Of a stretch of 64,000 nt of DNA, positions 1 through 64,000 are shown piece after piece. Below the pieces are notes generated by a model, which saw only the letters and a list, made by a program, of their open reading frames with translations, had not been told where the DNA came from and did no database searches. Every line of letters starts with the position of its first letter. Within the stretch, counting starts at the first letter, position 1. A program made the position numbers and the translations under genes. Source of the DNA: Alphaproteobacteria bacterium (lineage in GTDB: Bacteria > Pseudomonadota > Alphaproteobacteria > Reyranellales > Reyranellaceae); NCBI GenBank assembly GCA_019635875.1, contig JAHBYP010000001.1:930001-994000 (forward strand). The letters run 5' to 3'.

Positions 1-510
1 GCCGAGTTCCGCACCGCCGATGTGGCCAAAGCGGCCGGCGTGTCGCGCGGCGCGCAGCTGCACCACTTCGCCACCAAGGAGAAGCTGGTCTTCGCCACCA
101 TGGAGCACGTGTTCAACAGGGTGAAGGAGACCAGCGAGCGGCGCGCTAGAACGCTGCGCAAGCACGAGGATCCGCTGGAGCGTATCATCGCCGACGCGCG
201 TGAATTCTTTTTCAGCCCGTCGTTTTTCATCGCGCTCGATATCGGCACATCGATCACCAACGCGCGCCTGCGCCGCAAGCACATGGTGATGGTGCGCGCG
301 GCGCGGCTGTCGGCGGAGCAGGCCTGGCGCGAGGCGCTGATCGCCGCCGGGCTGTCGGAGAGGACCGCCGACGACGTGCTGTGGCTGACGCTCGCCCTGG
401 TGCGCGGTCTGGCCGTGCGCATGCTCTGGCAGAACGAGCCGGAGCATTTCGACCGCCTGCTGGCGCTGTGGCGCAGGATCGTCGAGGGCCACGTCAAGCC
501 GGCGCGATAG
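1..510 (+). CDS. TetR/AcrR family transcriptional regulator (5' end outside window)
   Basis: The reading frame is open from base 1, so the true start lies before the window. The visible N-terminus is the second half of a TetR-type HTH: TADVAKAAGVSRGAQLHHF followed by TKEKL, the usual recognition helix and following turn. The remaining 140 or so residues are a helical ligand-binding/dimerisation domain with no family-specific motif I recognise. It ends 25 bases before the acyl-CoA synthetase gene on the same strand, so it probably controls the acyl-CoA catabolic genes that follow. The effector, likely an acyl-CoA or free acid, is inference. Family assignment is firm; the target is a guess from context. 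Confidence 0.85.
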   Translation, partial: AEFRTADVAKAAGVSRGAQLHHFATKEKLVFATMEHVFNRVKETSERRARTLRKHEDPLERIIADAREFFFSPSFFIALDIGTSITNARLRRKHMVMVRAARLSAEQAWREALIAAGLSERTADDVLWLTLALVRGLAVRMLWQNEPEHFDRLLALWRRIVEGHVKPAR

Positions 511-535
511 ACGTCCGGCGCAATCGGAGGAAACC

Positions 536-2161
536 ATGCGCGGATTGATGATGGATGCCCCGCTGCTGATCTCCTCGCTGATCGAGCACGCCGCGCGCGT
601 GCATGGCGGCACCGAGATCGTGGCGCGCACCGCCGAGGGCGGCCTGCATCGCACGAGCTATGGCGAGACCTGCCGACGGGCCAGGCGACTGGCCGCCGCC
701 CTGGCGCGCCTGGGCGTGAGATCGGGCGAGCGTGTGGGCTCGCTGGCCTGGAACACGCATCATCACCTCGAGCTGTTCTACGGCGTGTCGGGCAGCGGCG
801 CGGTGCTGCACACCATCAACCCGCGTCTGTTCGACGAGCACCTCGTCTATATCGTCAACCACGCCGAGGATTCGTGGATCTGCCTCGACGCCGCGACCCT
901 GCCGATCGCCGAGCGCATCGCGCCGCGCGCACCGGGCGTCAAGGGCTGGATCTACATGAGTGTCGATCCCGAGCCTCCGGCCAGCAGCCTCGAGCTGCTG
1001 AGCTACGAGCGCCTGCTGGCGGCGGAGGGCGACGACTACGAGTGGCCGGTCCTCGACGAGCGCCAGGCTTCGGTGATCTGCTACACGTCGGGGACGACCG
1101 GCCAGCCCAAGGGCGTGGTCAACTCGCACCGCTCGACCCTGCTCAGCGCGCTGATCATGAGCACCGCCGACATGATCGGCGGCTATCGCTCGGGCGCGCG
1201 CGAGGTGGTGATGCCGATCGCGCCGATGTTTCACGGCAATGGCTGGCAGATGGTCTACACCGCGCCGCTCAGCGGCCAGGGCATGGTGCTGCCGGGGCGC
1301 AATTTCGAGCCCGACAAGCTCTACGAGCTGATGGCCCATGAAGGCGTGACCATGGCCGCCTGCGTGCCCACGGTGTGGATGAGCCTGGTCGATCATCTCG
1401 ATCGCAACGGCCTGCGGCTGCCGACGCTGCGCGCCGCCCTGATCGCCGGCACCAAGCCGCCGCGCGCCCTGGTCGAGGCGCTGGAGATGCGTCACGGCAT
1501 CGAGGTCGGCCAGTGCTGGGGAATGACCGAGGCGCTGGGCGTCACCAAGTGCAGCATGCCGCCCGGCCTGGCCGACGCGCCGCTCGAGGCGCGCATCGAC
1601 CAGAAGCTGCGCCAGGGACGGGTCGCCTTCGGCACGCGCCTGCGCATCGTCGACGACGAGGGCAGGGAGCTGCCGCAGGACGGCGTCGCCTACGGCCACC
1701 TGCAGGCGCGCGGTCCCTGCGTCGCCGCCGGCTACCTCAAGCAGGACGGCGGCTTCACCGACGGCTGGCTGCAGACCGGCGACGTCGCGCGTCTGTCCGC
1801 CGACGGCACGGTCGAGATCGTCGACCGCTCCAAGGATGTCATCAAGTCCGGCGGCGAGTGGATCAGCAGCGCCACGGTCGAGAACGCCGCCATGGGCCAT
1901 CCTGACGTGGCGCAGGCCGCGGTCATCGGCGTGCATCATCCGCGCTGGCAGGAGCGGCCGCTGCTGGTCGTCGTGCGACGGGCGGGCAGGCAGGTGAGCC
2001 GCGATGCGCTGCTCGAGTATCTGCGGCCGCTGATGGCGTCGTGGTGGCTGCCCGACGACGTCGCATTCGTCGACGCGCTGCCGATGACGGCTACCGGCAA
2101 GGTGCACAAGGTGACGCTGCGCGAGCAGTTCAAGGATTTCACCTCGAGCGCCGCAGCCTAG
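536..2161 (+). CDS. AMP-dependent acyl-CoA synthetase (ANL superfamily)
   Basis: This protein activates a carboxylic acid to its CoA thioester through an acyl-adenylate. The P-loop motif [11 protein letters not shown] is near residue 182, the adenylate-site motif GMTEALG near residue 330, the TGDVA motif and the hinge [15 protein letters not shown] near residues 415-445, and the C-terminal catalytic lysine in ATGKVHK near residue 522. At 541 residues it has the normal length. The start is the ATG preceded by GGAGG. The sequence is closest in feel to medium/long-chain or methylmercaptopropionyl-type ligases, but the substrate cannot be read from sequence. It begins a run of acyl-CoA genes and supplies their substrate. 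Confidence 0.9.
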
Positions 2162-2179
2162 ATCGCAACGGAGGACGCC

Positions 2180-3361
2180 ATGGATTTCGAGTTGCCCGGC
2201 GAGGACCATCCCGCGCGCAAGCCCGTGCGTGCCTGGTTCGAGGCCAATCCGCGTCCCGGCGGCCGGCAGCTGGCCGAGGCCGGCTTTGTGGTGCCGCATT
2301 GGCCCAGGCCGTGGGGACTGGCCGCCGACTCCGAGCTGCAGCTGATCGTCGACCAGGAGATGAAGCGCGCCGGCGTCTCGCCGCCGCGCAATCCCGTCGC
2401 CGTCAACAATTGCGCGCAGTCGCTGCTCACCCACGGCACGGATGCGCAGCGCGAACGCTTCCTGTGGCCGGCGCTCGCGGGCGAGGAGACCTGGTGCATG
2501 CTGTTCAGCGAGCCGTCGGGCGGCTCGGATCTCGGCGCACTGCGCACCGTGGCGCGCCGCGATGGCGACCACTACGTGGTGAAGGGCCACAAGATCTGGA
2601 CCTCGCTCGCGCACAAGGCAAAGGTCGGCGTGCTGGTGGCCCGCACGCATCCGGACCTGCCCAAGCACAAGGGCCTGTCGCAGTTCCTGATCGACATGGA
2701 CGCGCCGGGCATCCGCATCCGGCCGATCATCGACATGTCCGGCCACGAGAACGAGTACAACGAGGTTTTCCTCGAGGACGTGCGCATTCCCGCCGACCGG
2801 CTGCTGGGCAAGGAGGGCGAAGGCTGGGCGCTCAGCGTCACCCAGCTGCAGACCGAGCGCGTGGCGCTGTCGAGGCCGGGCGCGATCTGGGGGCACGGGC
2901 CTTCGGCGCGCGAGCTGGTCGAGGGGCTTTCCGAGATCGGCGCCCTCAACGACGGCGCGCTGCGCGACGAGGCAGCGCATGTCTATATCGAGGGCGAGAT
3001 CCTGCGCCTGCTGGCCTACCGCTCGCTCAGCGACCGCATGAACGCAAAGGCCCCCGGACCGGAGGGCGCGATCCACAAGATGCTGGCGGCGCCGCACGGC
3101 CAGCGCGTCGTCGATCTCGCCAAGCGCGCCCAGGGACCGCGCGGCATGATCGCGGGCGAGCGGCCGTTCCCGTCGCAGCTCGCCGACGGCCACGATCCCT
3201 ACGACGACTGGGACTACGCCTTCTGGTTCAGCCACGCCGTCACGCTGGGCGTCGGCACGCAGGAGATCCTCAAGAACGTCGTCGCCGAGCGCATGCTGGG
3301 GCTGCCGCGCGAGCTCGATCCGACCGCGCAGCTGCCGTGGTCCCAGACCAGGAGGACGTGA
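2180..3361 (+). CDS. acyl-CoA dehydrogenase family protein
   Basis: A flavoprotein that oxidises acyl-CoA to enoyl-CoA. The 393-residue protein has the family layout: a helical N-terminal domain, a central beta domain with the FAD/substrate segment CMLFSEPSGGSDLGALRT and the GHKIWTSLAHKA strand, then a helical C-terminal domain ending in the TLGVGTQEILKNVVAERMLGLPRE pattern. It starts 18 bases after the synthetase stop behind GGAGG and is followed after 2 bases by a second dehydrogenase gene, so the two are probably co-translated, perhaps as a heteromer. Family is clear; chain-length and branch specificity are unknown. Confidence 0.88.
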   Translation: MDFELPGEDHPARKPVRAWFEANPRPGGRQLAEAGFVVPHWPRPWGLAADSELQLIVDQEMKRAGVSPPRNPVAVNNCAQSLLTHGTDAQRERFLWPALAGEETWCMLFSEPSGGSDLGALRTVARRDGDHYVVKGHKIWTSLAHKAKVGVLVARTHPDLPKHKGLSQFLIDMDAPGIRIRPIIDMSGHENEYNEVFLEDVRIPADRLLGKEGEGWALSVTQLQTERVALSRPGAIWGHGPSARELVEGLSEIGALNDGALRDEAAHVYIEGEILRLLAYRSLSDRMNAKAPGPEGAIHKMLAAPHGQRVVDLAKRAQGPRGMIAGERPFPSQLADGHDPYDDWDYAFWFSHAVTLGVGTQEILKNVVAERMLGLPRELDPTAQLPWSQTRRT

Positions 3362-3363
3362 GC

Positions 3364-4485
3364 ATGAACTTCTCCCTGGGCGAGGATCATCTGCTGCTGC
3401 GCCAGTCCGCGCGCGCCTTCCTGGAGAAGGAGATCTCGCTGGGACGGGTGCAGGTGCCGGGCGCCACGGTCGCCGATGCCGGCTACGAGGCCAACTGGCG
3501 CAAGATCGCGGCGATGGGCTGGCCGGGCGTCGTCGTCGAGGAGGAGTTCGGCGGCCTGGCTTTGGGCTGCATCGAGCTGGCGATGATCCTGGGCGAGATG
3601 GGCCGCACCTTGGCACCCAGTCCGTTCCTCGGCACCCTGCTCGGCACCTGGGCGATCCAGAAGGGCGGCTCGCCGCAGCAGAAGCGCACCATCCTGCCGG
3701 GCGTGGCCACCGGCGAGACGACCTTGGCGCTGGCGATCGCCGAGGCGGACGGCTCGGTCGACGGTCCGTGTCGCGAGGCGCTCGCGCGCCGGCAGTCCGG
3801 CAATTTCCGTCTGACCGGCGTGAAGTCGTTCGTCATCGATGCGGCAGCCGCCGCCTGGCTGGTGGTTGCCGCCCACGACGAACAGGCCGGGCGCCGCGCT
3901 TTCTTTCTCGTCGATGCGAAGCAGCCCGGTGTGCGGGTCGAGCTCCTGCCATGGCGCGATGTGACCCGGCAGGTTTGTGACGTGCGCCTTGCCGACGCGG
4001 TGGGCGAGCCGCTGGCGATGGCGGACGAGACCCTGTGGCCGTGGCTGCGTGATCGCCTGCTCTTCGCGCAGGCGGCCGAGAATGCGGCCGGCACGCACCG
4101 CGTGATGGAGATGACCTGCGACTATGCCAAGGAGCGCGTCGCCTTTGGCCGGCCGATCGGCACCTACCAGGCGATCAAGCACTCGCTGGCTGACATGCTG
4201 GGTCAGGCGGAATGCTGCAACGTCGCCGCCCTCTACGCCGCCTGGGCGCTGTCGGAATCCGACGCGCGCGCCTCGCTGGCGGCGGCGATGGCCAAGGCCT
4301 ACACCAGCGAGGCCTATGTATCGGCCGCCCACCGCAGCATCCAGATCTTCGGCGCCATCGGCTTCACCTGGGAGATGGTCAACCATCTCTACTACAAGCG
4401 GGCACGGGCCAATGCCGAGCTCTTCGGCAACGCCCGGGCGCATCGCGAGCGGGTGATCGGCATGGTCACCGCCAGGGCGGCGTAG
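3364..4485 (+). CDS. acyl-CoA dehydrogenase family protein
   Basis: A second, more divergent acyl-CoA dehydrogenase of 373 residues. The ATG lies just after the TGA of the preceding dehydrogenase, with GGAGG inside the end of that gene. The N-terminal domain (FSLGEDHLLLRQSARAFLEKE), GWPGVVVEEEFGG and the C-terminal IFGAIGFTWEMVNHLYYKRA segment are typical of the family. The middle beta domain lacks the usual TEP/GSD motif seen in the first paralogue, as happens in degenerate subunits of alpha2-beta2 dehydrogenases such as those of steroid side-chain catabolism. A heteromer with the upstream protein is therefore plausible but is inference. Confidence 0.83.
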   Translation: MNFSLGEDHLLLRQSARAFLEKEISLGRVQVPGATVADAGYEANWRKIAAMGWPGVVVEEEFGGLALGCIELAMILGEMGRTLAPSPFLGTLLGTWAIQKGGSPQQKRTILPGVATGETTLALAIAEADGSVDGPCREALARRQSGNFRLTGVKSFVIDAAAAAWLVVAAHDEQAGRRAFFLVDAKQPGVRVELLPWRDVTRQVCDVRLADAVGEPLAMADETLWPWLRDRLLFAQAAENAAGTHRVMEMTCDYAKERVAFGRPIGTYQAIKHSLADMLGQAECCNVAALYAAWALSESDARASLAAAMAKAYTSEAYVSAAHRSIQIFGAIGFTWEMVNHLYYKRARANAELFGNARAHRERVIGMVTARAA

Positions 4486-4652
4486 CCGCCCGGCCGATCG
4501 AAACCGGCCTCCGGGCCGTGCCCGTTCCGCAGCACGACGCCGACGTGGTTGTCGTTGCTCGCATGCAGGAATTGCGAGATTGACCCGGCACGTGCGGTCT
4601 GTCGGGATTGGGTGGCGAGAGATCCAGCCACACCACTTCCGAGGATATACCG

Positions 4653-5933
4653 ATGAGCCAGCGCGCCGCGGCTGCCCGCCCCCACCACCGCCCCGATGTC
4701 GACGCCGAGCTCAACAATCTCGCCATGTCGAGCGTGGCGCAGCCGCTGTTCGACGCGGTCAAGAAGCACATCGCGGAGAACGTCGAGCCGATGGCTGAGG
4801 AGTTCTTCCGGCTGGGCGAGGGTCGCAAGGATCCGTGGAGCTGGGCGCCCGGCCAGCTCGAGCTGCTCGAGGTCGCCAAGAACAAGGCCAAGGCGTCGGG
4901 CCTGTGGAACTTCTTCCTGCCCGGCTCCGAGATCGGCCGCGGCTTGACCAACCTCGACTATGCCTATATCGCCGCCGAGCTGGGCAAGCAGCCGCTGGCG
5001 TCGGAGACGCTGAACTGCTCCGCGCCGGACACCGGCAACATGGAAGTGCTGGAGCGCGTCGGCACGCCGGCGCAGAAGGAGAAGTGGCTCAAGCCGCTGC
5101 TCAACGGCGAGATCCGCTCGGCCTACGCCATGACCGAGCCGAACGTCGCCTCGTCCGATGCCAAGAACATCACGACCCGCGCCGTGCTCGACGGCGACGA
5201 ATGGGTGATCAACGGCGAGAAGTACTACATCTCCGGCGCCGGCGATCCGCGCTGCAAGATCATGATCACCATGGTCAAGACCAGCCCTGATGCGTCGCCG
5301 CAGTTCCAGCAGTCGCAGATCCTGGTGCCGATCGACACGCCCGGCGTGAAGATCCTCGGCCCGATGCATGTCTTCGGCCACGACCACGCGCCGCGCGGCC
5401 ACATGCACATCAGGTTCGACGACGTGCGCGTGCCGCAGGAGAACATCCTGCTGGGCGAAGGGCGCGGCTTCGAGATCTCGCAGCTGCGGCTGGGGCCGGG
5501 CCGCATCCACCACTGCATGCGATCGATCGGCCAGGCGGAGCGGGCACTCGACCTGATGGTCAGGCGCGGCTCGACCCGGACGGCCTTCGGCAAGCAGCTC
5601 ATCCAGCTCGGCAAGAACCTGGAGACGGTGTCGCGCGCCCGCATCGAGATCGAGGCGATGCGCCTGATGGTGCTGAAGGCGGCCAAGGCGATGGACGTGC
5701 TGGGCAACCGCGAGGCGCGCGTGTGGGTCAGCATGGTCAAGGCCATGGTGCCCGAGAAGGTCTGCCAGATCATCGACCAGGCGATCCAGATCCACGGCGC
5801 CACCGGCATCTCGCAGTGGACGCCGCTCGCCGAGATGTACCTGCACCAGCGGCATCTGCGGTTCGCCGACGGTCCGGACGAGGTGCATCACATGGTGGTG
5901 GGCCGCGCCGAGGTCAGCCGGCCGCGCGAGTAG
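4653..5933 (+). CDS. acyl-CoA dehydrogenase family protein (ACAD11-like)
   Basis: A 426-residue acyl-CoA dehydrogenase with a full central domain (AYAMTEPNVASSDAKNI, then INGEKYYISGAG) and C-terminal FAD-binding segment (IHGATGISQWTPLAEMY, then RFADGPDEVH). The long N-terminus and these motifs resemble the ACAD10/11-like branch. I chose the ATG preceded by GAGGATATACCG rather than longer in-frame starts. It is separated from the previous gene by 167 bases, so it may have its own promoter; a TTGACC at 4579 is a weak -35 candidate. It probably acts on a different intermediate from the tandem pair upstream. Confidence 0.88.
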   Translation: MSQRAAAARPHHRPDVDAELNNLAMSSVAQPLFDAVKKHIAENVEPMAEEFFRLGEGRKDPWSWAPGQLELLEVAKNKAKASGLWNFFLPGSEIGRGLTNLDYAYIAAELGKQPLASETLNCSAPDTGNMEVLERVGTPAQKEKWLKPLLNGEIRSAYAMTEPNVASSDAKNITTRAVLDGDEWVINGEKYYISGAGDPRCKIMITMVKTSPDASPQFQQSQILVPIDTPGVKILGPMHVFGHDHAPRGHMHIRFDDVRVPQENILLGEGRGFEISQLRLGPGRIHHCMRSIGQAERALDLMVRRGSTRTAFGKQLIQLGKNLETVSRARIEIEAMRLMVLKAAKAMDVLGNREARVWVSMVKAMVPEKVCQIIDQAIQIHGATGISQWTPLAEMYLHQRHLRFADGPDEVHHMVVGRAEVSRPRE

Positions 5934-5937
5934 CTCC

Positions 5938-6006
5938 CTGTCACCCCGAGCGGAGCGAGGGGTCTTTCGGGTTGCAGAAGGATCCCTCGCGATGCTCGGG
6001 ATGACG
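5938..6006. repeat. interspersed hairpin repeat, degenerate copy
   Basis: The intergenic stretch contains inverted arms starting CTGTCACCCCGAGCGGAGCG and ending CTCGCGATGCTCGGGATGACGG, separated by about 20 bases. It is a diverged relative of the perfect hairpin at 7010-7080. This type of dyad is common as a dispersed intergenic element in alphaproteobacteria. It could act as an mRNA 3' stabiliser or a weak terminator. Confidence 0.7.
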
Positions 6007-6031
6007 GCGCGGCTGTATCGAGGAGGTTCGC

Positions 6032-6949
6032 TTGGCCATCGACTACGAGAAGCGTGACGGCGTCGCCTACATCACGCTGAACAATCCCGGCAAGGCGAAC
6101 ATCCTCGACAAGCCGACCTCCGACGCGATCTCCGAGGCGTGGATCGACATGTGGGAGGACCGCTCGATCCGCTGCGCGATCCTCACCGGCAAGGGCGACA
6201 CGCATTTCTGCGGCGGCCACAACCTCGCGCCGCGCAAGGACATCACCGAGGAGGAGCGCGAGCTCTTGCGCACGCAGCGCATCTTCTGGCCGCTGGCGGG
6301 CACCGTGCACGGCCAGAGGACCGGCGTCGACGGACGCATGGGCGATCACTATCCGCGCGTGTGGAAGCCGGTGATTGCCGCGGTCAACGGCTGGGCGGCC
6401 GGTGCCGGCCTCTACATCCTGCTGGCCTCGACGGACATCCGCATCGCCAGCGCCGAGCACGCGCGCTTCAAGTTCGCGCTGCTGACCCAGGGCTGGCTGG
6501 GTCACGGCCCTGGTGCCAGCCTGCTCGCCAAGCAGCTGCGCTACATCGATGCGATGAAGATCCTGCTGACCGACGAGCCGTTCGGCGCCGAGGAGGCGTT
6601 GCGCATCGGCCTGATCAACGAGGTCGTGCCGCATGCGCAGCTGCTGGAGCGTGCCGAGAAGATGGCGCGCCACATCTGCACCCTGCCGCCGGTCGCGGTG
6701 CGCATGATGAAGGAGTTCGTGGTGCGCTTCGGCGACCTGCCGACCGACCAGGCGTGGCACGTGCAGAACCTGATCAACTCGCTCTTGATCCAGACCACGA
6801 TCGATGGCGAGGAGGGCCGGCAGGCGTTCAACGCCAAGCGCAAGCCGAACTTCAAGGGCAAGCTGCGCAAGCGTGGCGAGGCCTGGCCGGACCTGTCGGA
6901 AGAGGACGCCAAGCGACTCGACGAGGCCTATCGCAGCGGGGAGTTCTGA
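6032..6949 (+). CDS. enoyl-CoA hydratase/isomerase family protein
   Basis: A crotonase-superfamily protein of 305 residues that would hydrate or isomerise the enoyl-CoA made by the dehydrogenases. The oxyanion-hole segments are CGGHNLAP near residue 67 and VNGWAAGAGLYILLASTDIR near residue 122; the C-terminus carries an extended FKGKLRKRGEAWPDLSEEDA tail. The start is TTG, chosen because GAGGAGG sits 7 bases upstream and no ATG follows before the conserved N-terminus. The usual catalytic Glu pair is not clearly present, so the exact reaction (hydratase, isomerase or hydrolase) is open. Confidence 0.85.
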   Translation: MAIDYEKRDGVAYITLNNPGKANILDKPTSDAISEAWIDMWEDRSIRCAILTGKGDTHFCGGHNLAPRKDITEEERELLRTQRIFWPLAGTVHGQRTGVDGRMGDHYPRVWKPVIAAVNGWAAGAGLYILLASTDIRIASAEHARFKFALLTQGWLGHGPGASLLAKQLRYIDAMKILLTDEPFGAEEALRIGLINEVVPHAQLLERAEKMARHICTLPPVAVRMMKEFVVRFGDLPTDQAWHVQNLINSLLIQTTIDGEEGRQAFNAKRKPNFKGKLRKRGEAWPDLSEEDAKRLDEAYRSGEF

Positions 6950-7009
6950 TCTCCCTTCGCCCTCCGGGAGGGAAGGGAACTAGCGCGACGCGCGCAATAT
7001 CAGACTCAC

Positions 7010-7080
7010 CCTGTCATCCCGAGCGCAGCGAGGGATCCAGGCGGCTTCCCTGGATCCCTCGCTGCGCTCGGGATGACAGG
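7010..7080. repeat. perfect inverted-repeat element between convergent genes
   Basis: Two 32-base arms (7010-7041 and 7049-7080) are exact reverse complements around a 7-base loop. It lies between the convergent hydratase and CoA-transferase genes, where it could fold in either transcript and limit read-through. A diverged copy occurs at 5938-6006, which marks it as a mobile or amplified REP-like family rather than a one-off terminator. There is no T-run after it. Confidence 0.85.
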
Positions 7081-7105
7081 TGGGTCCGATTGACTGCTCG
7101 ATGCT

Positions 7106-9250
7106 CTAGCCGAGCACACCGTTCGCGCGAAGCTCGGCGATGCGCCCGGGTGTCAGTCCGAGAACACGGCTCAGGACGTCATCGGTATCCGCGCCCAGGC
7201 CCGGCGCGGGGCCGGTCGTCCGGCCGAAGCTCGCGCGCCAGGGCAGCCCCGGCAACACGCCGCCGTCGTGCCTGTCCCAGAACGCACGGGCGGCGAGGTG
7301 CGGGCTTTTCAGCAGGTCCTCGGAGCGGGCGAGGGCGGCGGCGGGAATGCCGACGTCGAGCAGCGCTCGCGCGGCGGCGGGTGCCGACTGCCCAGCGGCC
7401 CATGCGGTCAGGGCCGCATCGATCGTGCGTTCGGCGGCGATGCGCTGGCCGGGATCGAGCCCTGCCATGCCGGACAATCCCGGCACGAGGCCACACAGTG
7501 CCTGCCACTCCGTCTGCGTGCGCACCGCGACGCTGACCCAGTCATCCTTCCCCGCACACCGCCAAGCGCCGTGCGGCGCATGTTCCGTCGACGCATTGCC
7601 CACCGGCCTCGGCGGTGCGCCGAGCTGCGTCGCCAGCAGCGGCTCGGCCAGCGTCCACAGCATCGCCTCGATCATCGAGAAGTCGATACGTGCCACGCCG
7701 CCTCCGTGCCGGCGGTGCCACAGCGCGGCGGCGGCGGCGAAAGCCAGCATCAGGCCGCACATGGGGTCTAGCCAGGCGAAGCCGATGCGCGGCGCGATAT
7801 CGGGATGGCGGTTGAGGCCGGCGAACCCGGCATAGCTCTGCAGCAGCGTGCCGTAGGCGACCGCGTGGCTCTGCGGGCCGCTGCGCCCCATTCCCGAGGC
7901 GGAGATGTAGATGAGATCGGGGTTGACCGTCTTGAGGGCATCCGCACCCAGGCCGAGCCGATCCATCACGCCGGTGGCGTAGTTCTCGATCAGCATGTCG
8001 CATCTGGCGGCAAGCGCGCGCGCGATCTCGACAGCCGCGGGCTTCTTCAGGTCGAGCACGATGGCCTTCTTCGCCTGTCCGAGCACCGTATGCAGCTCGG
8101 ATGCGCGCCCCGGGTCGCCGCTGCCGGGCGCCTCGACCTTGATGACCTCCGCGCCCATCGCGGCGAGGTAGCGCGTCGTCGTCGGGCCGGCGATCACCCA
8201 GCTGAAATCGAGCACGCGCACGCCGGACAAGGGCAGCGGACCGTTCGGCGGAGATTCCCGCCGGGTCGACGGCGTGATGCTCAGCCCGAATGGCGTGCCC
8301 GGGACCTGGACCGTCCTCCCGGCCAGCTCGCGGCGCTGGTAGTAGCCGCGATGGCGCATCTGCGGCGAATCGAGGTGCTCGTCAATGTCGCGCAGGGGCA
8401 GGCTCGGCACATGGGCGCTTTGCGCGATGTCGGCGATCCATTGCTTGTCGTGCTGCCGGCTCCATTGCGCCATCAGCGCGTGCAGGGCGTCCCAGTTCTT
8501 CACCCGGTCGGACTTGGTGGCGAAGCGCGGGTCGGCGCCCCAGTCGGGCGAGCCCATCGCCTTGAGCCACGACGCCCACTGCCTCTCTTCGCGCGGCGAG
8601 ATCGCGACGTGGCCATCGCGCGCCGGCAGGATGCACACCGTCGCGCCATTGCCGTCGCCGGTGCGCTTGCGGTCCCAGCTCCGGCCGCCGAGGCCCACCC
8701 GCGCCAGCTCGGTCATCGCCAAGGTCGCCAGAGCCTCCTGGATCGACACGTCGATGCTCGCGCCGGGCCCGGTGCCCAGCGACGCATGCATGCCGGCGCA
8801 GGCCGCGGCCAAGCCCGCGATGAACGCCGACTGCTCGCCCACCGGACGGATCGGCGCCTCCGACAGATCGTCGATCTGACCGGTCAGCAGGCGGGCGATG
8901 CCGCTGGCGAAGAACAGGGTCAGGTCGGTGGCCGGCTCGCTGGCCTGCGGGCCGGTCTCGCCGTAGGGGGAGATGGTGACGATCGGCGCCGAGGCGTTGA
9001 ACTGGCGCAGCCGGGCCAGATCGTGCCGCCCTTCGCGCACGATCAGGTGGGCCCCGATCAGGGCCTCGTGCTCCGCGACCGCCGTCCCAGGGGTGACCTT
9101 GGCGTGGTTCAGATGCGCCAGCAGCATGGTACCGCCATCCGGTCCGATGCAGCTCACGCGCGCGCCGAGGTCGGCCAGCATGCGGCCGCAGACCGCGGCG
9201 GCCAGACCGCCGCCGATCTGCGCCACGTTGAAGCCGGCCAACAGGCTCAT
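7106..9250 (-). CDS. class III (CaiB/BaiF) CoA-transferase with two tandem domains
   Basis: This 714-residue protein holds two family III CoA-transferase domains in one chain, about twice the usual 380-400. The N-terminal domain starts at AQIGGGLAAAVCGRMLADLG and appears degenerate. The C-terminal domain begins near residue 343 with LSGVRVLDFSWVIAGPTTTR, carries EVIKVEAPGSGDPGR and ENYATGVMDRLGL, and has the likely catalytic Asp in WLDPMCGL. It would move CoA between thioesters and free acids. The start overlaps the stop of the upstream carboxymuconolactone-decarboxylase-like gene as TGATG, so both are translated from one message. Confidence 0.88.
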   Translation of the reverse strand: MSLLAGFNVAQIGGGLAAAVCGRMLADLGARVSCIGPDGGTMLLAHLNHAKVTPGTAVAEHEALIGAHLIVREGRHDLARLRQFNASAPIVTISPYGETGPQASEPATDLTLFFASGIARLLTGQIDDLSEAPIRPVGEQSAFIAGLAAACAGMHASLGTGPGASIDVSIQEALATLAMTELARVGLGGRSWDRKRTGDGNGATVCILPARDGHVAISPREERQWASWLKAMGSPDWGADPRFATKSDRVKNWDALHALMAQWSRQHDKQWIADIAQSAHVPSLPLRDIDEHLDSPQMRHRGYYQRRELAGRTVQVPGTPFGLSITPSTRRESPPNGPLPLSGVRVLDFSWVIAGPTTTRYLAAMGAEVIKVEAPGSGDPGRASELHTVLGQAKKAIVLDLKKPAAVEIARALAARCDMLIENYATGVMDRLGLGADALKTVNPDLIYISASGMGRSGPQSHAVAYGTLLQSYAGFAGLNRHPDIAPRIGFAWLDPMCGLMLAFAAAAALWHRRHGGGVARIDFSMIEAMLWTLAEPLLATQLGAPPRPVGNASTEHAPHGAWRCAGKDDWVSVAVRTQTEWQALCGLVPGLSGMAGLDPGQRIAAERTIDAALTAWAAGQSAPAAARALLDVGIPAAALARSEDLLKSPHLAARAFWDRHDGGVLPGLPWRASFGRTTGPAPGLGADTDDVLSRVLGLTPGRIAELRANGVLG

Positions 9251-9810
9251 CAGCGCGCCATGCCCGTCGCACCGTCGGGCACATCATAGAATGCCAGCGT
9301 CATCGCGACGCTGCTGTAGTGCCCCATCAAGGTGATGACGTCGGTGATGCCGACATGCCCGAGCGCCTTGAGCGCGCGCTCGTACAGGCCGCGCGGCACC
9401 CAGCGGGCATTCGACAGCACAATGGCCATCTCGTAGACGATCTGCTCGCGCTCGTCGTCGAACGCGGTTGTCATGCCGCAGAGGATCGCGTCGACCTTGG
9501 CGGCCGGCAGCCCGGCGCGCTTGGCGATGCGCTCGTGTGCCGCGGTCGGATAGGCCGAGTGCCAGCGGCTGGTGATGACGCAGACCGCGATCTCGCGCTC
9601 GCGCTCGGAGAGCGAGTAGCGGCCCGGATGGAAATGCCCGCCGAACGGGCCGACGACCTTCGCGAGCCTGGGATTGTGTATCCAGATCTTGGCCGGGCCA
9701 GGCAGGCCGCCGCGGGCCTCGAGCATGGCTCGGTAGCCTTCCTGCTGCTCCGGGGTCATCTGATCGTATGGCACTTCCGCATAGCGGCCGAAGGTCGGTG
9801 TTTCGGACAT
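9250..9810 (-). CDS. carboxymuconolactone decarboxylase/AhpD-like family protein
   Basis: A 186-residue helical protein with the CMD/AhpD layout: ERERE near residue 70, then SAYPTAAHERIAKRAGL, and a second helical half. The AhpD CxxC is not visible; a single Cys lies in VCVITSRW and another in ILCGMTT, so peroxidase activity is doubtful and a decarboxylase or lyase-like role is more likely. It is the first gene of a two-gene unit, overlapping the tandem CoA-transferase by TGATG. A divergent CoA-transferase gene starts 66 bases away, so the gap probably holds both promoters. Confidence 0.8.
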   Translation of the reverse strand: MSETPTFGRYAEVPYDQMTPEQQEGYRAMLEARGGLPGPAKIWIHNPRLAKVVGPFGGHFHPGRYSLSEREREIAVCVITSRWHSAYPTAAHERIAKRAGLPAAKVDAILCGMTTAFDDEREQIVYEMAIVLSNARWVPRGLYERALKALGHVGITDVITLMGHYSSVAMTLAFYDVPDGATGMAR

Positions 9811-9876
9811 CGGCGTTCCTCCTCTTCCATGCGCTAGTATGGCGCCTGGTTCGGGGTGGTCGAAGGGGTAACGTCA

Positions 9877-11073
9877 ATGGTCGAGGGCATCTTCAGCGGA
9901 CTGAAGGTCATCGATTGCGCCAGCTGGATCGCCGGGCCGGCTGCGGCCACGATTCTCTCGGATTTCGGCGCCGACGTGATCAAGCTCGAGCCACCGGGTG
10001 CCGGCGATCCCTGGCGCGCCGCGGTGCCCGTGCCCGGCAAGGCGACCGACTACTGGTGGCAGCTGACATCGCGCAACAAGCGCAGCCTGGCGATCGACCT
10101 CAAGCACGAGGCCGGACTCGCCGTGCTCCACCGGCTGATCGCCGGAGCCGATGTCTTCGTCACCAATTTCCCGCTGCCGGTGCGCGAGCGGCTGAAGATC
10201 GCCGCCGCCGATCTGCTCGCGATCAACCCGCGCCTGGTCTACGGCTCGATCTCCGCCTACGGCGAGGCCGGCGCCGAGGCGGCGCGAACCGGCTTCGACG
10301 CCACCGCCTACTGGGCGCGGACCGGCCTGATGGACATGGTACGGGCTACCGCCGATACCGACCCGGCGCGCTCCATGCCGGGCATGGGCGATCATCCGAC
10401 CGCGACCGCGCTCTACGCCGCGATCGTCACGGCGCTCTATCGCCGCGAACGCACCGGGCGCGGCGGCGTGGCGCAGACCTCGCTGCTGCAGAACGGCCTG
10501 TGGGCCAATGGCTGCTTCGTGCAGAATCGGTTGTTCGGTGAGGACGTCGCGCATCGGCCGCCGCGGGCGAGGACGCCCAGTGCGCTGGCCAATCACTATC
10601 GCTGCCGCGACGGCCGCTGGTTCCTGATGGCGCTGCACAACGAGGCGCGGCAGCTCGGCAGCCTCCTGGCGGCGATCGGCGCCAGCCACCTCGCGGATGA
10701 CCCGCGCTTCGCGACGCTCGCCGCGCGGCGCGAGAATGCCGTGGCGCTGACGGCGATCCTCGACGACATCTTCGCCCGGCGCGACCTCGCGGAATGGCGC
10801 TCGATCCTGGAAGCAGCGGGCGTGACCTTCGGCGCCGTCTACTCGGTCAACGAGGCGGCGGACGACCGTCAGGCGCGCGATGCCGGCGCGCTCGTTGCCT
10901 TCGCCGACGGCGGCGGACTCACGGTCTCGAGCCCGTTCCATGTCGAGGGCGAGAGCAAGGCGGCACCGCTTCGCGCGCCGACCGTCGGGCAGCACTCGGA
11001 GGCGGTACTGCGCGACGCGGGTTACTCCGCCGACGAGATCGCGAAGCTGAAGGGACTGGGGATTCTCGGGTAG
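9877..11073 (+). CDS. CaiB/BaiF class III CoA-transferase
   Basis: A single-domain family III CoA-transferase of 398 residues. Visible family segments are FSGLKVIDCASWIAGPAAAT, DVIKLEPPGAGDPWR, KRSLAIDLKHEAG and VFVTNFPLPVRERLKI, and the catalytic Asp region near MGDHPTATALYAAI. The ATG at 9877 follows AAGGGG; a GTG 21 bases earlier is a possible alternative. It is divergent from the CMD-like and tandem CoA-transferase genes, so the locus encodes three transferase domains in all. That is typical of pathways that recycle CoA between substrate and product. Confidence 0.88.
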   Translation: MVEGIFSGLKVIDCASWIAGPAAATILSDFGADVIKLEPPGAGDPWRAAVPVPGKATDYWWQLTSRNKRSLAIDLKHEAGLAVLHRLIAGADVFVTNFPLPVRERLKIAAADLLAINPRLVYGSISAYGEAGAEAARTGFDATAYWARTGLMDMVRATADTDPARSMPGMGDHPTATALYAAIVTALYRRERTGRGGVAQTSLLQNGLWANGCFVQNRLFGEDVAHRPPRARTPSALANHYRCRDGRWFLMALHNEARQLGSLLAAIGASHLADDPRFATLAARRENAVALTAILDDIFARRDLAEWRSILEAAGVTFGAVYSVNEAADDRQARDAGALVAFADGGGLTVSSPFHVEGESKAAPLRAPTVGQHSEAVLRDAGYSADEIAKLKGLGILG

Positions 11074-11154
11074 CCGACAAGGCGCCCATTCAAACTCGGG
11101 GTCCCGAGACCAGCGTTGCCGTTGAACACTGGCACCTTAGGAATGGTTAGGCAC

Positions 11155-14100
11155 ATGAACAGGCTCTTGATCGCCAATCGCGGTGAAATCGCCATACGCA
11201 TCGCGCGCGCAGCCGCCGACATGGGGCTGCCGACCGTGGCGGTGTATTCCGAGGATGACGCGAACAGCCTTCATCTCAGGGTGACAGACGAGGCTCGATT
11301 GCTGGCTGGACAGGGTGCCGCAGCCTATCTCGACATCGACGCGATCATCGCGGTGGCGAAGGCAACGGGCTGCGATGCCGTCCACCCCGGCTATGGCTTC
11401 CTCGCCGAGCGCGGCGATTTCGCCGGCGCATGCGCGAATGCGTGCCTGACGTTCGTCGGACCTGAGGTGAAGCACCTCGATCTGTTCGGCGACAAGGCGC
11501 GCGCGCGCCAGGCCGCGTCCGCAGCCAGCGTGCCGATCATCCGCGGCCTCGATCGCGCAAGCACCCTGGAAGAGGCCAAGGCGTTCTTCGCGTCGCTCGG
11601 CGCCGGCGGCGCCATGATCATCAAGGCTCTGGCGGGCGGCGGTGGACGCGGCACAAGGGTGGTGCTGAGCGCCGAGGAGATCGAGCCGACCTTCGAGCGC
11701 TGCCGCTCCGAGGCGCGCGCCGCCTTCGGCCGCGACGAGCTCTATGTCGAGGAGCTGATCACGCGCGCGCGCCATGTCGAGGTGCAGATCCTCGGCGACC
11801 GCACCGGCGCCGTCGCCGCGCTGGGCGAGCGCGAGTGCAGCGTGCAGCGCCGCTTCCAGAAGATCATCGAGATCGCGCCCGCGCCCCACCTCGACGACGG
11901 CCTGCGCCGGCGGATCATCGATGCCGCCGTGCGCTTGGCGAAGAGCGTCGGCTACGTCAATCTCGGCACCTTCGAGTTCCTGGTCGACGTCTCCGGCCGC
12001 GCCGGCGCGCAGCCCTTTGCCTTCATCGAGGCCAATGCCCGGCTGCAGGTCGAGCACACCGTCACCGAGGCGGTGACCGGTGTCGATCTGGTGCAGGCGC
12101 AGCTGCGCCTGGCGCAGGGCCGGACCCTGAAGGAGCTCGGCCTCGACTGCGCCGAGGCGCTGGCGCCGCGCGGCTACGCCATCCAGGCGCGCGTCAACAT
12201 GGAGAGCATCGGGCCCGACGGCACGGTGCGGCCGGGCAGCGGCACGCTCACGGCCTACGAGGCGCCCAACGGGCCGGGCGTGCGCACCGACGGCTTCGGC
12301 TATACCGGCTATCGCACCTCGAACGCCTTCGACTCGCTGCTGGCCAAGGTCATCGCCCATTCGCCCTCGCGCGATTTCACCGATGCCGTGGCCCGCAGCA
12401 CGCGCGCGCTGAGCGAGTTCCGTCTGGAGGGCGTCGGCACCAACATCGCCTTCCTGCGCAACGTGCTCGATCATCCCGACTTCGCCGCCGGCAAGGTCCA
12501 CACGCGCTGGCTCGACGAGCATCTCCCGACCTTGGCCGCGCCCGTCGAGCAGCGGCAGCGTTTCGTGCCCGCCGGGGCGGCATCCCAGGCGCGCGGCTCG
12601 GGCCACGCCGGCGCCGCGCTCAAGAGCAAGGACCCGCTGGCGCTCTTTGCCCACGACGCCTCGGTGAAGGCGGAGCGCACGGCGCAGGCGGCGGCCGAGG
12701 CCGAATCCGAGACCCCGGACATGATCGGGCCGGACGGGTCGGTGGGCGTGGCCTCGCCGATCCAGGGCACCATCGTGGCGATCGACGTCAGGGAAGGCGA
12801 GGCGGTGCGCGAAGGCCAGCCTGTCGCCGTCGTCGAGGCGATGAAGATGGAGCACGTCATCGCAGCACCACACGCCGGCATCGTGCGCGCCATCACCATG
12901 GCGGCGGGCGACGTCGTGCGCGAGGGCTTCCCGATCGTCTTCGTGCAGGAGGCCGAGGTCGAGGGCGGCGCCATCGCCGCCGCCGAAACGGTCGACCTCG
13001 ACCACATCCGCGACGACCTGAAGGAGAATATCGCGCGGCACGCGCTGACCCTGGACGAGAACCGGCCGGAGGCGGTGGCACGGCGGCGCAAGACCGGCTA
13101 CCGCATGCCGCGCGAGAACATCGCGCGGCTGGTCGATCCCGGCTCCTTCGACGAATACTGGCCGCTGATCGTCGCACGCCAGCACCAGCGCAACACCCTG
13201 GAGCAGCTGCGCCGCAACACGCCGGGCGACGGCGTGGTTGCCGGCATGTGCTCGATCAACGGCGCGCTGTTCGACGAGACGCGCGCCCGCGCCGCCCTGG
13301 TGCACTACGACTACACCGTGCTGGCCGGCACGCAGGGCAACCGCAACCACTACAAGCAGGATCGGATGTTCGAGCTGGCGCATCGCTTCCGCCTGCCGAT
13401 GATCCTGTTCGGCGAGGGCGGCGGCGGCCGGCCGGGCGACGACCATGTCGGCCCGCGCGTCGCCATCGACACCAAGACCTTCACCACCTACTCGCAGCTC
13501 TCCGGCCTGGTGCCGATGATCTCGGTGGTCAACGGCCGCTGCTTCGCCGGCAATACCGCGCTGGTGGCCTGCGCCGACGTCATCATCGCCACCGAGGGCT
13601 CCACATTGGGCATGGGCGGGCCGGCAATGATCGAAGGCGGCGGCCTGGGCATCTACACGCCCGAAGAGGTCGGGCCGATGTCGTTCCAGGTGCCCAACGG
13701 CGTCGTCGACATCCTGGTCAAGGACGAGGACGAGGCGGTCGACACGGTGAAGAAGTACCTCTCGTACTTTCAGGGCGCGATCGCAGGCTACGAGGCGCAC
13801 GACCAGCGCACCTTGCGCGCCGCGGTGCCGGAGAACCGGCTGCGACTCTACGACATGCGCCAGATCCTGCACACCTTGGCCGACAAGGACTCGGTGCTCG
13901 AGATCCGGCCCAAGTTCGGCATCGGCATCATCACCGCCTTCGCCCGCTTCGAGGGAAGGCCGATGGGCGTGATCGCCAACAACCCGCATCACCTCGCGGG
14001 CGCGATCGACTCCGACGGCGCCGACAAGGGCGCGCGCTTCATGCAGCTGTGCGACGCCTTCGACATCCCGGTGCTCAACCTGATCGACTGCCCGGGCATC

Positions 14101-14562
14101 ATGGTCGGCCCCGAGGTCGAGCGCACCGCGCTGGTGCGCCACTGCACGCGGCTGTTCAACGTCGGCGCCAACATGACCGCGCCGCTGTTCACCGTGGTCG
14201 TGCGCAAGGCCTACGGCCTGGGCGCGCAGGCGATGCTGGGCGCCGGCTCGCTGGTCGGCTTCTTCTCGATCGCCTGGCCGACCGCGGAGTTCGCCGGCAT
14301 GAACATCGAAGGCGCCGTCAAGCTCGGCTACCGCAAGGAGCTGATGGCGATCGCCGACCCCGCCGCCCGGCTGGCCGAGTTCCAGCGCATGACGGCGGAG
14401 GCCTACGACACGGCCAAGGCGGTCAACGCCGTCATGGGCGGCGGCATCGACGACGTGGTCGATCCCGCCGCGACGCGGCAGTGGATCGTCAACGGGCTGA
14501 AGCGGTTGCCGCCGGTGCCGTTGCGGACGACGAAGAAGTATCCGTACGTCGACACGTGGTAA
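11155..14562 (+). CDS. single-chain biotin-dependent acyl-CoA carboxylase (LCC-like)
   Basis: All three activities are in one chain of about 1135 residues. The biotin carboxylase domain starts with LLIANRGEIAIRIARAA, and its ATP-grasp contains KALAGGGGRGTRVV; ECSVQRRFQKIIEIAPAP and EANARLQVEHTVTEAVTG follow. The biotinyl domain has VEAMKMEH with biotin Lys near residue 564. The carboxyltransferase domain occupies about residues 650-1135 (FGEGGGGRPGD, GRCFAGNTALVACADV, GPEVERTALVRH, GLGAQAMLGAG). This order matches long-chain acyl-CoA carboxylases described from Mycobacterium and Rhodopseudomonas. It would carboxylate an acyl-CoA using bicarbonate and ATP. An ATG 12 bases upstream is an alternative start. 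Confidence 0.9.
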   Translation: MNRLLIANRGEIAIRIARAAADMGLPTVAVYSEDDANSLHLRVTDEARLLAGQGAAAYLDIDAIIAVAKATGCDAVHPGYGFLAERGDFAGACANACLTFVGPEVKHLDLFGDKARARQAASAASVPIIRGLDRASTLEEAKAFFASLGAGGAMIIKALAGGGGRGTRVVLSAEEIEPTFERCRSEARAAFGRDELYVEELITRARHVEVQILGDRTGAVAALGERECSVQRRFQKIIEIAPAPHLDDGLRRRIIDAAVRLAKSVGYVNLGTFEFLVDVSGRAGAQPFAFIEANARLQVEHTVTEAVTGVDLVQAQLRLAQGRTLKELGLDCAEALAPRGYAIQARVNMESIGPDGTVRPGSGTLTAYEAPNGPGVRTDGFGYTGYRTSNAFDSLLAKVIAHSPSRDFTDAVARSTRALSEFRLEGVGTNIAFLRNVLDHPDFAAGKVHTRWLDEHLPTLAAPVEQRQRFVPAGAASQARGSGHAGAALKSKDPLALFAHDASVKAERTAQAAAEAESETPDMIGPDGSVGVASPIQGTIVAIDVREGEAVREGQPVAVVEAMKMEHVIAAPHAGIVRAITMAAGDVVREGFPIVFVQEAEVEGGAIAAAETVDLDHIRDDLKENIARHALTLDENRPEAVARRRKTGYRMPRENIARLVDPGSFDEYWPLIVARQHQRNTLEQLRRNTPGDGVVAGMCSINGALFDETRARAALVHYDYTVLAGTQGNRNHYKQDRMFELAHRFRLPMILFGEGGGGRPGDDHVGPRVAIDTKTFTTYSQLSGLVPMISVVNGRCFAGNTALVACADVIIATEGSTLGMGGPAMIEGGGLGIYTPEEVGPMSFQVPNGVVDILVKDEDEAVDTVKKYLSYFQGAIAGYEAHDQRTLRAAVPENRLRLYDMRQILHTLADKDSVLEIRPKFGIGIITAFARFEGRPMGVIANNPHHLAGAIDSDGADKGARFMQLCDAFDIPVLNLIDCPGIMVGPEVERTALVRHCTRLFNVGANMTAPLFTVVVRKAYGLGAQAMLGAGSLVGFFSIAWPTAEFAGMNIEGAVKLGYRKELMAIADPAARLAEFQRMTAEAYDTAKAVNAVMGGGIDDVVDPAATRQWIVNGLKRLPPVPLRTTKKYPYVDTW

Positions 14563-14593
14563 ACACCACGCCATCCGGGCGCAGGGTAGATTG

Positions 14594-15388
14594 ATGATGA
14601 CATCTCTCCACCAGGCATGGGCGCACCTGCTGCCCAGACTGAGGATACTGGATCCCGTGCGGTTCTCACCCGAGCACTGGTCTCTGATTGAACGCTTGCA
14701 TGCGGACTTCAACAGTCGCGAAGCGCATACCCGATTGCCGATACCGATTGCCCGCTTCCGTGAGGCCGTGAGCAAGGCGATCCATGAACTCTCGACGCAG
14801 GTCAACGACGTCAGAACTGCACATGTTGATGAAAACCCGCTTTCGGAAGGGCCTGCCGACGCCACTTCCGATGCCATGGCGAACTACGCGCGCCTCTTCA
14901 ATGAAGACGTCGACGAGATGATGGGTGTGCTCGTACCTTCGGCGCGCTATCGCAAGGGGCACTATGCGTATGGCAGGTTTACGGTGCCCCAGCCCCATGG
15001 CCTGCATACCGACCATAGCGCAGAGGATCCGGACTGCGCGGGAGAACCGATCTGCATCGCCAGGATCGAAACACTGGGCACACACTATGTCGCCGGCGAT
15101 TACGCGGCGCATGATGCTGAGACCCGGAGCATGATCAAGGCGCTGAGATACTGGATTGCCGTTCCCGAGGGGCAGCCGGAGGCAATTTTCAATGAACTGT
15201 TGGAACGGCAGACGCTGAAGACCATCCCGGTCAATCACGTCATGCTGATGGTCGCGGGAAACGGTTCAGACAGCGCCCAGATAACCCAGCATATCGCCGC
15301 CAGACCACCGGATGGTGGGCTGCATTCGGCGTTCTTTCAGAGGCAATACAAGCTCACATCGGAGCATGCCGTTCAGGCGAGAGCGTAG
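14594..15388 (+). CDS. hypothetical protein, possible 2OG-Fe(II) oxygenase fold
   Basis: A 264-residue protein I do not recognise with certainty. A possible iron facial triad is visible: H138 and D140 in PHGLHTDHSAED, and H244 with R250 in the C-terminal GGLHSAFFQRQY. This is the spacing style of 2-oxoglutarate/Fe(II) dioxygenases. The central RIETLGTHYVAGDYAAHD would be the double-stranded helix core. Codon use is less GC-extreme than in neighbours, which hints at acquisition. Its end overlaps the convergent enolase-family gene by 16 bases. A structural prediction showing or lacking the HxD-H site would settle it. Confidence 0.5.
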   Translation: MMTSLHQAWAHLLPRLRILDPVRFSPEHWSLIERLHADFNSREAHTRLPIPIARFREAVSKAIHELSTQVNDVRTAHVDENPLSEGPADATSDAMANYARLFNEDVDEMMGVLVPSARYRKGHYAYGRFTVPQPHGLHTDHSAEDPDCAGEPICIARIETLGTHYVAGDYAAHDAETRSMIKALRYWIAVPEGQPEAIFNELLERQTLKTIPVNHVMLMVAGNGSDSAQITQHIAARPPDGGLHSAFFQRQYKLTSEHAVQARA

Positions 15389-16455
15389 CGCTTGAGCCAG
15401 GCCGGGTCGGGATCGTGGCCAAGGCCGGGCCCGGTGGGAATGTCGAGGGTAGGCTGCCATCGCACGAGGCCGATGCCGAAGGGGTCCATGTGGTCCTCGG
15501 CATCGATGGTCGCGAAGTAGGTGGGTGAATCCATCACCGCGATGAGGTGCAGGGAGGCGAGCGCGGCCGGGCCGACGAACGGCGTATGCGGCGCCACCGA
15601 AACTTCCAGTTCCTTCAGCGCGGCGAGCGCGCGGACCGATTCCGAGACGCCGCCGATCATGCCGACATCGGGCTGCGCGACCGCAACCGCCGGTGCCCTG
15701 GCGTAAAGCGCGAGCTGCTCGGCCGAGCCGAGATCGGCGCCGAGACCGATGGGAACTCCCGGCAGCGCCGGCATGTCGAGAATGCTTTCGGGTGGCCACA
15801 CCGGATCCTCCAGCCACAGCAGGTTCAGCGCCCGCCAACGCGCTCTCTCGCGGTCGATGTCCGCCAGCTCGTGGGCGTTGTTGCAGTCGGCGACAAAGGG
15901 AATGCCGGCGGCGACAGGACGGCGGGCCTCCTCGATCACATCGAGGTCGAACTCGTGCACCTTCACCGCGGCGACGCCCGACGCCAGCGCCTGCTCGACG
16001 CGGGCGCGGACGCGGCCGGCATGGTTGAATCGGTCGAGGCTTGCCATGACGGAAACCTGCTTGCGTCGGGCACCGCCGATCATCGTCGACAGCGACTGTC
16101 CTGCCGCCTTGCCGGCTATGTCCCACAGCGCCGTGTCGACGGCACCCAGCGCGTTGAGGATGGTGCCGGCACGGCCGAAGGACGCGTGCCGCCGGCGCGC
16201 CTCGAGATTGAGCGCCTGGCGCCGCTCGACCGATTGGCCGACGAACAGCGGGGCGATGACATCTCGTATCGCGGCAGCCAGGCTCTCCTGCATCCTGGCG
16301 TGGATGCACAGCGATTCGCCATAGCCCACAAGGCCCGATCGCGTCGTTGCGCGACAGAACAGCAGGTGCAGCGCGGGCGCAGCACCGCCCTCGACGCTCG
16401 TGCGATTCTTGAACGGAACGCGCAGGGCAATGGGGTCGATGCGCTCGATGATCAT
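15373..16455 (-). CDS. mandelate racemase/muconate lactonizing enzyme family protein
   Basis: An enolase-superfamily member of about 360 residues. The N-terminal capping domain starts MIIERIDPIALRVPFKNRTS. The barrel has the general base in AVKVHEFDLD (KxH variant of KxK), metal ligands in VADCNNAHE, WLEDPVWPPE and GLGADLGS, and a later H in VAPHTPFVG. The AMIIERIDPIALRVP start resembles dipeptide epimerase/hydroxyproline dehydratase-like groups, but the substrate cannot be named. I chose the internal ATG of MIIER over the upstream MHGAA. It faces the plus-strand oxygenase-like gene and precedes 280 bases without a clear gene. Confidence 0.82.
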   Translation of the reverse strand: MIIERIDPIALRVPFKNRTSVEGGAAPALHLLFCRATTRSGLVGYGESLCIHARMQESLAAAIRDVIAPLFVGQSVERRQALNLEARRRHASFGRAGTILNALGAVDTALWDIAGKAAGQSLSTMIGGARRKQVSVMASLDRFNHAGRVRARVEQALASGVAAVKVHEFDLDVIEEARRPVAAGIPFVADCNNAHELADIDRERARWRALNLLWLEDPVWPPESILDMPALPGVPIGLGADLGSAEQLALYARAPAVAVAQPDVGMIGGVSESVRALAALKELEVSVAPHTPFVGPAALASLHLIAVMDSPTYFATIDAEDHMDPFGIGLVRWQPTLDIPTGPGLGHDPDPAWLKRYALA

Positions 16456-16735
16456 GGCGGCTCCGTGCAATGTATGAAGCGTCAGCGAGGTTCCGGCAAG
16501 CCGAGCGCCGTCGCCGGGCCCACCTGGTTACCTGGGAGCTGCAGACGCCGTGACCATTGTGGCGGTCCTCTTGAGAACAGGGCCAGACTCCCGCTGGTGG
16601 TCGCGTGTGAATACCGCGTTGCGGGTGTGGGCACGCAGATCGCGCGGCTTGTCGGTCCACATGATGAGGCTCACGCACTCGATGGTCTGACTCTCGGGAT
16701 GCACCAAGCAGCCTGCGCCATCGTGCTGTCTCTGG
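16456..16735. other. intergenic stretch, no gene seen
   Basis: This 280-base gap lies between two minus-strand genes. A 92-residue frame across it has no family features and overlaps the aldo/keto reductase gene in another frame, so I treat it as noncoding. No terminator-like hairpin with a T-run, RNA gene or repeat was found. It should hold the promoter of the enolase-family gene. Confidence 0.5.
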
Positions 16736-18214
16736 TCATTGGCCGGACTTCCCGGCGGTGGCTGCCCGAACGATCGCCTCAGCCTCGATCTCGACGCGGT
16801 GGTCACCGATTAGGCCGGCGACGCGCACCAGCGTATTGGCCGGCTTGATGTCGCCCAGGATGCGCCCATGCGCGCGCGAGATCGCCACGACGTCCGCCTC
16901 GTCGGTGATGTAGATGCGCGTGCGCGCGATATCCTCGACTCGTCCGCCCAGCGACACGATGGAAGCAACGATACGATCGAGAATGTAGGTGGTCTGCGCC
17001 CCGGCATCCGCCGGTGCCACTGCCCGCGACAGGCCCGCGATCGCCGTGGTGCCCGAAACCAGGATCCGATCGCCGATCCGCTGCGCCCGGCAGTAGCCGG
17101 CGATGTCCTCCCAGGATGACCCGGTCAGCACGCGCTCGGCGCCCGGCCCGGCCGGCAGCCGCTGGAATGGCCTGGCAACTTTGGAGAGGTGGTGGGAAAG
17201 ATCGCCGGACGCGGTGAGGAACGGCGGCCGGCGGTACTCGTCGCCGCAATCGCCAGGGATCGGCCGGGTGGCGGTGAAGGCCTTATCGAGGAGGGCGCGG
17301 TCCTCGGCGTCCAGCGCGAAGGAAAACAGCCGCTTGTTGTCGGTCGCGTGCATCGCCTCGCCGAGCCGCGCGCCGATGATGACTCCGGCGACACGGCGCT
17401 GCTCGAGCACCCAGCGCGTCGCGACATTGGCCAGCGAAACACCGTGCTTGCGCGCGACCTCCGCGGCCGCCCGAAGCACGGTCTGGAACGCCTGCCAGCC
17501 ACCAGCGGCCGCGATGAAGCGGCCGTATTTCATCTTCGACCAGTCGGCCACGCTGTCGGGCTCTTCCCGCTCGAGCCAGCGCTCCGACAGGAATCCGCCA
17601 TTGAGCGTGCCGTAGGCAAGCAGCCAGGCACCGTGGCGCTCGCAGGTATCGGCGAGCTCGCCGGTGGCCCGCCGGTCCATCAGGGAGAAGCTCACCTGGT
17701 TGGTGCGCAACGGCACGCCATCCGAAAGCGCCAGATTGAAATGCGCGGCGTCGAAATTGGTGACGCCGAGTTCGCCGATCAGGCCCTCCTCGCGCAGTCG
17801 CGCCAGCTCATGCAGGGCATCCAGCCATGCCGGATGCTCGAAGGTCCACCAGTGGAACTGCAGCAGGTCGATGCGTTCGGCACCCAGCCGGTCGAGGCGC
17901 TCCTGGACACCCGCACGCACGATCTCGGTGGTCATCGGCCCCGGCGGCGGGCACCACTTGGTGAAGACGCGGGGGCACTGTGCACCGCCACGCGACAGCA
18001 GCCGGCCGGCAATGATCTCGGCGCTGCCGTAGTGATCGGCCATGTCGAATGTGTCGAGGCCCTGCGCGACATAGGCCGCGAGCCAGTCTGCGCCGGTTTC
18101 GGGATCGATCCTCGTTCCGTCCTTCTCGATGTCCGCTACCTGCCACAAGCCGGTCAGGATTCGTGAAATCTCCAGCTTGTCGGTCAGGCGGGAACGTTCG
18201 GAGATCGGGGACAT
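16736..18214 (-). CDS. aldo/keto reductase fused to a C-terminal RidA-like domain
   Basis: A 492-residue two-domain protein. Residues 1-320 are an aldo/keto reductase barrel with the catalytic set visible: Asp/Tyr in FDMADHYGSAE, Lys in VFTKWCPP and His in LLQFHWW; the C-terminal NADPH segment is VAGVIIGARLGEAMHA. Residues from about 365 form a RidA/YjgF-type domain (ILVSGTTAIAG, YILDRIVASIVSLGGRVEDI, RTRIYITDEAD, VEIEAEAIV). RidA proteins hydrolyse reactive enamines/imines, so the fusion suggests the reductase handles an imine-forming or labile carbonyl compound. No stop or frameshift separates the domains. It is divergent from the TIGR04076-like gene. Confidence 0.87.
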   Translation of the reverse strand: MSPISERSRLTDKLEISRILTGLWQVADIEKDGTRIDPETGADWLAAYVAQGLDTFDMADHYGSAEIIAGRLLSRGGAQCPRVFTKWCPPPGPMTTEIVRAGVQERLDRLGAERIDLLQFHWWTFEHPAWLDALHELARLREEGLIGELGVTNFDAAHFNLALSDGVPLRTNQVSFSLMDRRATGELADTCERHGAWLLAYGTLNGGFLSERWLEREEPDSVADWSKMKYGRFIAAAGGWQAFQTVLRAAAEVARKHGVSLANVATRWVLEQRRVAGVIIGARLGEAMHATDNKRLFSFALDAEDRALLDKAFTATRPIPGDCGDEYRRPPFLTASGDLSHHLSKVARPFQRLPAGPGAERVLTGSSWEDIAGYCRAQRIGDRILVSGTTAIAGLSRAVAPADAGAQTTYILDRIVASIVSLGGRVEDIARTRIYITDEADVVAISRAHGRILGDIKPANTLVRVAGLIGDHRVEIEAEAIVRAATAGKSGQ

Positions 18215-18288
18215 GGTGATCAGGTTCAGATTTGCGCCATACTGGAGCCAGTCGCAGCAGGGGTCGTCAAGACCGGAAAGTTGGGGGT

Positions 18289-18663
18289 ATGGAACGCGAC
18301 GGCGAGCATGGATTCTGGCTATACGACCTGCGCGTCGAGACGGTGCTCGACGGGCGCGCGCCGGTTTGCCGACATGTCGAGGGGGAGTTTTTCCGGGTGA
18401 TCGGGGAGAACCTGGTGTTCGAGGGCGCGCAGAAAGTCTCGATGTACGCGCTCGCGGCGGTCCTGCCGCTGCTGCCGGCCCGCCAGCGGGTCACCGATCC
18501 CGACGACTGGATGTCCACCGACGCCGAAGTCGCCTGCGCCGATCCGCATTGCGGTGGCCGCTTTCGCATCGTGCGCGAGGGGCGGCGCTGGTTCACCCAT
18601 GCCGCGACCACCGGTTTGCCGGCATCACGCGGCACGCCCTACTGGCGTGAAGACAAGAAATGA
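18289..18663 (+). CDS. TIGR04076 family protein
   Basis: A small 124-residue protein with scattered Cys residues (VCRHVEGEFF, EVACADPHCGGRF) and the pattern FYALAAVLPLLPARQR-like in the middle. This matches what I recall of the TIGR04076 family, often found beside aldo/keto reductases. The function is not established; the Cys pattern could bind metal. The start is the ATG after TTGGGGGT. Its stop overlaps the start of the next aldo/keto reductase as ATGA, so the two are coupled and probably act together. Confidence 0.7.
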   Translation: MERDGEHGFWLYDLRVETVLDGRAPVCRHVEGEFFRVIGENLVFEGAQKVSMYALAAVLPLLPARQRVTDPDDWMSTDAEVACADPHCGGRFRIVREGRRWFTHAATTGLPASRGTPYWREDKK

Positions 18664-19733
18664 CCGTCGAAACCGCCGACCTGCGCCCGGGTCATCGCAT
18701 CTCCCGAATCATCAAGGGTGGATGGCAGCTGGCGGGCGATCACGGCGAGGTTCGCCCCGAGCAGGCGATCGCCGACATGGAGGCGTTTCTCGACGCCGGC
18801 ATCACCACGTTCGACTGCGCCGACATCTACAAGGGCGTCGAGGGCATGATCGGTGCCTTCATCGCCGACATCCGCCGTCGCCGCGGCGCGGAGGCAGCCG
18901 GCCGCGTCGTCGTCCACACCAAGCTGGTGCCGGATCTTGGCCGGCTCGACGACATAAGGCCGGACGAGATCGAGGCGATCGTCGACCGTTCGCTGCTGCG
19001 GCTGAAGATCGACCGCTTGCCGCTGGTGCAGTTCTTCTGGTGGGACATGACCCGCGGCGATCCGGTCGGCGCACTCGCCGCGCTCAAGGACTGCCAGCGC
19101 AAGGGCAAGATCGCCAATCTCGGCGTCACCAACTGGGACACGCCCGCGATGGATCGCTTCGTCGACGCCGGCTACGATGTCGCTTCGGCCCAAGTCCAGT
19201 ATTCGTTGCTCGACCGGCGGCCGGCGGGCGCCTTTGCCGAGTGGTGCGCTCGTCGAAACGTCCGGATCCTCTGCTATGGCACGCTGGCGGGCGGGTTTCT
19301 TACCGAGCACTGGCTCGGCCGGCCCGATCCCGGCTACGCCTTCGAGAACCGCAGCCTCGTGAAGTACCGGCTGATCATCGACGAGTTCGGCTCGTGGGAC
19401 CTGTTCCAGTCGCTGCTGGCCACGCTCAAGTCGATCGGCGACAGGCATGACGTGGCGCTGTCGTCGGTGGCGACCCGCTGGGCGCTGGATCAACCGCAGG
19501 TCGCCGCGGCCATCGTCGGCGCCCGCTATGCGCGGCATCTGCCGCAGACGCTGGAGGTCTTCCGGCTGACGCTCGGCGATGCCGACACGGACGCCATCGC
19601 GGGCATTTTGGCGCAGGCCGGCGGGCCGCACGGCCCGGTTTACGGGCTGGAAGGGGATCGGTCCGGACGGCATGGCCGGATCATGAAGTACAACCTCAAC
19701 GCCAATCCGAACGACAAGGTGCTGGGCTCGTGA
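18660..19733 (+). CDS. aldo/keto reductase family protein lacking the usual catalytic His
   Basis: A 357-residue aldo/keto reductase homologue, ATGA-coupled to the TIGR04076-like gene upstream and GTGA-coupled to the ABC ATPase gene downstream. The Asp/Tyr pair is in FDCADIYKGVEG and the Lys in VVHTKLVPDLG. Where the paralogue at 16736-18214 has QFHWW this one has QFFWW, so residue 126 is Phe instead of the catalytic His. It may have altered chemistry, as in 5-beta-reductase-like or non-reductase members, or be a binding protein. Its link with the importer suggests it acts on the imported compound. Confidence 0.85.
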   Translation: MTVETADLRPGHRISRIIKGGWQLAGDHGEVRPEQAIADMEAFLDAGITTFDCADIYKGVEGMIGAFIADIRRRRGAEAAGRVVVHTKLVPDLGRLDDIRPDEIEAIVDRSLLRLKIDRLPLVQFFWWDMTRGDPVGALAALKDCQRKGKIANLGVTNWDTPAMDRFVDAGYDVASAQVQYSLLDRRPAGAFAEWCARRNVRILCYGTLAGGFLTEHWLGRPDPGYAFENRSLVKYRLIIDEFGSWDLFQSLLATLKSIGDRHDVALSSVATRWALDQPQVAAAIVGARYARHLPQTLEVFRLTLGDADTDAIAGILAQAGGPHGPVYGLEGDRSGRHGRIMKYNLNANPNDKVLGS

Positions 19734-20497
19734 CGGGTCCGGTGCTGTCGGTGAGGGGATTGACGCGGGACTTCGGCACGTTGCGCGCCGTCGATGGCGT
19801 CACGCTCGACATCCGACGCAACAGCATCACCGGCCTGATCGGACCGAACGGCGCCGGCAAGACCACCTTGTTCAACATGGTGGCCGGTGCGCTGACGCCG
19901 ACCGCCGGGACGGTGACGCTGAACGGCGCCGACATCACGGGTCTTGCGTCGGATCAGCTGTTCGCGCGGGGCCTGGCGCGCACCTTCCAGATCCCGCGGC
20001 CCTTCCGGCGGATGAGCGTGCTCGACAACGTCCTGCTGGCGCCGCCGGATCAGACCGGGGAAACCGTCGTCGGTGCGCTGTTCCGACGTCGACGGGTGGC
20101 GGCGGAGGAAGCGCGCATCCGCGACAAGGCCCGGGCCATCCTCGATTTCGTGACGCTCGGCCCGCTGGCGGATCATCCCGCCGGCAAGATTTCCGGCGGC
20201 CAGATGAAGCTCCTGGAGCTCGCCCGTGCGCTGATGGGCGATCCCCAGGTGATCCTGCTCGACGAACCGGCTGCCGGCGTGAACCCGTCGCTTACCCGCG
20301 TCCTGGTCGAGCGTATCGAGGAACTGAACCGGCGCGGCGTGACCTTCGTGATCATCGAGCACGACATGGACTTCGTCATGCGCCATTGCGATCCGGTGAT
20401 CGCCCTGGCCGAGGGACGCGTCGTCTTCCAGGGGACGGTCGCCGAGGCCCAGGCCGACCCGCTGCTGCTCGAAGCCTATCTCGGAACCGCTGCGTGA
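19730..20497 (+). CDS. livG: branched-chain amino acid-type ABC transporter ATPase (LivG-like)
   Basis: The 255-residue ATP-binding subunit has Walker A GPNGAGKTT near residue 38, the LivG-type insert around LARTFQIPRPFRRMSVLDNV, signature SGGQMKLLE and Walker B VILLDEPAAG followed by the switch His in IIEHDMDF. The start is GTG overlapping the upstream TGA. With the next four genes it makes a complete HAAT-family importer. The symbol describes the family position in the transporter; the substrate need not be a branched-chain amino acid, and the catabolic context favours a small acid, amide or amino acid. Confidence 0.9.
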   Translation: MTGPVLSVRGLTRDFGTLRAVDGVTLDIRRNSITGLIGPNGAGKTTLFNMVAGALTPTAGTVTLNGADITGLASDQLFARGLARTFQIPRPFRRMSVLDNVLLAPPDQTGETVVGALFRRRRVAAEEARIRDKARAILDFVTLGPLADHPAGKISGGQMKLLELARALMGDPQVILLDEPAAGVNPSLTRVLVERIEELNRRGVTFVIIEHDMDFVMRHCDPVIALAEGRVVFQGTVAEAQADPLLLEAYLGTAA

Positions 20498-21219
20498 CGG
20501 CCATCCTGAAGATCGAGGCGCTGGAGGCGGGCTATGTCCGCGACCTGCCGATCCTCAGGCAGGTCGACCTCGGCGTCGAACGCGCCAGCCTCACCGTGAT
20601 CATCGGGCCCAACGGGGCTGGCAAGTCCACGCTGATCAAGGCCGTCGCCGGGCTCGTGTCGGTGTCGGGCGGGCGCGTGCTGCTCGACGGCAAGGACATC
20701 ACCGGCATCCGTCCCGACCAGATGGGGGCGCTCGGGCTGTCCTACGTGCCGCAGACCGACAACATCTTCCGGCAGCTTAGCATCGGCGAAAACCTCGCTC
20801 TCGTGCTTCGACGCATACCGGACCGGCGGGCGCGGCTGGAGGAGCTCTTCAGCCTGTTCCCGCCGCTCGCGCAAAAGGCCGCGGATCGTGCGGGCTCGCT
20901 GTCCGGCGGCCAGCGGCAGATGCTGGCGCTCGCCATGGCGCTGGCGCCGCGCCCGCGCATCATATTGATGGACGAGCCGTCGGCCGGCCTTTCGCCGAAA
21001 ATAGCGGCGGACGTCCACGCGCTGGCCCGTTCGCTGACCCGCCAGGGCGTGACGGTGCTCCTGGTCGAGCAGAACGTGCGACAGGCGCTCGGAGTCGCGG
21101 ACCATTGCTACATCCTGGCGGAGGGACGCAACCAGATGGACGGGCCGGCCGCCGCCATCCTGGCGGATCCGCTGGTGGGCGAGATCTATCTCGGCGGCAG
21201 GCGGATGGGCGCGGCATGA
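20494..21219 (+). CDS. livF: branched-chain amino acid-type ABC transporter ATPase (LivF-like)
   Basis: The second ATPase subunit, 241 residues, with Walker A GPNGAGKSTLI, LSYVPQTDNIFRQLSIGENL as the LivF-type Q-loop region, signature LSGGQRQMLALAMAL and Walker B IILMDEPSAGLSP. I set the start at the GTG that overlaps the livG stop, which gives the normal LivF length; the longer frame from 20386 adds unrelated residues. It would pair with LivG on the cytoplasmic face of the permeases. Confidence 0.9.
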   Translation: MTAILKIEALEAGYVRDLPILRQVDLGVERASLTVIIGPNGAGKSTLIKAVAGLVSVSGGRVLLDGKDITGIRPDQMGALGLSYVPQTDNIFRQLSIGENLALVLRRIPDRRARLEELFSLFPPLAQKAADRAGSLSGGQRQMLALAMALAPRPRIILMDEPSAGLSPKIAADVHALARSLTRQGVTVLLVEQNVRQALGVADHCYILAEGRNQMDGPAAAILADPLVGEIYLGGRRMGAA

Positions 21220-22130
21220 TCCAGAGCCTGCTGGACGGCATCCTGACCGGCGCCATCGTCTCGCTTGGCGCGATCGGCCTGACGATGGTCATGCACATGC
21301 TGCGATTCGCCAATTTCGCCTATGCGGAGCTGCTGGCCATCGGCGCCTATGCCGCGCTGGTGTTCGACAAGGTCCTGATGGCGCTCGCACCCGCGCTGGC
21401 GACCGCGTTCAAGCCCCTGACGGTCTCGGCCTCGCTGGCGCTTGCCACGCTTCTGGCCATGGCGATCACCGGCCTGTCCGCTGCCGCCATCGACTGGCTG
21501 GTCTTCAGGCGCATTCGCGCGAAGGCCGACGCGCTCTCGATGGTGTTTGCCAGCTTCGGCGTCGCCCTGATCATCCGCAACGCCATCACGCTCGTTTTCG
21601 GCCACAACGCGCAGCTCTTCTCGCAGGACATCGCCTTCGCGACGGTGCTCAGCACCGACCCGCTCATCCTCGTCAAGGCCGATCAGGTCTTCGTACTCGT
21701 TGCCGCCTTGGCGCTGATGGCCGCCTTCCACATCGTGCTCACGCGCACCGCATTCGGCTTCGCCCTGCGCGCCGTCGCGGAGAATCCCGTCCTGGCGCAG
21801 GTCGCAGGCGTACGCCTGTCGACGATGATCGTCGCGGTCTGGCTGATCGGCGGCGCGCTCTCGGCGGCGGCCGGCGTTCTCTATACGCTGACCAACCATC
21901 TTTCCCCCGCGCTCGGCCACAATTTTCTCCTGCCGGTTTTCGCCGCCACCATCGTCGGCGGCATCGGCAGCGTCTATGGCGCGGTGCTGGGCGGTTTTCT
22001 GGTGGGCGTCGCCTCGGGTCTCTCGTTGACGGTTCTGCCTTCAGGCTACGTGCCGGCGATGCCGTTCCTGATCATCCTCGCCGTGCTGCTGCTGCGTCCG
22101 CACGGGCTGTTCGGCGAGGACCAGGCATGA
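21216..22130 (+). CDS. livH: branched-chain amino acid-type ABC transporter permease (LivH-like)
   Basis: A 304-residue integral membrane permease with about eight hydrophobic segments and the LivH hallmarks LRFANFAYAELLAIGAYAAL near the N-terminus, GFALRAVAENPVLAQVAG and the C-terminal IVGGIGSVYGAVLGGFLVG. The start is the ATG overlapping the livF stop (ATGA). It overlaps livM downstream by the same ATGA arrangement, so all subunits should be made in step. Confidence 0.9.
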   Translation: MIQSLLDGILTGAIVSLGAIGLTMVMHMLRFANFAYAELLAIGAYAALVFDKVLMALAPALATAFKPLTVSASLALATLLAMAITGLSAAAIDWLVFRRIRAKADALSMVFASFGVALIIRNAITLVFGHNAQLFSQDIAFATVLSTDPLILVKADQVFVLVAALALMAAFHIVLTRTAFGFALRAVAENPVLAQVAGVRLSTMIVAVWLIGGALSAAAGVLYTLTNHLSPALGHNFLLPVFAATIVGGIGSVYGAVLGGFLVGVASGLSLTVLPSGYVPAMPFLIILAVLLLRPHGLFGEDQA

Positions 22131-23065
22131 CCGGCGTGGTCTCCTATCTGGTCTTCTTCGCCACGATGGCGGGCATCCTGGCCATCGTCGTGCTCGGGCT
22201 GAACCTGCAATGGGGCTATACGGGCCTGTTCAACGGCGGCGTGGCAGCCTTCTTCGGCGCCGGCGCCTACGTGACCATGCTGCTGGGCGGACGTCCGGAG
22301 CCCGGGCAGTTCGGCGGGTTCCTGCTGCCCTTTCCCGTCGCGGTCGCCGGCGGCATCCTGTTCGCCGGGCTGATCGCCTGGTTCTTCGGCGCGCTGACGC
22401 TCAGGCTGCGGCACGACTATCTCGCCATCGCCACCTTCGGCGTCGCCGTCGCCTTGGAGAGCGTCGCGCGCAACGCCGAATCGCTGACCGGCGGCGCCAA
22501 GGGATTGCGCGGCTTTCCCCGTCCGCTCGAAGCGACGATCGGCGACAATTTCCTTTACGGCCTGTTCTATCTGGCGTTGGTGCTGGCGGTTCTGGTGGCC
22601 GTCTATGTCGGGCTCGAGAGACTGACCCGGTCGCCCTATGGCCGGGCGCTGCGCGCCATCCGCGAGGACGAGGCGGCGGCCCGCTCGCTCGGCAAGAACC
22701 CGGTTCGGCTGCGGCTGCAGTCCTTCGTCATCGGCTCGATGATCATGGGCGCGGCCGGCAGTCTCTACGTGGCCTTCTACGCCTTCATCGGCCCGCAGGA
22801 CCTTGCGCCGATCCTCACCTTCCAGATCTGGGCCATGCTGATCGTCGGCGGGGCGGGCAACAATCGGGGCGCCGTGCTGGGCGCGTTCCTGATCTGGGCG
22901 GCGTGGACCGCAAGCGGATTCGCGCTCGCTTCCTTCGCGCCCCAGGCAATGCAGCTTTACACCGGCCCGATTCAATACATTCTGATTGGGTCCGTGATCG
23001 TCGGCATGCTCTTGTGGCGACCGCAGGGCATTCTACCGGAACAGATCGGCAAGGGGGGAACGTGA
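22127..23065 (+). CDS. livM: branched-chain amino acid-type ABC transporter permease (LivM-like)
   Basis: The second permease, 312 residues, has strong hydrophobic segments and the LivM motifs LNLQWGYTGLFNGGVAAFFG, LRHDYLAIATFGVA, PYGRALRAIREDEAAARSLG and MLIVGGAGNNRGAVLGAFL. ATGA overlap with livH; the substrate-binding protein gene follows after 1 base. It completes the channel together with LivH. Confidence 0.9.
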   Translation: MTGVVSYLVFFATMAGILAIVVLGLNLQWGYTGLFNGGVAAFFGAGAYVTMLLGGRPEPGQFGGFLLPFPVAVAGGILFAGLIAWFFGALTLRLRHDYLAIATFGVAVALESVARNAESLTGGAKGLRGFPRPLEATIGDNFLYGLFYLALVLAVLVAVYVGLERLTRSPYGRALRAIREDEAAARSLGKNPVRLRLQSFVIGSMIMGAAGSLYVAFYAFIGPQDLAPILTFQIWAMLIVGGAGNNRGAVLGAFLIWAAWTASGFALASFAPQAMQLYTGPIQYILIGSVIVGMLLWRPQGILPEQIGKGGT

Positions 23066-23066
23066 C

Positions 23067-24326
23067 ATGAGACGGAAGATTTCGCGAATCGCCGCGGCCG
23101 CGGCACTGGCCGTTCTGGCTCAAGCCGGCGGCGCTGCCGCCCAGTCATGCTCCGTGAACGTCGGCGTCGTCTATCCGACGTCGATCGACTGGGGCAAGCC
23201 GATCGCCGCCACCGCCCTGTGGGTCGCCGAGCTGGTGAACGAGGCTGGTGGCGTCGATGGCTGCAAGGTCGAGACGATCCTGCGCGACGATCAGAACGAC
23301 GCCAAGGTCGGCGTCGATGCTGCCAAGGCGCTGGTCGACATCAGCAAGGTGCGGCTGCTGATCGGCACGGTGGCTTCGGGCATCACCATCCCGATCCTGA
23401 CCTCCGTCTCGGTGCCGGCGGGCACCATGCAGATATCATGCTGCTCCTCGACCACGCGCCTGACGGCGATGGCCGCCGAGGGCGCGCTGAAGGGCCTGTG
23501 GTTCCGGACATTCGCCACGTCGCGCGTCCAGGGTGCCGTCGCGGCCATGGCGGCGAAGCAGGCGGGCTACAAGAAGGTGACGGTCTTCTACAAGAACGAC
23601 GACTGGGGCCAGGACCTCGGCAAGCTCGCCGCGGCGGCCTTTCGCGCTTCCGGTATCGAGGTGACCGCGCTGATCGCCATCAACGACGGGCAGCCCGGCT
23701 ATCGGGCCGAGGTCACCCAGGGCCTCGCGGGCAAGGCCGACGCCGTCTACCTCGCGCTTTATCCCAAGGAAGGCATCTCGGTGGTGCGCGAATGGCTGTC
23801 GCTCGGCGGCACCAACAAGATGATCGGCGCGAACTCGCTGAAGTCGGACGACTTCCGCAACACCGTGGGCCTGCAGCATCTGGCGAACTTCGTCGGCACG
23901 GACACCTCGACGCCGCGCACCGACAGCGCGAAGGGCTTCGTGACGGCCTACACGGCCAAGTTCGGCAAGCCGCCGGCCGGGCCAGGCCTGCCCAACAGCT
24001 TCGATGCCGCGGCGGTCGCGCTGCTCGCCTACCACGCCGCCGGCAGGGACGCCACGGGCGCGCAGATCGCCGCCAAGGTCCCGATGGTGACCGACCCCAA
24101 GGGCGAGAAGGTCAACGCCGACGTCGAAGGCTTCAAGAAGGCCCTGGGGCTGCTCAAGCAGGGCAAGCCTGTGTCCTTCCAGGGCGCCACCGGCGCCTTG
24201 TCCTTCGACAAGAACGGCGACGTCTCCGCCCCGGCCGTCATCTGGACGTTTGGCGCGAGTGGCATCCAGGAGAAGCGTTACATCCCGCTCGAGGAGGTAG
24301 ATTCCTTCATCGCCGCGCTGAAGTAA
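23067..24326 (+). CDS. ABC transporter substrate-binding protein (Leu/Ile/Val-binding family, type I)
   Basis: The periplasmic receptor of the importer, 419 residues. The N-terminus has a classic signal peptide (basic MRRK, hydrophobic AAAALAVLAQ, cleavage near GAAAQS). The mature part is a type I periplasmic fold: VGVVYPTSIDWGKPIA, DDQNDAKVGVDAAKALVD, the ligand loop around SCCSSTTRLTAMAAEG, and YKKVTVFYKNDDWGQDLGK. The unusual SCCSSTTR loop replaces the common G-A-x-S-T ligand segment, so the substrate may differ from Leu/Ile/Val. It is the last gene of the transporter operon. Confidence 0.88.
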   Translation: MRRKISRIAAAAALAVLAQAGGAAAQSCSVNVGVVYPTSIDWGKPIAATALWVAELVNEAGGVDGCKVETILRDDQNDAKVGVDAAKALVDISKVRLLIGTVASGITIPILTSVSVPAGTMQISCCSSTTRLTAMAAEGALKGLWFRTFATSRVQGAVAAMAAKQAGYKKVTVFYKNDDWGQDLGKLAAAAFRASGIEVTALIAINDGQPGYRAEVTQGLAGKADAVYLALYPKEGISVVREWLSLGGTNKMIGANSLKSDDFRNTVGLQHLANFVGTDTSTPRTDSAKGFVTAYTAKFGKPPAGPGLPNSFDAAAVALLAYHAAGRDATGAQIAAKVPMVTDPKGEKVNADVEGFKKALGLLKQGKPVSFQGATGALSFDKNGDVSAPAVIWTFGASGIQEKRYIPLEEVDSFIAALK

Positions 24327-24393
24327 CCATTGCCAGCACGGGCACATCCGCCTTCCGGCCTCGTCGAGAAGCCGGGAGGCGGGATTCCGTCGG

Positions 24394-25059
24394 ATGAGCA
24401 ATCCCGTCAACCTGATCGGCCGTGGCCGGATCGGCGGCGCGGTAGCCGATTGGCTCGAGCATTGCGGCAGCCATGTCCTGCAGTCGGTCATTGGCCGGAC
24501 GGGCAACTGGCGCGCGGCACCGCTGACCATTGATGCGGCCGGTCCGCAGGCCTTGCGAGCACACGGCGAAGCCCTGCTTGCGGAAGGCGACCTCTGGACG
24601 GTGGGCGCGGCAGCCCTTATCGATGACGATCTGCGCGGGCGACTGGCGGAGGTCGCCAGACGCACCGGTCGCGAACTGCGCCTGTTCACGGGCTGGATCG
24701 CCGGTCCGACGCTGGCTCCCGCCGGCGCCGAGGCCCGGCTGCATGTCGAGCAGCACGCGCCGCGGCTGGGCCCGGCACCGGGCCTGCTTTTCTCCGGATC
24801 GCTGCGCGAGGCCGCGGCGCGATTTCCCGATCATCTCAACACGGCGACGGCCGCGGCGCTGGCCGGACCGGGCATCGATGCCACCACCGTTACCCTGCAC
24901 TGCTCGATAGATGGTGGCCCCCACCTCATTCGTGCCCGATTCGAGGCGCCCGGCCAGTCCATCGAGACAAATGTGCAGTTCGGCGATGGCCCCCATCCGG
25001 TCGCACAAGCGATCATCGCCGCGCTCAAAGCCCGCGACCGCTGGCTGCGCTACGGCTGA
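24394..25059 (+). CDS. L-aspartate dehydrogenase-like protein (DUF108-type)
   Basis: A 221-residue protein with an N-terminal nucleotide-binding start NLIGRGRIGGAVADWL (a GxGxxG variant) and a C-terminal half resembling the aspartate dehydrogenase domain (GSLREAAARFPDHLNTATAAALAG, then VTLHCSIDGGPHLIRARFEA). The catalytic His expected in that domain could be the His of FPDHLN. Aspartate dehydrogenases make oxaloacetate or iminoaspartate; the family also includes unassigned dehydrogenases. It follows the transporter operon by 67 bases on the same strand and is the last host gene before the prophage. Confidence 0.72.
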   Translation: MSNPVNLIGRGRIGGAVADWLEHCGSHVLQSVIGRTGNWRAAPLTIDAAGPQALRAHGEALLAEGDLWTVGAAALIDDDLRGRLAEVARRTGRELRLFTGWIAGPTLAPAGAEARLHVEQHAPRLGPAPGLLFSGSLREAAARFPDHLNTATAAALAGPGIDATTVTLHCSIDGGPHLIRARFEAPGQSIETNVQFGDGPHPVAQAIIAALKARDRWLRYG

Positions 25060-25233
25060 CCGGATCGTTCGCCGGGGCGCATTCGCCAAGGCATACGGAC
25101 CGCTCGGTCGGCTGCGGCAGGTAGCAGCCCGCTGAAACCGGCTGCGCAGTGAGGGATTCCCGACGCAAACCTGCGCCAACAGCGCGACCGCCTCCGCTGC
25201 GGATTGGGGCGGAGACGGGCGCGCATGGATGGT

Positions 25234-25308
25234 TGGCTGGGGCGCCAGGATTCGAACCTGGGAATGGCGGAATCAAAATCCGCTGCCTTACCACTTGGCT
25301 ACGCCCCA
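25234..25308 (-). tRNA. tRNA-Gln (anticodon TTG), prophage integration target
   Basis: On the minus strand the 7-bp acceptor stem TGGGGCG pairs with CGCCCCA, followed by encoded GCCA. The T-loop segment GGTTCGAATCC and the anticodon loop with TTG are plain. Bases 25270-25308, the 5' half through the anticodon, lie within the att core and are supplied by the prophage copy; the 3' half is host. The gene is intact, but everything upstream of its 5' end is now phage DNA, so it depends on a promoter in the left end of the prophage. An AT-rich GGTTTAAAACC about 12 bases upstream is a possible -10 region. Confidence 0.95.
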
Positions 25309-25309
25309 T
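25270..25309. other. attL core of prophage (40 bp)
   Basis: The 40 bases are identical to 55916-55955 at the other end of the prophage and cover the 5' half of tRNA-Gln plus 1 base. Crossover anywhere inside leaves an intact tRNA here. Host DNA lies to the left and phage DNA, including the integrase gene, to the right. Confidence 0.93.
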
Positions 25310-25356
25310 TTGACAAGGTTTTAAACCATTTCAGGGCCTTACGTTACAGGCGTGTA

Positions 25357-25376
25357 TACAATCGTGTGTACAGAAA
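25357..25376 (+). repeat. att-arm direct repeat, left copy
   Basis: The stretch TACAATCGTGTGTACAGAAA recurs with one base fewer at 55829-55847 near the right end. Paired sequences flanking both att cores are what is expected of arm-type integrase or excisionase binding sites. Nearby GTATAC and GTGTAC hexamers (25354, 25387, 25401) may be part of the same protein-binding array. Confidence 0.55.
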
Positions 25377-25423
25377 CCGGGGAATCGTGTACAAGAATCT
25401 GTATACGACCGAGAGGCACCCCC

Positions 25424-26959
25424 ATGGCGAAGTATCCCGGCCTGTTCGAGAACCCCCGTGATGGAATCTGGCTGTACCGGAAAGCCATCCCGGAGGCGGT
25501 CAGAGACGTAATCGGTAAGACGATGTGGATCAAGTCGTTTGGAACGACGGACCGGCGCGAAGCCGAATCGAAATGGTCCCTGTTCGACGCGGAGTTCCAA
25601 TCGATGATCGCTCAGGCTCAGGGCCGGGCGCTGATCGAGACGAACAAGGATCATCGACGGGTAATCATGTGGGATGCCATCGCGGCGTGGCTGTACGCGT
25701 GCGCGGCCCAGAACGGTGGCCGGCTGCCGCTCCCGGAGAACGTCGAGATTCCGACCGAGTCCCGCATCACGTCGCACGCATTCACGTACGTCCGTCACCA
25801 GTTCCAGACGTGGGCCAAGGTCCACGCTCCGGACGCGGTCGAGGTCCTCAACCGGGGTGATCTCACTCAGGGCGGGATGCTGTTCCACCATGGTCTGACC
25901 GCCTCGTACTTCGTCGTCCGTGCCCTGTTAGAGCGGACCACGGCGGCGCCGATCCGGATCGAGCCAGAACCCCCGGTGGTCCCCGTGGATGCACCGAGGC
26001 TGGTCCAGATCGGGACGACACTCGAACAGGTCCAACGCGCGTGGTCGAACGAGACCGATCCCACGCCCAAGCATGAAGCCGATGTGACCCGAGCCCGGCT
26101 CATGTTTGAGGAAACCAATCCCGGGGTGAGCGTGGAACAGACCGAACGCGGCCACGTGGCGAAGTTTCGAGCCCGGCTCGGGGAACTCGAAACCTCGAAC
26201 AAAACCAAAAACCGATACCTCGCGGGAATCTCCGCCCTGTTCGGACACGCTCGGAAAAAGATGCTGCTGATCGATGCGAACCCGTTCGAGAACGTCAAGT
26301 TCACCGTCAAGGATGAGGAACCTCAGCGCGACGCGTTTACGGACGCGAACCTGAAAGTCTGGTTCGCCCATCCGACATTCACGAAGTTGGAAGTCGGCAC
26401 GCACGGTGCGGCTGAATACTGGCTCCCGCTGCTGGCCCTCTACCATGGTGCGCGTCAGTCGGAGATCGCCCAGCTTCACCGCGACGATGTGATTCGCGAT
26501 CCCGACAGCCGCGTCTGGTACATGTCGATCCGTGGTGAAGTCGGCGGCGATTCGGACAAGCGCGTCAAGAACACCGGTTCCCGGCGGATCGTGCCCCTCC
26601 ATCAGGCCGTGATCGATCTCGGGTTCTTGAAGTTCGTCGACCGATGTGAGGGGAGGTTGTTCCCGACGCTCAAACGTGGATCGAACGGCGGTTCGTTCAG
26701 CGCGGTATCGAAGTTCACCCGGGATCAACTCGACCACGTCGGGATCACCGATCCCCGACTGACCTTCCATAGCCTCCGGCACACGGCGCGTACCCGGGCC
26801 AGATCGACGACGGGAATCACCGAGGAACAGATGGACTACCTCGTGGGTCACGTGTCGGTGACGCAGGGGAGGAAGTACGGCACCCATGAACTCGCGGCGT
26901 TGAAAGCCGCCATTGATCGACTGACCTACCCGATCCGCGTGAAAGCGTGGAAATCCTGA
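25424..26959 (+). CDS. int: phage tyrosine integrase
   Basis: Site-specific recombinase of 511 residues. The N-terminus (KYPGLFENPRDGIWLYRKAI, then IGKTMWIKSFGTTDRREAE) matches the DUF6538-type N-terminal region of tyrosine integrases; a SAM-like core-binding domain follows around residues 200-290. Catalytic residues are visible: Arg in YHGARQSEIAQLHRDD (about 343), HSLRHTAR (H-x-x-R, about 448), His in VGHVS (about 474) and the nucleophile Tyr in KYGTHE (about 485). I chose the ATG with GAGAGG upstream, not the upstream GTG frame, which runs through the arm sites. It lies 115 bases from attL and reads into the prophage. Confidence 0.93.
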   Translation: MAKYPGLFENPRDGIWLYRKAIPEAVRDVIGKTMWIKSFGTTDRREAESKWSLFDAEFQSMIAQAQGRALIETNKDHRRVIMWDAIAAWLYACAAQNGGRLPLPENVEIPTESRITSHAFTYVRHQFQTWAKVHAPDAVEVLNRGDLTQGGMLFHHGLTASYFVVRALLERTTAAPIRIEPEPPVVPVDAPRLVQIGTTLEQVQRAWSNETDPTPKHEADVTRARLMFEETNPGVSVEQTERGHVAKFRARLGELETSNKTKNRYLAGISALFGHARKKMLLIDANPFENVKFTVKDEEPQRDAFTDANLKVWFAHPTFTKLEVGTHGAAEYWLPLLALYHGARQSEIAQLHRDDVIRDPDSRVWYMSIRGEVGGDSDKRVKNTGSRRIVPLHQAVIDLGFLKFVDRCEGRLFPTLKRGSNGGSFSAVSKFTRDQLDHVGITDPRLTFHSLRHTARTRARSTTGITEEQMDYLVGHVSVTQGRKYGTHELAALKAAIDRLTYPIRVKAWKS

Positions 26960-26991
26960 ACTGGGGACTGGTCCGAACCGTCATCGCGACC

Positions 26992-26997
26992 TAAATA
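26992..26997 (+). promoter_or_regulatory. phage promoter-like motif CCTAAATA, plus strand
   Basis: This is one of 11 copies of the [GC][CA]TAAATA element. It sits 32 bases after the integrase stop and about 45 bases before a strong terminator (27040-27073), with no plus-strand gene in between. If it is active it would make an RNA of only about 70 bases. Confidence 0.4.
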
Positions 26998-27039
26998 CTC
27001 GGTGTCGGGTTCATCCTTACTCGCCCGATAGTTCGCAGG

Positions 27040-27073
27040 ACGGCCCCCGGGATCGGAAAGCCCCGGGGGCCGT
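27040..27073. terminator. strong bidirectional terminator hairpin
   Basis: ACGGCCCCCGGG and CCCGGGGGCCGT form a 12-bp GC-rich stem around a loop of about 10 bases, followed by TGTCGTT on the plus strand. It separates the convergent integrase and minus-strand operon. Confidence 0.75.
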
Positions 27074-27086
27074 TGTCGTTCATGTG

Positions 27087-27221
27087 TCAGTCGACGGGAT
27101 CGGCTTCGGCCAGTTCGACGATCTCGCGCACCAGCGCACGACGCCGTTCAGCCCGGCGGTCCAAAGCCCGTTCGAGAATCTCCGCGAGTGCCCGGTTCAG
27201 GATCAGATCGGTGTCGGTCAT
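27087..27221 (-). CDS. small hypothetical protein, last gene of unknown operon
   Basis: This 44-residue frame was too short for the standard list. It begins with an ATG that overlaps the stop of the 98-residue gene as ATGA, and reads MTDTDLILNRALAEILERAL, then a very Arg/Glu-rich helix (DRRAERRRALVREIVELAEA) ending PVD. It should be a single charged amphipathic helix or coiled coil. The tight overlap with two larger genes in the same arrangement is the main evidence that it is real. No function can be assigned. Confidence 0.55.
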   Translation of the reverse strand: MTDTDLILNRALAEILERALDRRAERRRALVREIVELAEADPVD

Positions 27222-27514
27222 GCTGCATCCTCCGACGCCGTCAACAGCCGAGTGAGGCGAAGGATCGTCTCGCGCGAAGCCAGTTGCATTCGGCGGATGC
27301 AGAGTTTGATCATGTCGTGATCAGCCTCGCTCAAAGGTACGATCTTGTTGATCTCCTGAAGCAGTTCGATCCGCGCGCGAATGAGACCATCGTAGGCATC
27401 ACAGAGTTCCGCGTTCCCGGGCGGGCGGAACGAGTTCAGGAACTCGTACTGGCTGACATCGTCCTCCAGCTTGACCAGTTCCATGGTGGCGCGCTCGATC
27501 ATGTTGGAAGTCAT
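27218..27514 (-). CDS. hypothetical phage protein
   Basis: A 98-residue, mostly helical acidic protein (MIERATMELVKLEDDVSQYE, ELCDAYDGLIRARIELLQEI, HDMIKLCIRRMQLASRETIL). No domain is recognised. Both ends overlap neighbouring genes by ATGA, placing it in the middle of a three-gene translationally coupled operon. Position beside the integrase suggests an early or lysogeny-stage function, but that is inference only. Confidence 0.65.
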   Translation of the reverse strand: MTSNMIERATMELVKLEDDVSQYEFLNSFRPPGNAELCDAYDGLIRARIELLQEINKIVPLSEADHDMIKLCIRRMQLASRETILRLTRLLTASEDAA

Positions 27515-28407
27515 GCCACGTTCCTCCGGGTCTCAGACAGCCCATATGCGTCCTCATAGGTGGTCGGCTCCGACCAGCGCGGACGCAACACCACGACGTT
27601 CGACGGCGTCGGCTCCGGCGCGGTGATCGTGGGGAACCCGATCAGGTTGATCCGGGTCGGGGAGGACAGGGTCGCGAGCCGAGCGGAGAGTTCGGCGACG
27701 GTCGCCTCCAACTGGGAGACCCTCCCATCATCGATGACCGGGGCCGACGTGGTCTCGACCACCGGAAGGCGATCCCGATCCACAGAGGGTTCAGCCGTCC
27801 GGGCGAGGCGGGCCGCCTCGGGCCGGTTCAACACCCACTGCGCCATCAGGCGGGCATCGAAAAGTTCCAGAGGGATCGCCCGAGACATGTCGTGGTCCGG
27901 CCGCTGGCTCACCAAGTAATCCCCCAGTGTGGTGCCAAGTTCGTCGAACACGTCGTGGACACACAGGCTGAAACATCCCAGCCGGTGTTCGTCCCACCGC
28001 TCGAAGAACGATTCCTCGCTCTCCCCGGGCTGACGCGCACAGGGTCGGCCCTTCCTAAAGGGAGATTCCGCCGACTGCGGCGTGTACGCGGAGCCGTTCT
28101 CCTGAACCTCGAACGGACGCTCGCCGTAGTTCCTCGAACGGACCATGACCGGAACGTCATGCTCCCGACACACGTCGAGGAACGCCACCAGCGTCGACAG
28201 GTACGGGTCCTTACCCCGGCTCATCGACGTGAAAAGGTTCTCAAAGACCGACGATGTCGTCAGCACGCTCTGTGGAAGGGCGAGCCACGCCCGGAACAAC
28301 GCGGTCGGTTCCGACCACTTATTCAGGATGGCGACCTGAACGGTCCGGTCCGACTTCTCGCCGAACTGTCGAACGTGGTCGACATCTCGTACTTCTTTGA
28401 TCTTCAT
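27511..28407 (-). CDS. hypothetical phage protein, first gene of early operon
   Basis: A 298-residue protein. I chose the internal ATG (MKIKEVRDVDHV) because GGAGA lies 10 bases upstream, and because a terminator at 28426-28473 sits just before it, so the longer frame is unlikely. The first 200 residues look globular (TVQVAILNKWSEPTALFRAW, SVFENLFTSMSRGKDPYLST). Around residues 240-265 there is a short heptad-like segment (VSQLEATVAELSARLATL), followed by a Pro-rich tail. No family is recognised. It is preceded by a leader with a TAAATA promoter motif and an attenuator-like hairpin, so its expression is probably conditional. Confidence 0.7.
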   Translation of the reverse strand: MKIKEVRDVDHVRQFGEKSDRTVQVAILNKWSEPTALFRAWLALPQSVLTTSSVFENLFTSMSRGKDPYLSTLVAFLDVCREHDVPVMVRSRNYGERPFEVQENGSAYTPQSAESPFRKGRPCARQPGESEESFFERWDEHRLGCFSLCVHDVFDELGTTLGDYLVSQRPDHDMSRAIPLELFDARLMAQWVLNRPEAARLARTAEPSVDRDRLPVVETTSAPVIDDGRVSQLEATVAELSARLATLSSPTRINLIGFPTITAPEPTPSNVVVLRPRWSEPTTYEDAYGLSETRRNVA

Positions 28408-28425
28408 CGCAATGATTCTCCAAAC

Positions 28426-28473
28426 GAAAAAGGGTCCGATTCCTCGCGTCGCCAAACTGTCGGAACCGGACCC
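28426..28473 (-). terminator. rho-independent terminator/attenuator in leader of 298-residue gene
   Basis: On the minus strand a 12-bp stem (GGGTCCGGTTCC with GGAATCGGACCC, one G-T wobble) is followed by TTTTTC. It lies 19 bases before the start codon of the 27511-28407 gene and about 65 bases after a TAAATA promoter motif. A second short hairpin (GCCGGGCACGCCCGGC) precedes it at 28481-28496. Confidence 0.75.
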
Positions 28474-28539
28474 TGTCGATGCCGGGCACGCCCGGCTTGG
28501 AGAATCTGTGTTGATCGTGATTGGCGACGCGATCACTCG

Positions 28540-28545
28540 TATTTA
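28540..28545 (-). promoter_or_regulatory. phage promoter-like motif CCTAAATA, minus strand
   Basis: A TAAATA element on the minus strand, 133 bases before the start of the 298-residue gene. The predicted leader of about 105 bases would end at the terminator at 28426-28473. Confidence 0.5.
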
Positions 28546-28629
28546 GGGATCACGCGCGAAACCGACTCCCAATCGAAAACTGGGTCGCTCATCGATGGGG
28601 ATCAAGCGGTTCGACGACATCGTCGATCA

Positions 28630-28980
28630 TTCGTATACACGCCGGAGGATGATCGATCCTCCCGGATGATGATCGATCCTCCAGAGGATGACCCTTCGAT
28701 GATCGAGCGGGGATGACCTGTCGAGGATTGATGGAATAATCGCGTCGCTCGCCTCCGGCTCGCTCGTTTGTTTGTATACACGCCGGAGGATGGGAGGATG
28801 ATTTCATCCTCTGGAGGATGAATCGCATCATTTCATCCTCACACTACACTTACACTCATCTTTCTTTAGATATTACTAAGGATAATAGATATAAAAGAGA
28901 GTGTATGTGTAGTGTGAGGACGACCGTCCTCTGGAGGATGATTTCATCCTCCCATCCTCCGGCGTGTATACAAACGAGCG
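28630..28980. repeat. GAGGAT repeat cluster with 220-bp AT-centred palindrome
   Basis: From 28761 to 28980 the sequence is a large imperfect palindrome. Outer arms 28761-28801 and 28944-28980 match in 37 of 37 bases apart from a 4-base TTTG insertion. Inner arms 28836-28857 and 28899-28920 match in 21 of 22. The 41-base centre (28858-28898) is very AT-rich, in sharp contrast with the rest. Across 28635-28960 I count about 13 copies of GAGGAT or its complement, several arranged as dyads such as TCATCCTCTGGAGGATGA. Each outer arm carries GTATACACGCCGGAGGATG, which also occurs at 28632. No open frame fits this stretch. It looks like an origin, centromere-like site or multi-operator. Confidence 0.8.
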
Positions 28981-29004
28981 AACCGAGGCGAAGCCGAGGG
29001 AGCG

Positions 29005-29190
29005 ACGATCATCACATCGATGTCGTGGTCGATGTCGTTCATCGATGTCAGTCGATCATCACATCGATGTCGTTCATCGATTCGTATACGAATAACCATC
29101 GATGTCGTGGACGATCATCCAGTCGATCATCCAGTCGATCATCCAGTCGATCATCCAGTCGATGTCGTCCATCGATCATCCAGTCGATCA
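29005..29190. repeat. short direct repeats (ATCGATGTCGT family and 12-bp GATCATCCAGTC)
   Basis: ATCACATCGATGTCGT occurs at about 29010 and 29053, with further CATCGATGTC copies between and after. Then GATCATCCAGTC is repeated four times head to tail from about 29112, with a fifth copy after a spacer near 29172. They end about 40 bases before the three-HTH gene. The spacing is too short and regular for CRISPR; it resembles iterons. Confidence 0.75.
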
Positions 29191-29232
29191 TCGAATCTCA
29201 TCATCGGCCGGGGCCAGTCGATCAAATATGGG

Positions 29233-29874
29233 ATGCCGATGCCGCCGATATCGACGATGCGGGTCCGTGGGATTCTCGACGGGATCGCCCGGGGAATCCC
29301 TCTGGGAGAGATCGCCCGAACCGTCCGGGTGGGAATCACCACGGCGTACCGGGTCAAGAACGATCCCGATGGTTGCCTCGAACGAGCCCGGCTCGGGGAA
29401 GCCCGACCACGACGACCCCCACGGGGATCACGACCGCGAGGGCGCCCGGCCCGCGATCTCGACCCCGGACTGATCCGGGCGATCCTCGCGAGCCCTCATG
29501 GGCGAGATCGCACAGCCCACGATCTGGGCGTGAGCGTCTGGTTCGTGCATCGGGTCCGTCGGGATCGGACAAATACCGGAATGCCGGCTCGAACCAAAGA
29601 CTTCATCCGTGAGGCGATCCTCGCCGCGCACGACGCGACCGTCGCCGAACTGGTCGCCCGGTTCCGGGTCAGCGCGTCCACGGTGGAGAGAATCCGTGGT
29701 CGGGCCGGGGTTGGAAGTCCCGGCCGGCGTGGTCGCACGTGGAACCGGGATGGGATCGACCACCGTCTGGCCCCGACCCTCCATCGGAGAATCCCGGCGG
29801 ATTGGTCCGAGATCATTCGGGTGCATGAACGTGCCAATGCTGGGCCGCCCAAACGTCCGCCCGGAACGTCCTGA
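29233..29874 (+). CDS. DNA-binding protein with three tandem helix-turn-helix units
   Basis: A 213-residue basic protein in which I see three homeodomain-like HTH units: GILDGIARGIPLGEIARTVR with VGITTAYRVK; LIRAILASPHGRDRTAHDLG with VSVWFVHRVR; and IREAILAAHDATVAELVARF with VSASTVERIR. Arg/Gly/Pro-rich linkers join them and the tail is Pro-rich. There is no integrase-core or other catalytic domain. The start is one of three nearby ATGs (29233, 29239, 29257); the frame running up through the repeats is rejected. It lies directly after iteron-like repeats, which it could bind as an initiator, partition or regulatory protein. Confidence 0.65.
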   Translation: MPMPPISTMRVRGILDGIARGIPLGEIARTVRVGITTAYRVKNDPDGCLERARLGEARPRRPPRGSRPRGRPARDLDPGLIRAILASPHGRDRTAHDLGVSVWFVHRVRRDRTNTGMPARTKDFIREAILAAHDATVAELVARFRVSASTVERIRGRAGVGSPGRRGRTWNRDGIDHRLAPTLHRRIPADWSEIIRVHERANAGPPKRPPGTS

Positions 29875-30019
29875 CCGTTCCGGGAACGCCCGGGATGGGC
29901 GTCGAGATCGTCCGGGATCAGCATCCGAGTGGTGGTGATGGACGTGGTCGTTCGGTCCGAACGACAAAAAAGCGCAGAAAATCCCGGATTCTGACAGGTA
30001 CTCGATAAGTAAAAGAGAG

Positions 30020-30048
30020 GGATTCGCTTTCCAACTTCTGGAATCCCT
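30020..30048. promoter_or_regulatory. inverted repeat and GANTC cluster upstream of winged-helix gene
   Basis: GGGATTC and GAATCCC form a dyad with a 15-base spacer, and a third half site follows at 30065. Five GANTC sites fall between 29987 and 30080. In alphaproteobacteria GANTC is the CcrM methylation target. The location just upstream of the 30074 start suggests an autoregulatory operator. Confidence 0.45.
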
Positions 30049-30073
30049 CGAATAACTGAGTGAGGGAATCCAA

Positions 30074-30481
30074 ATGAATCCAAATGAAAACCAGAAATCC
30101 GTCCACCCGGCGAAGCGACAGGCTCGGGAGGATCGATTCGTCGAACTAGCCACGGCCGTCCTGATGCTGATCGACGATAACGCCCACCAGCACGGACTGA
30201 CCGGAGACGAAGTCGCCGCCCTGTTGGATCAACCCGTCGAGACGATCAGGCCGATCCTGAGCCGGTTGTATCGCGATCTCGGACTGGCACGTCGGACCGA
30301 GCACCAGCGCCGGACCACGCGGTTCCGCAAGATGGCCTCGACCTACATGGTGGCGCCGGGGCTGCTCCATAGGTTGATCTGGGCTCACGGCGATGAAGCA
30401 CGGTGTCGGTTGATCATGAAGGTGGTCGTCGCCGCGATGGAACTTCATCGATGTGCGGGTTCGACCCGGATGGCCGCTTGA
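30074..30481 (+). CDS. winged-helix DNA-binding protein (putative phage regulator)
   Basis: A 135-residue protein whose central part reads as a winged helix: LATAVLMLIDDNAHQHGLTG, then DEVAALLDQPVETIRPILSR as helix-turn-helix, then LYRDLGLARRTEHQRRTTRF as the wing. The C-terminal helical part (LHRLIWAHGDEARCRLIMKV) may dimerise. No sensor domain is visible. It is the best candidate for a lysogeny or lytic-switch regulator, since no CI-like or Cro-like repressor was found elsewhere; this role is inference from position and from the dyad upstream. Confidence 0.6.
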   Translation: MNPNENQKSVHPAKRQAREDRFVELATAVLMLIDDNAHQHGLTGDEVAALLDQPVETIRPILSRLYRDLGLARRTEHQRRTTRFRKMASTYMVAPGLLHRLIWAHGDEARCRLIMKVVVAAMELHRCAGSTRMAA

Positions 30482-30528
30482 TCCCGGCTCCGAGCCGGAT
30501 CATTTAAACCAGATAGAGGAGCCCAATC

Positions 30529-30849
30529 ATGAAGCTGATCAATCATCGCGCCTACCAGATCAACGATGTAGATGTCGACATTTACCAGATCGATCCAGAC
30601 GGCGCCGCCTGTCTGATCAAAGACAGGAACGCCAAGATGGGCGGCGGTATCTTCCACGGCGAATCGATGTTCCATTGGTTCATGGCCGAGGATGGCGTCC
30701 TCACCGTCGAACGCGTCCGAGGCGAGGATTACCCCGAGAATATCGGCGAGATCGCTCAGTCGTGCGCCACGGCCATGGCCGGGTACATCGCCGAGGTTCA
30801 TGGCGATCACACGGGCGAGATCGTGCCGGATCGACGATCCATGCACTGA
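30529..30849 (+). CDS. hypothetical phage protein
   Basis: A 106-residue acidic protein with a clear Shine-Dalgarno (AGAGGAG) and ATG. The sequence (HRAYQINDVDVDIYQIDPDG, KMGGGIFHGESMFHWFMAED, GVLTVERVRGEDYPENIGEI) looks like a small alpha/beta protein with a ligand-like loop. No family is recognised. It stands 47 bases after the winged-helix gene and ends just before a strong terminator, so the two may form one unit. Confidence 0.7.
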   Translation: MKLINHRAYQINDVDVDIYQIDPDGAACLIKDRNAKMGGGIFHGESMFHWFMAEDGVLTVERVRGEDYPENIGEIAQSCATAMAGYIAEVHGDHTGEIVPDRRSMH

Positions 30850-30861
30850 GTTCTCGATCCG

Positions 30862-30892
30862 AAAGGGGGGACCCGTGGGTCCCCCCTTTTTG
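30862..30892. terminator. bidirectional rho-independent terminator
   Basis: AAAGGGGGGACCC and GGTCCCCCCTTTTT form a near-perfect stem with a GTG loop and a T-run on the plus strand; on the minus strand the stem is followed by TTTC. It separates convergent genes ending at 30849 and 30913. Confidence 0.88.
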
Positions 30893-30912
30893 ATTCCGCC
30901 GGCCGCGATCCC

Positions 30913-31059
30913 TCAGGGATGATGGACCATGAACGAGATCGCCTTGATCAGCGCGATCCCCACGACGATACCGATCAGCCACGACCACGACCATCGTCCT
31001 CGTGGCTGCGTCCGCGCGTCGTGATCGGCCAACAACTGCTTTCCGCTCGGTTTATCCAT
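30913..31059 (-). CDS. small single-pass membrane protein
   Basis: A 48-residue protein starting MDKPSGKQLLADHDARTQ. I chose this ATG because GGAGG lies 8 bases upstream, and in-frame ATGs further up have no ribosome site of that quality. A basic, Trp-rich stretch (RGRWSWSW) leads into one transmembrane helix (LIGIVVGIALIKAISFMV). It is the second gene of a minus-strand pair and ends 21 bases from a terminator. The topology and size resemble small phage inner-membrane proteins of unknown function, such as superinfection-exclusion or lysis-timing factors. Confidence 0.62.
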   Translation of the reverse strand: MDKPSGKQLLADHDARTQPRGRWSWSWLIGIVVGIALIKAISFMVHHP

Positions 31060-31070
31060 TGCAGCCTCCA

Positions 31071-31349
31071 TCAGTGCAGCGTGGTCGATCCGACCACCGA
31101 GTAACCGAGATCGTCCAACCAACGCTGAACGATCTCGACACGAACCAGACCATCGGGCTCATCACCCCGGTTCGACCAGATCAACAAGCCGGATGTCGCC
31201 GGCCAGAACTGCCAACCGAACAGACGATCATCGATCCATAGCGCGCCGATCAAACATCCGGGCTGACTCTGATCGACCAGCCCGATCCGCACATCCATGG
31301 AACGACCATCGACCAAAGTGATGCTGACTTCATCGACTTCGACTTTCAT
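31071..31349 (-). CDS. hypothetical phage protein
   Basis: A 92-residue protein. I take the ATG of MKVEVDEVSITLVDGRSMDV because GGAGGA precedes it by 5 bases; the upstream frame has no ribosome site. It looks like an all-beta domain (RIGLVDQSQPGCLIGALWID, DRLFGWQFWPATSGLLIW) with a C-terminal helix (VRVEIVQRWLDDLGYSVV). No family is recognised. It is divergent from the cargo membrane genes and is followed after 11 bases by the small membrane protein gene. Confidence 0.65.
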   Translation of the reverse strand: MKVEVDEVSITLVDGRSMDVRIGLVDQSQPGCLIGALWIDDRLFGWQFWPATSGLLIWSNRGDEPDGLVRVEIVQRWLDDLGYSVVGSTTLH

Positions 31350-31618
31350 CGCGATCCTCCGGGGGACGAGAGTGAGGAGACTCGGACGATGATCGAGTCC
31401 AGTCAATACGAGTTCACCCGTGTACGAATATTTGAATCAATCTTGCGCGGGACGAACTTGTATACGGCCGAACATTGTCGCCAAACGTATACGTTTCAGC
31501 CCAGTTGGGACCGGGCGGCTTCGATCAGATCGCGGAGTACTTAGGCCGACGCCTGCATTTGCCCGCACATGACGGCGAACGCCTGCACGGCTATGATCGA
31601 TCAACCAAGGGGAGATCG
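31350..31618. promoter_or_regulatory. divergent control region with two GTATAC palindromes
   Basis: The 269 bases between the divergent 31349 and 31619 starts hold GTATAC at about 31459 and the dyad AACGTATACGTT at 31489-31500, plus GTGTACGAATATTTGAATC near 31418. The region is more AT-rich than flanking genes. It probably contains promoters for both directions. No gene is seen in it. Confidence 0.45.
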
Positions 31619-32380
31619 ATGAACGAGCCTCAGCTTCGCCCGTCGCTGAGATACCGGGTCCGGATGTTCGTGTGGACATGGACGCGGGAGAACATGCGAT
31701 GGAGCGTACTCCGGAACATCGGAAACTCATCGCTGGCGAAGTCCGCGTTCCTAGTGCCGGTGTTGGGCTACTTCATCCTGTACAACACCGAAGTGGTGAA
31801 CTGGCTCAATGAGCATTCGATGCTTGGCTCTGGAACCGGACGGGCAGGGTGGCGAATCCACTTCCTCTACTTTGGAGGATGCGCGTTCGCTCTGGGCTCG
31901 ATCCTGTACGCGTGGCGATGTCCTGCGACGGTCAAGAAGTACAAGGACTCGACCGAGTACCGCGCCGGAGAGGAATCGGTGATGGCCGCTCACCCGGAAA
32001 AGGAACTCAAAGACCTGATCCCTATAGGCGGTCCTCGCGAACACCAGATCATGATGCGTCGACTGGCGTCCAACTTTGTCAGTGCGTACTCGAACCGCTC
32101 CGAATACGGCAGTGGGGGAAAGACCGCGCAGATGGCGGTCGAGTCTCGCGAGGAACTGCTACGGGTCCTTTACGCGTTCGACACCTTGGATACTAGCAAT
32201 CGCCGAATCCGGCTCTTGGTGTTCGTCTGCTACACAGTGGGGACGATCCTGATTGCGACCCCCACGGTGTTCACGGTCGGACAGGTCGCGTGGCAGATCA
32301 TCGAGGGACATCCATCGGAGACCCGCTCAGGACGCTCACAGACGAAGATTCCCCCACGTGCTTTGGGGTATAGACTTTAA
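31619..32380 (+). CDS. membrane protein, probable cargo (moron) gene
   Basis: A 253-residue protein starting at the ATG preceded by AAGGGGAG. Hydrophobic segments lie near residues 45-62 (SAFLVPVLGYFILYNTEVV), 80-100 (IHFLYFGGCAFALGSILYAW) and 202-232 (IRLLVFVCYTVGTILIATPT). A cytoplasmic-looking region of about 100 residues lies between the second and third. No family is recognised. Its GC content is lower than that of the structural genes, and it is paired with another membrane gene 50 bases downstream. That fits a two-gene lysogenic-conversion or superinfection-exclusion cassette, but no function can be claimed. Confidence 0.65.
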   Translation: MNEPQLRPSLRYRVRMFVWTWTRENMRWSVLRNIGNSSLAKSAFLVPVLGYFILYNTEVVNWLNEHSMLGSGTGRAGWRIHFLYFGGCAFALGSILYAWRCPATVKKYKDSTEYRAGEESVMAAHPEKELKDLIPIGGPREHQIMMRRLASNFVSAYSNRSEYGSGGKTAQMAVESREELLRVLYAFDTLDTSNRRIRLLVFVCYTVGTILIATPTVFTVGQVAWQIIEGHPSETRSGRSQTKIPPRALGYRL

Positions 32381-32430
32381 CGAACAAACCGCGCCAGCGA
32401 CGATCCTAGGCGGACCGAGAGGGGGAGCGG

Positions 32431-33156
32431 ATGGAATCTCTTGGTAAGGTGGTCGAGGGAGTCACCAAGGTGGGCGCTGTAGTGGCGACGATCTCGCTCG
32501 TGATGGCGTTCATTTATAATCTCGGATACTTCAACGCGGATTGGGCGTGGTTGGAGTACCTCACGCTGAGCGACCACATCAACACGGCGATCTTCTTCGT
32601 TCCGGTAATATGTGCTTCGTCAATCCCCAGTGCGCTTCTTTTGGTGTGGATCGTCCGCAGACGGCGGTCCCTCCAAATGATTGATGATCCCGATGACAGA
32701 GAATCAGCGACCCGCAAACTAACGCTTATGGCCGGGGCCATCGGGCTGGTTCTAGGCGTCGTGGTGGTGGTGGCGGTTCTGTTCATTTGGGAAGGCGAAT
32801 CGATCTACTTGGTTGCCGTGTTCGCTATCCCCATGGGGGTGGCCTTGTGGGCGGCTATGGAGATGGACCGGCGAACGAGTTCATCCCAAACACGGGTGAT
32901 CATTTGGGCTGTGGTTGCATTCGCGTCATTCGTCGGTGCATCGTTTGTCACGGGCCACGTCCATTCTCGGAACCCGCGTGTTCCAGTCGTTCGCATCGAC
33001 ACCCCCGTGGGCGTCGTCGAGGGCCGATTGATTCGGATGATCGACGCTGGTGTGATCCTCAGACAGAGTCCGACTCTGACCGTGCTCGTGCCCAAGGCAG
33101 AGATCAAAAAGCTGGTCAAGGATCAGTCGGCTCCACCAGTGTCGAATCGGCGATAG
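32431..33156 (+). CDS. polytopic membrane protein, probable cargo (moron) gene
   Basis: A 241-residue protein with ATG behind GAGGGGGAGC. About five hydrophobic segments are visible (VGAVVATISLVMAFIYNL, INTAIFFVPVICASSIPSAL, LMAGAIGLVLGVVVVVAVLF, IYLVAVFAIPMGVALWAAM, VIIWAVVAFASFVGASFV). A soluble C-terminal tail of about 60 residues follows (VVRIDTPVGVVEGRLIRMID, TLTVLVPKAEIKKLVKD), perhaps a small beta domain outside the membrane. No family is recognised. Together with the preceding gene it forms a plus-strand pair flanked by noncoding DNA, an arrangement typical of morons. Confidence 0.65.
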   Translation: MESLGKVVEGVTKVGAVVATISLVMAFIYNLGYFNADWAWLEYLTLSDHINTAIFFVPVICASSIPSALLLVWIVRRRRSLQMIDDPDDRESATRKLTLMAGAIGLVLGVVVVVAVLFIWEGESIYLVAVFAIPMGVALWAAMEMDRRTSSSQTRVIIWAVVAFASFVGASFVTGHVHSRNPRVPVVRIDTPVGVVEGRLIRMIDAGVILRQSPTLTVLVPKAEIKKLVKDQSAPPVSNRR

Positions 33157-33752
33157 GACGCTCACCTGCGAGGGTTTTCTGAATCCCACTGGGGGTGGGT
33201 CTGTGAGCGGATCGTCCACCAGCACGTGCGAGAATCGTTCCTGTGAGGATGACCTACTGATCATTGAGATACTCAAACTGTGGGAGCTACTGTGTCTCAT
33301 GACGGGGTCAGGTAAGACAGAGCGCGAGCCCGGCGGGGACCCGGCCCGACCCCCGGGGGAGGGCCAGCCAGACCCACCCATAATCCGCTACCGGGTACCC
33401 CCTCGACGCGGTCCGGTTGGGGGATTCCGGAGCGCTCGAATATGCGTGGGAACGTGGGGGATTCGCTCGGAACCTACTATCCGTGGTGCCCGCGCGTGGG
33501 ATTCGGCGATTATGCGCGATCCAGTCGGACCGAGAAAAACCCAAGTCATTGATCAGACTCGCGAATAACCGAATCGATCCGAGAAACTCCATTATGGAAA
33601 AGGCTTGCCGTCGACTTCCACGAATACACGCGGTGAATCACGACGTGCGGTAGCTCGGGCTGGATCGAGCGGTCCGGATCGAGGCTGAGATCGACCCGGA
33701 TCGGACCCGCACGCGACGCGGATCGCGGCTGAACGACATAACCCCACGAAGG

Positions 33753-33858
33753 GGATCAGATCGAGCGATCAGGATCAGATCGAGCGATCAGGATCGGATC
33801 GAAGGGGATCAGGATCGGATCGAAGGGGATCAGGATCAGATCGAAGGGGATCGATCAG
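33753..33858. repeat. GATC-rich tandem repeats
   Basis: A 19-bp unit GGATCAGATCGAGCGATCA occurs twice in tandem, followed by a related 21-bp unit GGATCGGATCGAAGGGGATC plus A twice, then a mixed copy. GATC occurs roughly every 7-10 bases. The surrounding 33660-33760 is also GATC-dense. Iteron-like; no CRISPR-type spacers. Confidence 0.75.
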
Positions 33859-33908
33859 GATTCGACAGGGATCGATCATCAACGGGGATGTTCATCGTTG
33901 ATCGCGGT

Positions 33909-34025
33909 TCAACCGTGCGGAATCCGGGATCGTTCGTTCGAGCGGGATCGTGCATCGCTCACACCGGTCAATAGATGCGGCTGCCATTCCGGTCCGGATG
34001 GCGTGATCGAGTAGGCGAGATTCAT
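33909..34025 (-). CDS. possible small phage protein (38 residues)
   Basis: A short ORF read by me on the minus strand: MNLAYSITPSGPEWQPHLLT, then a basic Arg/Ser tail. It has a good Shine-Dalgarno (GGGGGACG before ATG) and lies about 100 bases downstream of a minus-strand TAAATA promoter motif that otherwise has no gene. No homology is recognised. Length alone makes it uncertain; it could equally be an untranslated RNA. Confidence 0.35.
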   Translation of the reverse strand: MNLAYSITPSGPEWQPHLLTGVSDARSRSNERSRIPHG

Positions 34026-34123
34026 CGTCCCCCGATCAGGGGTGATTGCGCGCGCTGATCGATGGGATTGCAGGTTCGTTCGGATGCATCTCGAACGTGC
34101 CGCTCATGGTGGCGGCTCGATTC

Positions 34124-34129
34124 TATTTA
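34124..34129 (-). promoter_or_regulatory. phage promoter-like motif GCTAAATA, minus strand
   Basis: A TAAATA element pointing left into the 33-34 kb repeat region. The only candidate product is the 38-residue ORF at 33909-34025. Confidence 0.4.
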
Positions 34130-34264
34130 GCTGAGTTGGCTTTCGCCGGAATCGAACCGTTCCGTCGACCCGTTAAAACTGTGACTGATCTGCAACAGAC
34201 ATAGAAATGTACGTTCTTCCATTGCTGACAGTCTTGAATGGACTTTCAATCAGGACATGTTTAG

Positions 34265-34357
34265 GGATGGACCGCCGCACAGGTGATCGAGCGGGCGATG
34301 GCCGCGTTCAAGCCGGACGGGATGTTCGCGATGGGCGCGACCAAGCGGGAGGGCTGA
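34265..34357 (+). pseudogene. C-terminal remnant of a phage gene
   Basis: The frame is open from 34265, just after an in-frame TAG, to the TGA ending at 34357. It reads like real coding sequence: TAAQVIERAMAAFKPDGMFA then MGATKREG. There is no start with a ribosome site except a GTG at 34283 (24 residues). The abrupt change from AT-richer noncoding DNA at about 34260 into coding-like DNA suggests a deletion junction that removed the 5' part of this gene. The next gene starts 3 bases after its stop, as expected of an old operon neighbour. Confidence 0.45.
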
Positions 34358-34360
34358 GCG

Positions 34361-34588
34361 ATGAAGCTGCGCGAGTGTGTGGCCGAGGCGGATCGGCTGG
34401 GATGGGAGTTGATCGAGCGGCATCAGGCGTCGACCGGATCGTTCTATCTGGAGTTCCGGTTCCGCGAGGGGTTCACCACGGAACGGTTCCGGGTGTCCGA
34501 CCACGAAGCGGGTCACCGCGACGGTGGTGAGGTGCGCGTGAGCGGATTCGCGAACGTGCTCGATCATCTTCGATCCCGCACACGCTGA
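34361..34588 (+). CDS. hypothetical phage protein
   Basis: A 75-residue protein with Shine-Dalgarno GGGAGG and ATG. The sequence (LRECVAEADRLGWELIERHQ, TGSFYLEFRFREGFTTERFR) suggests a small alpha/beta fold with a long N-terminal helix and beta strands. It sits immediately before a terminator and the first tail gene. No family is recognised; similar small genes often lie at the border of early and late regions. Confidence 0.6.
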   Translation: MKLRECVAEADRLGWELIERHQASTGSFYLEFRFREGFTTERFRVSDHEAGHRDGGEVRVSGFANVLDHLRSRTR

Positions 34589-34613
34589 TCGCGTCCATAC
34601 TGACCGAACGATG

Positions 34614-34636
34614 GGGCCGCCAGCGAGCGGCCCTTT
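34614..34636 (+). terminator. rho-independent terminator
   Basis: GGGCCGC and GCGGCCC form a 7-bp stem with a 6-base loop, followed by TTTTCGTT. It ends the unit containing the 75-residue gene and stands 15 bases before the TAAATA motif of the tail operon. Confidence 0.82.
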
Positions 34637-34651
34637 TCGTTCGAGCGCGGA

Positions 34652-34657
34652 TAAATA
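34652..34657 (+). promoter_or_regulatory. phage late promoter-like motif GATAAATA, tail operon
   Basis: A TAAATA element 38 bases before the ATG of tail tubular protein A and directly after a terminator. No sigma70-like -35 is seen at the usual spacing. Confidence 0.55.
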
Positions 34658-34689
34658 CCGGGACAATCAAGAACTCGGGTTTACCGCGC

Positions 34690-35265
34690 ATGGCAACGCT
34701 CATCGATATCGTCACAGAGATTTCAGTCCGACTCGGACTCGAACCCGTTCAGTCGTTGGAAGAGGAAACGATTGAGGCTCAGGCGTTCGCGGTAGAGGTG
34801 CCGCTCGTGCTGGATCGGTGTCTCGCTCGCACCGCGTGGCCGTTCAACACGAAGACGCTCGAACTATCCCGGTTGGTGGGTACCCCGACGAATCCCCTCT
34901 ACCAGTATCAGTTCGCGATCCCCTCGGATTTGGTGCGGTTCGATCAGATCGTGGATACCGCTGGTCGACTCATCTTGGGCGAGTCGTGGACCCGAGAGGG
35001 TGATGTGATCCTCGCGAAGCGGGATCGACTCCTACTCAGGTACGGGCGGCGGATCAGCAACGCGGAGTTCGCGCTCGCTCCGGTCCCGTTCCAACATTAC
35101 TTCGCGACATCACTGGCGTATGCGGTGGCGCCAAAGCTGAGCGCCGCGACCACGGACGTACAGCGCGCCTATGGAGAGATTCAGGTCGCCTATCAGGCCG
35201 CGTTGGTGGACGCGTGCCGGTCGATCTCGCCCACGCCGTTGTTCGGGCCGGGATCGTGGCGATGA
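34690..35265 (+). CDS. tail tubular protein A (T7 gp11-like)
   Basis: A 191-residue protein that would form the gatekeeper ring of the short podovirus tail. Family features are the N-terminal IDIVTEISVRLGLEPVQSLE, the NTKTLELSRLVGTPTNPLYQ to YQFAIPSDLVRFDQI core, and LLRYGRRISNAEFALAPVPF followed by a C-terminal long helix (AYAVAPKLSAATTDVQRAYG). The length agrees with T7 gp11 (196). It is the first gene of the plus-strand virion operon and overlaps tail tubular protein B by ATGA. Confidence 0.85.
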   Translation: MATLIDIVTEISVRLGLEPVQSLEEETIEAQAFAVEVPLVLDRCLARTAWPFNTKTLELSRLVGTPTNPLYQYQFAIPSDLVRFDQIVDTAGRLILGESWTREGDVILAKRDRLLLRYGRRISNAEFALAPVPFQHYFATSLAYAVAPKLSAATTDVQRAYGEIQVAYQAALVDACRSISPTPLFGPGSWR

Positions 35266-37190
35266 CGAAGTTCCGTCTGACTCAGCATGCGTTCTCCGGC
35301 GGGGTGATCTCGAACGAACTCGCGTTCCGGTCGGATCAGAAGCTGTATGGGCTGGCGGTCAAGCGGGCGGACAACTTCATCTGTACCGGACAGGGACCCG
35401 CGTTGACTCGACCGGGATTCCAGTTCCGCGCGGCTGAGCCGGGCTTGGCGATGTGCGTGTTCCGGATCGGGCTGGATCAGATTTACCTGATGGTGTTCCG
35501 CGATGGGCTGATGAACGTGTACCGCGATGGAGTGGTGGTCGCGAGCGATGTCGTCGTGCCATGGACGGCCGCTCAGTTGCCGATGGTGCGGTTCGCGCAG
35601 AACTCGACTTGGCTGGTCGGGTTCCACGAGGATGTGTTCCCTCAGAGGATCGTGCGGGGTGACGATGACGCGACATGGTCGGTCGGGAACTTCCCCATTA
35701 CTGTGTACCCGTACAATCGATTCCCCGGTCATGATGCGATCACGATGTCCGCCTCCGCCACGACTGGATCGGTCACGTTGACCACCACCGGGGATGTGTT
35801 CTCCGCCGATAACGTCACCTATTCGACTGTGTTCTGGTTGCAAGAGGGGTACGTGCAGATCACGGCGGTCGCCTCGGCTACGTCCGCCACGGGGACCGTG
35901 TTGAAGACGTTGGGGTCGACCGATCCGGACGCATTTCGGGAGCAAGCGTGGTCACCGATCCGAGGTTATCCGATCTGCGGGGTGTTCTTCCAAGAGCGAT
36001 TGGTGATTGGTGGATCGCGTGATCTTCCCGGCTCGATCTGGGGATCGACCATCGGCAAGCCGTGGGACTTCGACGACGTTCAGGATGAGACCGGCTTGGA
36101 TGGTGGACCGAACCCGGCCGCTGATGATTCGTTCCACTTCGATCTGTCGGATGGATCGGCGAACCGGTTCGTCGACATCGTCGGCGGTGAAAAGGTCTCG
36201 CTGTTCATGTCCGATGGGGAGTGGTTGCAGTTGGAGGCGGCGATGTCGGGTGCGCCTGACATCTCGGTCCAGTTCACCCCGATCACCGCATATGGGTCAC
36301 TGGATAACGGGATCAGGGCGATCAACGCGGACGGGACTGCGATGTTCGTGGATCGCCGTGGGACTCTGAGGGCGTTCGACTACATGGTGGATCGTGAGGG
36401 GTACGATTCGACATCGCTGATGGCAATCGCTCCGGAGATCATCACCGATCCGACCGCGACCGCCTACTTGCAGAGGTTCGAGAACAACTCGGTCGTGGTG
36501 GTGCTCAATGGGGATGGGACGTTCTCCGCGTTGATCTTCGACAAGTCGACGGGGGTTCGGGCGTGGTGCCGGATCGAACTCGCCGAAGGATGCTCGTGCG
36601 TGGACGTGTGCACGGTGGGGGATGACCTGTACGCGTTGATCGACTTCGATGAGGGTCGATATCTGGCGAAACTTGTCGCGGGTTCATACTTGTTGGACCT
36701 GCACTCGACCGCCACGGACACCGCGAAAGCCACATGGACGGGGTTCACGAGGTTCGCGGATCAGACCGTCACCGTGGTCGGGGACGGGTTCACGTTCAGC
36801 GATGTCGAGGTGGACGAGACGGGCGCGTTCACGCTGAGCCGGGCGGTCGCGACCGTGGTGGTCGGACTCCCGTACGTGTGCGAGTTGGAGACGCTACCCC
36901 CGCCGCTCGTCATCGATGGTCAGTCCAAGCGGGGCGAGCGGACCCGTAAGGTCGATCTCGATCTGTCCCTCACCGAGACTCGTTCGATCCACGTGGATGG
37001 GCGACGCGTTCCGTTGCGGCAGTTGGGTTCGAGCCTGTTGGATGTACCGCCGCAGCCGTTCACCGGGATCAAGCGGGTCCTTCTGAATGGGGTCGCGGCG
37101 GAACCCACGCTCACCATCTCGGTCCGCGATCCGTATCCCGCCACGATCAACGGGATCACGGTCGGACTCGATACGAGCACGGCGCGATGA
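35262..37190 (+). CDS. tail tubular protein B (T7 gp12-like nozzle)
   Basis: A 642-residue protein, somewhat shorter than T7 gp12 (794). The N-terminus FRLTQHAFSGGVISNELAFR and LYGLAVKRADNFICTGQGPA is the conserved gp12-like start, and SPIRGYPICGVFFQERLVIG followed by DLPGSIWGSTIGKPWDFDDV is the most diagnostic segment. The remainder is beta-rich. The start at the ATG overlapping the gp11-like stop removes 16 extra residues of the longer frame. It ends overlapping the next gene by ATGA. Confidence 0.87.
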   Translation: MTKFRLTQHAFSGGVISNELAFRSDQKLYGLAVKRADNFICTGQGPALTRPGFQFRAAEPGLAMCVFRIGLDQIYLMVFRDGLMNVYRDGVVVASDVVVPWTAAQLPMVRFAQNSTWLVGFHEDVFPQRIVRGDDDATWSVGNFPITVYPYNRFPGHDAITMSASATTGSVTLTTTGDVFSADNVTYSTVFWLQEGYVQITAVASATSATGTVLKTLGSTDPDAFREQAWSPIRGYPICGVFFQERLVIGGSRDLPGSIWGSTIGKPWDFDDVQDETGLDGGPNPAADDSFHFDLSDGSANRFVDIVGGEKVSLFMSDGEWLQLEAAMSGAPDISVQFTPITAYGSLDNGIRAINADGTAMFVDRRGTLRAFDYMVDREGYDSTSLMAIAPEIITDPTATAYLQRFENNSVVVVLNGDGTFSALIFDKSTGVRAWCRIELAEGCSCVDVCTVGDDLYALIDFDEGRYLAKLVAGSYLLDLHSTATDTAKATWTGFTRFADQTVTVVGDGFTFSDVEVDETGAFTLSRAVATVVVGLPYVCELETLPPPLVIDGQSKRGERTRKVDLDLSLTETRSIHVDGRRVPLRQLGSSLLDVPPQPFTGIKRVLLNGVAAEPTLTISVRDPYPATINGITVGLDTSTAR

Positions 37191-37651
37191 AGCTACCGCG
37201 CGGGGTGAAGATCACCGAACCGAACCGGCAAGCGCTCGGGTACATCTTTGATCGGCTGCGACCGGATGATCTCGACGAGTACCAGCGGATGAACCCGGAC
37301 ACGTACGGGAGGGATCACTTCATCGATGCGTGGTTGAAGCTGACCGAGGCGTTCATCGTGCGCGTCCATGGTCGACCCGCCTTGGTGTTCGGGATGAACG
37401 TTCTCCCCCACGTGGTCTATCTGGTCGCGCAGGGGACCGAGGTGGTCGATCAGTACGGGATCGCGATGACCCGTGCCGCGCGGGGATATCTCGGGTGGAT
37501 TCGGTCCGAGTATCCGTTGCATCGAATCCACATCGCCCCGTCCGTCACGCACACGGGGATACGTCGCTGGCTTGAACGGTTGGGATGCGTGGACACCCAA
37601 GTTCGACTGAGGCGGGGCCGGGGCGAACTCGCCCTGATGGAAGCCCGCTAA
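37187..37651 (+). CDS. phage protein, GNAT-like fold, in the T7 gp13 position
   Basis: A 154-residue protein between the nozzle and the gp14-like gene, the position of gp13 in T7. The sequence (ITEPNRQALGYIFDRLRPDD, FGMNVLPHVVYLVAQGTEVV, GIAMTRAARGYLGWIRSEYP, IHIAPSVTHTGIRRWLERLG) has the strand-helix order of a GNAT-like acyltransferase fold, which several podovirus gp13-like proteins share, without a clear acetyl-CoA loop. It probably assists core assembly rather than acylating anything. ATGA overlap with the upstream gene; its stop codon overlaps the next TAAATA motif. Confidence 0.65.
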   Translation: MKLPRGVKITEPNRQALGYIFDRLRPDDLDEYQRMNPDTYGRDHFIDAWLKLTEAFIVRVHGRPALVFGMNVLPHVVYLVAQGTEVVDQYGIAMTRAARGYLGWIRSEYPLHRIHIAPSVTHTGIRRWLERLGCVDTQVRLRRGRGELALMEAR

Positions 37652-37654
37652 ATA
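37649..37654 (+). promoter_or_regulatory. phage late promoter-like motif GCTAAATA, internal virion genes
   Basis: The TAAATA element includes the TAA stop of the preceding gene and lies 42 bases before the ATG of the gp14-like gene. Confidence 0.5.
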
Positions 37655-37690
37655 CCAGCAAGAATCAACCCGAACGGGGATCAATCAAGA

Positions 37691-38215
37691 ATGTGCGAAC
37701 CTGCAAGTATCGCGATGGCCGTGGGCGCGTTGGCAATGTCCGTGATGTCGGGCATCCAACAGAAGAACATGGCGGACGCTCAGGCCAAACAGTACACGAA
37801 CGCGGCGATCAACGCCGACACTGAGACGGCGATCCGCGAATCCGAGCGGGAGCAACTCGCGGCACGTCAACGCGGTCAGGTCAAAGCGATGATGGCCGGG
37901 TCCGGGGCGGGGATGAACTCGAACAGCTTCGTCGACGCGCTCGGGTTCATGGACGCTGGTGAGGCGACGGACCTGTATAATATTCGATTCGCCGGGGACA
38001 ATCGTAGCAGCGCCCTAGAGGCGAGCGCGGCGAACGCGAGATGGGCCGGATCGAACGCGCTATGGGGGAGCGTCATCGGTGGTGGACTTCGGGCCGCCTC
38101 GATCTTCGGCGGAGGTGCGTTCGGCGGAGGGGCGGGCGGCAAGATCGGGAACGCGATTGGATCGTCCGGTGGTGGATTGAGTCTGGGTCTGACCCGGTTC
38201 GGGGAGACCCTCTAA
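37691..38215 (+). CDS. internal virion protein (T7 gp14-like)
   Basis: A 174-residue protein with the typical gp14-like start MCEPASIAMAVGALAMSVMS, an amphipathic helical middle (AKQYTNAAINADTETAIRES, EREQLAARQRGQVKAMMAGS) and a Gly-rich hydrophobic C-terminus (IGGGLRAASIFGGGAFGGGA). Such proteins form part of the ejectosome channel across the cell envelope. It is followed after 1 base by the gp15-like gene. Confidence 0.78.
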   Translation: MCEPASIAMAVGALAMSVMSGIQQKNMADAQAKQYTNAAINADTETAIRESEREQLAARQRGQVKAMMAGSGAGMNSNSFVDALGFMDAGEATDLYNIRFAGDNRSSALEASAANARWAGSNALWGSVIGGGLRAASIFGGGAFGGGAGGKIGNAIGSSGGGLSLGLTRFGETL

Positions 38216-38216
38216 G

Positions 38217-40814
38217 ATGGCGAAGATCACCATACCGGGCGCGGTCGTTCCGTTCCAAGCCGGCACCACGAGCGTTTACATCCCTCCCGCGAACACCGCG
38301 CTTCTCGATAAGGGTGCGGACAAGCTGTTCGCGATGGCGGAGGAACGCGAGGAACAGGCCGGACTTGCGGAGGGTCGCGAGGCACAGTCCCGCGCGGGTT
38401 CCGATCCGCAGTCGACGGGAATCCTCGGACGGTTGACCGCGCGTGGTCGAGGCTTCGATCAGGGCGCGACCGAGGAACTCGCCGGGATCAAGATGAACGA
38501 TCTTCTCGACAAGACCCGGAAGCTACAGGACCAGTTCGCCGCAGACCCACAGGGGTTCAACGAGGCGTTCGTCCAGATGCGTAGGGAGTGGATCGAGGGA
38601 GTCTTACCGCACCAGCGGCAAGGTCTGTTGCGGCTCGCCGATGGGATGCAACAACGTGGGAACTCCGCGATCCAGACCGGGCTTGCCCGTGCGGATGCGG
38701 AGCGGCACGTCACGTCGCTGATCGACTCGGTCGAGAAAGCGACGGACGCCATCTATACCGACACGATCTCGAACCGCGATCCCGCCGCCACTTCGCTCCG
38801 GGTGCAAACCACGCTTGAAATGATCGAGCGCGCACAGGCGAATGGCCGTATTACACCAATGCAGGCGCGGACCATGGCGGGCAACGTCAACATGATCCGG
38901 CGCCGGGCTGATGCGATCCGCGCGTTCGAGGCGAACCCGTCACAGGCGTTGATCGACTCGATTGAGAAAGGCACCGGCCAGTTCGCGGGCGGGAACTACA
39001 CGGTCGAGGAACGCGAAGGCTTGGGCCGGTACCTCACGGGTCGACTGGCGCGGCGTCAGGCTGCGGCGGCGTCGGCTGCGGCGATTGGTGCGGCTGCGCT
39101 GCGGCGACGACTCGACGACAACGAGCGCTCGATTGAACGGACCGGTCAACCCATCGAAGGGATGTCCGAGGCGGAAGTCCGGAAGGCACTCGCGAAGGAC
39201 CCCGCGCTTGCGGACGAATGGGTCGAGCGGTTCCGTCAGGCTGGAATCTCGTTCGACTTCAACCGGAAAATCCAAGGCGCAAGCCCGGCCGAAGTCGACG
39301 CGATGCTAGCGGCGAGCCAACCCCGTGAGGGATCGCCCACGTACGCGCTCGAACAGAAAGCGCATGACGCCCGGGTGAAGGCCGCGCGTGATCGCGCCAC
39401 CACTATCGAGAATGACGGTGCCGGCTACGCGTTGAGGACGAACCCGACGTTGCGGACCGACATGATCAGCCCCGACGATCAGACCCGGTTCAACGCGTTC
39501 GACGCGTTGCTGACGCGTCAACGTGCCATCGGTGTACCCCTGATGAAACAGTCCGTGGTCACGAACGAACAGGCCGAACGCCACCAGTCCAACCTAAACG
39601 GATTGTTCGCGCGCGATCCGGCTGCGGCGGCCGAGTATCTCGGTGAGTTGAAGCGGTTCTATGGACCCCATTTCGATTCCGTGATGGGTCGGCTCGGTCA
39701 GGGAAAGGACAAGATCAACCCGTCCGTTCAGATCGTCGCCGACCTGAACGGGCCGAACGATCTGCAAGCCCGAACCGATCTGATCCGCGCGTTCCAATCC
39801 GACAACGAGGAACTCGTGAAGGCCGCGAACATGCGCGAGGCGAACGCCGCGACGACTGTCGTGAAGGCGTTGACCAGCAACATGCGCGATTGGCAAGAGA
39901 CGATGATCGCCGCGAACCGGTCCAGTATCTACGGCGATAGCAAGGTCAAGGCGATGAACGAGGCGGTTCGTCGATACGCACTGTTCCTAGTGGGTCACCG
40001 TGGCCTGAGCCCGAGCGATGCCGCCGACAAGGCAACCGCCGATCTGGTTGGCCGGTACGAGTACATCCGGGATTCCGGGTTCTCCGTGCGGGTGCCGAAG
40101 AACCTTGGTGTGACCACCGGTCAGGTCGAGAAAGCCGCGCAGTTCGCGATGGATCAGTTCGACCCGAAGACGATGCGACCGACACCACCGGCCAGCGTCG
40201 GCGAAACCCTCACTCAGGAACAGCGCGACAAGGTCACGTTGTACGAGATGCGGGAGAAAGGATCGTGGGTCACCATGCATGATCAGTCCGGAATCTATCG
40301 GGTCATGCCGAACGGGCGGGCGTTCCTGATCAACCGAGATGGTCGAGAGACCGCGCTGGTGGTGAGGTTCGCCGACGTGCCCGGATTGGCTGCCGCTCAT
40401 GATCGTGCGCGTGACGCGAAGGGACACCCGACGTTCGAGCCGTCCATCGTGGATGTGCCGCGAACCGATCCCCGTGTGGACCGGGTGACCAACGTCGAAC
40501 GGTGGCAGCAATCGTTCGACCGTAAGGTCGAGACCCCACGCAACGAACCCGCCACCGGACCGGACAACCTCAACCCGGATCGTTGGAGCGATGCGTATCC
40601 GAGACCCGAACCCAAGCCGGCCGCACCCGTACCGGCTGGTTCGACTTCGCGTGAGCGGTACGAGGCGATCAAGGAACGGGATGATCGGGCGATGCGCTTG
40701 CGCGACATCAACACGGACGCGTTCGAGCCGAGCGTGATCCCGTCGCGGCAGTCGACCGGCCAGCACATCAGGGATCGTGAGGAACGCAAGGCACGGGAGA
40801 AGAACAAGCGATGA
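38217..40814 (+). CDS. large internal virion protein (T7 gp15-like)
   Basis: An 865-residue, mostly helical soluble protein in the gp15 position. Segments such as DKGADKLFAMAEEREEQAGL, IQTGLARADAERHVTSLIDS and LINRDGRETALVV fit internal core proteins; T7 gp15 is 747 residues. No enzymatic motif was found. The C-terminus is Pro- and Arg-rich (PEPKPAAPVPAGSTSRERYE). It overlaps the next gene by ATGA. Assignment rests mainly on size, composition and order between gp14-like and gp16-like genes. Confidence 0.7.
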   Translation: MAKITIPGAVVPFQAGTTSVYIPPANTALLDKGADKLFAMAEEREEQAGLAEGREAQSRAGSDPQSTGILGRLTARGRGFDQGATEELAGIKMNDLLDKTRKLQDQFAADPQGFNEAFVQMRREWIEGVLPHQRQGLLRLADGMQQRGNSAIQTGLARADAERHVTSLIDSVEKATDAIYTDTISNRDPAATSLRVQTTLEMIERAQANGRITPMQARTMAGNVNMIRRRADAIRAFEANPSQALIDSIEKGTGQFAGGNYTVEEREGLGRYLTGRLARRQAAAASAAAIGAAALRRRLDDNERSIERTGQPIEGMSEAEVRKALAKDPALADEWVERFRQAGISFDFNRKIQGASPAEVDAMLAASQPREGSPTYALEQKAHDARVKAARDRATTIENDGAGYALRTNPTLRTDMISPDDQTRFNAFDALLTRQRAIGVPLMKQSVVTNEQAERHQSNLNGLFARDPAAAAEYLGELKRFYGPHFDSVMGRLGQGKDKINPSVQIVADLNGPNDLQARTDLIRAFQSDNEELVKAANMREANAATTVVKALTSNMRDWQETMIAANRSSIYGDSKVKAMNEAVRRYALFLVGHRGLSPSDAADKATADLVGRYEYIRDSGFSVRVPKNLGVTTGQVEKAAQFAMDQFDPKTMRPTPPASVGETLTQEQRDKVTLYEMREKGSWVTMHDQSGIYRVMPNGRAFLINRDGRETALVVRFADVPGLAAAHDRARDAKGHPTFEPSIVDVPRTDPRVDRVTNVERWQQSFDRKVETPRNEPATGPDNLNPDRWSDAYPRPEPKPAAPVPAGSTSRERYEAIKERDDRAMRLRDINTDAFEPSVIPSRQSTGQHIRDREERKAREKNKR

Positions 40815-42568
40815 GCGGTTCCGATCTCGAATCCCTTGGCATCTTCAACGATCCCCGGATGGATGTCCGGGGCGTCGATCAATACGAGTCCTCCACGGGG
40901 GAGGTTCTCGGTGCGGTGTGGGACGACACCATCGATACCAATCCGGTGAACTATCTCGACCGCATGGCGCGCCGTTGGACCGGGAACTCGCCCACGCTGT
41001 TCGGGTTCGAGAATCCGTTCTTCGCGGATTCCGAACTGTTGTCGGCGGAGGAAGCGAACAAGCGATATGGGATCACCGTGGATGGTCGACGGTTGCTCGG
41101 CTGGGATTCGGGAACGACCGTGCGGGAGCGCGAGGCGAAGGAACTCCGCGCGCTGAAAGAGATCGAACTTCAACGTGAGTCGATCATCCGCCGTGGCCGT
41201 GGCGGTGTGGTGCAGACCGGGGCGAAGTTCTTCACCGGGTTGGGCGCATCGATGCTCGATCCGCTGAACCTGTTGATGGGCACGTTCCCATTTGTACGCG
41301 AAATCCGTGGTGCGACCATCCTAGGACGTGCCGCATGGCGCGCCGGGATCGGTGCGGCGGAAGGTGCGGTTGGAACGGCGATGCTAGAGCCGATCATCGC
41401 GGCCGGATCGACGGCGGAGCAACGCGAGTACACGTGGGCGACGGCGCTCGAAAACGTCCTGTACGGATCGGTGTTCGGATCGGTCGCGCATCCCGCGTTG
41501 GGTGGTGCGATGGACGCGTACCGCCGGATGCGCGGTGCCCCGGTGGAACTGCAACAGATCGCCTCGATCACCGAGAACGCCCCGGGCCAGACGCAAGCGG
41601 CGATGATGCGGGTCGGGATGATCGACACCCTAGAGGGGCGACCGGTCCGGGTGGAACTCCCGCTGATCGAACACCTCTTGGATTCCAGCATCGTCCGATC
41701 CCCGGCGGAACACGCGCAACGGCAGTTCGAGGCGATCACCCGGGGGATCGATGAGATCACCACCGCGCGGACCCGGATCGGTCAGACCCGGGACCAGCTT
41801 GTCGCCGCTCGTGCTGAACTCGACCGGCTTCGCGCGACCGGGGCGGACCCTGTTGCGATTCGTGCGGTCGAGGATCGCATCGATACGTTGATGGACGACG
41901 CGGGGTGGAACGAGAAAGCGCTTCGCGACATGGGGATCGATCCGAACTCGACGGTCGATCCGCCTCCGGTCGAGGCGATCCGGAAACAGGTGCAGGCACA
42001 GGCCGCGCTCGATACGGCGAGCCGTGCCGTACAGGAACAGACCGAGGCGCTCGCCACGTTGAGGGCGACCGAAGGGGTGGACCCCGCGCGGATCAGCGAA
42101 GCGGAATCCCGCCTGACCGAGGCGAAGCGGATCGAGACCGAACGGCAGGCCGAACTCGAACGGGCCGGCGCGGATATCCCCGCGATGATCCGCCGGGAAG
42201 CGGACGCGTTGACCGAGGCGAAGAACGAGTTCCTCGCCCGGGTGGATCGCTATCTGGAGGAACGCACGAACCCGGTGAACCGGATCAGCGCGGATGATGC
42301 GCGGCTGGTCGAACGTGCCGATCTCGAATACCAGCGGGCACGCGGCGCGGCGGAGGCGGAGCGTCAGCCCGGCGGAAAGACGCAACAGTCCATGCTGGAA
42401 GCCGAGGTTGCGGACCTTCGTAAGCGGATCGCCGACATGGACGCCGTTGGTGAACTCGGACCGCAGTTCCGCGATGAGATCGATCAACTCAACGCGGCGG
42501 CCGCACAGATCGAGCGGGCCAACTTGGAAGCGACCGCGCTCGAAAAGATGTACGCGTGCATGCGTTAA
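40811..42568 (+). CDS. internal virion protein (N-terminal half of gp16-type ejection protein)
   Basis: A 585-residue protein. Residues 135-230 are the membrane-active signature of large podovirus ejection proteins: a hydrophobic GASMLDPLNLLMGTFPFVRE, then GAAEGAVGTAMLEPIIAAGS and ENVLYGSVFGSVAHPALGGA. The C-terminal 250 residues form a long coiled coil (Glu/Ala/Arg heptads, for example AQAALDTASRAVQEQTEALA). The lytic transglycosylase domain at the N-terminus of T7 gp16 is absent. In related phages this is followed by, or fused to, a protein like that encoded at 42565-45135, which here is on the opposite strand. The stop overlaps that gene's stop in TTAA. Confidence 0.75.
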   Translation: MSGSDLESLGIFNDPRMDVRGVDQYESSTGEVLGAVWDDTIDTNPVNYLDRMARRWTGNSPTLFGFENPFFADSELLSAEEANKRYGITVDGRRLLGWDSGTTVREREAKELRALKEIELQRESIIRRGRGGVVQTGAKFFTGLGASMLDPLNLLMGTFPFVREIRGATILGRAAWRAGIGAAEGAVGTAMLEPIIAAGSTAEQREYTWATALENVLYGSVFGSVAHPALGGAMDAYRRMRGAPVELQQIASITENAPGQTQAAMMRVGMIDTLEGRPVRVELPLIEHLLDSSIVRSPAEHAQRQFEAITRGIDEITTARTRIGQTRDQLVAARAELDRLRATGADPVAIRAVEDRIDTLMDDAGWNEKALRDMGIDPNSTVDPPPVEAIRKQVQAQAALDTASRAVQEQTEALATLRATEGVDPARISEAESRLTEAKRIETERQAELERAGADIPAMIRREADALTEAKNEFLARVDRYLEERTNPVNRISADDARLVERADLEYQRARGAAEAERQPGGKTQQSMLEAEVADLRKRIADMDAVGELGPQFRDEIDQLNAAAAQIERANLEATALEKMYACMR

Positions 42569-45135
42569 CGGAAATCGATGAGCCGTTCCTGTCGGAAGTC
42601 GCGCATCATCTTCTGTTCGACCCGACCGACGAAGCCGGGGCTTGCGGCTTCCATCATGCGATGGACAACCAATCCTTCCCAGATCGCGCGCGCCCAAAAC
42701 ACGTTGATCAACGGGATGTGCCCGTTCACGAGTCGGATCGTCTCTGAGGCGAGGTTGTTCTTGCCCGTGCCGGTCGCGGCGGCGACCGCGTGCTGAGCGA
42801 CACCAACCCCCTGAACGATGCTCGATGCGAGCGGGCCGGCGAGCACACCGATCTGAGGTTGACCCCCCTTCATCATGTCCTGAGTGATGATGTCGCCGAT
42901 CAGCGACAGACCGCCGCCCTTGGCGAGCGCTTCCATCATGTTCGACGCGGCGGCTTCGCGGTCGTGCCAATCGCGCATCGACTTGTTCGCGAAGAAATCT
43001 TTCACGCTCATGCTGACCAGCCCGGCGAACGTGGTCGAGGCGAGGATTCCGAGGATTCCATCAACCGAGGCGGACTCGCCCCGGTAGAGTTCCCGCCTCA
43101 TATGTGTGGACCCCATCATCCATGCGAACGACTTGAACTGCATGATCGACTTGACGATCTCGTATCCGGGATCGCCGGGACGACCGCCGCCCGCGCCACC
43201 GCTGGTGATGTATTTGATGTAAACGTTCGGGTCGGTCATCGATGCGCTGGCCTCGACGATGTTGAAGCCTCGGATGATCGAGTCGACGTTGTCGCGGAAT
43301 CGGCGAACCTCATGCTCGGTCGCGTCGGGCTTGTTCATCACCGTACGGACCGCCGCGTCGTCAAGGTTATCGAGCGCATCCGCGACCACGAAGTGGCGTC
43401 CCTGATCGTCGACGAAGGTGTTCGCCCGGGCGATATCCCAAACGGTTTCGTCGAAGTCGTGGCGGAGCATGGTGGTGCGTAGCTTCTCGGGGAGATCGGC
43501 GAACTTCACATCGCGTCGATACCCGAGGTTCGCGGCGATCTCTATGTTCGACGCTTCCAGCATGACCCGCGTGATGTAGCGCTGGCCGTTGAGGATCGTC
43601 ATCAACCCGGCCAGCTTTTGCGTGAACCCGGGAATGAGACTCTCTCCATCGGTGGCGCGGAGCGGGGCGTTCATCAGACTGATATGCACGTCCGCGCTCA
43701 CCCCGAAGTGGTTCATGAACGCGAGTTGATCGGCTCGATTCCCGCCGGGAATCCAATCCGTGGCGAGTTTCCAAAAACTCTTTCCGACGGTCTCCCAATA
43801 GTTGATCCCGTGCCACTGTAGCGCACGGGCACGCATGAACGGATCGGTGACGGACGAGAGAATACCTCCGGTGAGTTTCGACGCGGTGATCCAACCGCGC
43901 GCGACCGTCATGATCCGCGACGCGGTGATGTTCGACGGGTTGCTGGCGGTGCCGTCGAGGATGTCCATGTACCGGCCGAACTTGCGTTCCGCATCGTCGA
44001 GACGCTTCGCCTCATCCGTGTCGCCGCGTTCGCGAATCCGATTGCGTGCGCGGTCGATATCCGCTTTCAGTCCGGCGCGTGGGTTCGGACCGTACTTGTC
44101 CATCAGTCCGGCATTCCGCCCGGTCGATCTCAGTAGGTTCGCCATCGCATCGTGGATGCCGCCCATCCCGTACTTCTCGTTAAACTCGAACCACGCGTCC
44201 GCGTTCTTGAACTCGATCAGCCGATCATGGCTGAGCGACTTCGCGAGGTTCGCGCTCCCACCCTCGAACGCCGACATCAGATCGGATTCGGTCCGGTGCC
44301 CGTGGTCGCCGGATTCCAGTCGGTACTTGAGGTGTCGAACGAACTCTGTGCGTTCCTTCGGGTCGGAACCGATCCCGTAGTTGTCGAACGTCTTCTCGCC
44401 GACCGACTCGTAAAAGTCCCGCTCGAACTGTTCAAAGCTGGCTTTCCTGATTTTGCGCTGATTGTAGGACTGTCGGGTGATGTAGCCGGGGAGGTGATCG
44501 ATCACCGCACCCAACTGGTTCAACCGGACCCGCGCGAGTTCAGTCACGGTCACGTAAACCCGGGCGAGCCGCTCCGCCTCACGGTTCCCCGTGGGCGGTT
44601 GTCTGGTGTCGCCGTTCTGACGGGCCATCTCGCGCACGACATCACGACGGAAGTCTTTCGAGTGGAACCGCCAAAGCGTGACCGGGTTCATCGTGGTGAA
44701 CCCGGCTTCGGCCATCGCGTGATAGAACGGGGTGAGTAGCTTGTTCGTCTCGACTTCGATCCGGGTTTCTGCGGATCGGCCGAACCCTTCGTTGTCGCCG
44801 CGTCCGGCTTTGCGTTCGATGTTGATCAGGTCGGACTCAATCGAGAGCGTCTCATTCCCAACGTGTCGGTTCTGAGCGGTCCATCGTTCCTTCGCTTTCT
44901 CTAGCTGCAAGGCTTTCTGTTTCCATTGCTCGAACGCGGCGCGCTTCTCCGCGCGGACCATATCGTTGATCACGTCCAGCAACGTCTCGGGTTCGGACAG
45001 AATCTTCGACATCCGCATCCGCTCACGAACGCGGTCCGCGACTTTCTTCGCGAGCGCTTCGATCTCCATCGGATGCAGCGCATCACCTACGGCTTGGGCG
45101 ATTCCCGCGCGACAACGATCACCGAGTTCGCTCAT
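42565..45135 (-). CDS. internal virion protein (C-terminal half of gp16-type ejection protein)
   Basis: An 856-residue protein starting CRAGIAQAVGDALHPMEIEA after MSELGDR. Its C-terminal 450 residues (MTVARGWITASKLTGGILSS, NYWETVGKSFWKLATDW, GQRYITRVMLEASNIEIAAN, RAGGG-like SGGAGGGRPGDPGY) resemble the C-terminal part of giant internal proteins of podoviruses. It starts with ATGA overlap on the portal stop, so translation is coupled to the portal and not to its likely partner protein on the plus strand. No transglycosylase or peptidase motif was seen. It ends convergently on the gp16-N-like gene. Confidence 0.72.
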   Translation of the reverse strand: MSELGDRCRAGIAQAVGDALHPMEIEALAKKVADRVRERMRMSKILSEPETLLDVINDMVRAEKRAAFEQWKQKALQLEKAKERWTAQNRHVGNETLSIESDLINIERKAGRGDNEGFGRSAETRIEVETNKLLTPFYHAMAEAGFTTMNPVTLWRFHSKDFRRDVVREMARQNGDTRQPPTGNREAERLARVYVTVTELARVRLNQLGAVIDHLPGYITRQSYNQRKIRKASFEQFERDFYESVGEKTFDNYGIGSDPKERTEFVRHLKYRLESGDHGHRTESDLMSAFEGGSANLAKSLSHDRLIEFKNADAWFEFNEKYGMGGIHDAMANLLRSTGRNAGLMDKYGPNPRAGLKADIDRARNRIRERGDTDEAKRLDDAERKFGRYMDILDGTASNPSNITASRIMTVARGWITASKLTGGILSSVTDPFMRARALQWHGINYWETVGKSFWKLATDWIPGGNRADQLAFMNHFGVSADVHISLMNAPLRATDGESLIPGFTQKLAGLMTILNGQRYITRVMLEASNIEIAANLGYRRDVKFADLPEKLRTTMLRHDFDETVWDIARANTFVDDQGRHFVVADALDNLDDAAVRTVMNKPDATEHEVRRFRDNVDSIIRGFNIVEASASMTDPNVYIKYITSGGAGGGRPGDPGYEIVKSIMQFKSFAWMMGSTHMRRELYRGESASVDGILGILASTTFAGLVSMSVKDFFANKSMRDWHDREAAASNMMEALAKGGGLSLIGDIITQDMMKGGQPQIGVLAGPLASSIVQGVGVAQHAVAAATGTGKNNLASETIRLVNGHIPLINVFWARAIWEGLVVHRMMEAASPGFVGRVEQKMMRDFRQERLIDFR

Positions 45136-46715
45136 TCAATCGGTTCCTCACCACCCATGGCGGCGCCGAACATGCTCATGATGTCAGGGCCGACATTCGC
45201 GGCAGCCTTTCCGGCTTCCGCCGCCATCTCGGTATTCCCCTGTCCGTTCGCGATAGCCATACCCCCGGCGACGGCGGTCCCCATCTGCATCGCTTTGAGT
45301 TCCGCCTCGACCTGTGCGGCCGGCTTCAACAGATGCGGCGGGACGATCTGTTCCCACAGGAACCGGTTCGTCGCCGGTACGTCGAGAATCTGCATCGCCT
45401 CGCGTCCGCCAAGCTGTTTCATCATGGCGACCCCCTCATAGGTTTCGCGGAATCGCTGCATCTGGTGGACCCGCGTGGTGAGTGCGCGGATGTTCAAGAG
45501 GACCGGCGATTCCGGACCCAACGGGAAATCCGGCATTCGGCCGGACGCCTGCAACGCCATCACCACCGAGCGGATCAACGGTTCGAGTAGTTCCTTTTCG
45601 AGTCGCCGTGCGGCACCACCGATCCGGTCGAACCACTGTGCCGAACGCAAGTCGACTTCTCCCTTCGTCATCCGATCCGATCCGGGAAGAACGTCGACCA
45701 TCAGCCCTTGGCGGACCTTGGTCTGTTGCATCACGATCATCTCGGTTCCGAGCCGGACATCCGCGCCGGTCGGGATCATGTCGAGTTTCGAGTTCGGGTC
45801 CATGTAGTGGACCATGTCGGGCTGAATCCGCATGTTGCGGAGTTCAGGATCGTTCGAGGTGTACGAGGGTCGCGCCTGACGTTCACCCGCCGCCATCGTG
45901 TCGCGGACCATCTGGATCAACGTGTTGATGTCACCGAGGCACGAACGGACCGGGCTGTCCCCGTAGGGCTGGCCGCTCACCCGGTAGAACCGGAAGACGA
46001 TGAACGGACGGTACGCGCATTGCTTCGTATGGAGCCGCTCGAATCCCTTCGCGGTCCACACCGAGAACTCCCAACGCTTACCGGATGGCGTCATCGCCTC
46101 GACCAGATCGACCGATTCGTCCGGGGTCTTCTCGTTCAACTCGACGATCCACGAGGGGCACTCGTCCGCGTACTTCTCGACCACCTTCCGCGCGGGCAAC
46201 CGGTACTCGCGGAACACCGTATCGATGTAGCTCGATCCATCGTCGAGGAAGTAGAGACCCGAGATGTTCAACGCGGTGAAGTAGAGTCCATCGTCTTCGA
46301 TCTCGATCCCGATGGCGCCGACGCCACAGATGATCGAATCGGTGACGGATTCCTCGACCACCGAATAGAAACCGGAGTCGAGTAGCTCCGCATAGAACAC
46401 CCCTTCGGACTGAGCGAGTACGTATTCGAGTTCGCCGGTCGCGCCGTACTCCCGAGCGAGCGGGACAATGTCGAACTCACACCAACGGCGGTCCATCGGT
46501 ACCAAGTATTTCGTGACCGTGCTGGCAAGCTGTTGCACCCCTACGGTCGCGGTCGAATCGTTCGTGTCGCGGCGATCCCGCACGATCCCGTTCGGGCACC
46601 ATCCCTGTGGGATCGTCACCTCGTAACACTTGGCGATCTCGGTCTCGAATGGTTGGCGACGCGACTTCGCCACGGCCAGCCGAGATCGCGCCTGTTCGGC
46701 GGTCAACTCGGACAT
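45132..46715 (-). CDS. portal/head-tail connector protein (T7 gp8-like)
   Basis: A 527-residue protein (T7 gp8 has 536). Characteristic parts are the N-terminal AKSRRQPFETEIAKCYEVTI and PQGW, WCEFDIVPLAREYG, FIVFRFYRVSGQPYGDSPVR, RSCLGDINTLIQMVRDTMAA and LMVDVLPGSDRMTKGEV. It forms the dodecameric portal at the capsid vertex through which DNA is packaged. It starts 3 bases after the gp6.7-like gene and its stop overlaps the internal virion gene by ATGA. In T7 order the portal precedes scaffold and capsid; here it follows them. Confidence 0.9.
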   Translation of the reverse strand: MSELTAEQARSRLAVAKSRRQPFETEIAKCYEVTIPQGWCPNGIVRDRRDTNDSTATVGVQQLASTVTKYLVPMDRRWCEFDIVPLAREYGATGELEYVLAQSEGVFYAELLDSGFYSVVEESVTDSIICGVGAIGIEIEDDGLYFTALNISGLYFLDDGSSYIDTVFREYRLPARKVVEKYADECPSWIVELNEKTPDESVDLVEAMTPSGKRWEFSVWTAKGFERLHTKQCAYRPFIVFRFYRVSGQPYGDSPVRSCLGDINTLIQMVRDTMAAGERQARPSYTSNDPELRNMRIQPDMVHYMDPNSKLDMIPTGADVRLGTEMIVMQQTKVRQGLMVDVLPGSDRMTKGEVDLRSAQWFDRIGGAARRLEKELLEPLIRSVVMALQASGRMPDFPLGPESPVLLNIRALTTRVHQMQRFRETYEGVAMMKQLGGREAMQILDVPATNRFLWEQIVPPHLLKPAAQVEAELKAMQMGTAVAGGMAIANGQGNTEMAAEAGKAAANVGPDIMSMFGAAMGGEEPIE

Positions 46716-46718
46716 GCG

Positions 46719-46910
46719 TTAGAACGCCCCGAGTTTGAACGGTCCGGTTTTCAGATCGGCGAACGGATCGACCGGGGCGTCCAGCGATCCCGCACCAATC
46801 GCGGAAAGCCGGGCATTGTTGCGGGCCTTTCGGCCGGACTCGCGACGTTCCGCCATGACCTGTTCGGTCGGCTTCGCGGCGGGCACATCAGGGGCGGACA
46901 TGAAACACAT
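46719..46910 (-). CDS. small virion protein (T7 gp6.7-like)
   Basis: A 63-residue protein starting MCFMSAPDVPAAKPTEQVMA, matching the MCF start and small basic/Pro character of T7 gp6.7, a minor head protein next to the portal. The rest (RRESGRKARNNARLSAIGAG) is basic and flexible. It sits directly before the portal gene, as in T7. It follows a TAAATA motif at 46 bases and a hairpin, so it is the first gene of the portal transcript. Confidence 0.65.
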   Translation of the reverse strand: MCFMSAPDVPAAKPTEQVMAERRESGRKARNNARLSAIGAGSLDAPVDPFADLKTGPFKLGAF

Positions 46911-46950
46911 CTTTTTGGTTGCTCCGGTTGGGAGGTTTGTTGGTTCCGAG

Positions 46951-46956
46951 TATTTA
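46951..46956 (-). promoter_or_regulatory. phage late promoter-like motif GATAAATA, portal unit
   Basis: A minus-strand TAAATA element 41-46 bases before the gp6.7-like start, just downstream of a GC-rich hairpin that ends the capsid unit. Confidence 0.55.
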
Positions 46957-46976
46957 TCTGCGAGGGCTGAACGCAG

Positions 46977-47006
46977 ATCGCCCCGCGCGTTGGAACGGCG
47001 GGGCGA
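46977..47006 (-). terminator. GC-rich hairpin, probable terminator of capsid unit
   Basis: On the minus strand TCGCCCCGC and GCGGGGCGA pair with a loop of about 12 bases, shortly after the stop at 47034. There is no T-run, so termination would be partial or factor-dependent. Confidence 0.5.
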
Positions 47007-47033
47007 CTGGAATCAGATCAGGCCGGGATCGGC

Positions 47034-47468
47034 TTAGGCGGCGGTCCGCTTGAACAACACCGTAACGCGGACCGAACCGGTCCACGCGCCGGAACCGACA
47101 GCGGTGATGTCGACGGTACCGTCAGCGGAGAAGACATAGCCGCGACCCTTCGCGAGCGAAGTCACGTCGGTCAGGGCGTTCAGGCTGGCGCGGGTCGCCG
47201 ACGTGGACGTGGTGGTCAGGATGAACGCGTCGTCATCGGTGATGGTACCCCCGAGGGAGTAGCCGACCGAGTACGAGGTGTTCGCACCAAGCGCGTCCGC
47301 ATCAACGATCACGTCAACGATCTCGTCACCCTTGCTCATCGCGATCATCGCGCGGGACTCGGTGGTCGCCGGAGAACCAGCGCATTCGATTGCCTTCGTC
47401 CGGGACAGGATCATCGAATCGAAACGGGTCGCGGTGCCCGAAGAAACGTCAGAAGTTACAGTTGCCAT
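47034..47468 (-). CDS. probable head decoration/stabilisation protein
   Basis: A 144-residue, Thr/Ser/Val-rich, beta-looking protein (MATVTSDVSSGTATRFDSMI, DADALGANTSYSVGYSLGGT, YVFSADGTVDITAVGSGAWT). It has no Cys-rich or catalytic features. Its place right after the major capsid gene, with a 43-base gap and no terminator, and its small beta-rich composition fit capsid decoration or cement proteins. The sequence alone does not prove it; virion proteomics would. Confidence 0.6.
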   Translation of the reverse strand: MATVTSDVSSGTATRFDSMILSRTKAIECAGSPATTESRAMIAMSKGDEIVDVIVDADALGANTSYSVGYSLGGTITDDDAFILTTTSTSATRASLNALTDVTSLAKGRGYVFSADGTVDITAVGSGAWTGSVRVTVLFKRTAA

Positions 47469-47511
47469 TGTGAGTGTTCCTCATCTTGTTAGTGTTGGGG
47501 ATCGAGCCGGA

Positions 47512-48333
47512 TTAGAGGCTCGACACCGTGTTGACCTGTACGCCAGCGGGATCGATGACCGTCGCGCCGCAAACCATGGTGGACGCGAACAGATGCATCA
47601 GCTTCTGCGGGACGTAGTTGGATTCCGTCTTCACGTCCTGAGCGATACCCAGTCCGAGCGCGTTCTCATGAATGACGAACGTCTTGTGGACGGTGGATTC
47701 CTGAAAGGACAATCCGTTCAGAACGGTCGAGACAACGATGTCCATCCCGAACAGTCCGAGGATGTCACCGGTCATGATCGCGCCGGACTTGACGTAGTCA
47801 CCGCTGGTTATCTGGGCAAGCTGGATCAGCTTTCCCCAAACCTTCGGGGTGACAACCCAAGTGATCTTTCCCGCGCCGAGATCGGCGGTCTTCATCGCGA
47901 CACCAACGGCGGCGACGTACGCCATATCGAGCGCGGCGGAGGCGACACCGGTCGAGGCGCCAGCGTTGGCGGCTTCGATGATCCGGCGGTCGATCTTGCG
48001 GTTCAGTTCGTTCGCGATCTGGCGCGAGTTGACCTTGTCCCATCCGGAGACGTTCGACTGAGCCTGATCCAGCGTGTGAAGCCAGCGATGGGCCACAGTC
48101 GGAATCATCGTCGCGGTCTTGAACGAGAACGCGTCGGGGTCGAGGGCCAGATCAGCGCCACGGACGTACGTGTCCTCACTGGACGCGGAGGTGGCGAACG
48201 GGAAGTTGATGGTTTCAGCGCCGATGTTGGTCATTTCCAACACACGGCCACGCAACTTGGACTGGTCCTGTTCCTGAGCGGTGGTGACGAAGTCCGAGAA
48301 CTTAGTCGCGAATACGGGATCGAGAGACGACAT
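47512..48333 (-). CDS. major capsid protein
   Basis: A 273-residue protein with features of podovirus capsid proteins of the HK97 fold: VFATKFSDFVTTAQEQDQSK at the N-arm, NELNRKIDRRIIEAANAGAS in the spine-helix position, DLGAGKITWVVTPKVWGKLI, and MDIVVSTVLNGLSFQESTVH near the C-terminus. It follows the scaffold gene by 233 bases with its own terminator and promoter motif in the gap, which would allow high expression. It has no N-terminal protease-processed domain, consistent with a separate scaffold. Confidence 0.82.
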   Translation of the reverse strand: MSSLDPVFATKFSDFVTTAQEQDQSKLRGRVLEMTNIGAETINFPFATSASSEDTYVRGADLALDPDAFSFKTATMIPTVAHRWLHTLDQAQSNVSGWDKVNSRQIANELNRKIDRRIIEAANAGASTGVASAALDMAYVAAVGVAMKTADLGAGKITWVVTPKVWGKLIQLAQITSGDYVKSGAIMTGDILGLFGMDIVVSTVLNGLSFQESTVHKTFVIHENALGLGIAQDVKTESNYVPQKLMHLFASTMVCGATVIDPAGVQVNTVSSL

Positions 48334-48483
48334 GGAGGTTTTCCCCCTCTTGTTGATTGGTTTGATTGATTCGACCGTCCGATCTGCCGCGAGGTGTTGT
48401 CCGGCTTTGCGTGTCCGGGTCCGCTTGCGGGGATTGTCCGGCTCACGCCACGGGCACAGGGCGATGTGTGACGTTCTGAAATC

Positions 48484-48489
48484 TATTTA
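48484..48489 (-). promoter_or_regulatory. phage late promoter-like motif CCTAAATA, capsid unit
   Basis: A minus-strand TAAATA element just after the scaffold-unit terminator and about 150 bases before the capsid start. It has the longest leader among the structural copies; that leader contains GGCGTGAGCCGGACAATCC-type short dyads. Confidence 0.55.
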
Positions 48490-48518
48490 GGGCGGACGCG
48501 GATTCCCGTGACACGAAC

Positions 48519-48544
48519 GAAAACCCCCGCACGGTGGCGGGGGT
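48519..48544 (-). terminator. rho-independent terminator of scaffold unit
   Basis: On the minus strand ACCCCCGC and GCGGGGGT form a stem around CACCGT, followed by TTTTCG. It lies 23 bases after the scaffold stop. Confidence 0.85.
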
Positions 48545-48566
48545 CGTTGGTTGGAGTTCGATCCGG

Positions 48567-49448
48567 TTACTTCTGGGATTCCAGCTTGTGTTGCTGGCGG
48601 ATGAGATCGTCGAGTTCCGCCCGCATCCGCTTGCCTTCGCTGGTCTGCGAATCCCGGGCGGGGTGATTGAGGATCGCCTTTTTCTTCGCGATGATCTCGT
48701 CGAGTGATCCCGCACCACCCGGCGCGGCGTCGGTCCGCTCGAACTTCGCTCCGCCCTGCGAGTCCATCATCATATCGATCAGCAATCGACCGTTCGCGAT
48801 GGGGAGAAGACGCTTCGCCACGTCGGCGGGTAGCTTGGCGATGGCCCATCGATTCTGAGCGGCGATCCGGGTTTCCGCTTTATCCCCGTATTTCTCGACC
48901 AGCTTGGCGGTTTCCGCTTCATCGTCCACGGGGGTCCCGTACTGGCTGACGATGGCGTTCAACTGTTCGCCGTACTTGTCAGTCAGACGGTCGACGGTCT
49001 TCTGAGGGAGGCGTTCCTCTTTGAAGATGGTCCGCCATGCGTCGCGCTGTTCGTCGTTCTGCCACGCCAGTCCATGCCGGGTGAACACCTCATCGTTGTC
49101 CACGTATTCATCCGGAGCGGCCGGCGCATCCTTCATCTGGGTTTCGAGTTCCCGCATCCGCTTTTCGGATTCCGCGTACGCCTTGCTCAGATCGTCGACG
49201 GTCTTGAACTTCCTCGGTAGTTTCGACGTGTCCGACGCATCCTCGATCTCGACGCCCGAATCAGCATCGTCGGATTCCGTCGAGATGTTCTCGTCCATCT
49301 TCAACGATAGCTTCGGCCGCTTCGTCTCGGTGGTCGCGTCCGGCTTCACCTCGACCTTGGTCTGATCCGTCTGAGTTTGATCCGTCTGTTCGGTCTGGGT
49401 TGCGGCGGTTGATTCCGCCGTCTGTTGGTTATTGGCGTTCTGTTCCAT
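48567..49448 (-). CDS. scaffolding protein
   Basis: A 293-residue, highly charged protein with a Gln/Thr-rich acidic N-terminus (EQNANNQQTAESTAATQTEQ), an Asp/Glu-rich middle, a helical segment (LSKAYAESEKRMRELETQMK) and a basic helical C-terminus (RMRAELDDLIRQQHKLESQK), the usual capsid-binding end. Position before the capsid gene matches T7 gp9. It should direct procapsid assembly and leave before DNA packaging. Confidence 0.82.
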   Translation of the reverse strand: MEQNANNQQTAESTAATQTEQTDQTQTDQTKVEVKPDATTETKRPKLSLKMDENISTESDDADSGVEIEDASDTSKLPRKFKTVDDLSKAYAESEKRMRELETQMKDAPAAPDEYVDNDEVFTRHGLAWQNDEQRDAWRTIFKEERLPQKTVDRLTDKYGEQLNAIVSQYGTPVDDEAETAKLVEKYGDKAETRIAAQNRWAIAKLPADVAKRLLPIANGRLLIDMMMDSQGGAKFERTDAAPGGAGSLDEIIAKKKAILNHPARDSQTSEGKRMRAELDDLIRQQHKLESQK

Positions 49449-49454
49449 CTGTTC

Positions 49455-49730
49455 TTAGCCTCTGTTGATCTGGTTGGTTCGGGTTCCCTTGATCGCGAAC
49501 TCAACTCGATTGCGAATCCTCAGCACCTCGTTCAGCCGTGCGGCGATGGCGACGGCGAGGTGCGGATCAGGATGGGTCAGATCGAGCGCGGGAAGGATCG
49601 CGGATCGTGCGAGATCGTTCAGGACTCGCCGTCCGTGCGGGGTGTTGAAAGTGGCGGCGTAGTCTTCATCGCTGGCCGGTTCCGGTCGCGTGATCGACAT
49701 GGATGGTTCCCATCCGGGTTCTGTGCTCAT
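49455..49730 (-). CDS. Bbp19-like small phage protein
   Basis: A 91-residue protein. The segment DYAATFNTPHGRRVLNDLAR, then an aliphatic helix with the HLAVAIAARLNEVLRIRNRV pattern, resembles Bbp19-type proteins that lie near capsid or portal genes in podoviruses. The function is unknown. It follows a TAAATA motif by 34-39 bases and precedes the scaffold gene by 6 bases. Confidence 0.65.
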   Translation of the reverse strand: MSTEPGWEPSMSITRPEPASDEDYAATFNTPHGRRVLNDLARSAILPALDLTHPDPHLAVAIAARLNEVLRIRNRVEFAIKGTRTNQINRG

Positions 49731-49763
49731 GCTCGTCTGATCTCGTCTAATCTGGTCTGTCCT

Positions 49764-49769
49764 TATTTA
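49764..49769 (-). promoter_or_regulatory. phage late promoter-like motif GCTAAATA, scaffold unit
   Basis: A minus-strand TAAATA element 34-39 bases before the Bbp19-like start and 15 bases after the preceding stop. Confidence 0.55.
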
Positions 49770-49783
49770 GCGAACAGAGAGAA

Positions 49784-50362
49784 TCAGAACGTCGCGGCGA
49801 GCCTAAAGAGATCGTCCAACTGTTCGGTGGTCTGACCGATGGCCGCAGCCATCCCGACGATGAGCGGATCAGACCGTTCAAAGATCGCCGCACGCGCCCA
49901 CAGACGTTGGGTGAGCGAATCCGCCTGAGCGACCGCAGCGTCCACCGTATCGAGCAAGTCGACCTGATCGAGAGCGCGGATGAGTTGGCCGGCGCTCACA
50001 CTCGCGGGAACCGGGATGGGACCCTCGATCCACTCACCATTGTCGAACACATGATTCGCGGATGGCGGTTCGATCAGGGTGAGATGGTCGGGGAGTTCAC
50101 CGACCTGAGCGATCACCACGGGCTGTCGGGTGGCCGTGTCGAACGCGACCACGCCGCGCAGATCGGCGACCACCGACCATTCACCATCCGCGAACCGGAC
50201 GGTCTCGTTCTCACCCGGAACCGGGGGAACCACCGTGGTTGATCGAGCCGGGATCATCCAGACAGTCTCGCCAAGTTCGAGATCACGCGGGGATGCGACC
50301 GCCGTGGTGATCTCGGTCAGAACTCCATCCGGGTCGTAATGGTAGAGGTTGGGTGCGCTCAT
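49784..50362 (-). CDS. probable tail fibre assembly protein
   Basis: A 192-residue protein directly after the tail fibre gene. It contains the tail-fibre-chaperone-like repeats of short acidic/Trp segments (FADGEWSVVADLRGVVAFDT, IEPPSANHVFDNGEWIEGPI) and a helical C-terminus (SAGQLIRALDQVDLLDTVDA). Chaperones of this sort help fold and attach fibres and sometimes stay on the tip. It starts 11 bases after the fibre stop. Confidence 0.65.
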   Translation of the reverse strand: MSAPNLYHYDPDGVLTEITTAVASPRDLELGETVWMIPARSTTVVPPVPGENETVRFADGEWSVVADLRGVVAFDTATRQPVVIAQVGELPDHLTLIEPPSANHVFDNGEWIEGPIPVPASVSAGQLIRALDQVDLLDTVDAAVAQADSLTQRLWARAAIFERSDPLIVGMAAAIGQTTEQLDDLFRLAATF

Positions 50363-50373
50363 GTTGGTTCTCG

Positions 50374-52332
50374 TTAGTATTTGATGATCGGCAGGTACGT
50401 GCGGTTGACCGGGCGAGCCTCGGAACCGCCTTCGCTGGTGGTGTCGCCCATCGTTGATCCGGCATTGACGTTGTTACCGCCGACACCACCCGCCAGCGTC
50501 GCGGCCGAATAGCCGTACTGGTGGAAGTGCGAGAGGTTCTGTGACGCCTGATACACGCCAACGGCGCGTCCCGACGCGGGCGCGCCACGGGCGAACAGGT
50601 CGCGATCATCGGGGAGGTTGAACGTCGTCGATCCGTCACCGAGTCCGAACAGGCTCCGGGTGTACGTGTGCGTACCCGACTGTGATCCGGACGTGTTGAT
50701 CGCGGTCCCTGCGGCATAGTTCACCTCGGAAGTCGCCAGTCGGAACGTGTTCGCATCCACGTAAATCACGAAGTATTCGTTACCAGCGGTGAGTCCGGTC
50801 GGTAGTGCTCCGGTGGTGGTGAGACGAAGTCGCTCACCCCCGTTGAATCCGTGCGCTGTACTGGTGACCACTCCGGGCGACGCAATCGTGATCGTGAACG
50901 TGACCCCCGTGAATCCCGGCTGTGTAACGAATAGGTCGAACAGATCGGCGTAGGTCGTGCGGGAGATCGCCGATCCATCCCGAACGAGATAGCCGGTCGG
51001 TGCGGTCAGACCGGGCCACCAGAACATCGAACCCACGAGGATCGCGTCCAGCGTGGTGGCGGGGTCCTTCCACGTTCCATCGCCGCACCAGAACGTCGAA
51101 GCGGTCGCACTCGTGCCGGAGTTGAGACGGCCCACAGGAATGTTGCCGCTCGAATCACTCAGGGTGTTCGCGCCCACGGTGATGGTCGATCCCGAGACGG
51201 TCAGGGATGAAGTCGTGAGCGGGGCGTTCGCGGAATCATCGGCGAGCCGAACGATCAGTCCGGTTCCGGATCGCTGGATCGATGGGAACGAACTGGTTGA
51301 ACCACCGAACTGGAGCCGGTTGAAATCGGTTCCCGCGTTGTCGTTGATCTGGAACACGCCATCGGCGTTCGCCGCGATCCATCCCCGATTCGAGAACAGG
51401 AACACGCCCTCAGCGTCCGCGTAGAACTCCTCCGCAAACAACGGCGCATTCGCGGAGTTGTCGGCGAGTTTCACCCCGAGCATATGGGTGAACCGGTTCA
51501 GGGCGGGATAGCTCGCCGTGGTTCCGCCAAACTGGAGCAGGCTGAAATCCGTACCGGCCGCGTTGGACAGGCGAACGGCTCCATCACTGGGGCTGGTCAT
51601 GATCGAGCGCGATCCGAACCCAATCGAGTCGGACGAACCCGCCACGAGATCACCCCCGGTGATCGTTCCGGTGGTGGTGAGCGTGCCCGATCCGAGATCG
51701 ATGGCGGAGGGCAGAGAGATGGTTGGGTTGCCGCTCGCCCCGTCACCGTTCGTCACGGTGATCTGATTGGTTGTACCAGTCAGGGTTCGTGCGGCTGCGG
51801 TCCCCGAGCCGGTGCGGGCGATCAGCCCGTTCGAGCCGATGTCGTTGATCGCGGTCAAGATCGGGGTCACGTCGGGGTTCGAGTAGAGGACCGCGTCGCC
51901 GTCCGCGTCGAATCCGATCAGCTTCGCGGCCCGGTCCGTGGCGTCCTCGCCCAGCGTCAGCACGGCGGAACCACCAATCGCGGACGGGTTGAACTCGACC
52001 ATGTGATCGAGCCGGTTCATCGCCTGTCCAACTAGGATGTAGAGGCGATCCAGATCGGCGTTGATATCGGTATGATGGAACGGTCCAACCGCCTGATAGT
52101 CGATCAGCCGATCCGCTTCCATGTTGCGGAGCGCAATGACGATTTCCGCATCGTTGGCCGGCGCCGACACGAACGTCAGTTCGTCATCCGCCACGGTGTA
52201 ATCGGTGGTGATCGTCTTCTCGACCTGATCGACGTACACGGCCAGATCGCCGCTATCCTCGAACGGGAACGTGATCGTGAAAACTGTTTGGACCCCGTTC
52301 CCGGAGTACGTGTTCTTGGGCGTTACGGCCAT
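50374..52332 (-). CDS. tail fibre protein with T7-like N-terminal and collar domains
   Basis: A 652-residue receptor-binding fibre. Residues 1-110 match the T7 gp17-type tail-attachment domain (KNTYSGNGVQTVFTITFPFE, VYVDQVEKTITTDYTVADDE, LDRLYILVGQAMNRLDHM). The middle is Ser/Thr/Gly-rich and repetitive: FSLLQFGGTTASYPALNRFT and FNRLQFGGSTSSFPSIQRSG are duplicate units about 60 residues apart. The C-terminal part is a phage tail collar domain (GSMFWWPGLTAPTGYLVRDG, LGDGSTTFNLPDDRDLFARG) with tip EARPVNRTYLPIIKY. It probably sets host range; the duplicated units suggest repeat expansion. Confidence 0.87.
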   Translation of the reverse strand: MAVTPKNTYSGNGVQTVFTITFPFEDSGDLAVYVDQVEKTITTDYTVADDELTFVSAPANDAEIVIALRNMEADRLIDYQAVGPFHHTDINADLDRLYILVGQAMNRLDHMVEFNPSAIGGSAVLTLGEDATDRAAKLIGFDADGDAVLYSNPDVTPILTAINDIGSNGLIARTGSGTAAARTLTGTTNQITVTNGDGASGNPTISLPSAIDLGSGTLTTTGTITGGDLVAGSSDSIGFGSRSIMTSPSDGAVRLSNAAGTDFSLLQFGGTTASYPALNRFTHMLGVKLADNSANAPLFAEEFYADAEGVFLFSNRGWIAANADGVFQINDNAGTDFNRLQFGGSTSSFPSIQRSGTGLIVRLADDSANAPLTTSSLTVSGSTITVGANTLSDSSGNIPVGRLNSGTSATASTFWCGDGTWKDPATTLDAILVGSMFWWPGLTAPTGYLVRDGSAISRTTYADLFDLFVTQPGFTGVTFTITIASPGVVTSTAHGFNGGERLRLTTTGALPTGLTAGNEYFVIYVDANTFRLATSEVNYAAGTAINTSGSQSGTHTYTRSLFGLGDGSTTFNLPDDRDLFARGAPASGRAVGVYQASQNLSHFHQYGYSAATLAGGVGGNNVNAGSTMGDTTSEGGSEARPVNRTYLPIIKY

Positions 52333-52364
52333 GTTTGGATGCGTCCATGTTTGAATGACGCATC

Positions 52365-52370
52365 TATTTA
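52365..52370 (-). promoter_or_regulatory. phage late promoter-like motif GATAAATA, tail fibre unit
   Basis: A minus-strand TAAATA element 33-38 bases before the tail fibre ATG. The copied segment CATGTTTGGATGCGTCC/CATGTTTGAATGACGC between motif and start is a short tandem duplication. Confidence 0.55.
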
Positions 52371-52410
52371 TCGAGCGGCGATCAGCCTCGCGGCCGGGGC
52401 GTTTTCGTTT

Positions 52411-52647
52411 TCAGATTCTCACGCGGATCGTGAGCGGGGCGTCTGGTTGGATTCGTTGGGTGCCATCATCGGCGAACGCCGGTTGGATCAGTTTGATGAC
52501 CTTCATACACGAGGGACAGTCCACCTCGACATCGATCAGACCGATCAGGTCGAGGGTGAAGACGATCAGCAACCATGCGACCACACCCGCCAGCATGATC
52601 GAGCGGATGTTGGTGATGATGAACTGGACACGCTCCCACATGCTCAT
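52411..52647 (-). CDS. small membrane protein of lysis-type cassette
   Basis: A 78-residue protein with one transmembrane helix (IMLAGVVAWLLIVFTLDLIG) followed by a CPSC pair and a short soluble tail (QPAFADDGTQRIQPDAPLTI). It starts with ATGA overlap on the 52-residue gene. The CxxC could form a disulphide or bind metal outside the membrane. It could be a spanin-like or holin-regulating component, but no signature proves it. Confidence 0.55.
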   Translation of the reverse strand: MSMWERVQFIITNIRSIMLAGVVAWLLIVFTLDLIGLIDVEVDCPSCMKVIKLIQPAFADDGTQRIQPDAPLTIRVRI

Positions 52648-52802
52648 CGGGTGTAGACGCTCAAATCGGACAGGAACGCGTTATGCGCGCGATCCGCCTT
52701 CATCTTGTCGACCACGAACAACGTGGTGAGTCCGATCATGCTGACGAACAGCACTATCGCGAGGATCGACGCGGCACCGTCGAGAGCGCGGCGGGCGGTC
52801 AT
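52644..52802 (-). CDS. small single-pass membrane protein of lysis-type cassette
   Basis: A 52-residue gene found by reading the gap between two longer genes. It starts with an ATG overlapping the upstream stop (TGATG) and its stop overlaps the downstream start (ATGA). The product has a short basic N-terminus (MTARRALDG), one hydrophobic helix (AASILAIVLFVSMIGLTTLF) and a charged tail (VVDKMKADRAHNAFLSDLSV). The tight double overlap supports it being real. The function is unknown; membrane topology and position fit a holin partner. Confidence 0.6.
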   Translation of the reverse strand: MTARRALDGAASILAIVLFVSMIGLTTLFVVDKMKADRAHNAFLSDLSVYTR

Positions 52803-53146
52803 CAGATCAGACCCCACACGAGGATCGATCCCACGCTCAGGAACGCCCCGAGGCCGGTCGCGAGTGCGGTCCAGAGTGATCCCCGGGCGATCCCGCGATG
52901 GCCCATGAGGGCGGCTTGCTTCCCGACGTAACTGGAGAATCCAGATACGAGCGCAAAGAGTAGGGCGATGATCGTCCCGTACGTGGTGAACGTGGCGAGG
53001 AACGGGGCGGCGATCACCACGGCGAGGATCAGCGCGTATCCACCGAGAATCACCCCGGCCTGAGTCACGGCGACGGTCAGGTCATCGCGGTTCGCGGGGC
53101 CGATCACCTCGACCAACGGAATGTAAAGTTCTTCTCTCTCAGACAT
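52802..53146 (-). CDS. putative holin-like membrane protein
   Basis: A 114-residue protein with about three hydrophobic helices (VILGGYALILAVVIAAPFLA, YGTIIALLFALVSGFSSYVG, ALATGLGAFLSVGSILVWGL). It lies between the large terminase and tail fibre genes, the region where T7-like phages keep holin and spanin genes. Size and helices fit a class I-like holin. No endolysin gene was found beside it or elsewhere in the prophage, so the lysis role is uncertain. Confidence 0.55.
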   Translation of the reverse strand: MSEREELYIPLVEVIGPANRDDLTVAVTQAGVILGGYALILAVVIAAPFLATFTTYGTIIALLFALVSGFSSYVGKQAALMGHRGIARGSLWTALATGLGAFLSVGSILVWGLI

Positions 53147-53173
53147 GCGGACACCTCAACTTGAATGTGTCCG

Positions 53174-53179
53174 TATTTA
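53174..53179 (-). promoter_or_regulatory. phage late promoter-like motif GCTAAATA, membrane-protein unit
   Basis: A minus-strand TAAATA element 28-33 bases before the holin-like start and directly after the terminase stop. Confidence 0.55.
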
Positions 53180-53181
53180 GC

Positions 53182-54738
53182 TCACCACATCGAACTTCGG
53201 GGGGCGTCGAACTGGCTCGTGTACGAGCGGGCCGGGCTGGTGATCGGTCCCCGGTTCCACCCGAGCCGTTCGAGGTTCGAGCCGGCCCGTGCGCCCAACG
53301 GGCGGAGCCGGGCGATAGCGAGGGCGGCGGAATCGAGATGATCGTCGAGATCACGTCGGTTCTTCACGCACGCGGGGAAGTTCGCGGCCTGATCGAGGAA
53401 GGCTTGCGGGATCGACTTGTGAACGTGGAACCGACGCGACGCGATCAGATGAGCGAGGGCGAGTTCGATTCGCATCGCCTTATCCTTCACCGTATGTTCG
53501 GGGATCGCCTGAACCGCGTATCCCTTAGAGACCGCATAGTTTTTGAAATCGGTGTGAAGCTGGCGGAACACGTTCGTCTCAATCGTGATCCGACCGAGGC
53601 GGAACTGTTTCATCAGATCGAGAACGACGGCGAACTGAGGGACGAATCCGTCCTTATCGACGGCGGGTAACTTGACCTGACGGTGAAGGTGAACGTTGTC
53701 TTTCGCGTCCCGCAGCACCAGCGAAACGACCGAGTCGTCCTTTCCGCTGAATCCTTCGCTCGGGTCCCATGCGATTTCGATATCCGTGATCTGAGCGTCA
53801 CCGAGTTTGTAGACGCGTTGGGCGAATGCGCCGATCTCAGCGTGGGTGAGTTCGGTCTCGTACTCGACGATCTGCGACAGTGCCATCCCCTGAGTGGTCA
53901 TGTTCGCGGGGATCAGCATGTATTGGGATTCAAAGTACGCCTGTCCGGACTCTTTGATGATCGAGGCGATCTCATCGTCATCGTACCGGTCCGGCCATGC
54001 GTAAACGCGAGCCTCGTTCTCGTCCTCGGTGTAGACCGGGACGAGATGGCGTTCGACTTCGGGGTCCGCCAAGAGCGGCGTGTACATGCTCTTTTGAACG
54101 CTCGTGTGCGGGGTCCCGACGAACAGTCTCATCCGCGAGATCGCGCGAAGTTCGCGGAGGCAATCCCTTAGCTTCTGTTGATCCTTCGGGGTCGCCACCG
54201 ATTGGGGGACTTCGAGATCGTCCGCGACGACCAGCTTGGCGTGGTTCCCGGTGATCTTGCCGTCGAGGCTGAGCGCCATCACCGAATATTCGTTCGGACC
54301 ACCATCACGGTTCACGTTGAACTTCGTGGTCTGCCACGTGTTGCCGCGTTCGCCCTGTGGCACGAGGTACGCACATCGGGGGTGCGTCTCAATGCACGTC
54401 CGGATGAAGTGGGCGTTCTTCTCCGCCAGCGAATGGACCGAACTGATCGTGATCGCGGTGAAGTAGGGATCACGGTACAGGCGCCACGCGATATAGATGC
54501 AAACGATGTACGATTTCGACGCCTCGCGGAACGCCTGCAACAGTCGCCGTGGACACGTCTGAGTGTCTTCCAACCAGACGCAGATCAGTTCGTGGAACTC
54601 CGGAGTGGGGAGAATCTCGTCCGGCTGGTTCCGTCGCTGAATCTCTTGGTATTCGAGAAAGAACTCACGGAACCCGATCATCGTCGCCGGATCGGGCGGG
54701 GGCGGGATCGGCTTTTTCTTGCTCTTGGCGACCGCCAT
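53182..54738 (-). CDS. terminase large subunit (T7 gp19-like)
   Basis: The packaging motor and nuclease, 518 residues. The ATPase part has the T7-type P-loop variant around LQAFREASKSYIVC and Walker B KLVVADDLEVPQ, with the coupling motif FVGTPHT. The nuclease part contains acidic residues in EIAWDPSEGFSGKDDSVV, TIETN and DDHLDSAALA. It starts with TGATG overlap on the small terminase stop. T7-type terminases normally cut concatemers with short terminal repeats, so circular permutation is not expected. Confidence 0.9.
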   Translation of the reverse strand: MAVAKSKKKPIPPPPDPATMIGFREFFLEYQEIQRRNQPDEILPTPEFHELICVWLEDTQTCPRRLLQAFREASKSYIVCIYIAWRLYRDPYFTAITISSVHSLAEKNAHFIRTCIETHPRCAYLVPQGERGNTWQTTKFNVNRDGGPNEYSVMALSLDGKITGNHAKLVVADDLEVPQSVATPKDQQKLRDCLRELRAISRMRLFVGTPHTSVQKSMYTPLLADPEVERHLVPVYTEDENEARVYAWPDRYDDDEIASIIKESGQAYFESQYMLIPANMTTQGMALSQIVEYETELTHAEIGAFAQRVYKLGDAQITDIEIAWDPSEGFSGKDDSVVSLVLRDAKDNVHLHRQVKLPAVDKDGFVPQFAVVLDLMKQFRLGRITIETNVFRQLHTDFKNYAVSKGYAVQAIPEHTVKDKAMRIELALAHLIASRRFHVHKSIPQAFLDQAANFPACVKNRRDLDDHLDSAALAIARLRPLGARAGSNLERLGWNRGPITSPARSYTSQFDAPRSSMW

Positions 54739-55175
54739 CAGTCGTCATCCTCGACCGGGCGCGACTTCATCCGTTCCAGCTTCGCGCGGAGTTCCGCGTC
54801 CCGCGCGGCGGTCGCCTCGGGATCGGGCGCGGTGATCTGGATCACCGGGGCGGGTTCCGGATCGGGATCGGGTTCGTTCGGCGCGGGGACGGTTCGATCT
54901 GCGGTGAGATCGAGGATCGCCTGAATCTCGCGGATCACCTCGGTCCGGCGACGCGACCGGGCTTGCCCGATGTATTCGCGCTGACTGTGGGCTTTGAGAA
55001 TCTGTTCCGCCGCGTTCCTATCCGTGGGGTTGATCCGGGGAATCTCCGGGAGCGGATCGGTGCGGAGTTGATCGAGTTCCACCAAGCCGAGATCGAACGC
55101 CCGATCCAGCACCGGGCGGAGCCGTTCGAGCATTCGCGGATCATGGCGGACGTGGAGGTACGAGGCACGGGACAT
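54738..55175 (-). CDS. terminase small subunit-like protein
   Basis: A 145-residue protein next to and overlapping the large terminase, as expected for the DNA-recognition subunit. It has a helical N-terminal half (LHVRHDPRMLERLRPVLDRA, AEQILKAHSQREYIGQARSR) and an acidic, Pro-rich C-terminus ending EDDD. No clear HTH signature, so the call rests on context. The start codon sits 5 bases after a TAAATA promoter motif and has no Shine-Dalgarno, so the mRNA may be leaderless. Confidence 0.7.
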   Translation of the reverse strand: MSRASYLHVRHDPRMLERLRPVLDRAFDLGLVELDQLRTDPLPEIPRINPTDRNAAEQILKAHSQREYIGQARSRRRTEVIREIQAILDLTADRTVPAPNEPDPDPEPAPVIQITAPDPEATAARDAELRAKLERMKSRPVEDDD

Positions 55176-55191
55176 GCCGATATTTATCGGC
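55176..55191 (-). promoter_or_regulatory. terminase promoter motif inside a 16-bp palindrome
   Basis: GCCGATATTTATCGGC is a dyad of two 7-bp arms around TT. It contains the minus-strand element GATAAATA and abuts the ATG of the small terminase. On the other side, a related TAAGTA at 55235 precedes the plus-strand 187-residue gene. A protein bound here would shut off packaging genes. Confidence 0.55.
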
Positions 55192-55246
55192 CCGCGAGAA
55201 TCGCCCGGTTTGAACAGGGTTTCCGCGACGGTCCGCTAAGTATGGG

Positions 55247-55810
55247 ATGATGATCGATGTACGAATGAACGTGTCCGACCGTGATCTCAGACGGAACCGT
55301 GAACCCGAAGGTCTAATCTGTGTGGGCGGGTTCATGCATGGCGAACGTATCCGCGACGTGCCCGTGCGGGACTGGCGGTCGGAACGGGACTACGCGAGGG
55401 ATTGTCTGCGGCAGACCTACCGGGTGTGGCTGCCGGAACCCGGGTTGACGTTCAGCCCGACCGATCCGGTCGAGATCGAGGCGACCATCCAGACGATCAC
55501 GTACGAGATTCGCGACGTGTTCGGGCTCACCTATCTGGAGGGACCCGACTGTGTGTTGTCCCGGATGTTGCCGGTCTTCGCCCGTGAACCCGCGATGAAC
55601 GAGTTCATCCACGCGCGATGGTTCGAGCGGGACCGGACCGCGCTGATCGAACGCGATCTCGCCCACCTCCGGTACGTGTTCGCCCAGACCATCACCTACA
55701 CGATGGGATTCCCGATCCATCTGGACGATGAGTTCCGCATCCACGCGCGGGAGGCTCGGGATCAGTTCATCCTGTTCGATGATCCCCGGTTTGGAGATTT
55801 CGCCGGGTAG
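55247..55810 (+). CDS. hypothetical phage protein near attR
   Basis: A 187-residue protein on the plus strand, divergent from the terminase operon and the only rightward gene in this part. It is acidic and aromatic-rich (FMHGERIRDVPVRDWRSERD, YRVWLPEPGLTFSPTDPVEI, THTYEIR-like ITYEIRDVFGLTYLEGPDCV, IHLDDEFRIHAREARDQFIL). No family is recognised. A TAAGTA one mismatch from the late motif lies 12 bases upstream, and the Shine-Dalgarno is weak (TATGGG). Being next to attR and transcribed apart from the structural genes, it may be a lysogeny-expressed accessory gene. Confidence 0.62.
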   Translation: MMIDVRMNVSDRDLRRNREPEGLICVGGFMHGERIRDVPVRDWRSERDYARDCLRQTYRVWLPEPGLTFSPTDPVEIEATIQTITYEIRDVFGLTYLEGPDCVLSRMLPVFAREPAMNEFIHARWFERDRTALIERDLAHLRYVFAQTITYTMGFPIHLDDEFRIHAREARDQFILFDDPRFGDFAG

Positions 55811-55828
55811 GTTCGTGTACGATCCGTC

Positions 55829-55847
55829 TACAATCGGTGTACAGAAA
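55829..55847 (+). repeat. att-arm direct repeat, right copy
   Basis: TACAATCGGTGTACAGAAA matches the left copy at 25357-25376 except for one missing base. Nearby dyad CTCGTATACGAG (55857-55868) and GTGTAC (55815) parallel the left-end array. Probable integrase or excisionase arm sites. Confidence 0.55.
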
Positions 55848-55872
55848 TGTGGTCGATCTCGTATACGAGAGG

Positions 55873-55907
55873 TTCAAAAAGTCCTTATTTTACGGGCTCT
55901 TTTTGAA
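55873..55907. terminator. hairpin at the right prophage edge, probable bidirectional terminator
   Basis: TTCAAAAAG and CTTTTTGAA are exact complements, extended by CC/GG nearer the loop, around an AT-rich loop. The A-stem/T-stem form works in both directions. It would stop transcripts entering from the orphaned host tRNA promoter and transcripts leaving from the 187-residue gene. Confidence 0.6.
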
Positions 55908-55915
55908 GACACGGC

Positions 55916-55955
55916 GAATCAAAATCCGCTGCCTTACCACTTGGCTACGCCCCAT
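55916..55955 (-). pseudogene. attR core: orphaned 5' half of tRNA-Gln
   Basis: These 40 bases are identical to 25270-25309 and represent the host's original 5' half of the tRNA gene through the anticodon. The 3' half is missing: after GATTC the sequence continues with phage DNA. It cannot make a functional tRNA. It marks the right end of the prophage. Confidence 0.93.
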
Positions 55956-55970
55956 CGTGAAGGCGGCCGG

Positions 55971-55999
55971 ACCATACTGATGGCTGTCCGTGCTGGCAA
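55971..55999 (-). promoter_or_regulatory. original tRNA-Gln promoter, now orphaned
   Basis: On the minus strand TTGCCA (55994-55999) and TATGGT (55971-55976) are separated by exactly 17 bases and point at the half-tRNA 16 bases further on. This is the sigma70-type promoter that would have driven tRNA-Gln before integration. It now reads into the prophage end. Confidence 0.65.
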
Positions 56000-56105
56000 C
56001 TATCGCTCCTTACCGGCGCCGCAATTGGCGCCGCGAAGGGCGTGCGGGAACGTCGGCCCGCGCCGTCACGTTTACCGGGACCCCCGCGTGTGAGGAGGAT
56101 TCCCC

Positions 56106-56573
56106 ATGAGGAAGAGTGTCCTGGCGCTGGCCCTGGCGACCGCCGCCGGCTCGGCCTTTGCCCAGACAACCACGCCGCCGACGGTCAGCCCCGGCGCCGT
56201 GTCGCCGCCTTCGGTCGGCACCGGTGGCGCGACCACGCCGCCAATGACTCCGCCATCGGTCGCCTCGCCCCAGGTCACGCCGCCAGCCAATCCGCCCGGC
56301 GTGACCCGGCAAGACCTCGCGACGCCGCCGACGCAGCCATCATCTCCGACATCGCCGATGCCACCGTCGATGACGACCACGCCGCCCGCGGCATCCGGCG
56401 GCCTGAGCACTGCTGCCGAGGCGCGGGCTCGCGCGCGCATCGAGCGCGATGGCTACACCAATGTGACCGGCCTGAGCCGGAGCGCCGACGGCGTCTGGCG
56501 GGGCACCGCGATGCGCGGCTCGACCTCGGTGCAGGTGATGGTCGACGCCCGCGGCAACGTCACCACCCAGTAG
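56106..56573 (+). CDS. secreted Pro/Thr-rich protein with small C-terminal domain
   Basis: A 155-residue protein with a signal peptide (MRKSVLALALATAAGSAFAQ, cleavage after AFA). A low-complexity Pro/Thr/Ser region of about 85 residues (repeats of TPPSV/SPP) follows, and then a C-terminal domain (ARARIERDGYTNVTGLSRSA, then VWRGTAMRGSTSVQVMVDAR) resembling a PepSY-like or YpmB-like small exported domain. GGAGGATTCCCC precedes the ATG. It is a periplasmic or outer-surface protein of unknown role, common in alphaproteobacteria. Confidence 0.7.
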   Translation: MRKSVLALALATAAGSAFAQTTTPPTVSPGAVSPPSVGTGGATTPPMTPPSVASPQVTPPANPPGVTRQDLATPPTQPSSPTSPMPPSMTTTPPAASGGLSTAAEARARARIERDGYTNVTGLSRSADGVWRGTAMRGSTSVQVMVDARGNVTTQ

Positions 56574-56633
56574 GAGGCCAGCAAGAGGCCGGGGCGGGGC
56601 CGCGTCGCGCCATCAACCGGAGGAAGCGGAACC

Positions 56634-56840
56634 ATGGCCAATTCGACCAGCGGCGGCGGCAATGGTGGTCTCTGTTTCATCGTCGGCGCCATCACCATCG
56701 CGGTGGTCGTGATCATCGCCATCCTCACCGGCGCGATCAGCATCACCGGCCCGAGCGGCGGAGATGCCCAGACCGGCAAGCTAGACATCACGATCGAGCT
56801 GCCGAAGGCGCCGATCCCGCCGCCCGCGCCGCCAAGATAG
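56634..56840 (+). CDS. small membrane protein
   Basis: A 68-residue protein with ATG preceded by GGAGGAAGC. A short Gly-rich N-terminus (MANSTSGGGNGGLCF) leads to one transmembrane helix (IVGAITIAVVVIIAILTGAI), then a polar tail (TGKLDITIELPKAPIPPPAP). It follows the secreted protein gene by 60 bases and may share its transcript. No function recognised. Confidence 0.65.
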   Translation: MANSTSGGGNGGLCFIVGAITIAVVVIIAILTGAISITGPSGGDAQTGKLDITIELPKAPIPPPAPPR

Positions 56841-56849
56841 CGCGATGCC

Positions 56850-57365
56850 TCAGGACGGCGGCGCGACGCCGCGCAGCACGTCGGCGGGAACGAAGGTGGC
56901 ATCGGCGTAGAGCAGGGCGACCGCCGTCGGCTCGAGCGCGACATCCATGATCCTGCCGACCACGATGGTATGCGTGCCCGCGACCATGGTGTTCACCGTC
57001 TCGCAGGCGAAGGTCACCGGGCAGCCGGCCAGCGCCGGCACGTCGCCGTTCATCGCGCGCCACTCGCCCAGCCCCTCGAAGCGTGCATCGCCCTCGACGC
57101 CGTCCATGCCGGCGAAGCGCTCGGCGATCTTGCGGTGCTGCGGCGCCAGCACGTTGACGCAGAATTTCCGGCTGGCCACGATCAGCGGATGGGCGCTGGC
57201 GTTGCGGTTGACGCAGACCAGCAGTTGCGGCGGATCGGCCGAGACCGAGCACACGGCGGTCGCCGTCAGCCCGCCGCGCTCGCCGGCATGGCGCGTGGTG
57301 ATCAGGGTCACGCTGGCCGCCAGGTGGCGCATGCCCTTCTTGAAGGCGACCGCATCGCAGGTCAT
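56850..57365 (-). CDS. flavin reductase-like domain protein (FMN reductase component)
   Basis: A 171-residue protein of the flavin reductase family: FKKGMRHLAASVTLITTRHA, GLTATAVCSVSADPPQLLVC and VNRNASAHPLIVASRKFCVN bind FMN, and GTHTIVVGRIMDV is the typical C-terminal strand. It lies after a luciferase-like monooxygenase gene on the same strand with a 70-base gap. It most likely supplies reduced flavin to that oxygenase as a two-component system. Confidence 0.87.
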   Translation of the reverse strand: MTCDAVAFKKGMRHLAASVTLITTRHAGERGGLTATAVCSVSADPPQLLVCVNRNASAHPLIVASRKFCVNVLAPQHRKIAERFAGMDGVEGDARFEGLGEWRAMNGDVPALAGCPVTFACETVNTMVAGTHTIVVGRIMDVALEPTAVALLYADATFVPADVLRGVAPPS

Positions 57366-57435
57366 CGCCGCTTCCTCTCTACGCTGGCCGGCAGAGTGGG
57401 CGATGACCCGGCGCGGCGCAACCCGTTGCCGGGCG

Positions 57436-58488
57436 CTATGCGAAATGCGGAATTACCCTGCGCCCGAACAGCTCGACGGAACGGCGCGCGTCTTCGAAGC
57501 CGATGGTGTTGAAGTTCACCTGCAGCGAGGCGATCTCGAAGCTGCCGACCTGTCGCTGGTACGCTGCGATCTGCTCCCGGATGTCCTGCGGCGTGCCGAT
57601 CCAGGCGGCGCCCTTGGCGATCTGCGATTCGTACGTCTCCTTCGCCAGCCCCGCAATGATCTGGTCGTAGCCGGGATAGTCGGCCGAGCTCGTGCCTGCC
57701 GTCCATTCGCCGGCGGCGTCGACCAGAGATCTCAGGTAGCGGATCAGCGGGTCGCGCGCGATCCGCGCGGCCTCCGCGCGGTCCTCGTGGCAGAACATGT
57801 GGAAGGCCAGCATGACGCGGCCATCGCCGGGATGGCCGGCGCTCTTCCAGCCCTCGCGATAGAGCGCCAGCAGCTCGGCCATCCGGCCGCCGGCCAGCGG
57901 GATCGCCATGACCGAGAAGCCGTTGCGGCCGGCGATGGTGAAGCTTTCCGGCGTGCCCAGGGCGGCGATCCACAACGGCGGGTGCGGGCGCTGCGTCGGG
58001 CGCGGCAGCGAGGTGGTCGGCGGGAAGGAATGGAAGCGTCCCTGGCGCACCACGTTCTCCTCCGCCAGCAGCGCGCGCACCTGCTCGATGCCTTCCTCGA
58101 AGCGCGCGCGGCTGTCGTCCAGCTTGACGCCGAAGCGGCTGAACTCGTGCGGCAGGAAGGCGCGCGCGAAGCCGACCTCGAGCCGGCCGTCGCTGATGGC
58201 ATCGAGCATGCCGATCTCGCCGGCCAGCTTCAGCGGATGGTTGAAGGCGGGCAGCACGGCGCCGGTGATCAGCCGCGCGTTCTTCGTGCGCTGCGCGGCG
58301 GCAGCGAGGAAGACGATCGGGTTGGGCGAGTAGCCGCCATAGGGATGGAAGTAGTGCTCGACGATGCGGACGTGGCTGTAGCCCAGCGGGTCGGCGAGCG
58401 ACACCAGGTCGAGGCTCTCGCGGAAATAGGCCTCGGCCGGCTTGTCGTCGGGGCCGACGTCGGGGAAGAACTGGAGGCCGAACTGCAT
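57436..58488 (-). CDS. luciferase-like (LLM class) flavin-dependent monooxygenase
   Basis: A 350-residue TIM-barrel flavin monooxygenase. Motifs include MQFGLQFFPDVGPDDKPAEA, GYSHVRIVEHYFHPYGGYSP, NHPLKLAGEIGMLDAISDGR, LEVGFARAFLPHEFSRFGV and IGTPQDIREQIAAYQRQVGS. It would use reduced FMN from the neighbouring reductase to oxidise or cleave a substrate. I chose the ATG that gives the family's N-terminal strand; the longer frame runs through the MarR gene. There is no Shine-Dalgarno, and an 18-bp palindrome lies just upstream, so translation may begin near the mRNA end. Confidence 0.87.
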   Translation of the reverse strand: MQFGLQFFPDVGPDDKPAEAYFRESLDLVSLADPLGYSHVRIVEHYFHPYGGYSPNPIVFLAAAAQRTKNARLITGAVLPAFNHPLKLAGEIGMLDAISDGRLEVGFARAFLPHEFSRFGVKLDDSRARFEEGIEQVRALLAEENVVRQGRFHSFPPTTSLPRPTQRPHPPLWIAALGTPESFTIAGRNGFSVMAIPLAGGRMAELLALYREGWKSAGHPGDGRVMLAFHMFCHEDRAEAARIARDPLIRYLRSLVDAAGEWTAGTSSADYPGYDQIIAGLAKETYESQIAKGAAWIGTPQDIREQIAAYQRQVGSFEIASLQVNFNTIGFEDARRSVELFGRRVIPHFA

Positions 58489-58490
58489 AT

Positions 58491-58508
58491 TAGTAAGTGT
58501 ACTTACTA
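58491..58508 (-). promoter_or_regulatory. probable MarR operator palindrome
   Basis: TAGTAAGTGTACTTACTA consists of two 8-bp arms around GT. It fills the gap between the marR stop, which it includes, and the monooxygenase start 3 bases away. AT-rich in a GC-rich setting. No second copy was seen upstream of the marR gene. Confidence 0.6.
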
Positions 58509-58958
58509 TCTGCCGCGGGTCAATCGCCGCTCGTCGCCGATATCCACCAGCTTTGCCAGCAGGGCGAGAAGGGTTTTGCGTTCGCGCGCCGCAAGCGGCG
58601 CCAGGATGCGGCGCTGGGCGCGGCGCACGGCGGCTTCGGCGGCCGCCAGCAGGCGCGCTCCCCGGGGCGTGAGCGTCAGCACCCGGCTGCGGCGGTCGCG
58701 CGTGTCGGGCATGCGGCTCAGCAGACGCCGGCGCGCCAGCCGCACCACGACGTCCCCGATCGTGGCGCGATCGAGCGCGGCCAGCCCGGCCAGCGTCGAC
58801 TGGTCGATGCCGGGCCTCGCCGCCAGCACCGAAAGCACGGCGTACTGGATCGGGGTGATGTCGTGCGCCGCGCACTCCTCCATGAAGACGGCGACGGCGA
58901 TCTGCTGGCTGCGGCGGACGAGGTGGCCGGGCTTGCCGTGGAGACTTCGCAGGCTCAT
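58506..58958 (-). CDS. MarR family transcriptional regulator
   Basis: A 150-residue winged-helix regulator: AVLSVLAARPGIDQSTLAGL and AALDRATIGDVVVRLARRRL form the HTH, RMPDTRDRRSRVLTLTPRGA the wing, and the flanking helices dimerise. The gene directly precedes the monooxygenase/reductase genes on the same strand, so it should sense their substrate, probably a phenolic or aromatic acid, and repress the genes through the palindrome at 58491-58508. Family is certain; ligand is inference. Confidence 0.88.
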   Translation of the reverse strand: MSLRSLHGKPGHLVRRSQQIAVAVFMEECAAHDITPIQYAVLSVLAARPGIDQSTLAGLAALDRATIGDVVVRLARRRLLSRMPDTRDRRSRVLTLTPRGARLLAAAEAAVRRAQRRILAPLAARERKTLLALLAKLVDIGDERRLTRGR

Positions 58959-59042
58959 GCGCCCACAAGCCGCGCGCGGCCGCTTCCGTCAAGCGGGCGA
59001 TCACGGTTGATCGTCCGGGCGTGGCAGGGGCACCCTGCGGTC

Positions 59043-59990
59043 ATGGACGAGGAGGAGGCCCGGCCGCCGGCCTACAGCCCCGCCGTGCACGACCTCGTGC
59101 GCGCCACCCTGCGCTCGGCCCGCGCCGAGCTGCTGGCCAGCCGTGAGCTGGTGCTGGGAGGCCGCGAGCCCGTGGGTATCCACCGCAGCCGGGTGGCCCT
59201 GCGCCGCCTGCGCGCCGCCCTGACGCTGTTTCGCGAGCCGCTGGTCGGCGACCCGGTGCTTGGGCTGCGCGAGGATGCCAAGCGGCTGGCCACCGCCTGC
59301 GGGCCGACCCGGGATATCGATGTCCTGCTGGCCGGCGAGTTCGCCCGCGCCGTGACGGCGCTGGCGCAATTGCCGCGTGCCCCCGGCGATCTGGCCGCGC
59401 TGCGCGAAACCGCGCTGCGCCTGCGCCGGACCCGCCACCAGCAGGCGCGGGCGGCCCTGTCGGGCGACGCTTTCGAGGCCTTCGACCGCGCGCTGGGCGA
59501 GTGGCTCGACCGGCCCGTGTCGGTCGATCCAACCGCGCAGGACATGACGGGCCCGCTGGCGTTCGCCCGTGAGCGGCTGCGGCGGCGGCACAAGCGCATC
59601 GCCAAACGCCTCAAGGCACTCGACGAGCTGCCGGCCGAAGCCCGTCACATCCTGCGCCTGGAGGTCAAGAAGCAGCGCTATGCCGCATCGTTCCTGGCGC
59701 CGCTTTTTGACCCGGCGGCCGCGCGCGCCTATATCGGGGCCGCGGCATCGCTGCAGGATTCGCTGGGCCTGGCCAACGACCGGGTCGAGGCCATGCGCGT
59801 CGTCGGCGAGATCGCCGAGGCGGCGCGCCCGGCCGGGAGGCTGGACTGGGTCGCCGGCGCGCTCAGCGGATGGCTGTCGGCGGCGCCGACGGTGGAGATC
59901 GAGGACAAGGTGGCGCGCGCGGCGCGCCGCTTCGCCCGCGTCGAGCGCTTCTGGCGCGGCGGGCAAGAGGACAAGGAGCAGGATAGATGA
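59043..59990 (+). CDS. CHAD domain-containing protein
   Basis: A 315-residue helical protein with the conserved CHAD features: HDLVRATLRSARAELLASRE, VGIHRSRVALRRLRAALTLF (His and the basic RVALRRLR), LATACGPTRDIDVLLAGEF and the later HILRLEVKKQRYAASFL. CHAD domains bind polyphosphate through these basic residues. The stop overlaps the CobW-like gene's start by ATGA, so both are made together. A joint role in metal or phosphate handling is inference. Confidence 0.87.
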   Translation: MDEEEARPPAYSPAVHDLVRATLRSARAELLASRELVLGGREPVGIHRSRVALRRLRAALTLFREPLVGDPVLGLREDAKRLATACGPTRDIDVLLAGEFARAVTALAQLPRAPGDLAALRETALRLRRTRHQQARAALSGDAFEAFDRALGEWLDRPVSVDPTAQDMTGPLAFARERLRRRHKRIAKRLKALDELPAEARHILRLEVKKQRYAASFLAPLFDPAAARAYIGAAASLQDSLGLANDRVEAMRVVGEIAEAARPAGRLDWVAGALSGWLSAAPTVEIEDKVARAARRFARVERFWRGGQEDKEQDR

Positions 59991-61183
59991 GCACGACGGC
60001 GCCCGAGGAGCGCATTCCGGTATCGGTGCTGACCGGCTTCCTCGGCAGCGGCAAGACCACCCTGCTGCGCGAGTTGCTGCGCAAGCCCGAGATGGGCGAC
60101 ACGGCGGTGATCATCAATGAGTTCGGCGAGATCGGGCTGGATCACCAGCTGGTCGAGAAGTCGAACGAGGAGGGCATGGTCGAGCTCAGCAGCGGCTGCC
60201 TGTGCTGCACCGTGCGCGGAGACCTCGTGCGCACCATGGGCGAGCTCTATCTCAAGCGCCAGCGCGGCGAGATCAACGCCTTCAAACGCATGGTGGTGGA
60301 GACCACGGGGCTGGCTGATCCGGCGCCGATCATCCACACGCTGATGACCGATCCGCTGCTGTCGACGCGCTATCGGCTCGACGGGGTCGTGACCACCGTC
60401 GACGCGGTCAACGGCGCCAGCACGCTCGATAACCACATGGAGTCGGTGAAGCAGGCCGCGGTCGCCGACCGGCTGCTGCTGACCAAGACCGACATCGCCG
60501 ACGCGCCGGTGGTCGATGAGCTGAAGCACCGGCTGCAGCATCTCAATCCCGGGGCGCGGATGTTCAGCATACAGCACGGCGAGGTCTCGCCGGGCGACAT
60601 CATGAACGCCGGCCTCTACAACCCCGAGACCAAGAACGCCGACGTCAAGCGCTGGCTGCACGAGGAAGCCTATCTTGGCGACCCGCACCGCCATCACCAT
60701 CATCACGGCGACGGCCATCACCACCATCATCACGACCACGAGCATGGTCATTCGCACGACCATGGCGACGAACCGAAGGGCGACCAGAACCAGCCCTTTG
60801 CCGGACCGGGGCCGGAGCACTACGCCGAGCAGCAGGACCCGCACGACGTCAACCGTCACGACGATCGCATCCGCGCCTTCTGCCTGACCTTCGACAAGCC
60901 CTTCGCCTGGGCCACGGTTGCCGGTGCGCTCGACGCGCTGGTGACCTATCGCGGCCCGGACCTGCTGCGCGTGAAGGGCATCCTCAATGTCGCCGAAAGT
61001 GACAAGCCCGTCGTGATCCACGGCGTGCAGCACGTGTTCCACCCGCCGGCCGTGCTCGAGAAATGGCCGGACGAGGATCGGCGCTCAAAGATCGTCTTCA
61101 TCACCCGCGACATCCCCGAAGCCACGATCCGCCGCGTGCTGAAGTCGTTCATCGACGGCGCCGATCAGTGGACCAGCACTTGA
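59987..61183 (+). CDS. CobW/COG0523-family GTPase metallochaperone
   Basis: A 398-residue G3E GTPase. Visible parts are the P-loop GFLGSGKTTLLREL (residues 15-28), NEFGEIGLDHQLVEKS, the metal-binding CxCC motif SGCLCCTVRGD, LTKTDIAD for guanine recognition, and a CobW C-terminal domain (TFDKPFAWATVAGALDALVT, LRVKGILNV). Between them, near residues 230-260, is a very His-rich linker with runs of up to six His and several Asp/Glu, typical of Zn or Co delivery members. ATGA overlap with the CHAD gene. The metal and target are not determinable from sequence. Confidence 0.9.
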   Translation: MSTTAPEERIPVSVLTGFLGSGKTTLLRELLRKPEMGDTAVIINEFGEIGLDHQLVEKSNEEGMVELSSGCLCCTVRGDLVRTMGELYLKRQRGEINAFKRMVVETTGLADPAPIIHTLMTDPLLSTRYRLDGVVTTVDAVNGASTLDNHMESVKQAAVADRLLLTKTDIADAPVVDELKHRLQHLNPGARMFSIQHGEVSPGDIMNAGLYNPETKNADVKRWLHEEAYLGDPHRHHHHHGDGHHHHHHDHEHGHSHDHGDEPKGDQNQPFAGPGPEHYAEQQDPHDVNRHDDRIRAFCLTFDKPFAWATVAGALDALVTYRGPDLLRVKGILNVAESDKPVVIHGVQHVFHPPAVLEKWPDEDRRSKIVFITRDIPEATIRRVLKSFIDGADQWTST

Positions 61184-61515
61184 GCCCGTGAGGGCCGGCG
61201 TCTCGCCGGCTAACAAGAAACCTGTCCGAGGTCAGCCTGCGCTGGCTCGATCTTGGCTCGCCGGCAATAACCCATAGCCCTCCCTCTTGTGTGCAGGGCG
61301 ATCGCGTATGGCCCTCAAGAGGCTGGGGGCGCGCCACTCCAGTGGCGCGTCTCATCAATCGTCCGCCGCGCCGCTGGAGCGGCGCGCCCCGACCAGGCAG
61401 CTTCTTTCAAGGCGCTCGGGCCGCGTCGCTCCAGCGACGCATTTCGCCGGTGACAACTCATGAAAGAGGCCGGCGGGACGCCGGCGCTCTCAAAGAAAAA
61501 TACTGTCCTCCCCGT
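61184..61515. repeat. cluster of GC-rich palindromic repeats between convergent genes
   Basis: This 332-base gap has no gene. It contains at least five hairpins: GCCGGCGTCTCGCCGGC (about 61195), CGCGCCACTCCAGTGGCGCG (about 61330), GCGCCGCTGGAGCGGCGC (about 61368), GCGTCGCTCCAGCGACGC (about 61424) and GCCGGCGGGACGCCGGC (about 61470). Three share CTCCAG or CTGGAG in the loop, so they are copies of one element. They separate the CobW-like gene and leuA and may act as terminators or as REP-type structures. Confidence 0.75.
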
Positions 61516-63381
<1,866 letters not shown>

Positions 63382-63465
63382 CTAGGGAAATGAAGGACAT
63401 GATCGGGAACCGGAAGCGGTAGAGACGACGGAGCGACCAGGGCGCGGGCGCGCGCCCGACCGGCC

Positions 63466-63513
63466 TCAAAGGCCGGCGGCGATAAGTCGAAGGCTCCGCA
63501 GTCGCCAGATCAT
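63466..63513 (-). CDS. leu leader peptide upstream of leuA
   Basis: A 15-residue ORF (MIWRLRSLRLIAAGL) with four Leu codons, three of them CUU, in a genome that strongly prefers CUG and CUC. Rare Leu codons make ribosome pausing sensitive to leucine supply. The stop codon lies in the loop of a hairpin CCGGCCTTTGAGGCCGG (63460-63476). The 246 bases between it and leuA contain further GC-rich hairpins, including one with GGTCCGG/CCGGACC arms, but no plain T-run terminator. It fits leucine-responsive attenuation of leuA. Confidence 0.65.
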   Translation of the reverse strand: MIWRLRSLRLIAAGL

Positions 63514-63521
63514 GGGCCGGC

Positions 63522-63549
63522 AAGCTAACGCCCGGCGCGTGAAAGTCAA
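63522..63549 (-). promoter_or_regulatory. leuA promoter
   Basis: On the minus strand TTGACT (63544-63549) and TAGCTT (63522-63527) are 16 bases apart. Transcription should begin about 63515, within 3 bases of the leader peptide ATG, so the leader would be leaderless, as described for trpL in Sinorhizobium. Confidence 0.6.
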
Positions 63550-63575
63550 CCGCCGGGACACCGGCCGTTGGCAGC

Positions 63576-63971
63576 CTAGCGTGTGAAGCCCTCGATGAAC
63601 TGGGTGATCCAGGCCAGCGCCTGGCGGCTGTATTGGCCGTTGAACATCGCCTGGTCGAGGATGATGGCGCCGATCACGATCGGCAGCAGCGGGAAGCCGC
63701 CGCGCTTGCGCCTGGCCGGCTCGCTGGGCGGCACGTCGCGGATGGTGGTCGCCGAGGCGGCCGTGCCGGGCTGGCGCGCCCAGGGCCCGTTCGCCGTTCC
63801 GCCTGTGCCGACATGCTGGCCGCCAACCCAATGGCCGACCGGGTTGGTGGCGCTCATCTGGGCCATGGCCGCGCGGCGAACCCGGCGGATCCAGCTGACG
63901 ACGACGAGCACGATGATGCCGATGAATACGAGTGGAATGGCGGCGAAGACCAGCGGCAGCCATTCCGGCAT
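63576..63971 (-). CDS. hypothetical membrane protein
   Basis: A 131-residue protein with an N-terminal transmembrane helix (LVFAAIPLVFIGIIVLVVVS), a basic stretch (WIRRVRRAAMAQM), a disordered Gly/Thr/Pro-rich middle and a second hydrophobic segment (GFPLLPIVIGAIILDQAMF) before the C-terminus. No family is recognised. It is transcribed away from the window edge toward leuA, 63 bases before the leuA leader; an upstream in-frame start beyond the window cannot be excluded. Confidence 0.6.
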   Translation of the reverse strand: MPEWLPLVFAAIPLVFIGIIVLVVVSWIRRVRRAAMAQMSATNPVGHWVGGQHVGTGGTANGPWARQPGTAASATTIRDVPPSEPARRKRGGFPLLPIVIGAIILDQAMFNGQYSRQALAWITQFIEGFTR

Positions 63972-64000
63972 GCCGCCGGCGCTCTGGGTCGGCCTGCTCG

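What the first reader, a model, noticed from the sequence alone, without database searches (positions are those of the whole stretch)
28761..28980. 220-bp palindrome with a 41-bp AT-rich centre in a GC-rich prophage
Outer arms match in 37 of 37 bases apart from a 4-base insertion, and inner arms in 21 of 22. The centre is almost all A/T. No ORF fits. Large dyads with an AT-rich middle next to a DNA-binding protein gene are typical of replication origins, plasmid centromeres or complex operators. Because no replication genes were recognised, this is the best candidate origin.
Basis: partly seen in the sequence, partly recalled or inferred. Interest (0 to 1): 0.62.

Follow-up and report, generated by a model that had tools for sequence, protein, structure and literature searches.

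The report
Palindromic origin-like control region in prophage
A long, nearly symmetrical stretch of DNA with an easily melted centre sits between two early genes of a dormant virus, recurs in a distant relative, and is most likely the place where the virus starts copying its DNA or switches its early genes on and off.

Summary
The palindrome is real. Outer arms 28761-28801/28944-28980 match 37/37 apart from a 4-base insertion; inner arms 28836-28857/28899-28920 match 21/22; the 41-bp centre is 80% A/T and holds the lowest-GC stretch of the window. It scores 37 against at most 15 in 60 shuffled prophages. It lies in a 30.7-kb podovirus-type prophage inserted in tRNA-Gln, with no recognised replication gene. 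A remnant prophage in another genus (G008, L005) carries the same element between the same two genes, although their proteins are only about 30-40% identical: a 24-bp inner-arm block is identical, GAGGATG and GTATAC boxes sit in the same places, and the A/T centre is kept. So it is a functional cis element, not an artefact or transposon remnant. Two more distant prophages have A/T-rich DNA between converging iteron arrays beside a primase-helicase gene. I favour an iteron-type replication origin fused with early-gene operators (about 0.5); a pure operator is the main rival (0.33). Telomere-resolution site and MITE are rejected; a partition site is unlikely. New here: GTATAC boxes, 9 in the prophage against 1.1 expected, look like a phage-wide operator; and the left flanking gene has a conserved attenuator-like leader.

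The parts
28761..28980 (.). whole palindrome
28761..28801 (.). left outer arm with GTATAC and two GAGGATG boxes; carries the 4-base insertion
28944..28980 (.). right outer arm
28836..28857 (.). left inner arm TCCTCACACTACACTTACACTC; 28833-28856 is identical (24 bp) to the right arm of the relative L005 (opposite strand)
28899..28920 (.). right inner arm, 21/22 complementary to the left
28858..28898 (.). 41-bp A/T-rich centre, candidate unwinding element
28633..28691 (.). partial outer repeat: GTATACACGCCGGAGGATGATCGATCCTCC, CCGGATGATGATCGATCCTCC, TCCTCCAGAGGATGA
29006..29196 (.). right-hand repeats: CGATCATC x8 (CGATCATCCAGT in 12-bp tandem), CATCGATG, GTATAC at 29084
29233..29874 (+). tandem helix-turn-helix DNA-binding protein (L005 homologue 34% identical in alignment); candidate initiator or regulator
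30074..30481 (+). small winged-helix-like protein; the relative has a 145-aa protein in the same position, 20% identical over 64 aa and not significant
27511..28407 (-). gene X, no known family; the conserved left neighbour (L005 homologue 36-41% identical over its matched part)
28427..28532 (-). gene X leader: anti-loop strand 28532-28521, GC hairpin 28496-28481, terminator 28473-28462/28443-28432 with loop 28461-28444 and U-tract, ending about 20 bp before the start codon
25270..25309 (.). attL repeat (40 bp) in tRNA-Gln 25234-25308 (-)
55916..55955 (.). attR repeat (40 bp)
25424..26959 (+). tyrosine integrase (start codon chosen by eye)
25354..25406 (.). GTATAC boxes at 25354 and 25401 with two GTGTACA-like boxes between, at the integrase promoter or att arm
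31460..31492 (.). two GTATAC boxes upstream of membrane-protein genes
55861..55866 (.). GTATAC box on the attR side

Best explanation
The palindrome is the core of the prophage's early control region and most likely its replication origin. Proposed steps: (1) a phage DNA-binding protein, most likely the adjacent tandem helix-turn-helix protein with or without its winged-helix partner, binds the inverted GAGGATG and ACACT boxes on both sides; (2) the resulting complex strains and opens the 41-bp A/T-rich centre; (3) host helicase and polymerase load there, since the phage encodes no recognised ones. The GTATAC boxes at its edges are operator sites that tie the region to the same regulator that acts at the integrase and other early promoters. 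Shown: the anatomy, its conservation, the gene context, and the lack of recognised replication genes. Inferred: protein binding, melting and initiation.
For: Symmetry far beyond chance. The centre holds the lowest-GC stretch of the window. The same architecture lies between the same two genes in G008, with a 24-bp identical block, though the proteins are only about 30-40% identical. The ACACT arms and inverted GAGGATG array were seen only here, as expected of a once-per-genome origin, while GTATAC boxes recur at other control regions. Two more distant prophages sharing structural genes have A/T-rich DNA between converging iteron arrays, next to a primase-helicase gene and a probable small-terminase gene (G333 L213:17518-17716, ACCTAACG x9; G243 L215:16707-16958, CGTAACGC x5). 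Lambda iterons are inverted repeats, and iteron arrays go with an A/T-rich segment in lambda and plasmid origins (PMC5043065). No convincing sigma-70 promoter was found in the centre (2 hits against 1.2 expected in the window region, 0 in L005).
Against: No initiator, loader, helicase or primase was recognised in the prophage. The G333 primase-helicase finds nothing in G000 or G008, so the G333/G243 comparison is one of layout, not homology. No DnaA box (at most 1 mismatch) or IHF consensus lies in the region. A site between divergent genes beside a DNA-binding gene is also the classic place for an operator. The A/T-centre similarity between the two phages is only modest (33 of 2000 shuffles as good). 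Only two phages carry the element.
Confidence: 0.5

Rival explanations
1. A complex operator and promoter region only: the tandem helix-turn-helix protein (or another regulator) binds the symmetric boxes to switch divergent early transcription between lysogeny and lysis, with no role in replication.
For: Divergent genes flank it and one encodes a DNA-binding protein. GTATAC boxes at its edges recur at the integrase promoter, upstream of the membrane-protein genes and at attR: 9 in the prophage against 1.1 expected, 0 in the rest of the window.
Against: The gene X leader, with a CCTAAATA shared by both phages at its 5' end, lies over 200 bp from the palindrome in both, so the centre need not be its promoter. 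No good promoter match lies in the centre. The ACACT arms are absent from other promoters.
Confidence: 0.33
2. A partition site (centromere) bound by a phage protein.
For: Arrays of inverted repeats beside a DNA-binding gene.
Against: No ParA or ParB family protein was found among the early proteins scanned; the element is a chromosomal prophage with integrase and att sites.
Confidence: 0.05
3. It acts as RNA: a transcribed long hairpin (terminator, processing or antisense element).
For: Both strands can form a very stable hairpin (DNA fold z -19.9).
Against: A palindrome folds well whatever its role. Rfam hits over it are miRNA hairpins far below their gathering scores. In L005 the arms are less complementary (76%) while the boxes are kept, which favours protein binding sites over pairing.
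Confidence: 0.07
4. A telomere-resolution site, an insertion element with terminal repeats (MITE), or an assembly artefact.
For: Large inverted repeat in one assembly.
Against: The centre is a 41-bp stretch without matching arms, the prophage is integrated with att sites, and no protelomerase was found. Single copy. The element recurs in another genus between the same genes, which excludes an artefact or a recent insertion.
Confidence: 0.02

Closest known systems
Phage lambda origin (O-protein iterons plus A/T-rich segment)
   Same: Several binding sites that are themselves inverted repeats, an A/T-rich segment, dependence on host replication enzymes (PMC5043065)
   Different: Symmetric arrays on both sides of the A/T segment; located between divergent genes rather than inside the initiator gene; no O or P homologue recognised
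Origin of the V. cholerae PLE satellite (RepA, NCR3)
   Same: A noncoding stretch with semi-palindromic iterons, bound by an initiator that the mobile element encodes (PMC7145576)
   Different: PLE RepA is of the RepA_N family; no such family was found here
Iteron arrays beside the primase-helicase genes of the G333 and G243 prophages
   Same: A/T-rich DNA between converging repeat arrays, in prophages with related structural genes
   Different: Different repeat sequence; a primase-helicase gene adjoins there and is absent here
Lambdoid operator regions
   Same: Operators between divergent early genes, with a regulator gene adjacent (own knowledge)
   Different: Far larger and more symmetric; A/T centre without a recognisable promoter
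pIP501 / pT181 replicons with attenuated rep leaders
   Same: Gene X has a terminator hairpin just before its ribosome-binding site; in pIP501 attenuation in the repR leader controls the initiator (PMC4981023)
   Different: Here a strand of the same leader is complementary to the terminator loop; no antisense RNA or Rep homology is shown

Membership tests
Iteron-type replication origin | Multiple repeated initiator-binding sites | tested here: inconclusive
   GAGGATG/CATCCTC and ACACT boxes are present and conserved; binding not shown
Iteron-type replication origin | Adjacent A/T-rich unwinding element | tested here: met
   41 bp, 80% A/T; lowest-GC stretch of the window; melting itself not shown
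Iteron-type replication origin | Linked initiator gene of a known family | tested here: not met
   Flanking proteins match no initiator family
Iteron-type replication origin | Autonomous replication | not testable with these tools
   needs an experiment
Phage operator region | Repeated operator boxes at several phage promoters | tested here: met
   GTATAC boxes at several control regions, 9 against 1.1 expected
Phage operator region | Promoters overlapping the operators | tested here: inconclusive
   2 sigma-70-like hits against 1.2 expected; 0 in L005
Protelomerase target | Unbroken symmetry through the centre and a protelomerase gene | tested here: not met
   41-bp centre without matching arms; no protelomerase found; integrated prophage
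MITE | Several copies in the genome | tested here: not met
   single copy
Partition site | Linked ParA/ParB genes | tested here: not met
   none among the early proteins scanned
Attenuated rep leader (pT181/pIP501 type) | Intrinsic terminator in the leader of the rep gene, with an alternative pairing | tested here: inconclusive
   Terminator before the gene X ribosome-binding site and loop complementarity in both phages; gene X is not a known Rep; Rfam pT181 ctRNA hit in L005 below its gathering score (27.5 against 56 bits)

The most novel reading that the evidence does not exclude
The region is a compact phage replicon of an undescribed kind: a symmetric box/ACACT palindrome opened by a new initiator family (the tandem helix-turn-helix protein or gene X), with gene X dosed by a built-in transcription attenuator, letting a podovirus-type prophage replicate without encoding any polymerase, primase or helicase.
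Probability: 0.27. Interest if true: 0.65.

Novelty: new variant of a known kind. Interest (0 to 1): 0.45.

Why it matters
It gives a testable place for how a 30-kb temperate podovirus with no recognised replication genes copies its DNA, points to two uncharacterised protein families as candidate initiator or regulator, and gives a small cis element that can be cloned and tested directly. The attenuator-like leader of gene X adds an RNA control layer that is open to test.

Tried and rejected
Exact pattern GTGTAGTGTGAGGA in genome contigs and viral contigs: too short, no hit with a second arm nearby. The gapped palindrome pattern in viral-contig hit five similar coding stretches, unrelated. Relatives of gene X, the HTH protein and the structural protein in viral contigs: none. 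DNA match to known phages: chance only. Gene X in phages and plasmids: none. Class-wide protein search for gene X: only G008 convincing. Integrase relatives at E 1e-40: none. The G009 match (L006) overlaps an ABC transporter gene and is a false hit. AlphaFold models of gene X and the HTH protein were poor (pLDDT about 51); a PDB fold search with the gene X model gave nothing. DnaA and IHF sites: none. GC skew is confounded by gene orientation.

Full report
Observation. The palindrome at 28761-28980 is as described: outer arms 37/37 with a 4-base insertion, inner arms 21/22, a 41-bp centre of 80% A/T. Its inverted-repeat score is 37; sixty dinucleotide-preserving shuffles of the prophage gave at most 15. 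As single-stranded DNA the region folds at -94.7 kcal/mol, z -19.9. The lowest-GC 60-bp stretches of the whole window lie in and around the centre. Weaker symmetry extends to about 28611-29111 through repeated boxes. The region is single copy in the 6.2-Mb genome.

Setting. A tRNA-Gln gene (25234-25308, minus strand) shares a 40-bp repeat (25270-25309) with 55916-55955, which marks a 30.7-kb prophage of lower GC. It has an integrase and podovirus-type structural genes: portal, capsid, terminase, tail tubular and internal virion proteins. No replication protein was recognised in the proteins scanned. The best database match of a neighbouring host gene is alphaproteobacterial, so the host is probably an alphaproteobacterium.

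Neighbours. To the left, on the minus strand, is gene X (27511-28407), of no known family. To the right, on the plus strand, are a protein with tandem helix-turn-helix units (29233-29874) and a small winged-helix-like protein (30074-30481).

A relative. Among 75 genomes of the same bacterial family, one convincing homologue of gene X appeared, in G008, a different genus. There the same two genes flank a related palindrome (L005, about 966-1180). The HTH proteins align at 34% identity; gene X aligns at 29% over its full length and 36-41% over the matched part. Despite this divergence, 24 bp of the inner arm are identical on the opposite strand. A GTATAC box lies 12 or 13 bp before a GAGGATG box, CATCCTC boxes follow, and an A/T-rich centre comes next. 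L005 also has GTATAC boxes at 27-bp spacing. The G008 element looks like a remnant: few phage genes were recognised beside it. Conservation in a second genus excludes an assembly artefact and argues for selection on the boxes.

Distant comparison. Prophages in G333 and G243 share structural genes with this one at about 22-28% identity. Each has a noncoding stretch with A/T-rich DNA between converging arrays of short repeats (ACCTAACG x9 in 17518-17716 of L213; CGTAACGC x5 in 16707-16958 of L215), between a primase-helicase gene and a probable small-terminase gene. This is likeness of layout, not of sequence, and I infer that those stretches are origins from the adjoining gene. The primase-helicase has no match in G000 or G008.

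GTATAC boxes. The prophage holds nine GTATAC sites against 1.1 expected; the rest of the window has none. They sit at the integrase promoter or att arm (25354, 25401), in the palindrome region (four), upstream of membrane-protein genes (31460, 31487) and beside attR (55861). This looks like the operator set of a phage regulator, or in part integrase arm sites.

Gene X leader. In both phages an intrinsic terminator ends just before the ribosome-binding site of gene X, preceded by a 6-bp GC hairpin (GCCGGG..CCCGGC and GCCGAG..CTCGGC), and an upstream strand is complementary to the terminator loop: 12 bp here and 10 bp in L005, of different sequence. Shuffles of the upstream strand reach these lengths in 1 and 12 of 20,000 cases. 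This suggests transcription attenuation, as in the repR leader of pIP501 (PMC4981023), although no antisense RNA is shown and gene X is not a known initiator.

Interpretation. The inner arms and the inverted GAGGATG array were seen only at this site, the centre holds the least GC-rich DNA, and no convincing promoter lies in it. This favours an iteron-type origin over a pure operator, with GTATAC boxes as the operator layer. Lambda iterons are also inverted repeats with an A/T-rich segment (PMC5043065). The case stays near even odds, because no initiator family is recognised, no DnaA or IHF site was found, and the position between divergent genes is also typical of operators. Membership in the known origin families is therefore not claimed; the claim is that it works like one.

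Noticed in passing
window 28427-28532 (-) and L005 1362-1461 (+): Attenuator-like leader of gene X: terminator directly before the ribosome-binding site, with a loop-complementary upstream strand in both phages and different sequence in each.
   Followed up: partly
window 25354, 25401, 28633, 28774, 28966, 29084, 31460, 31487, 55861: GTATAC boxes confined to the prophage control regions (9 against 1.1 expected), a likely phage-wide operator set.
   Followed up: partly
window 25270-25309 / 55916-55955: The att repeat covers the 5' half of tRNA-Gln (minus strand), so the phage appears to supply the 5' part of the tRNA rather than the more usual 3' part.
   Followed up: no
L213 17518-17716 and L215 16707-16958: Converging iteron arrays with A/T-rich DNA beside primase-helicase genes in distant prophages.
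   Followed up: partly
window 33756-33870: Degenerate repeats of the GATCAGGATCGGATCGAAGGG type in a noncoding stretch before the tail genes.
   Followed up: no
window 30857-30894: Strong terminator-like hairpin (GGGGGGACCC/GGGTCCCCCC, then a T-run) closing the rightward early operon.
   Followed up: no
window 34690-42568 (+) and 42565-54738 (-): Tail and internal virion genes run rightward, head and packaging genes leftward, converging at 42.57 kb.
   Followed up: no
window 7010-7080: Host hairpin CCTGTCATCCCGAGCGCAGCGAGGGATCCAGG with 32-nt arms and a 7-nt loop.
   Followed up: no
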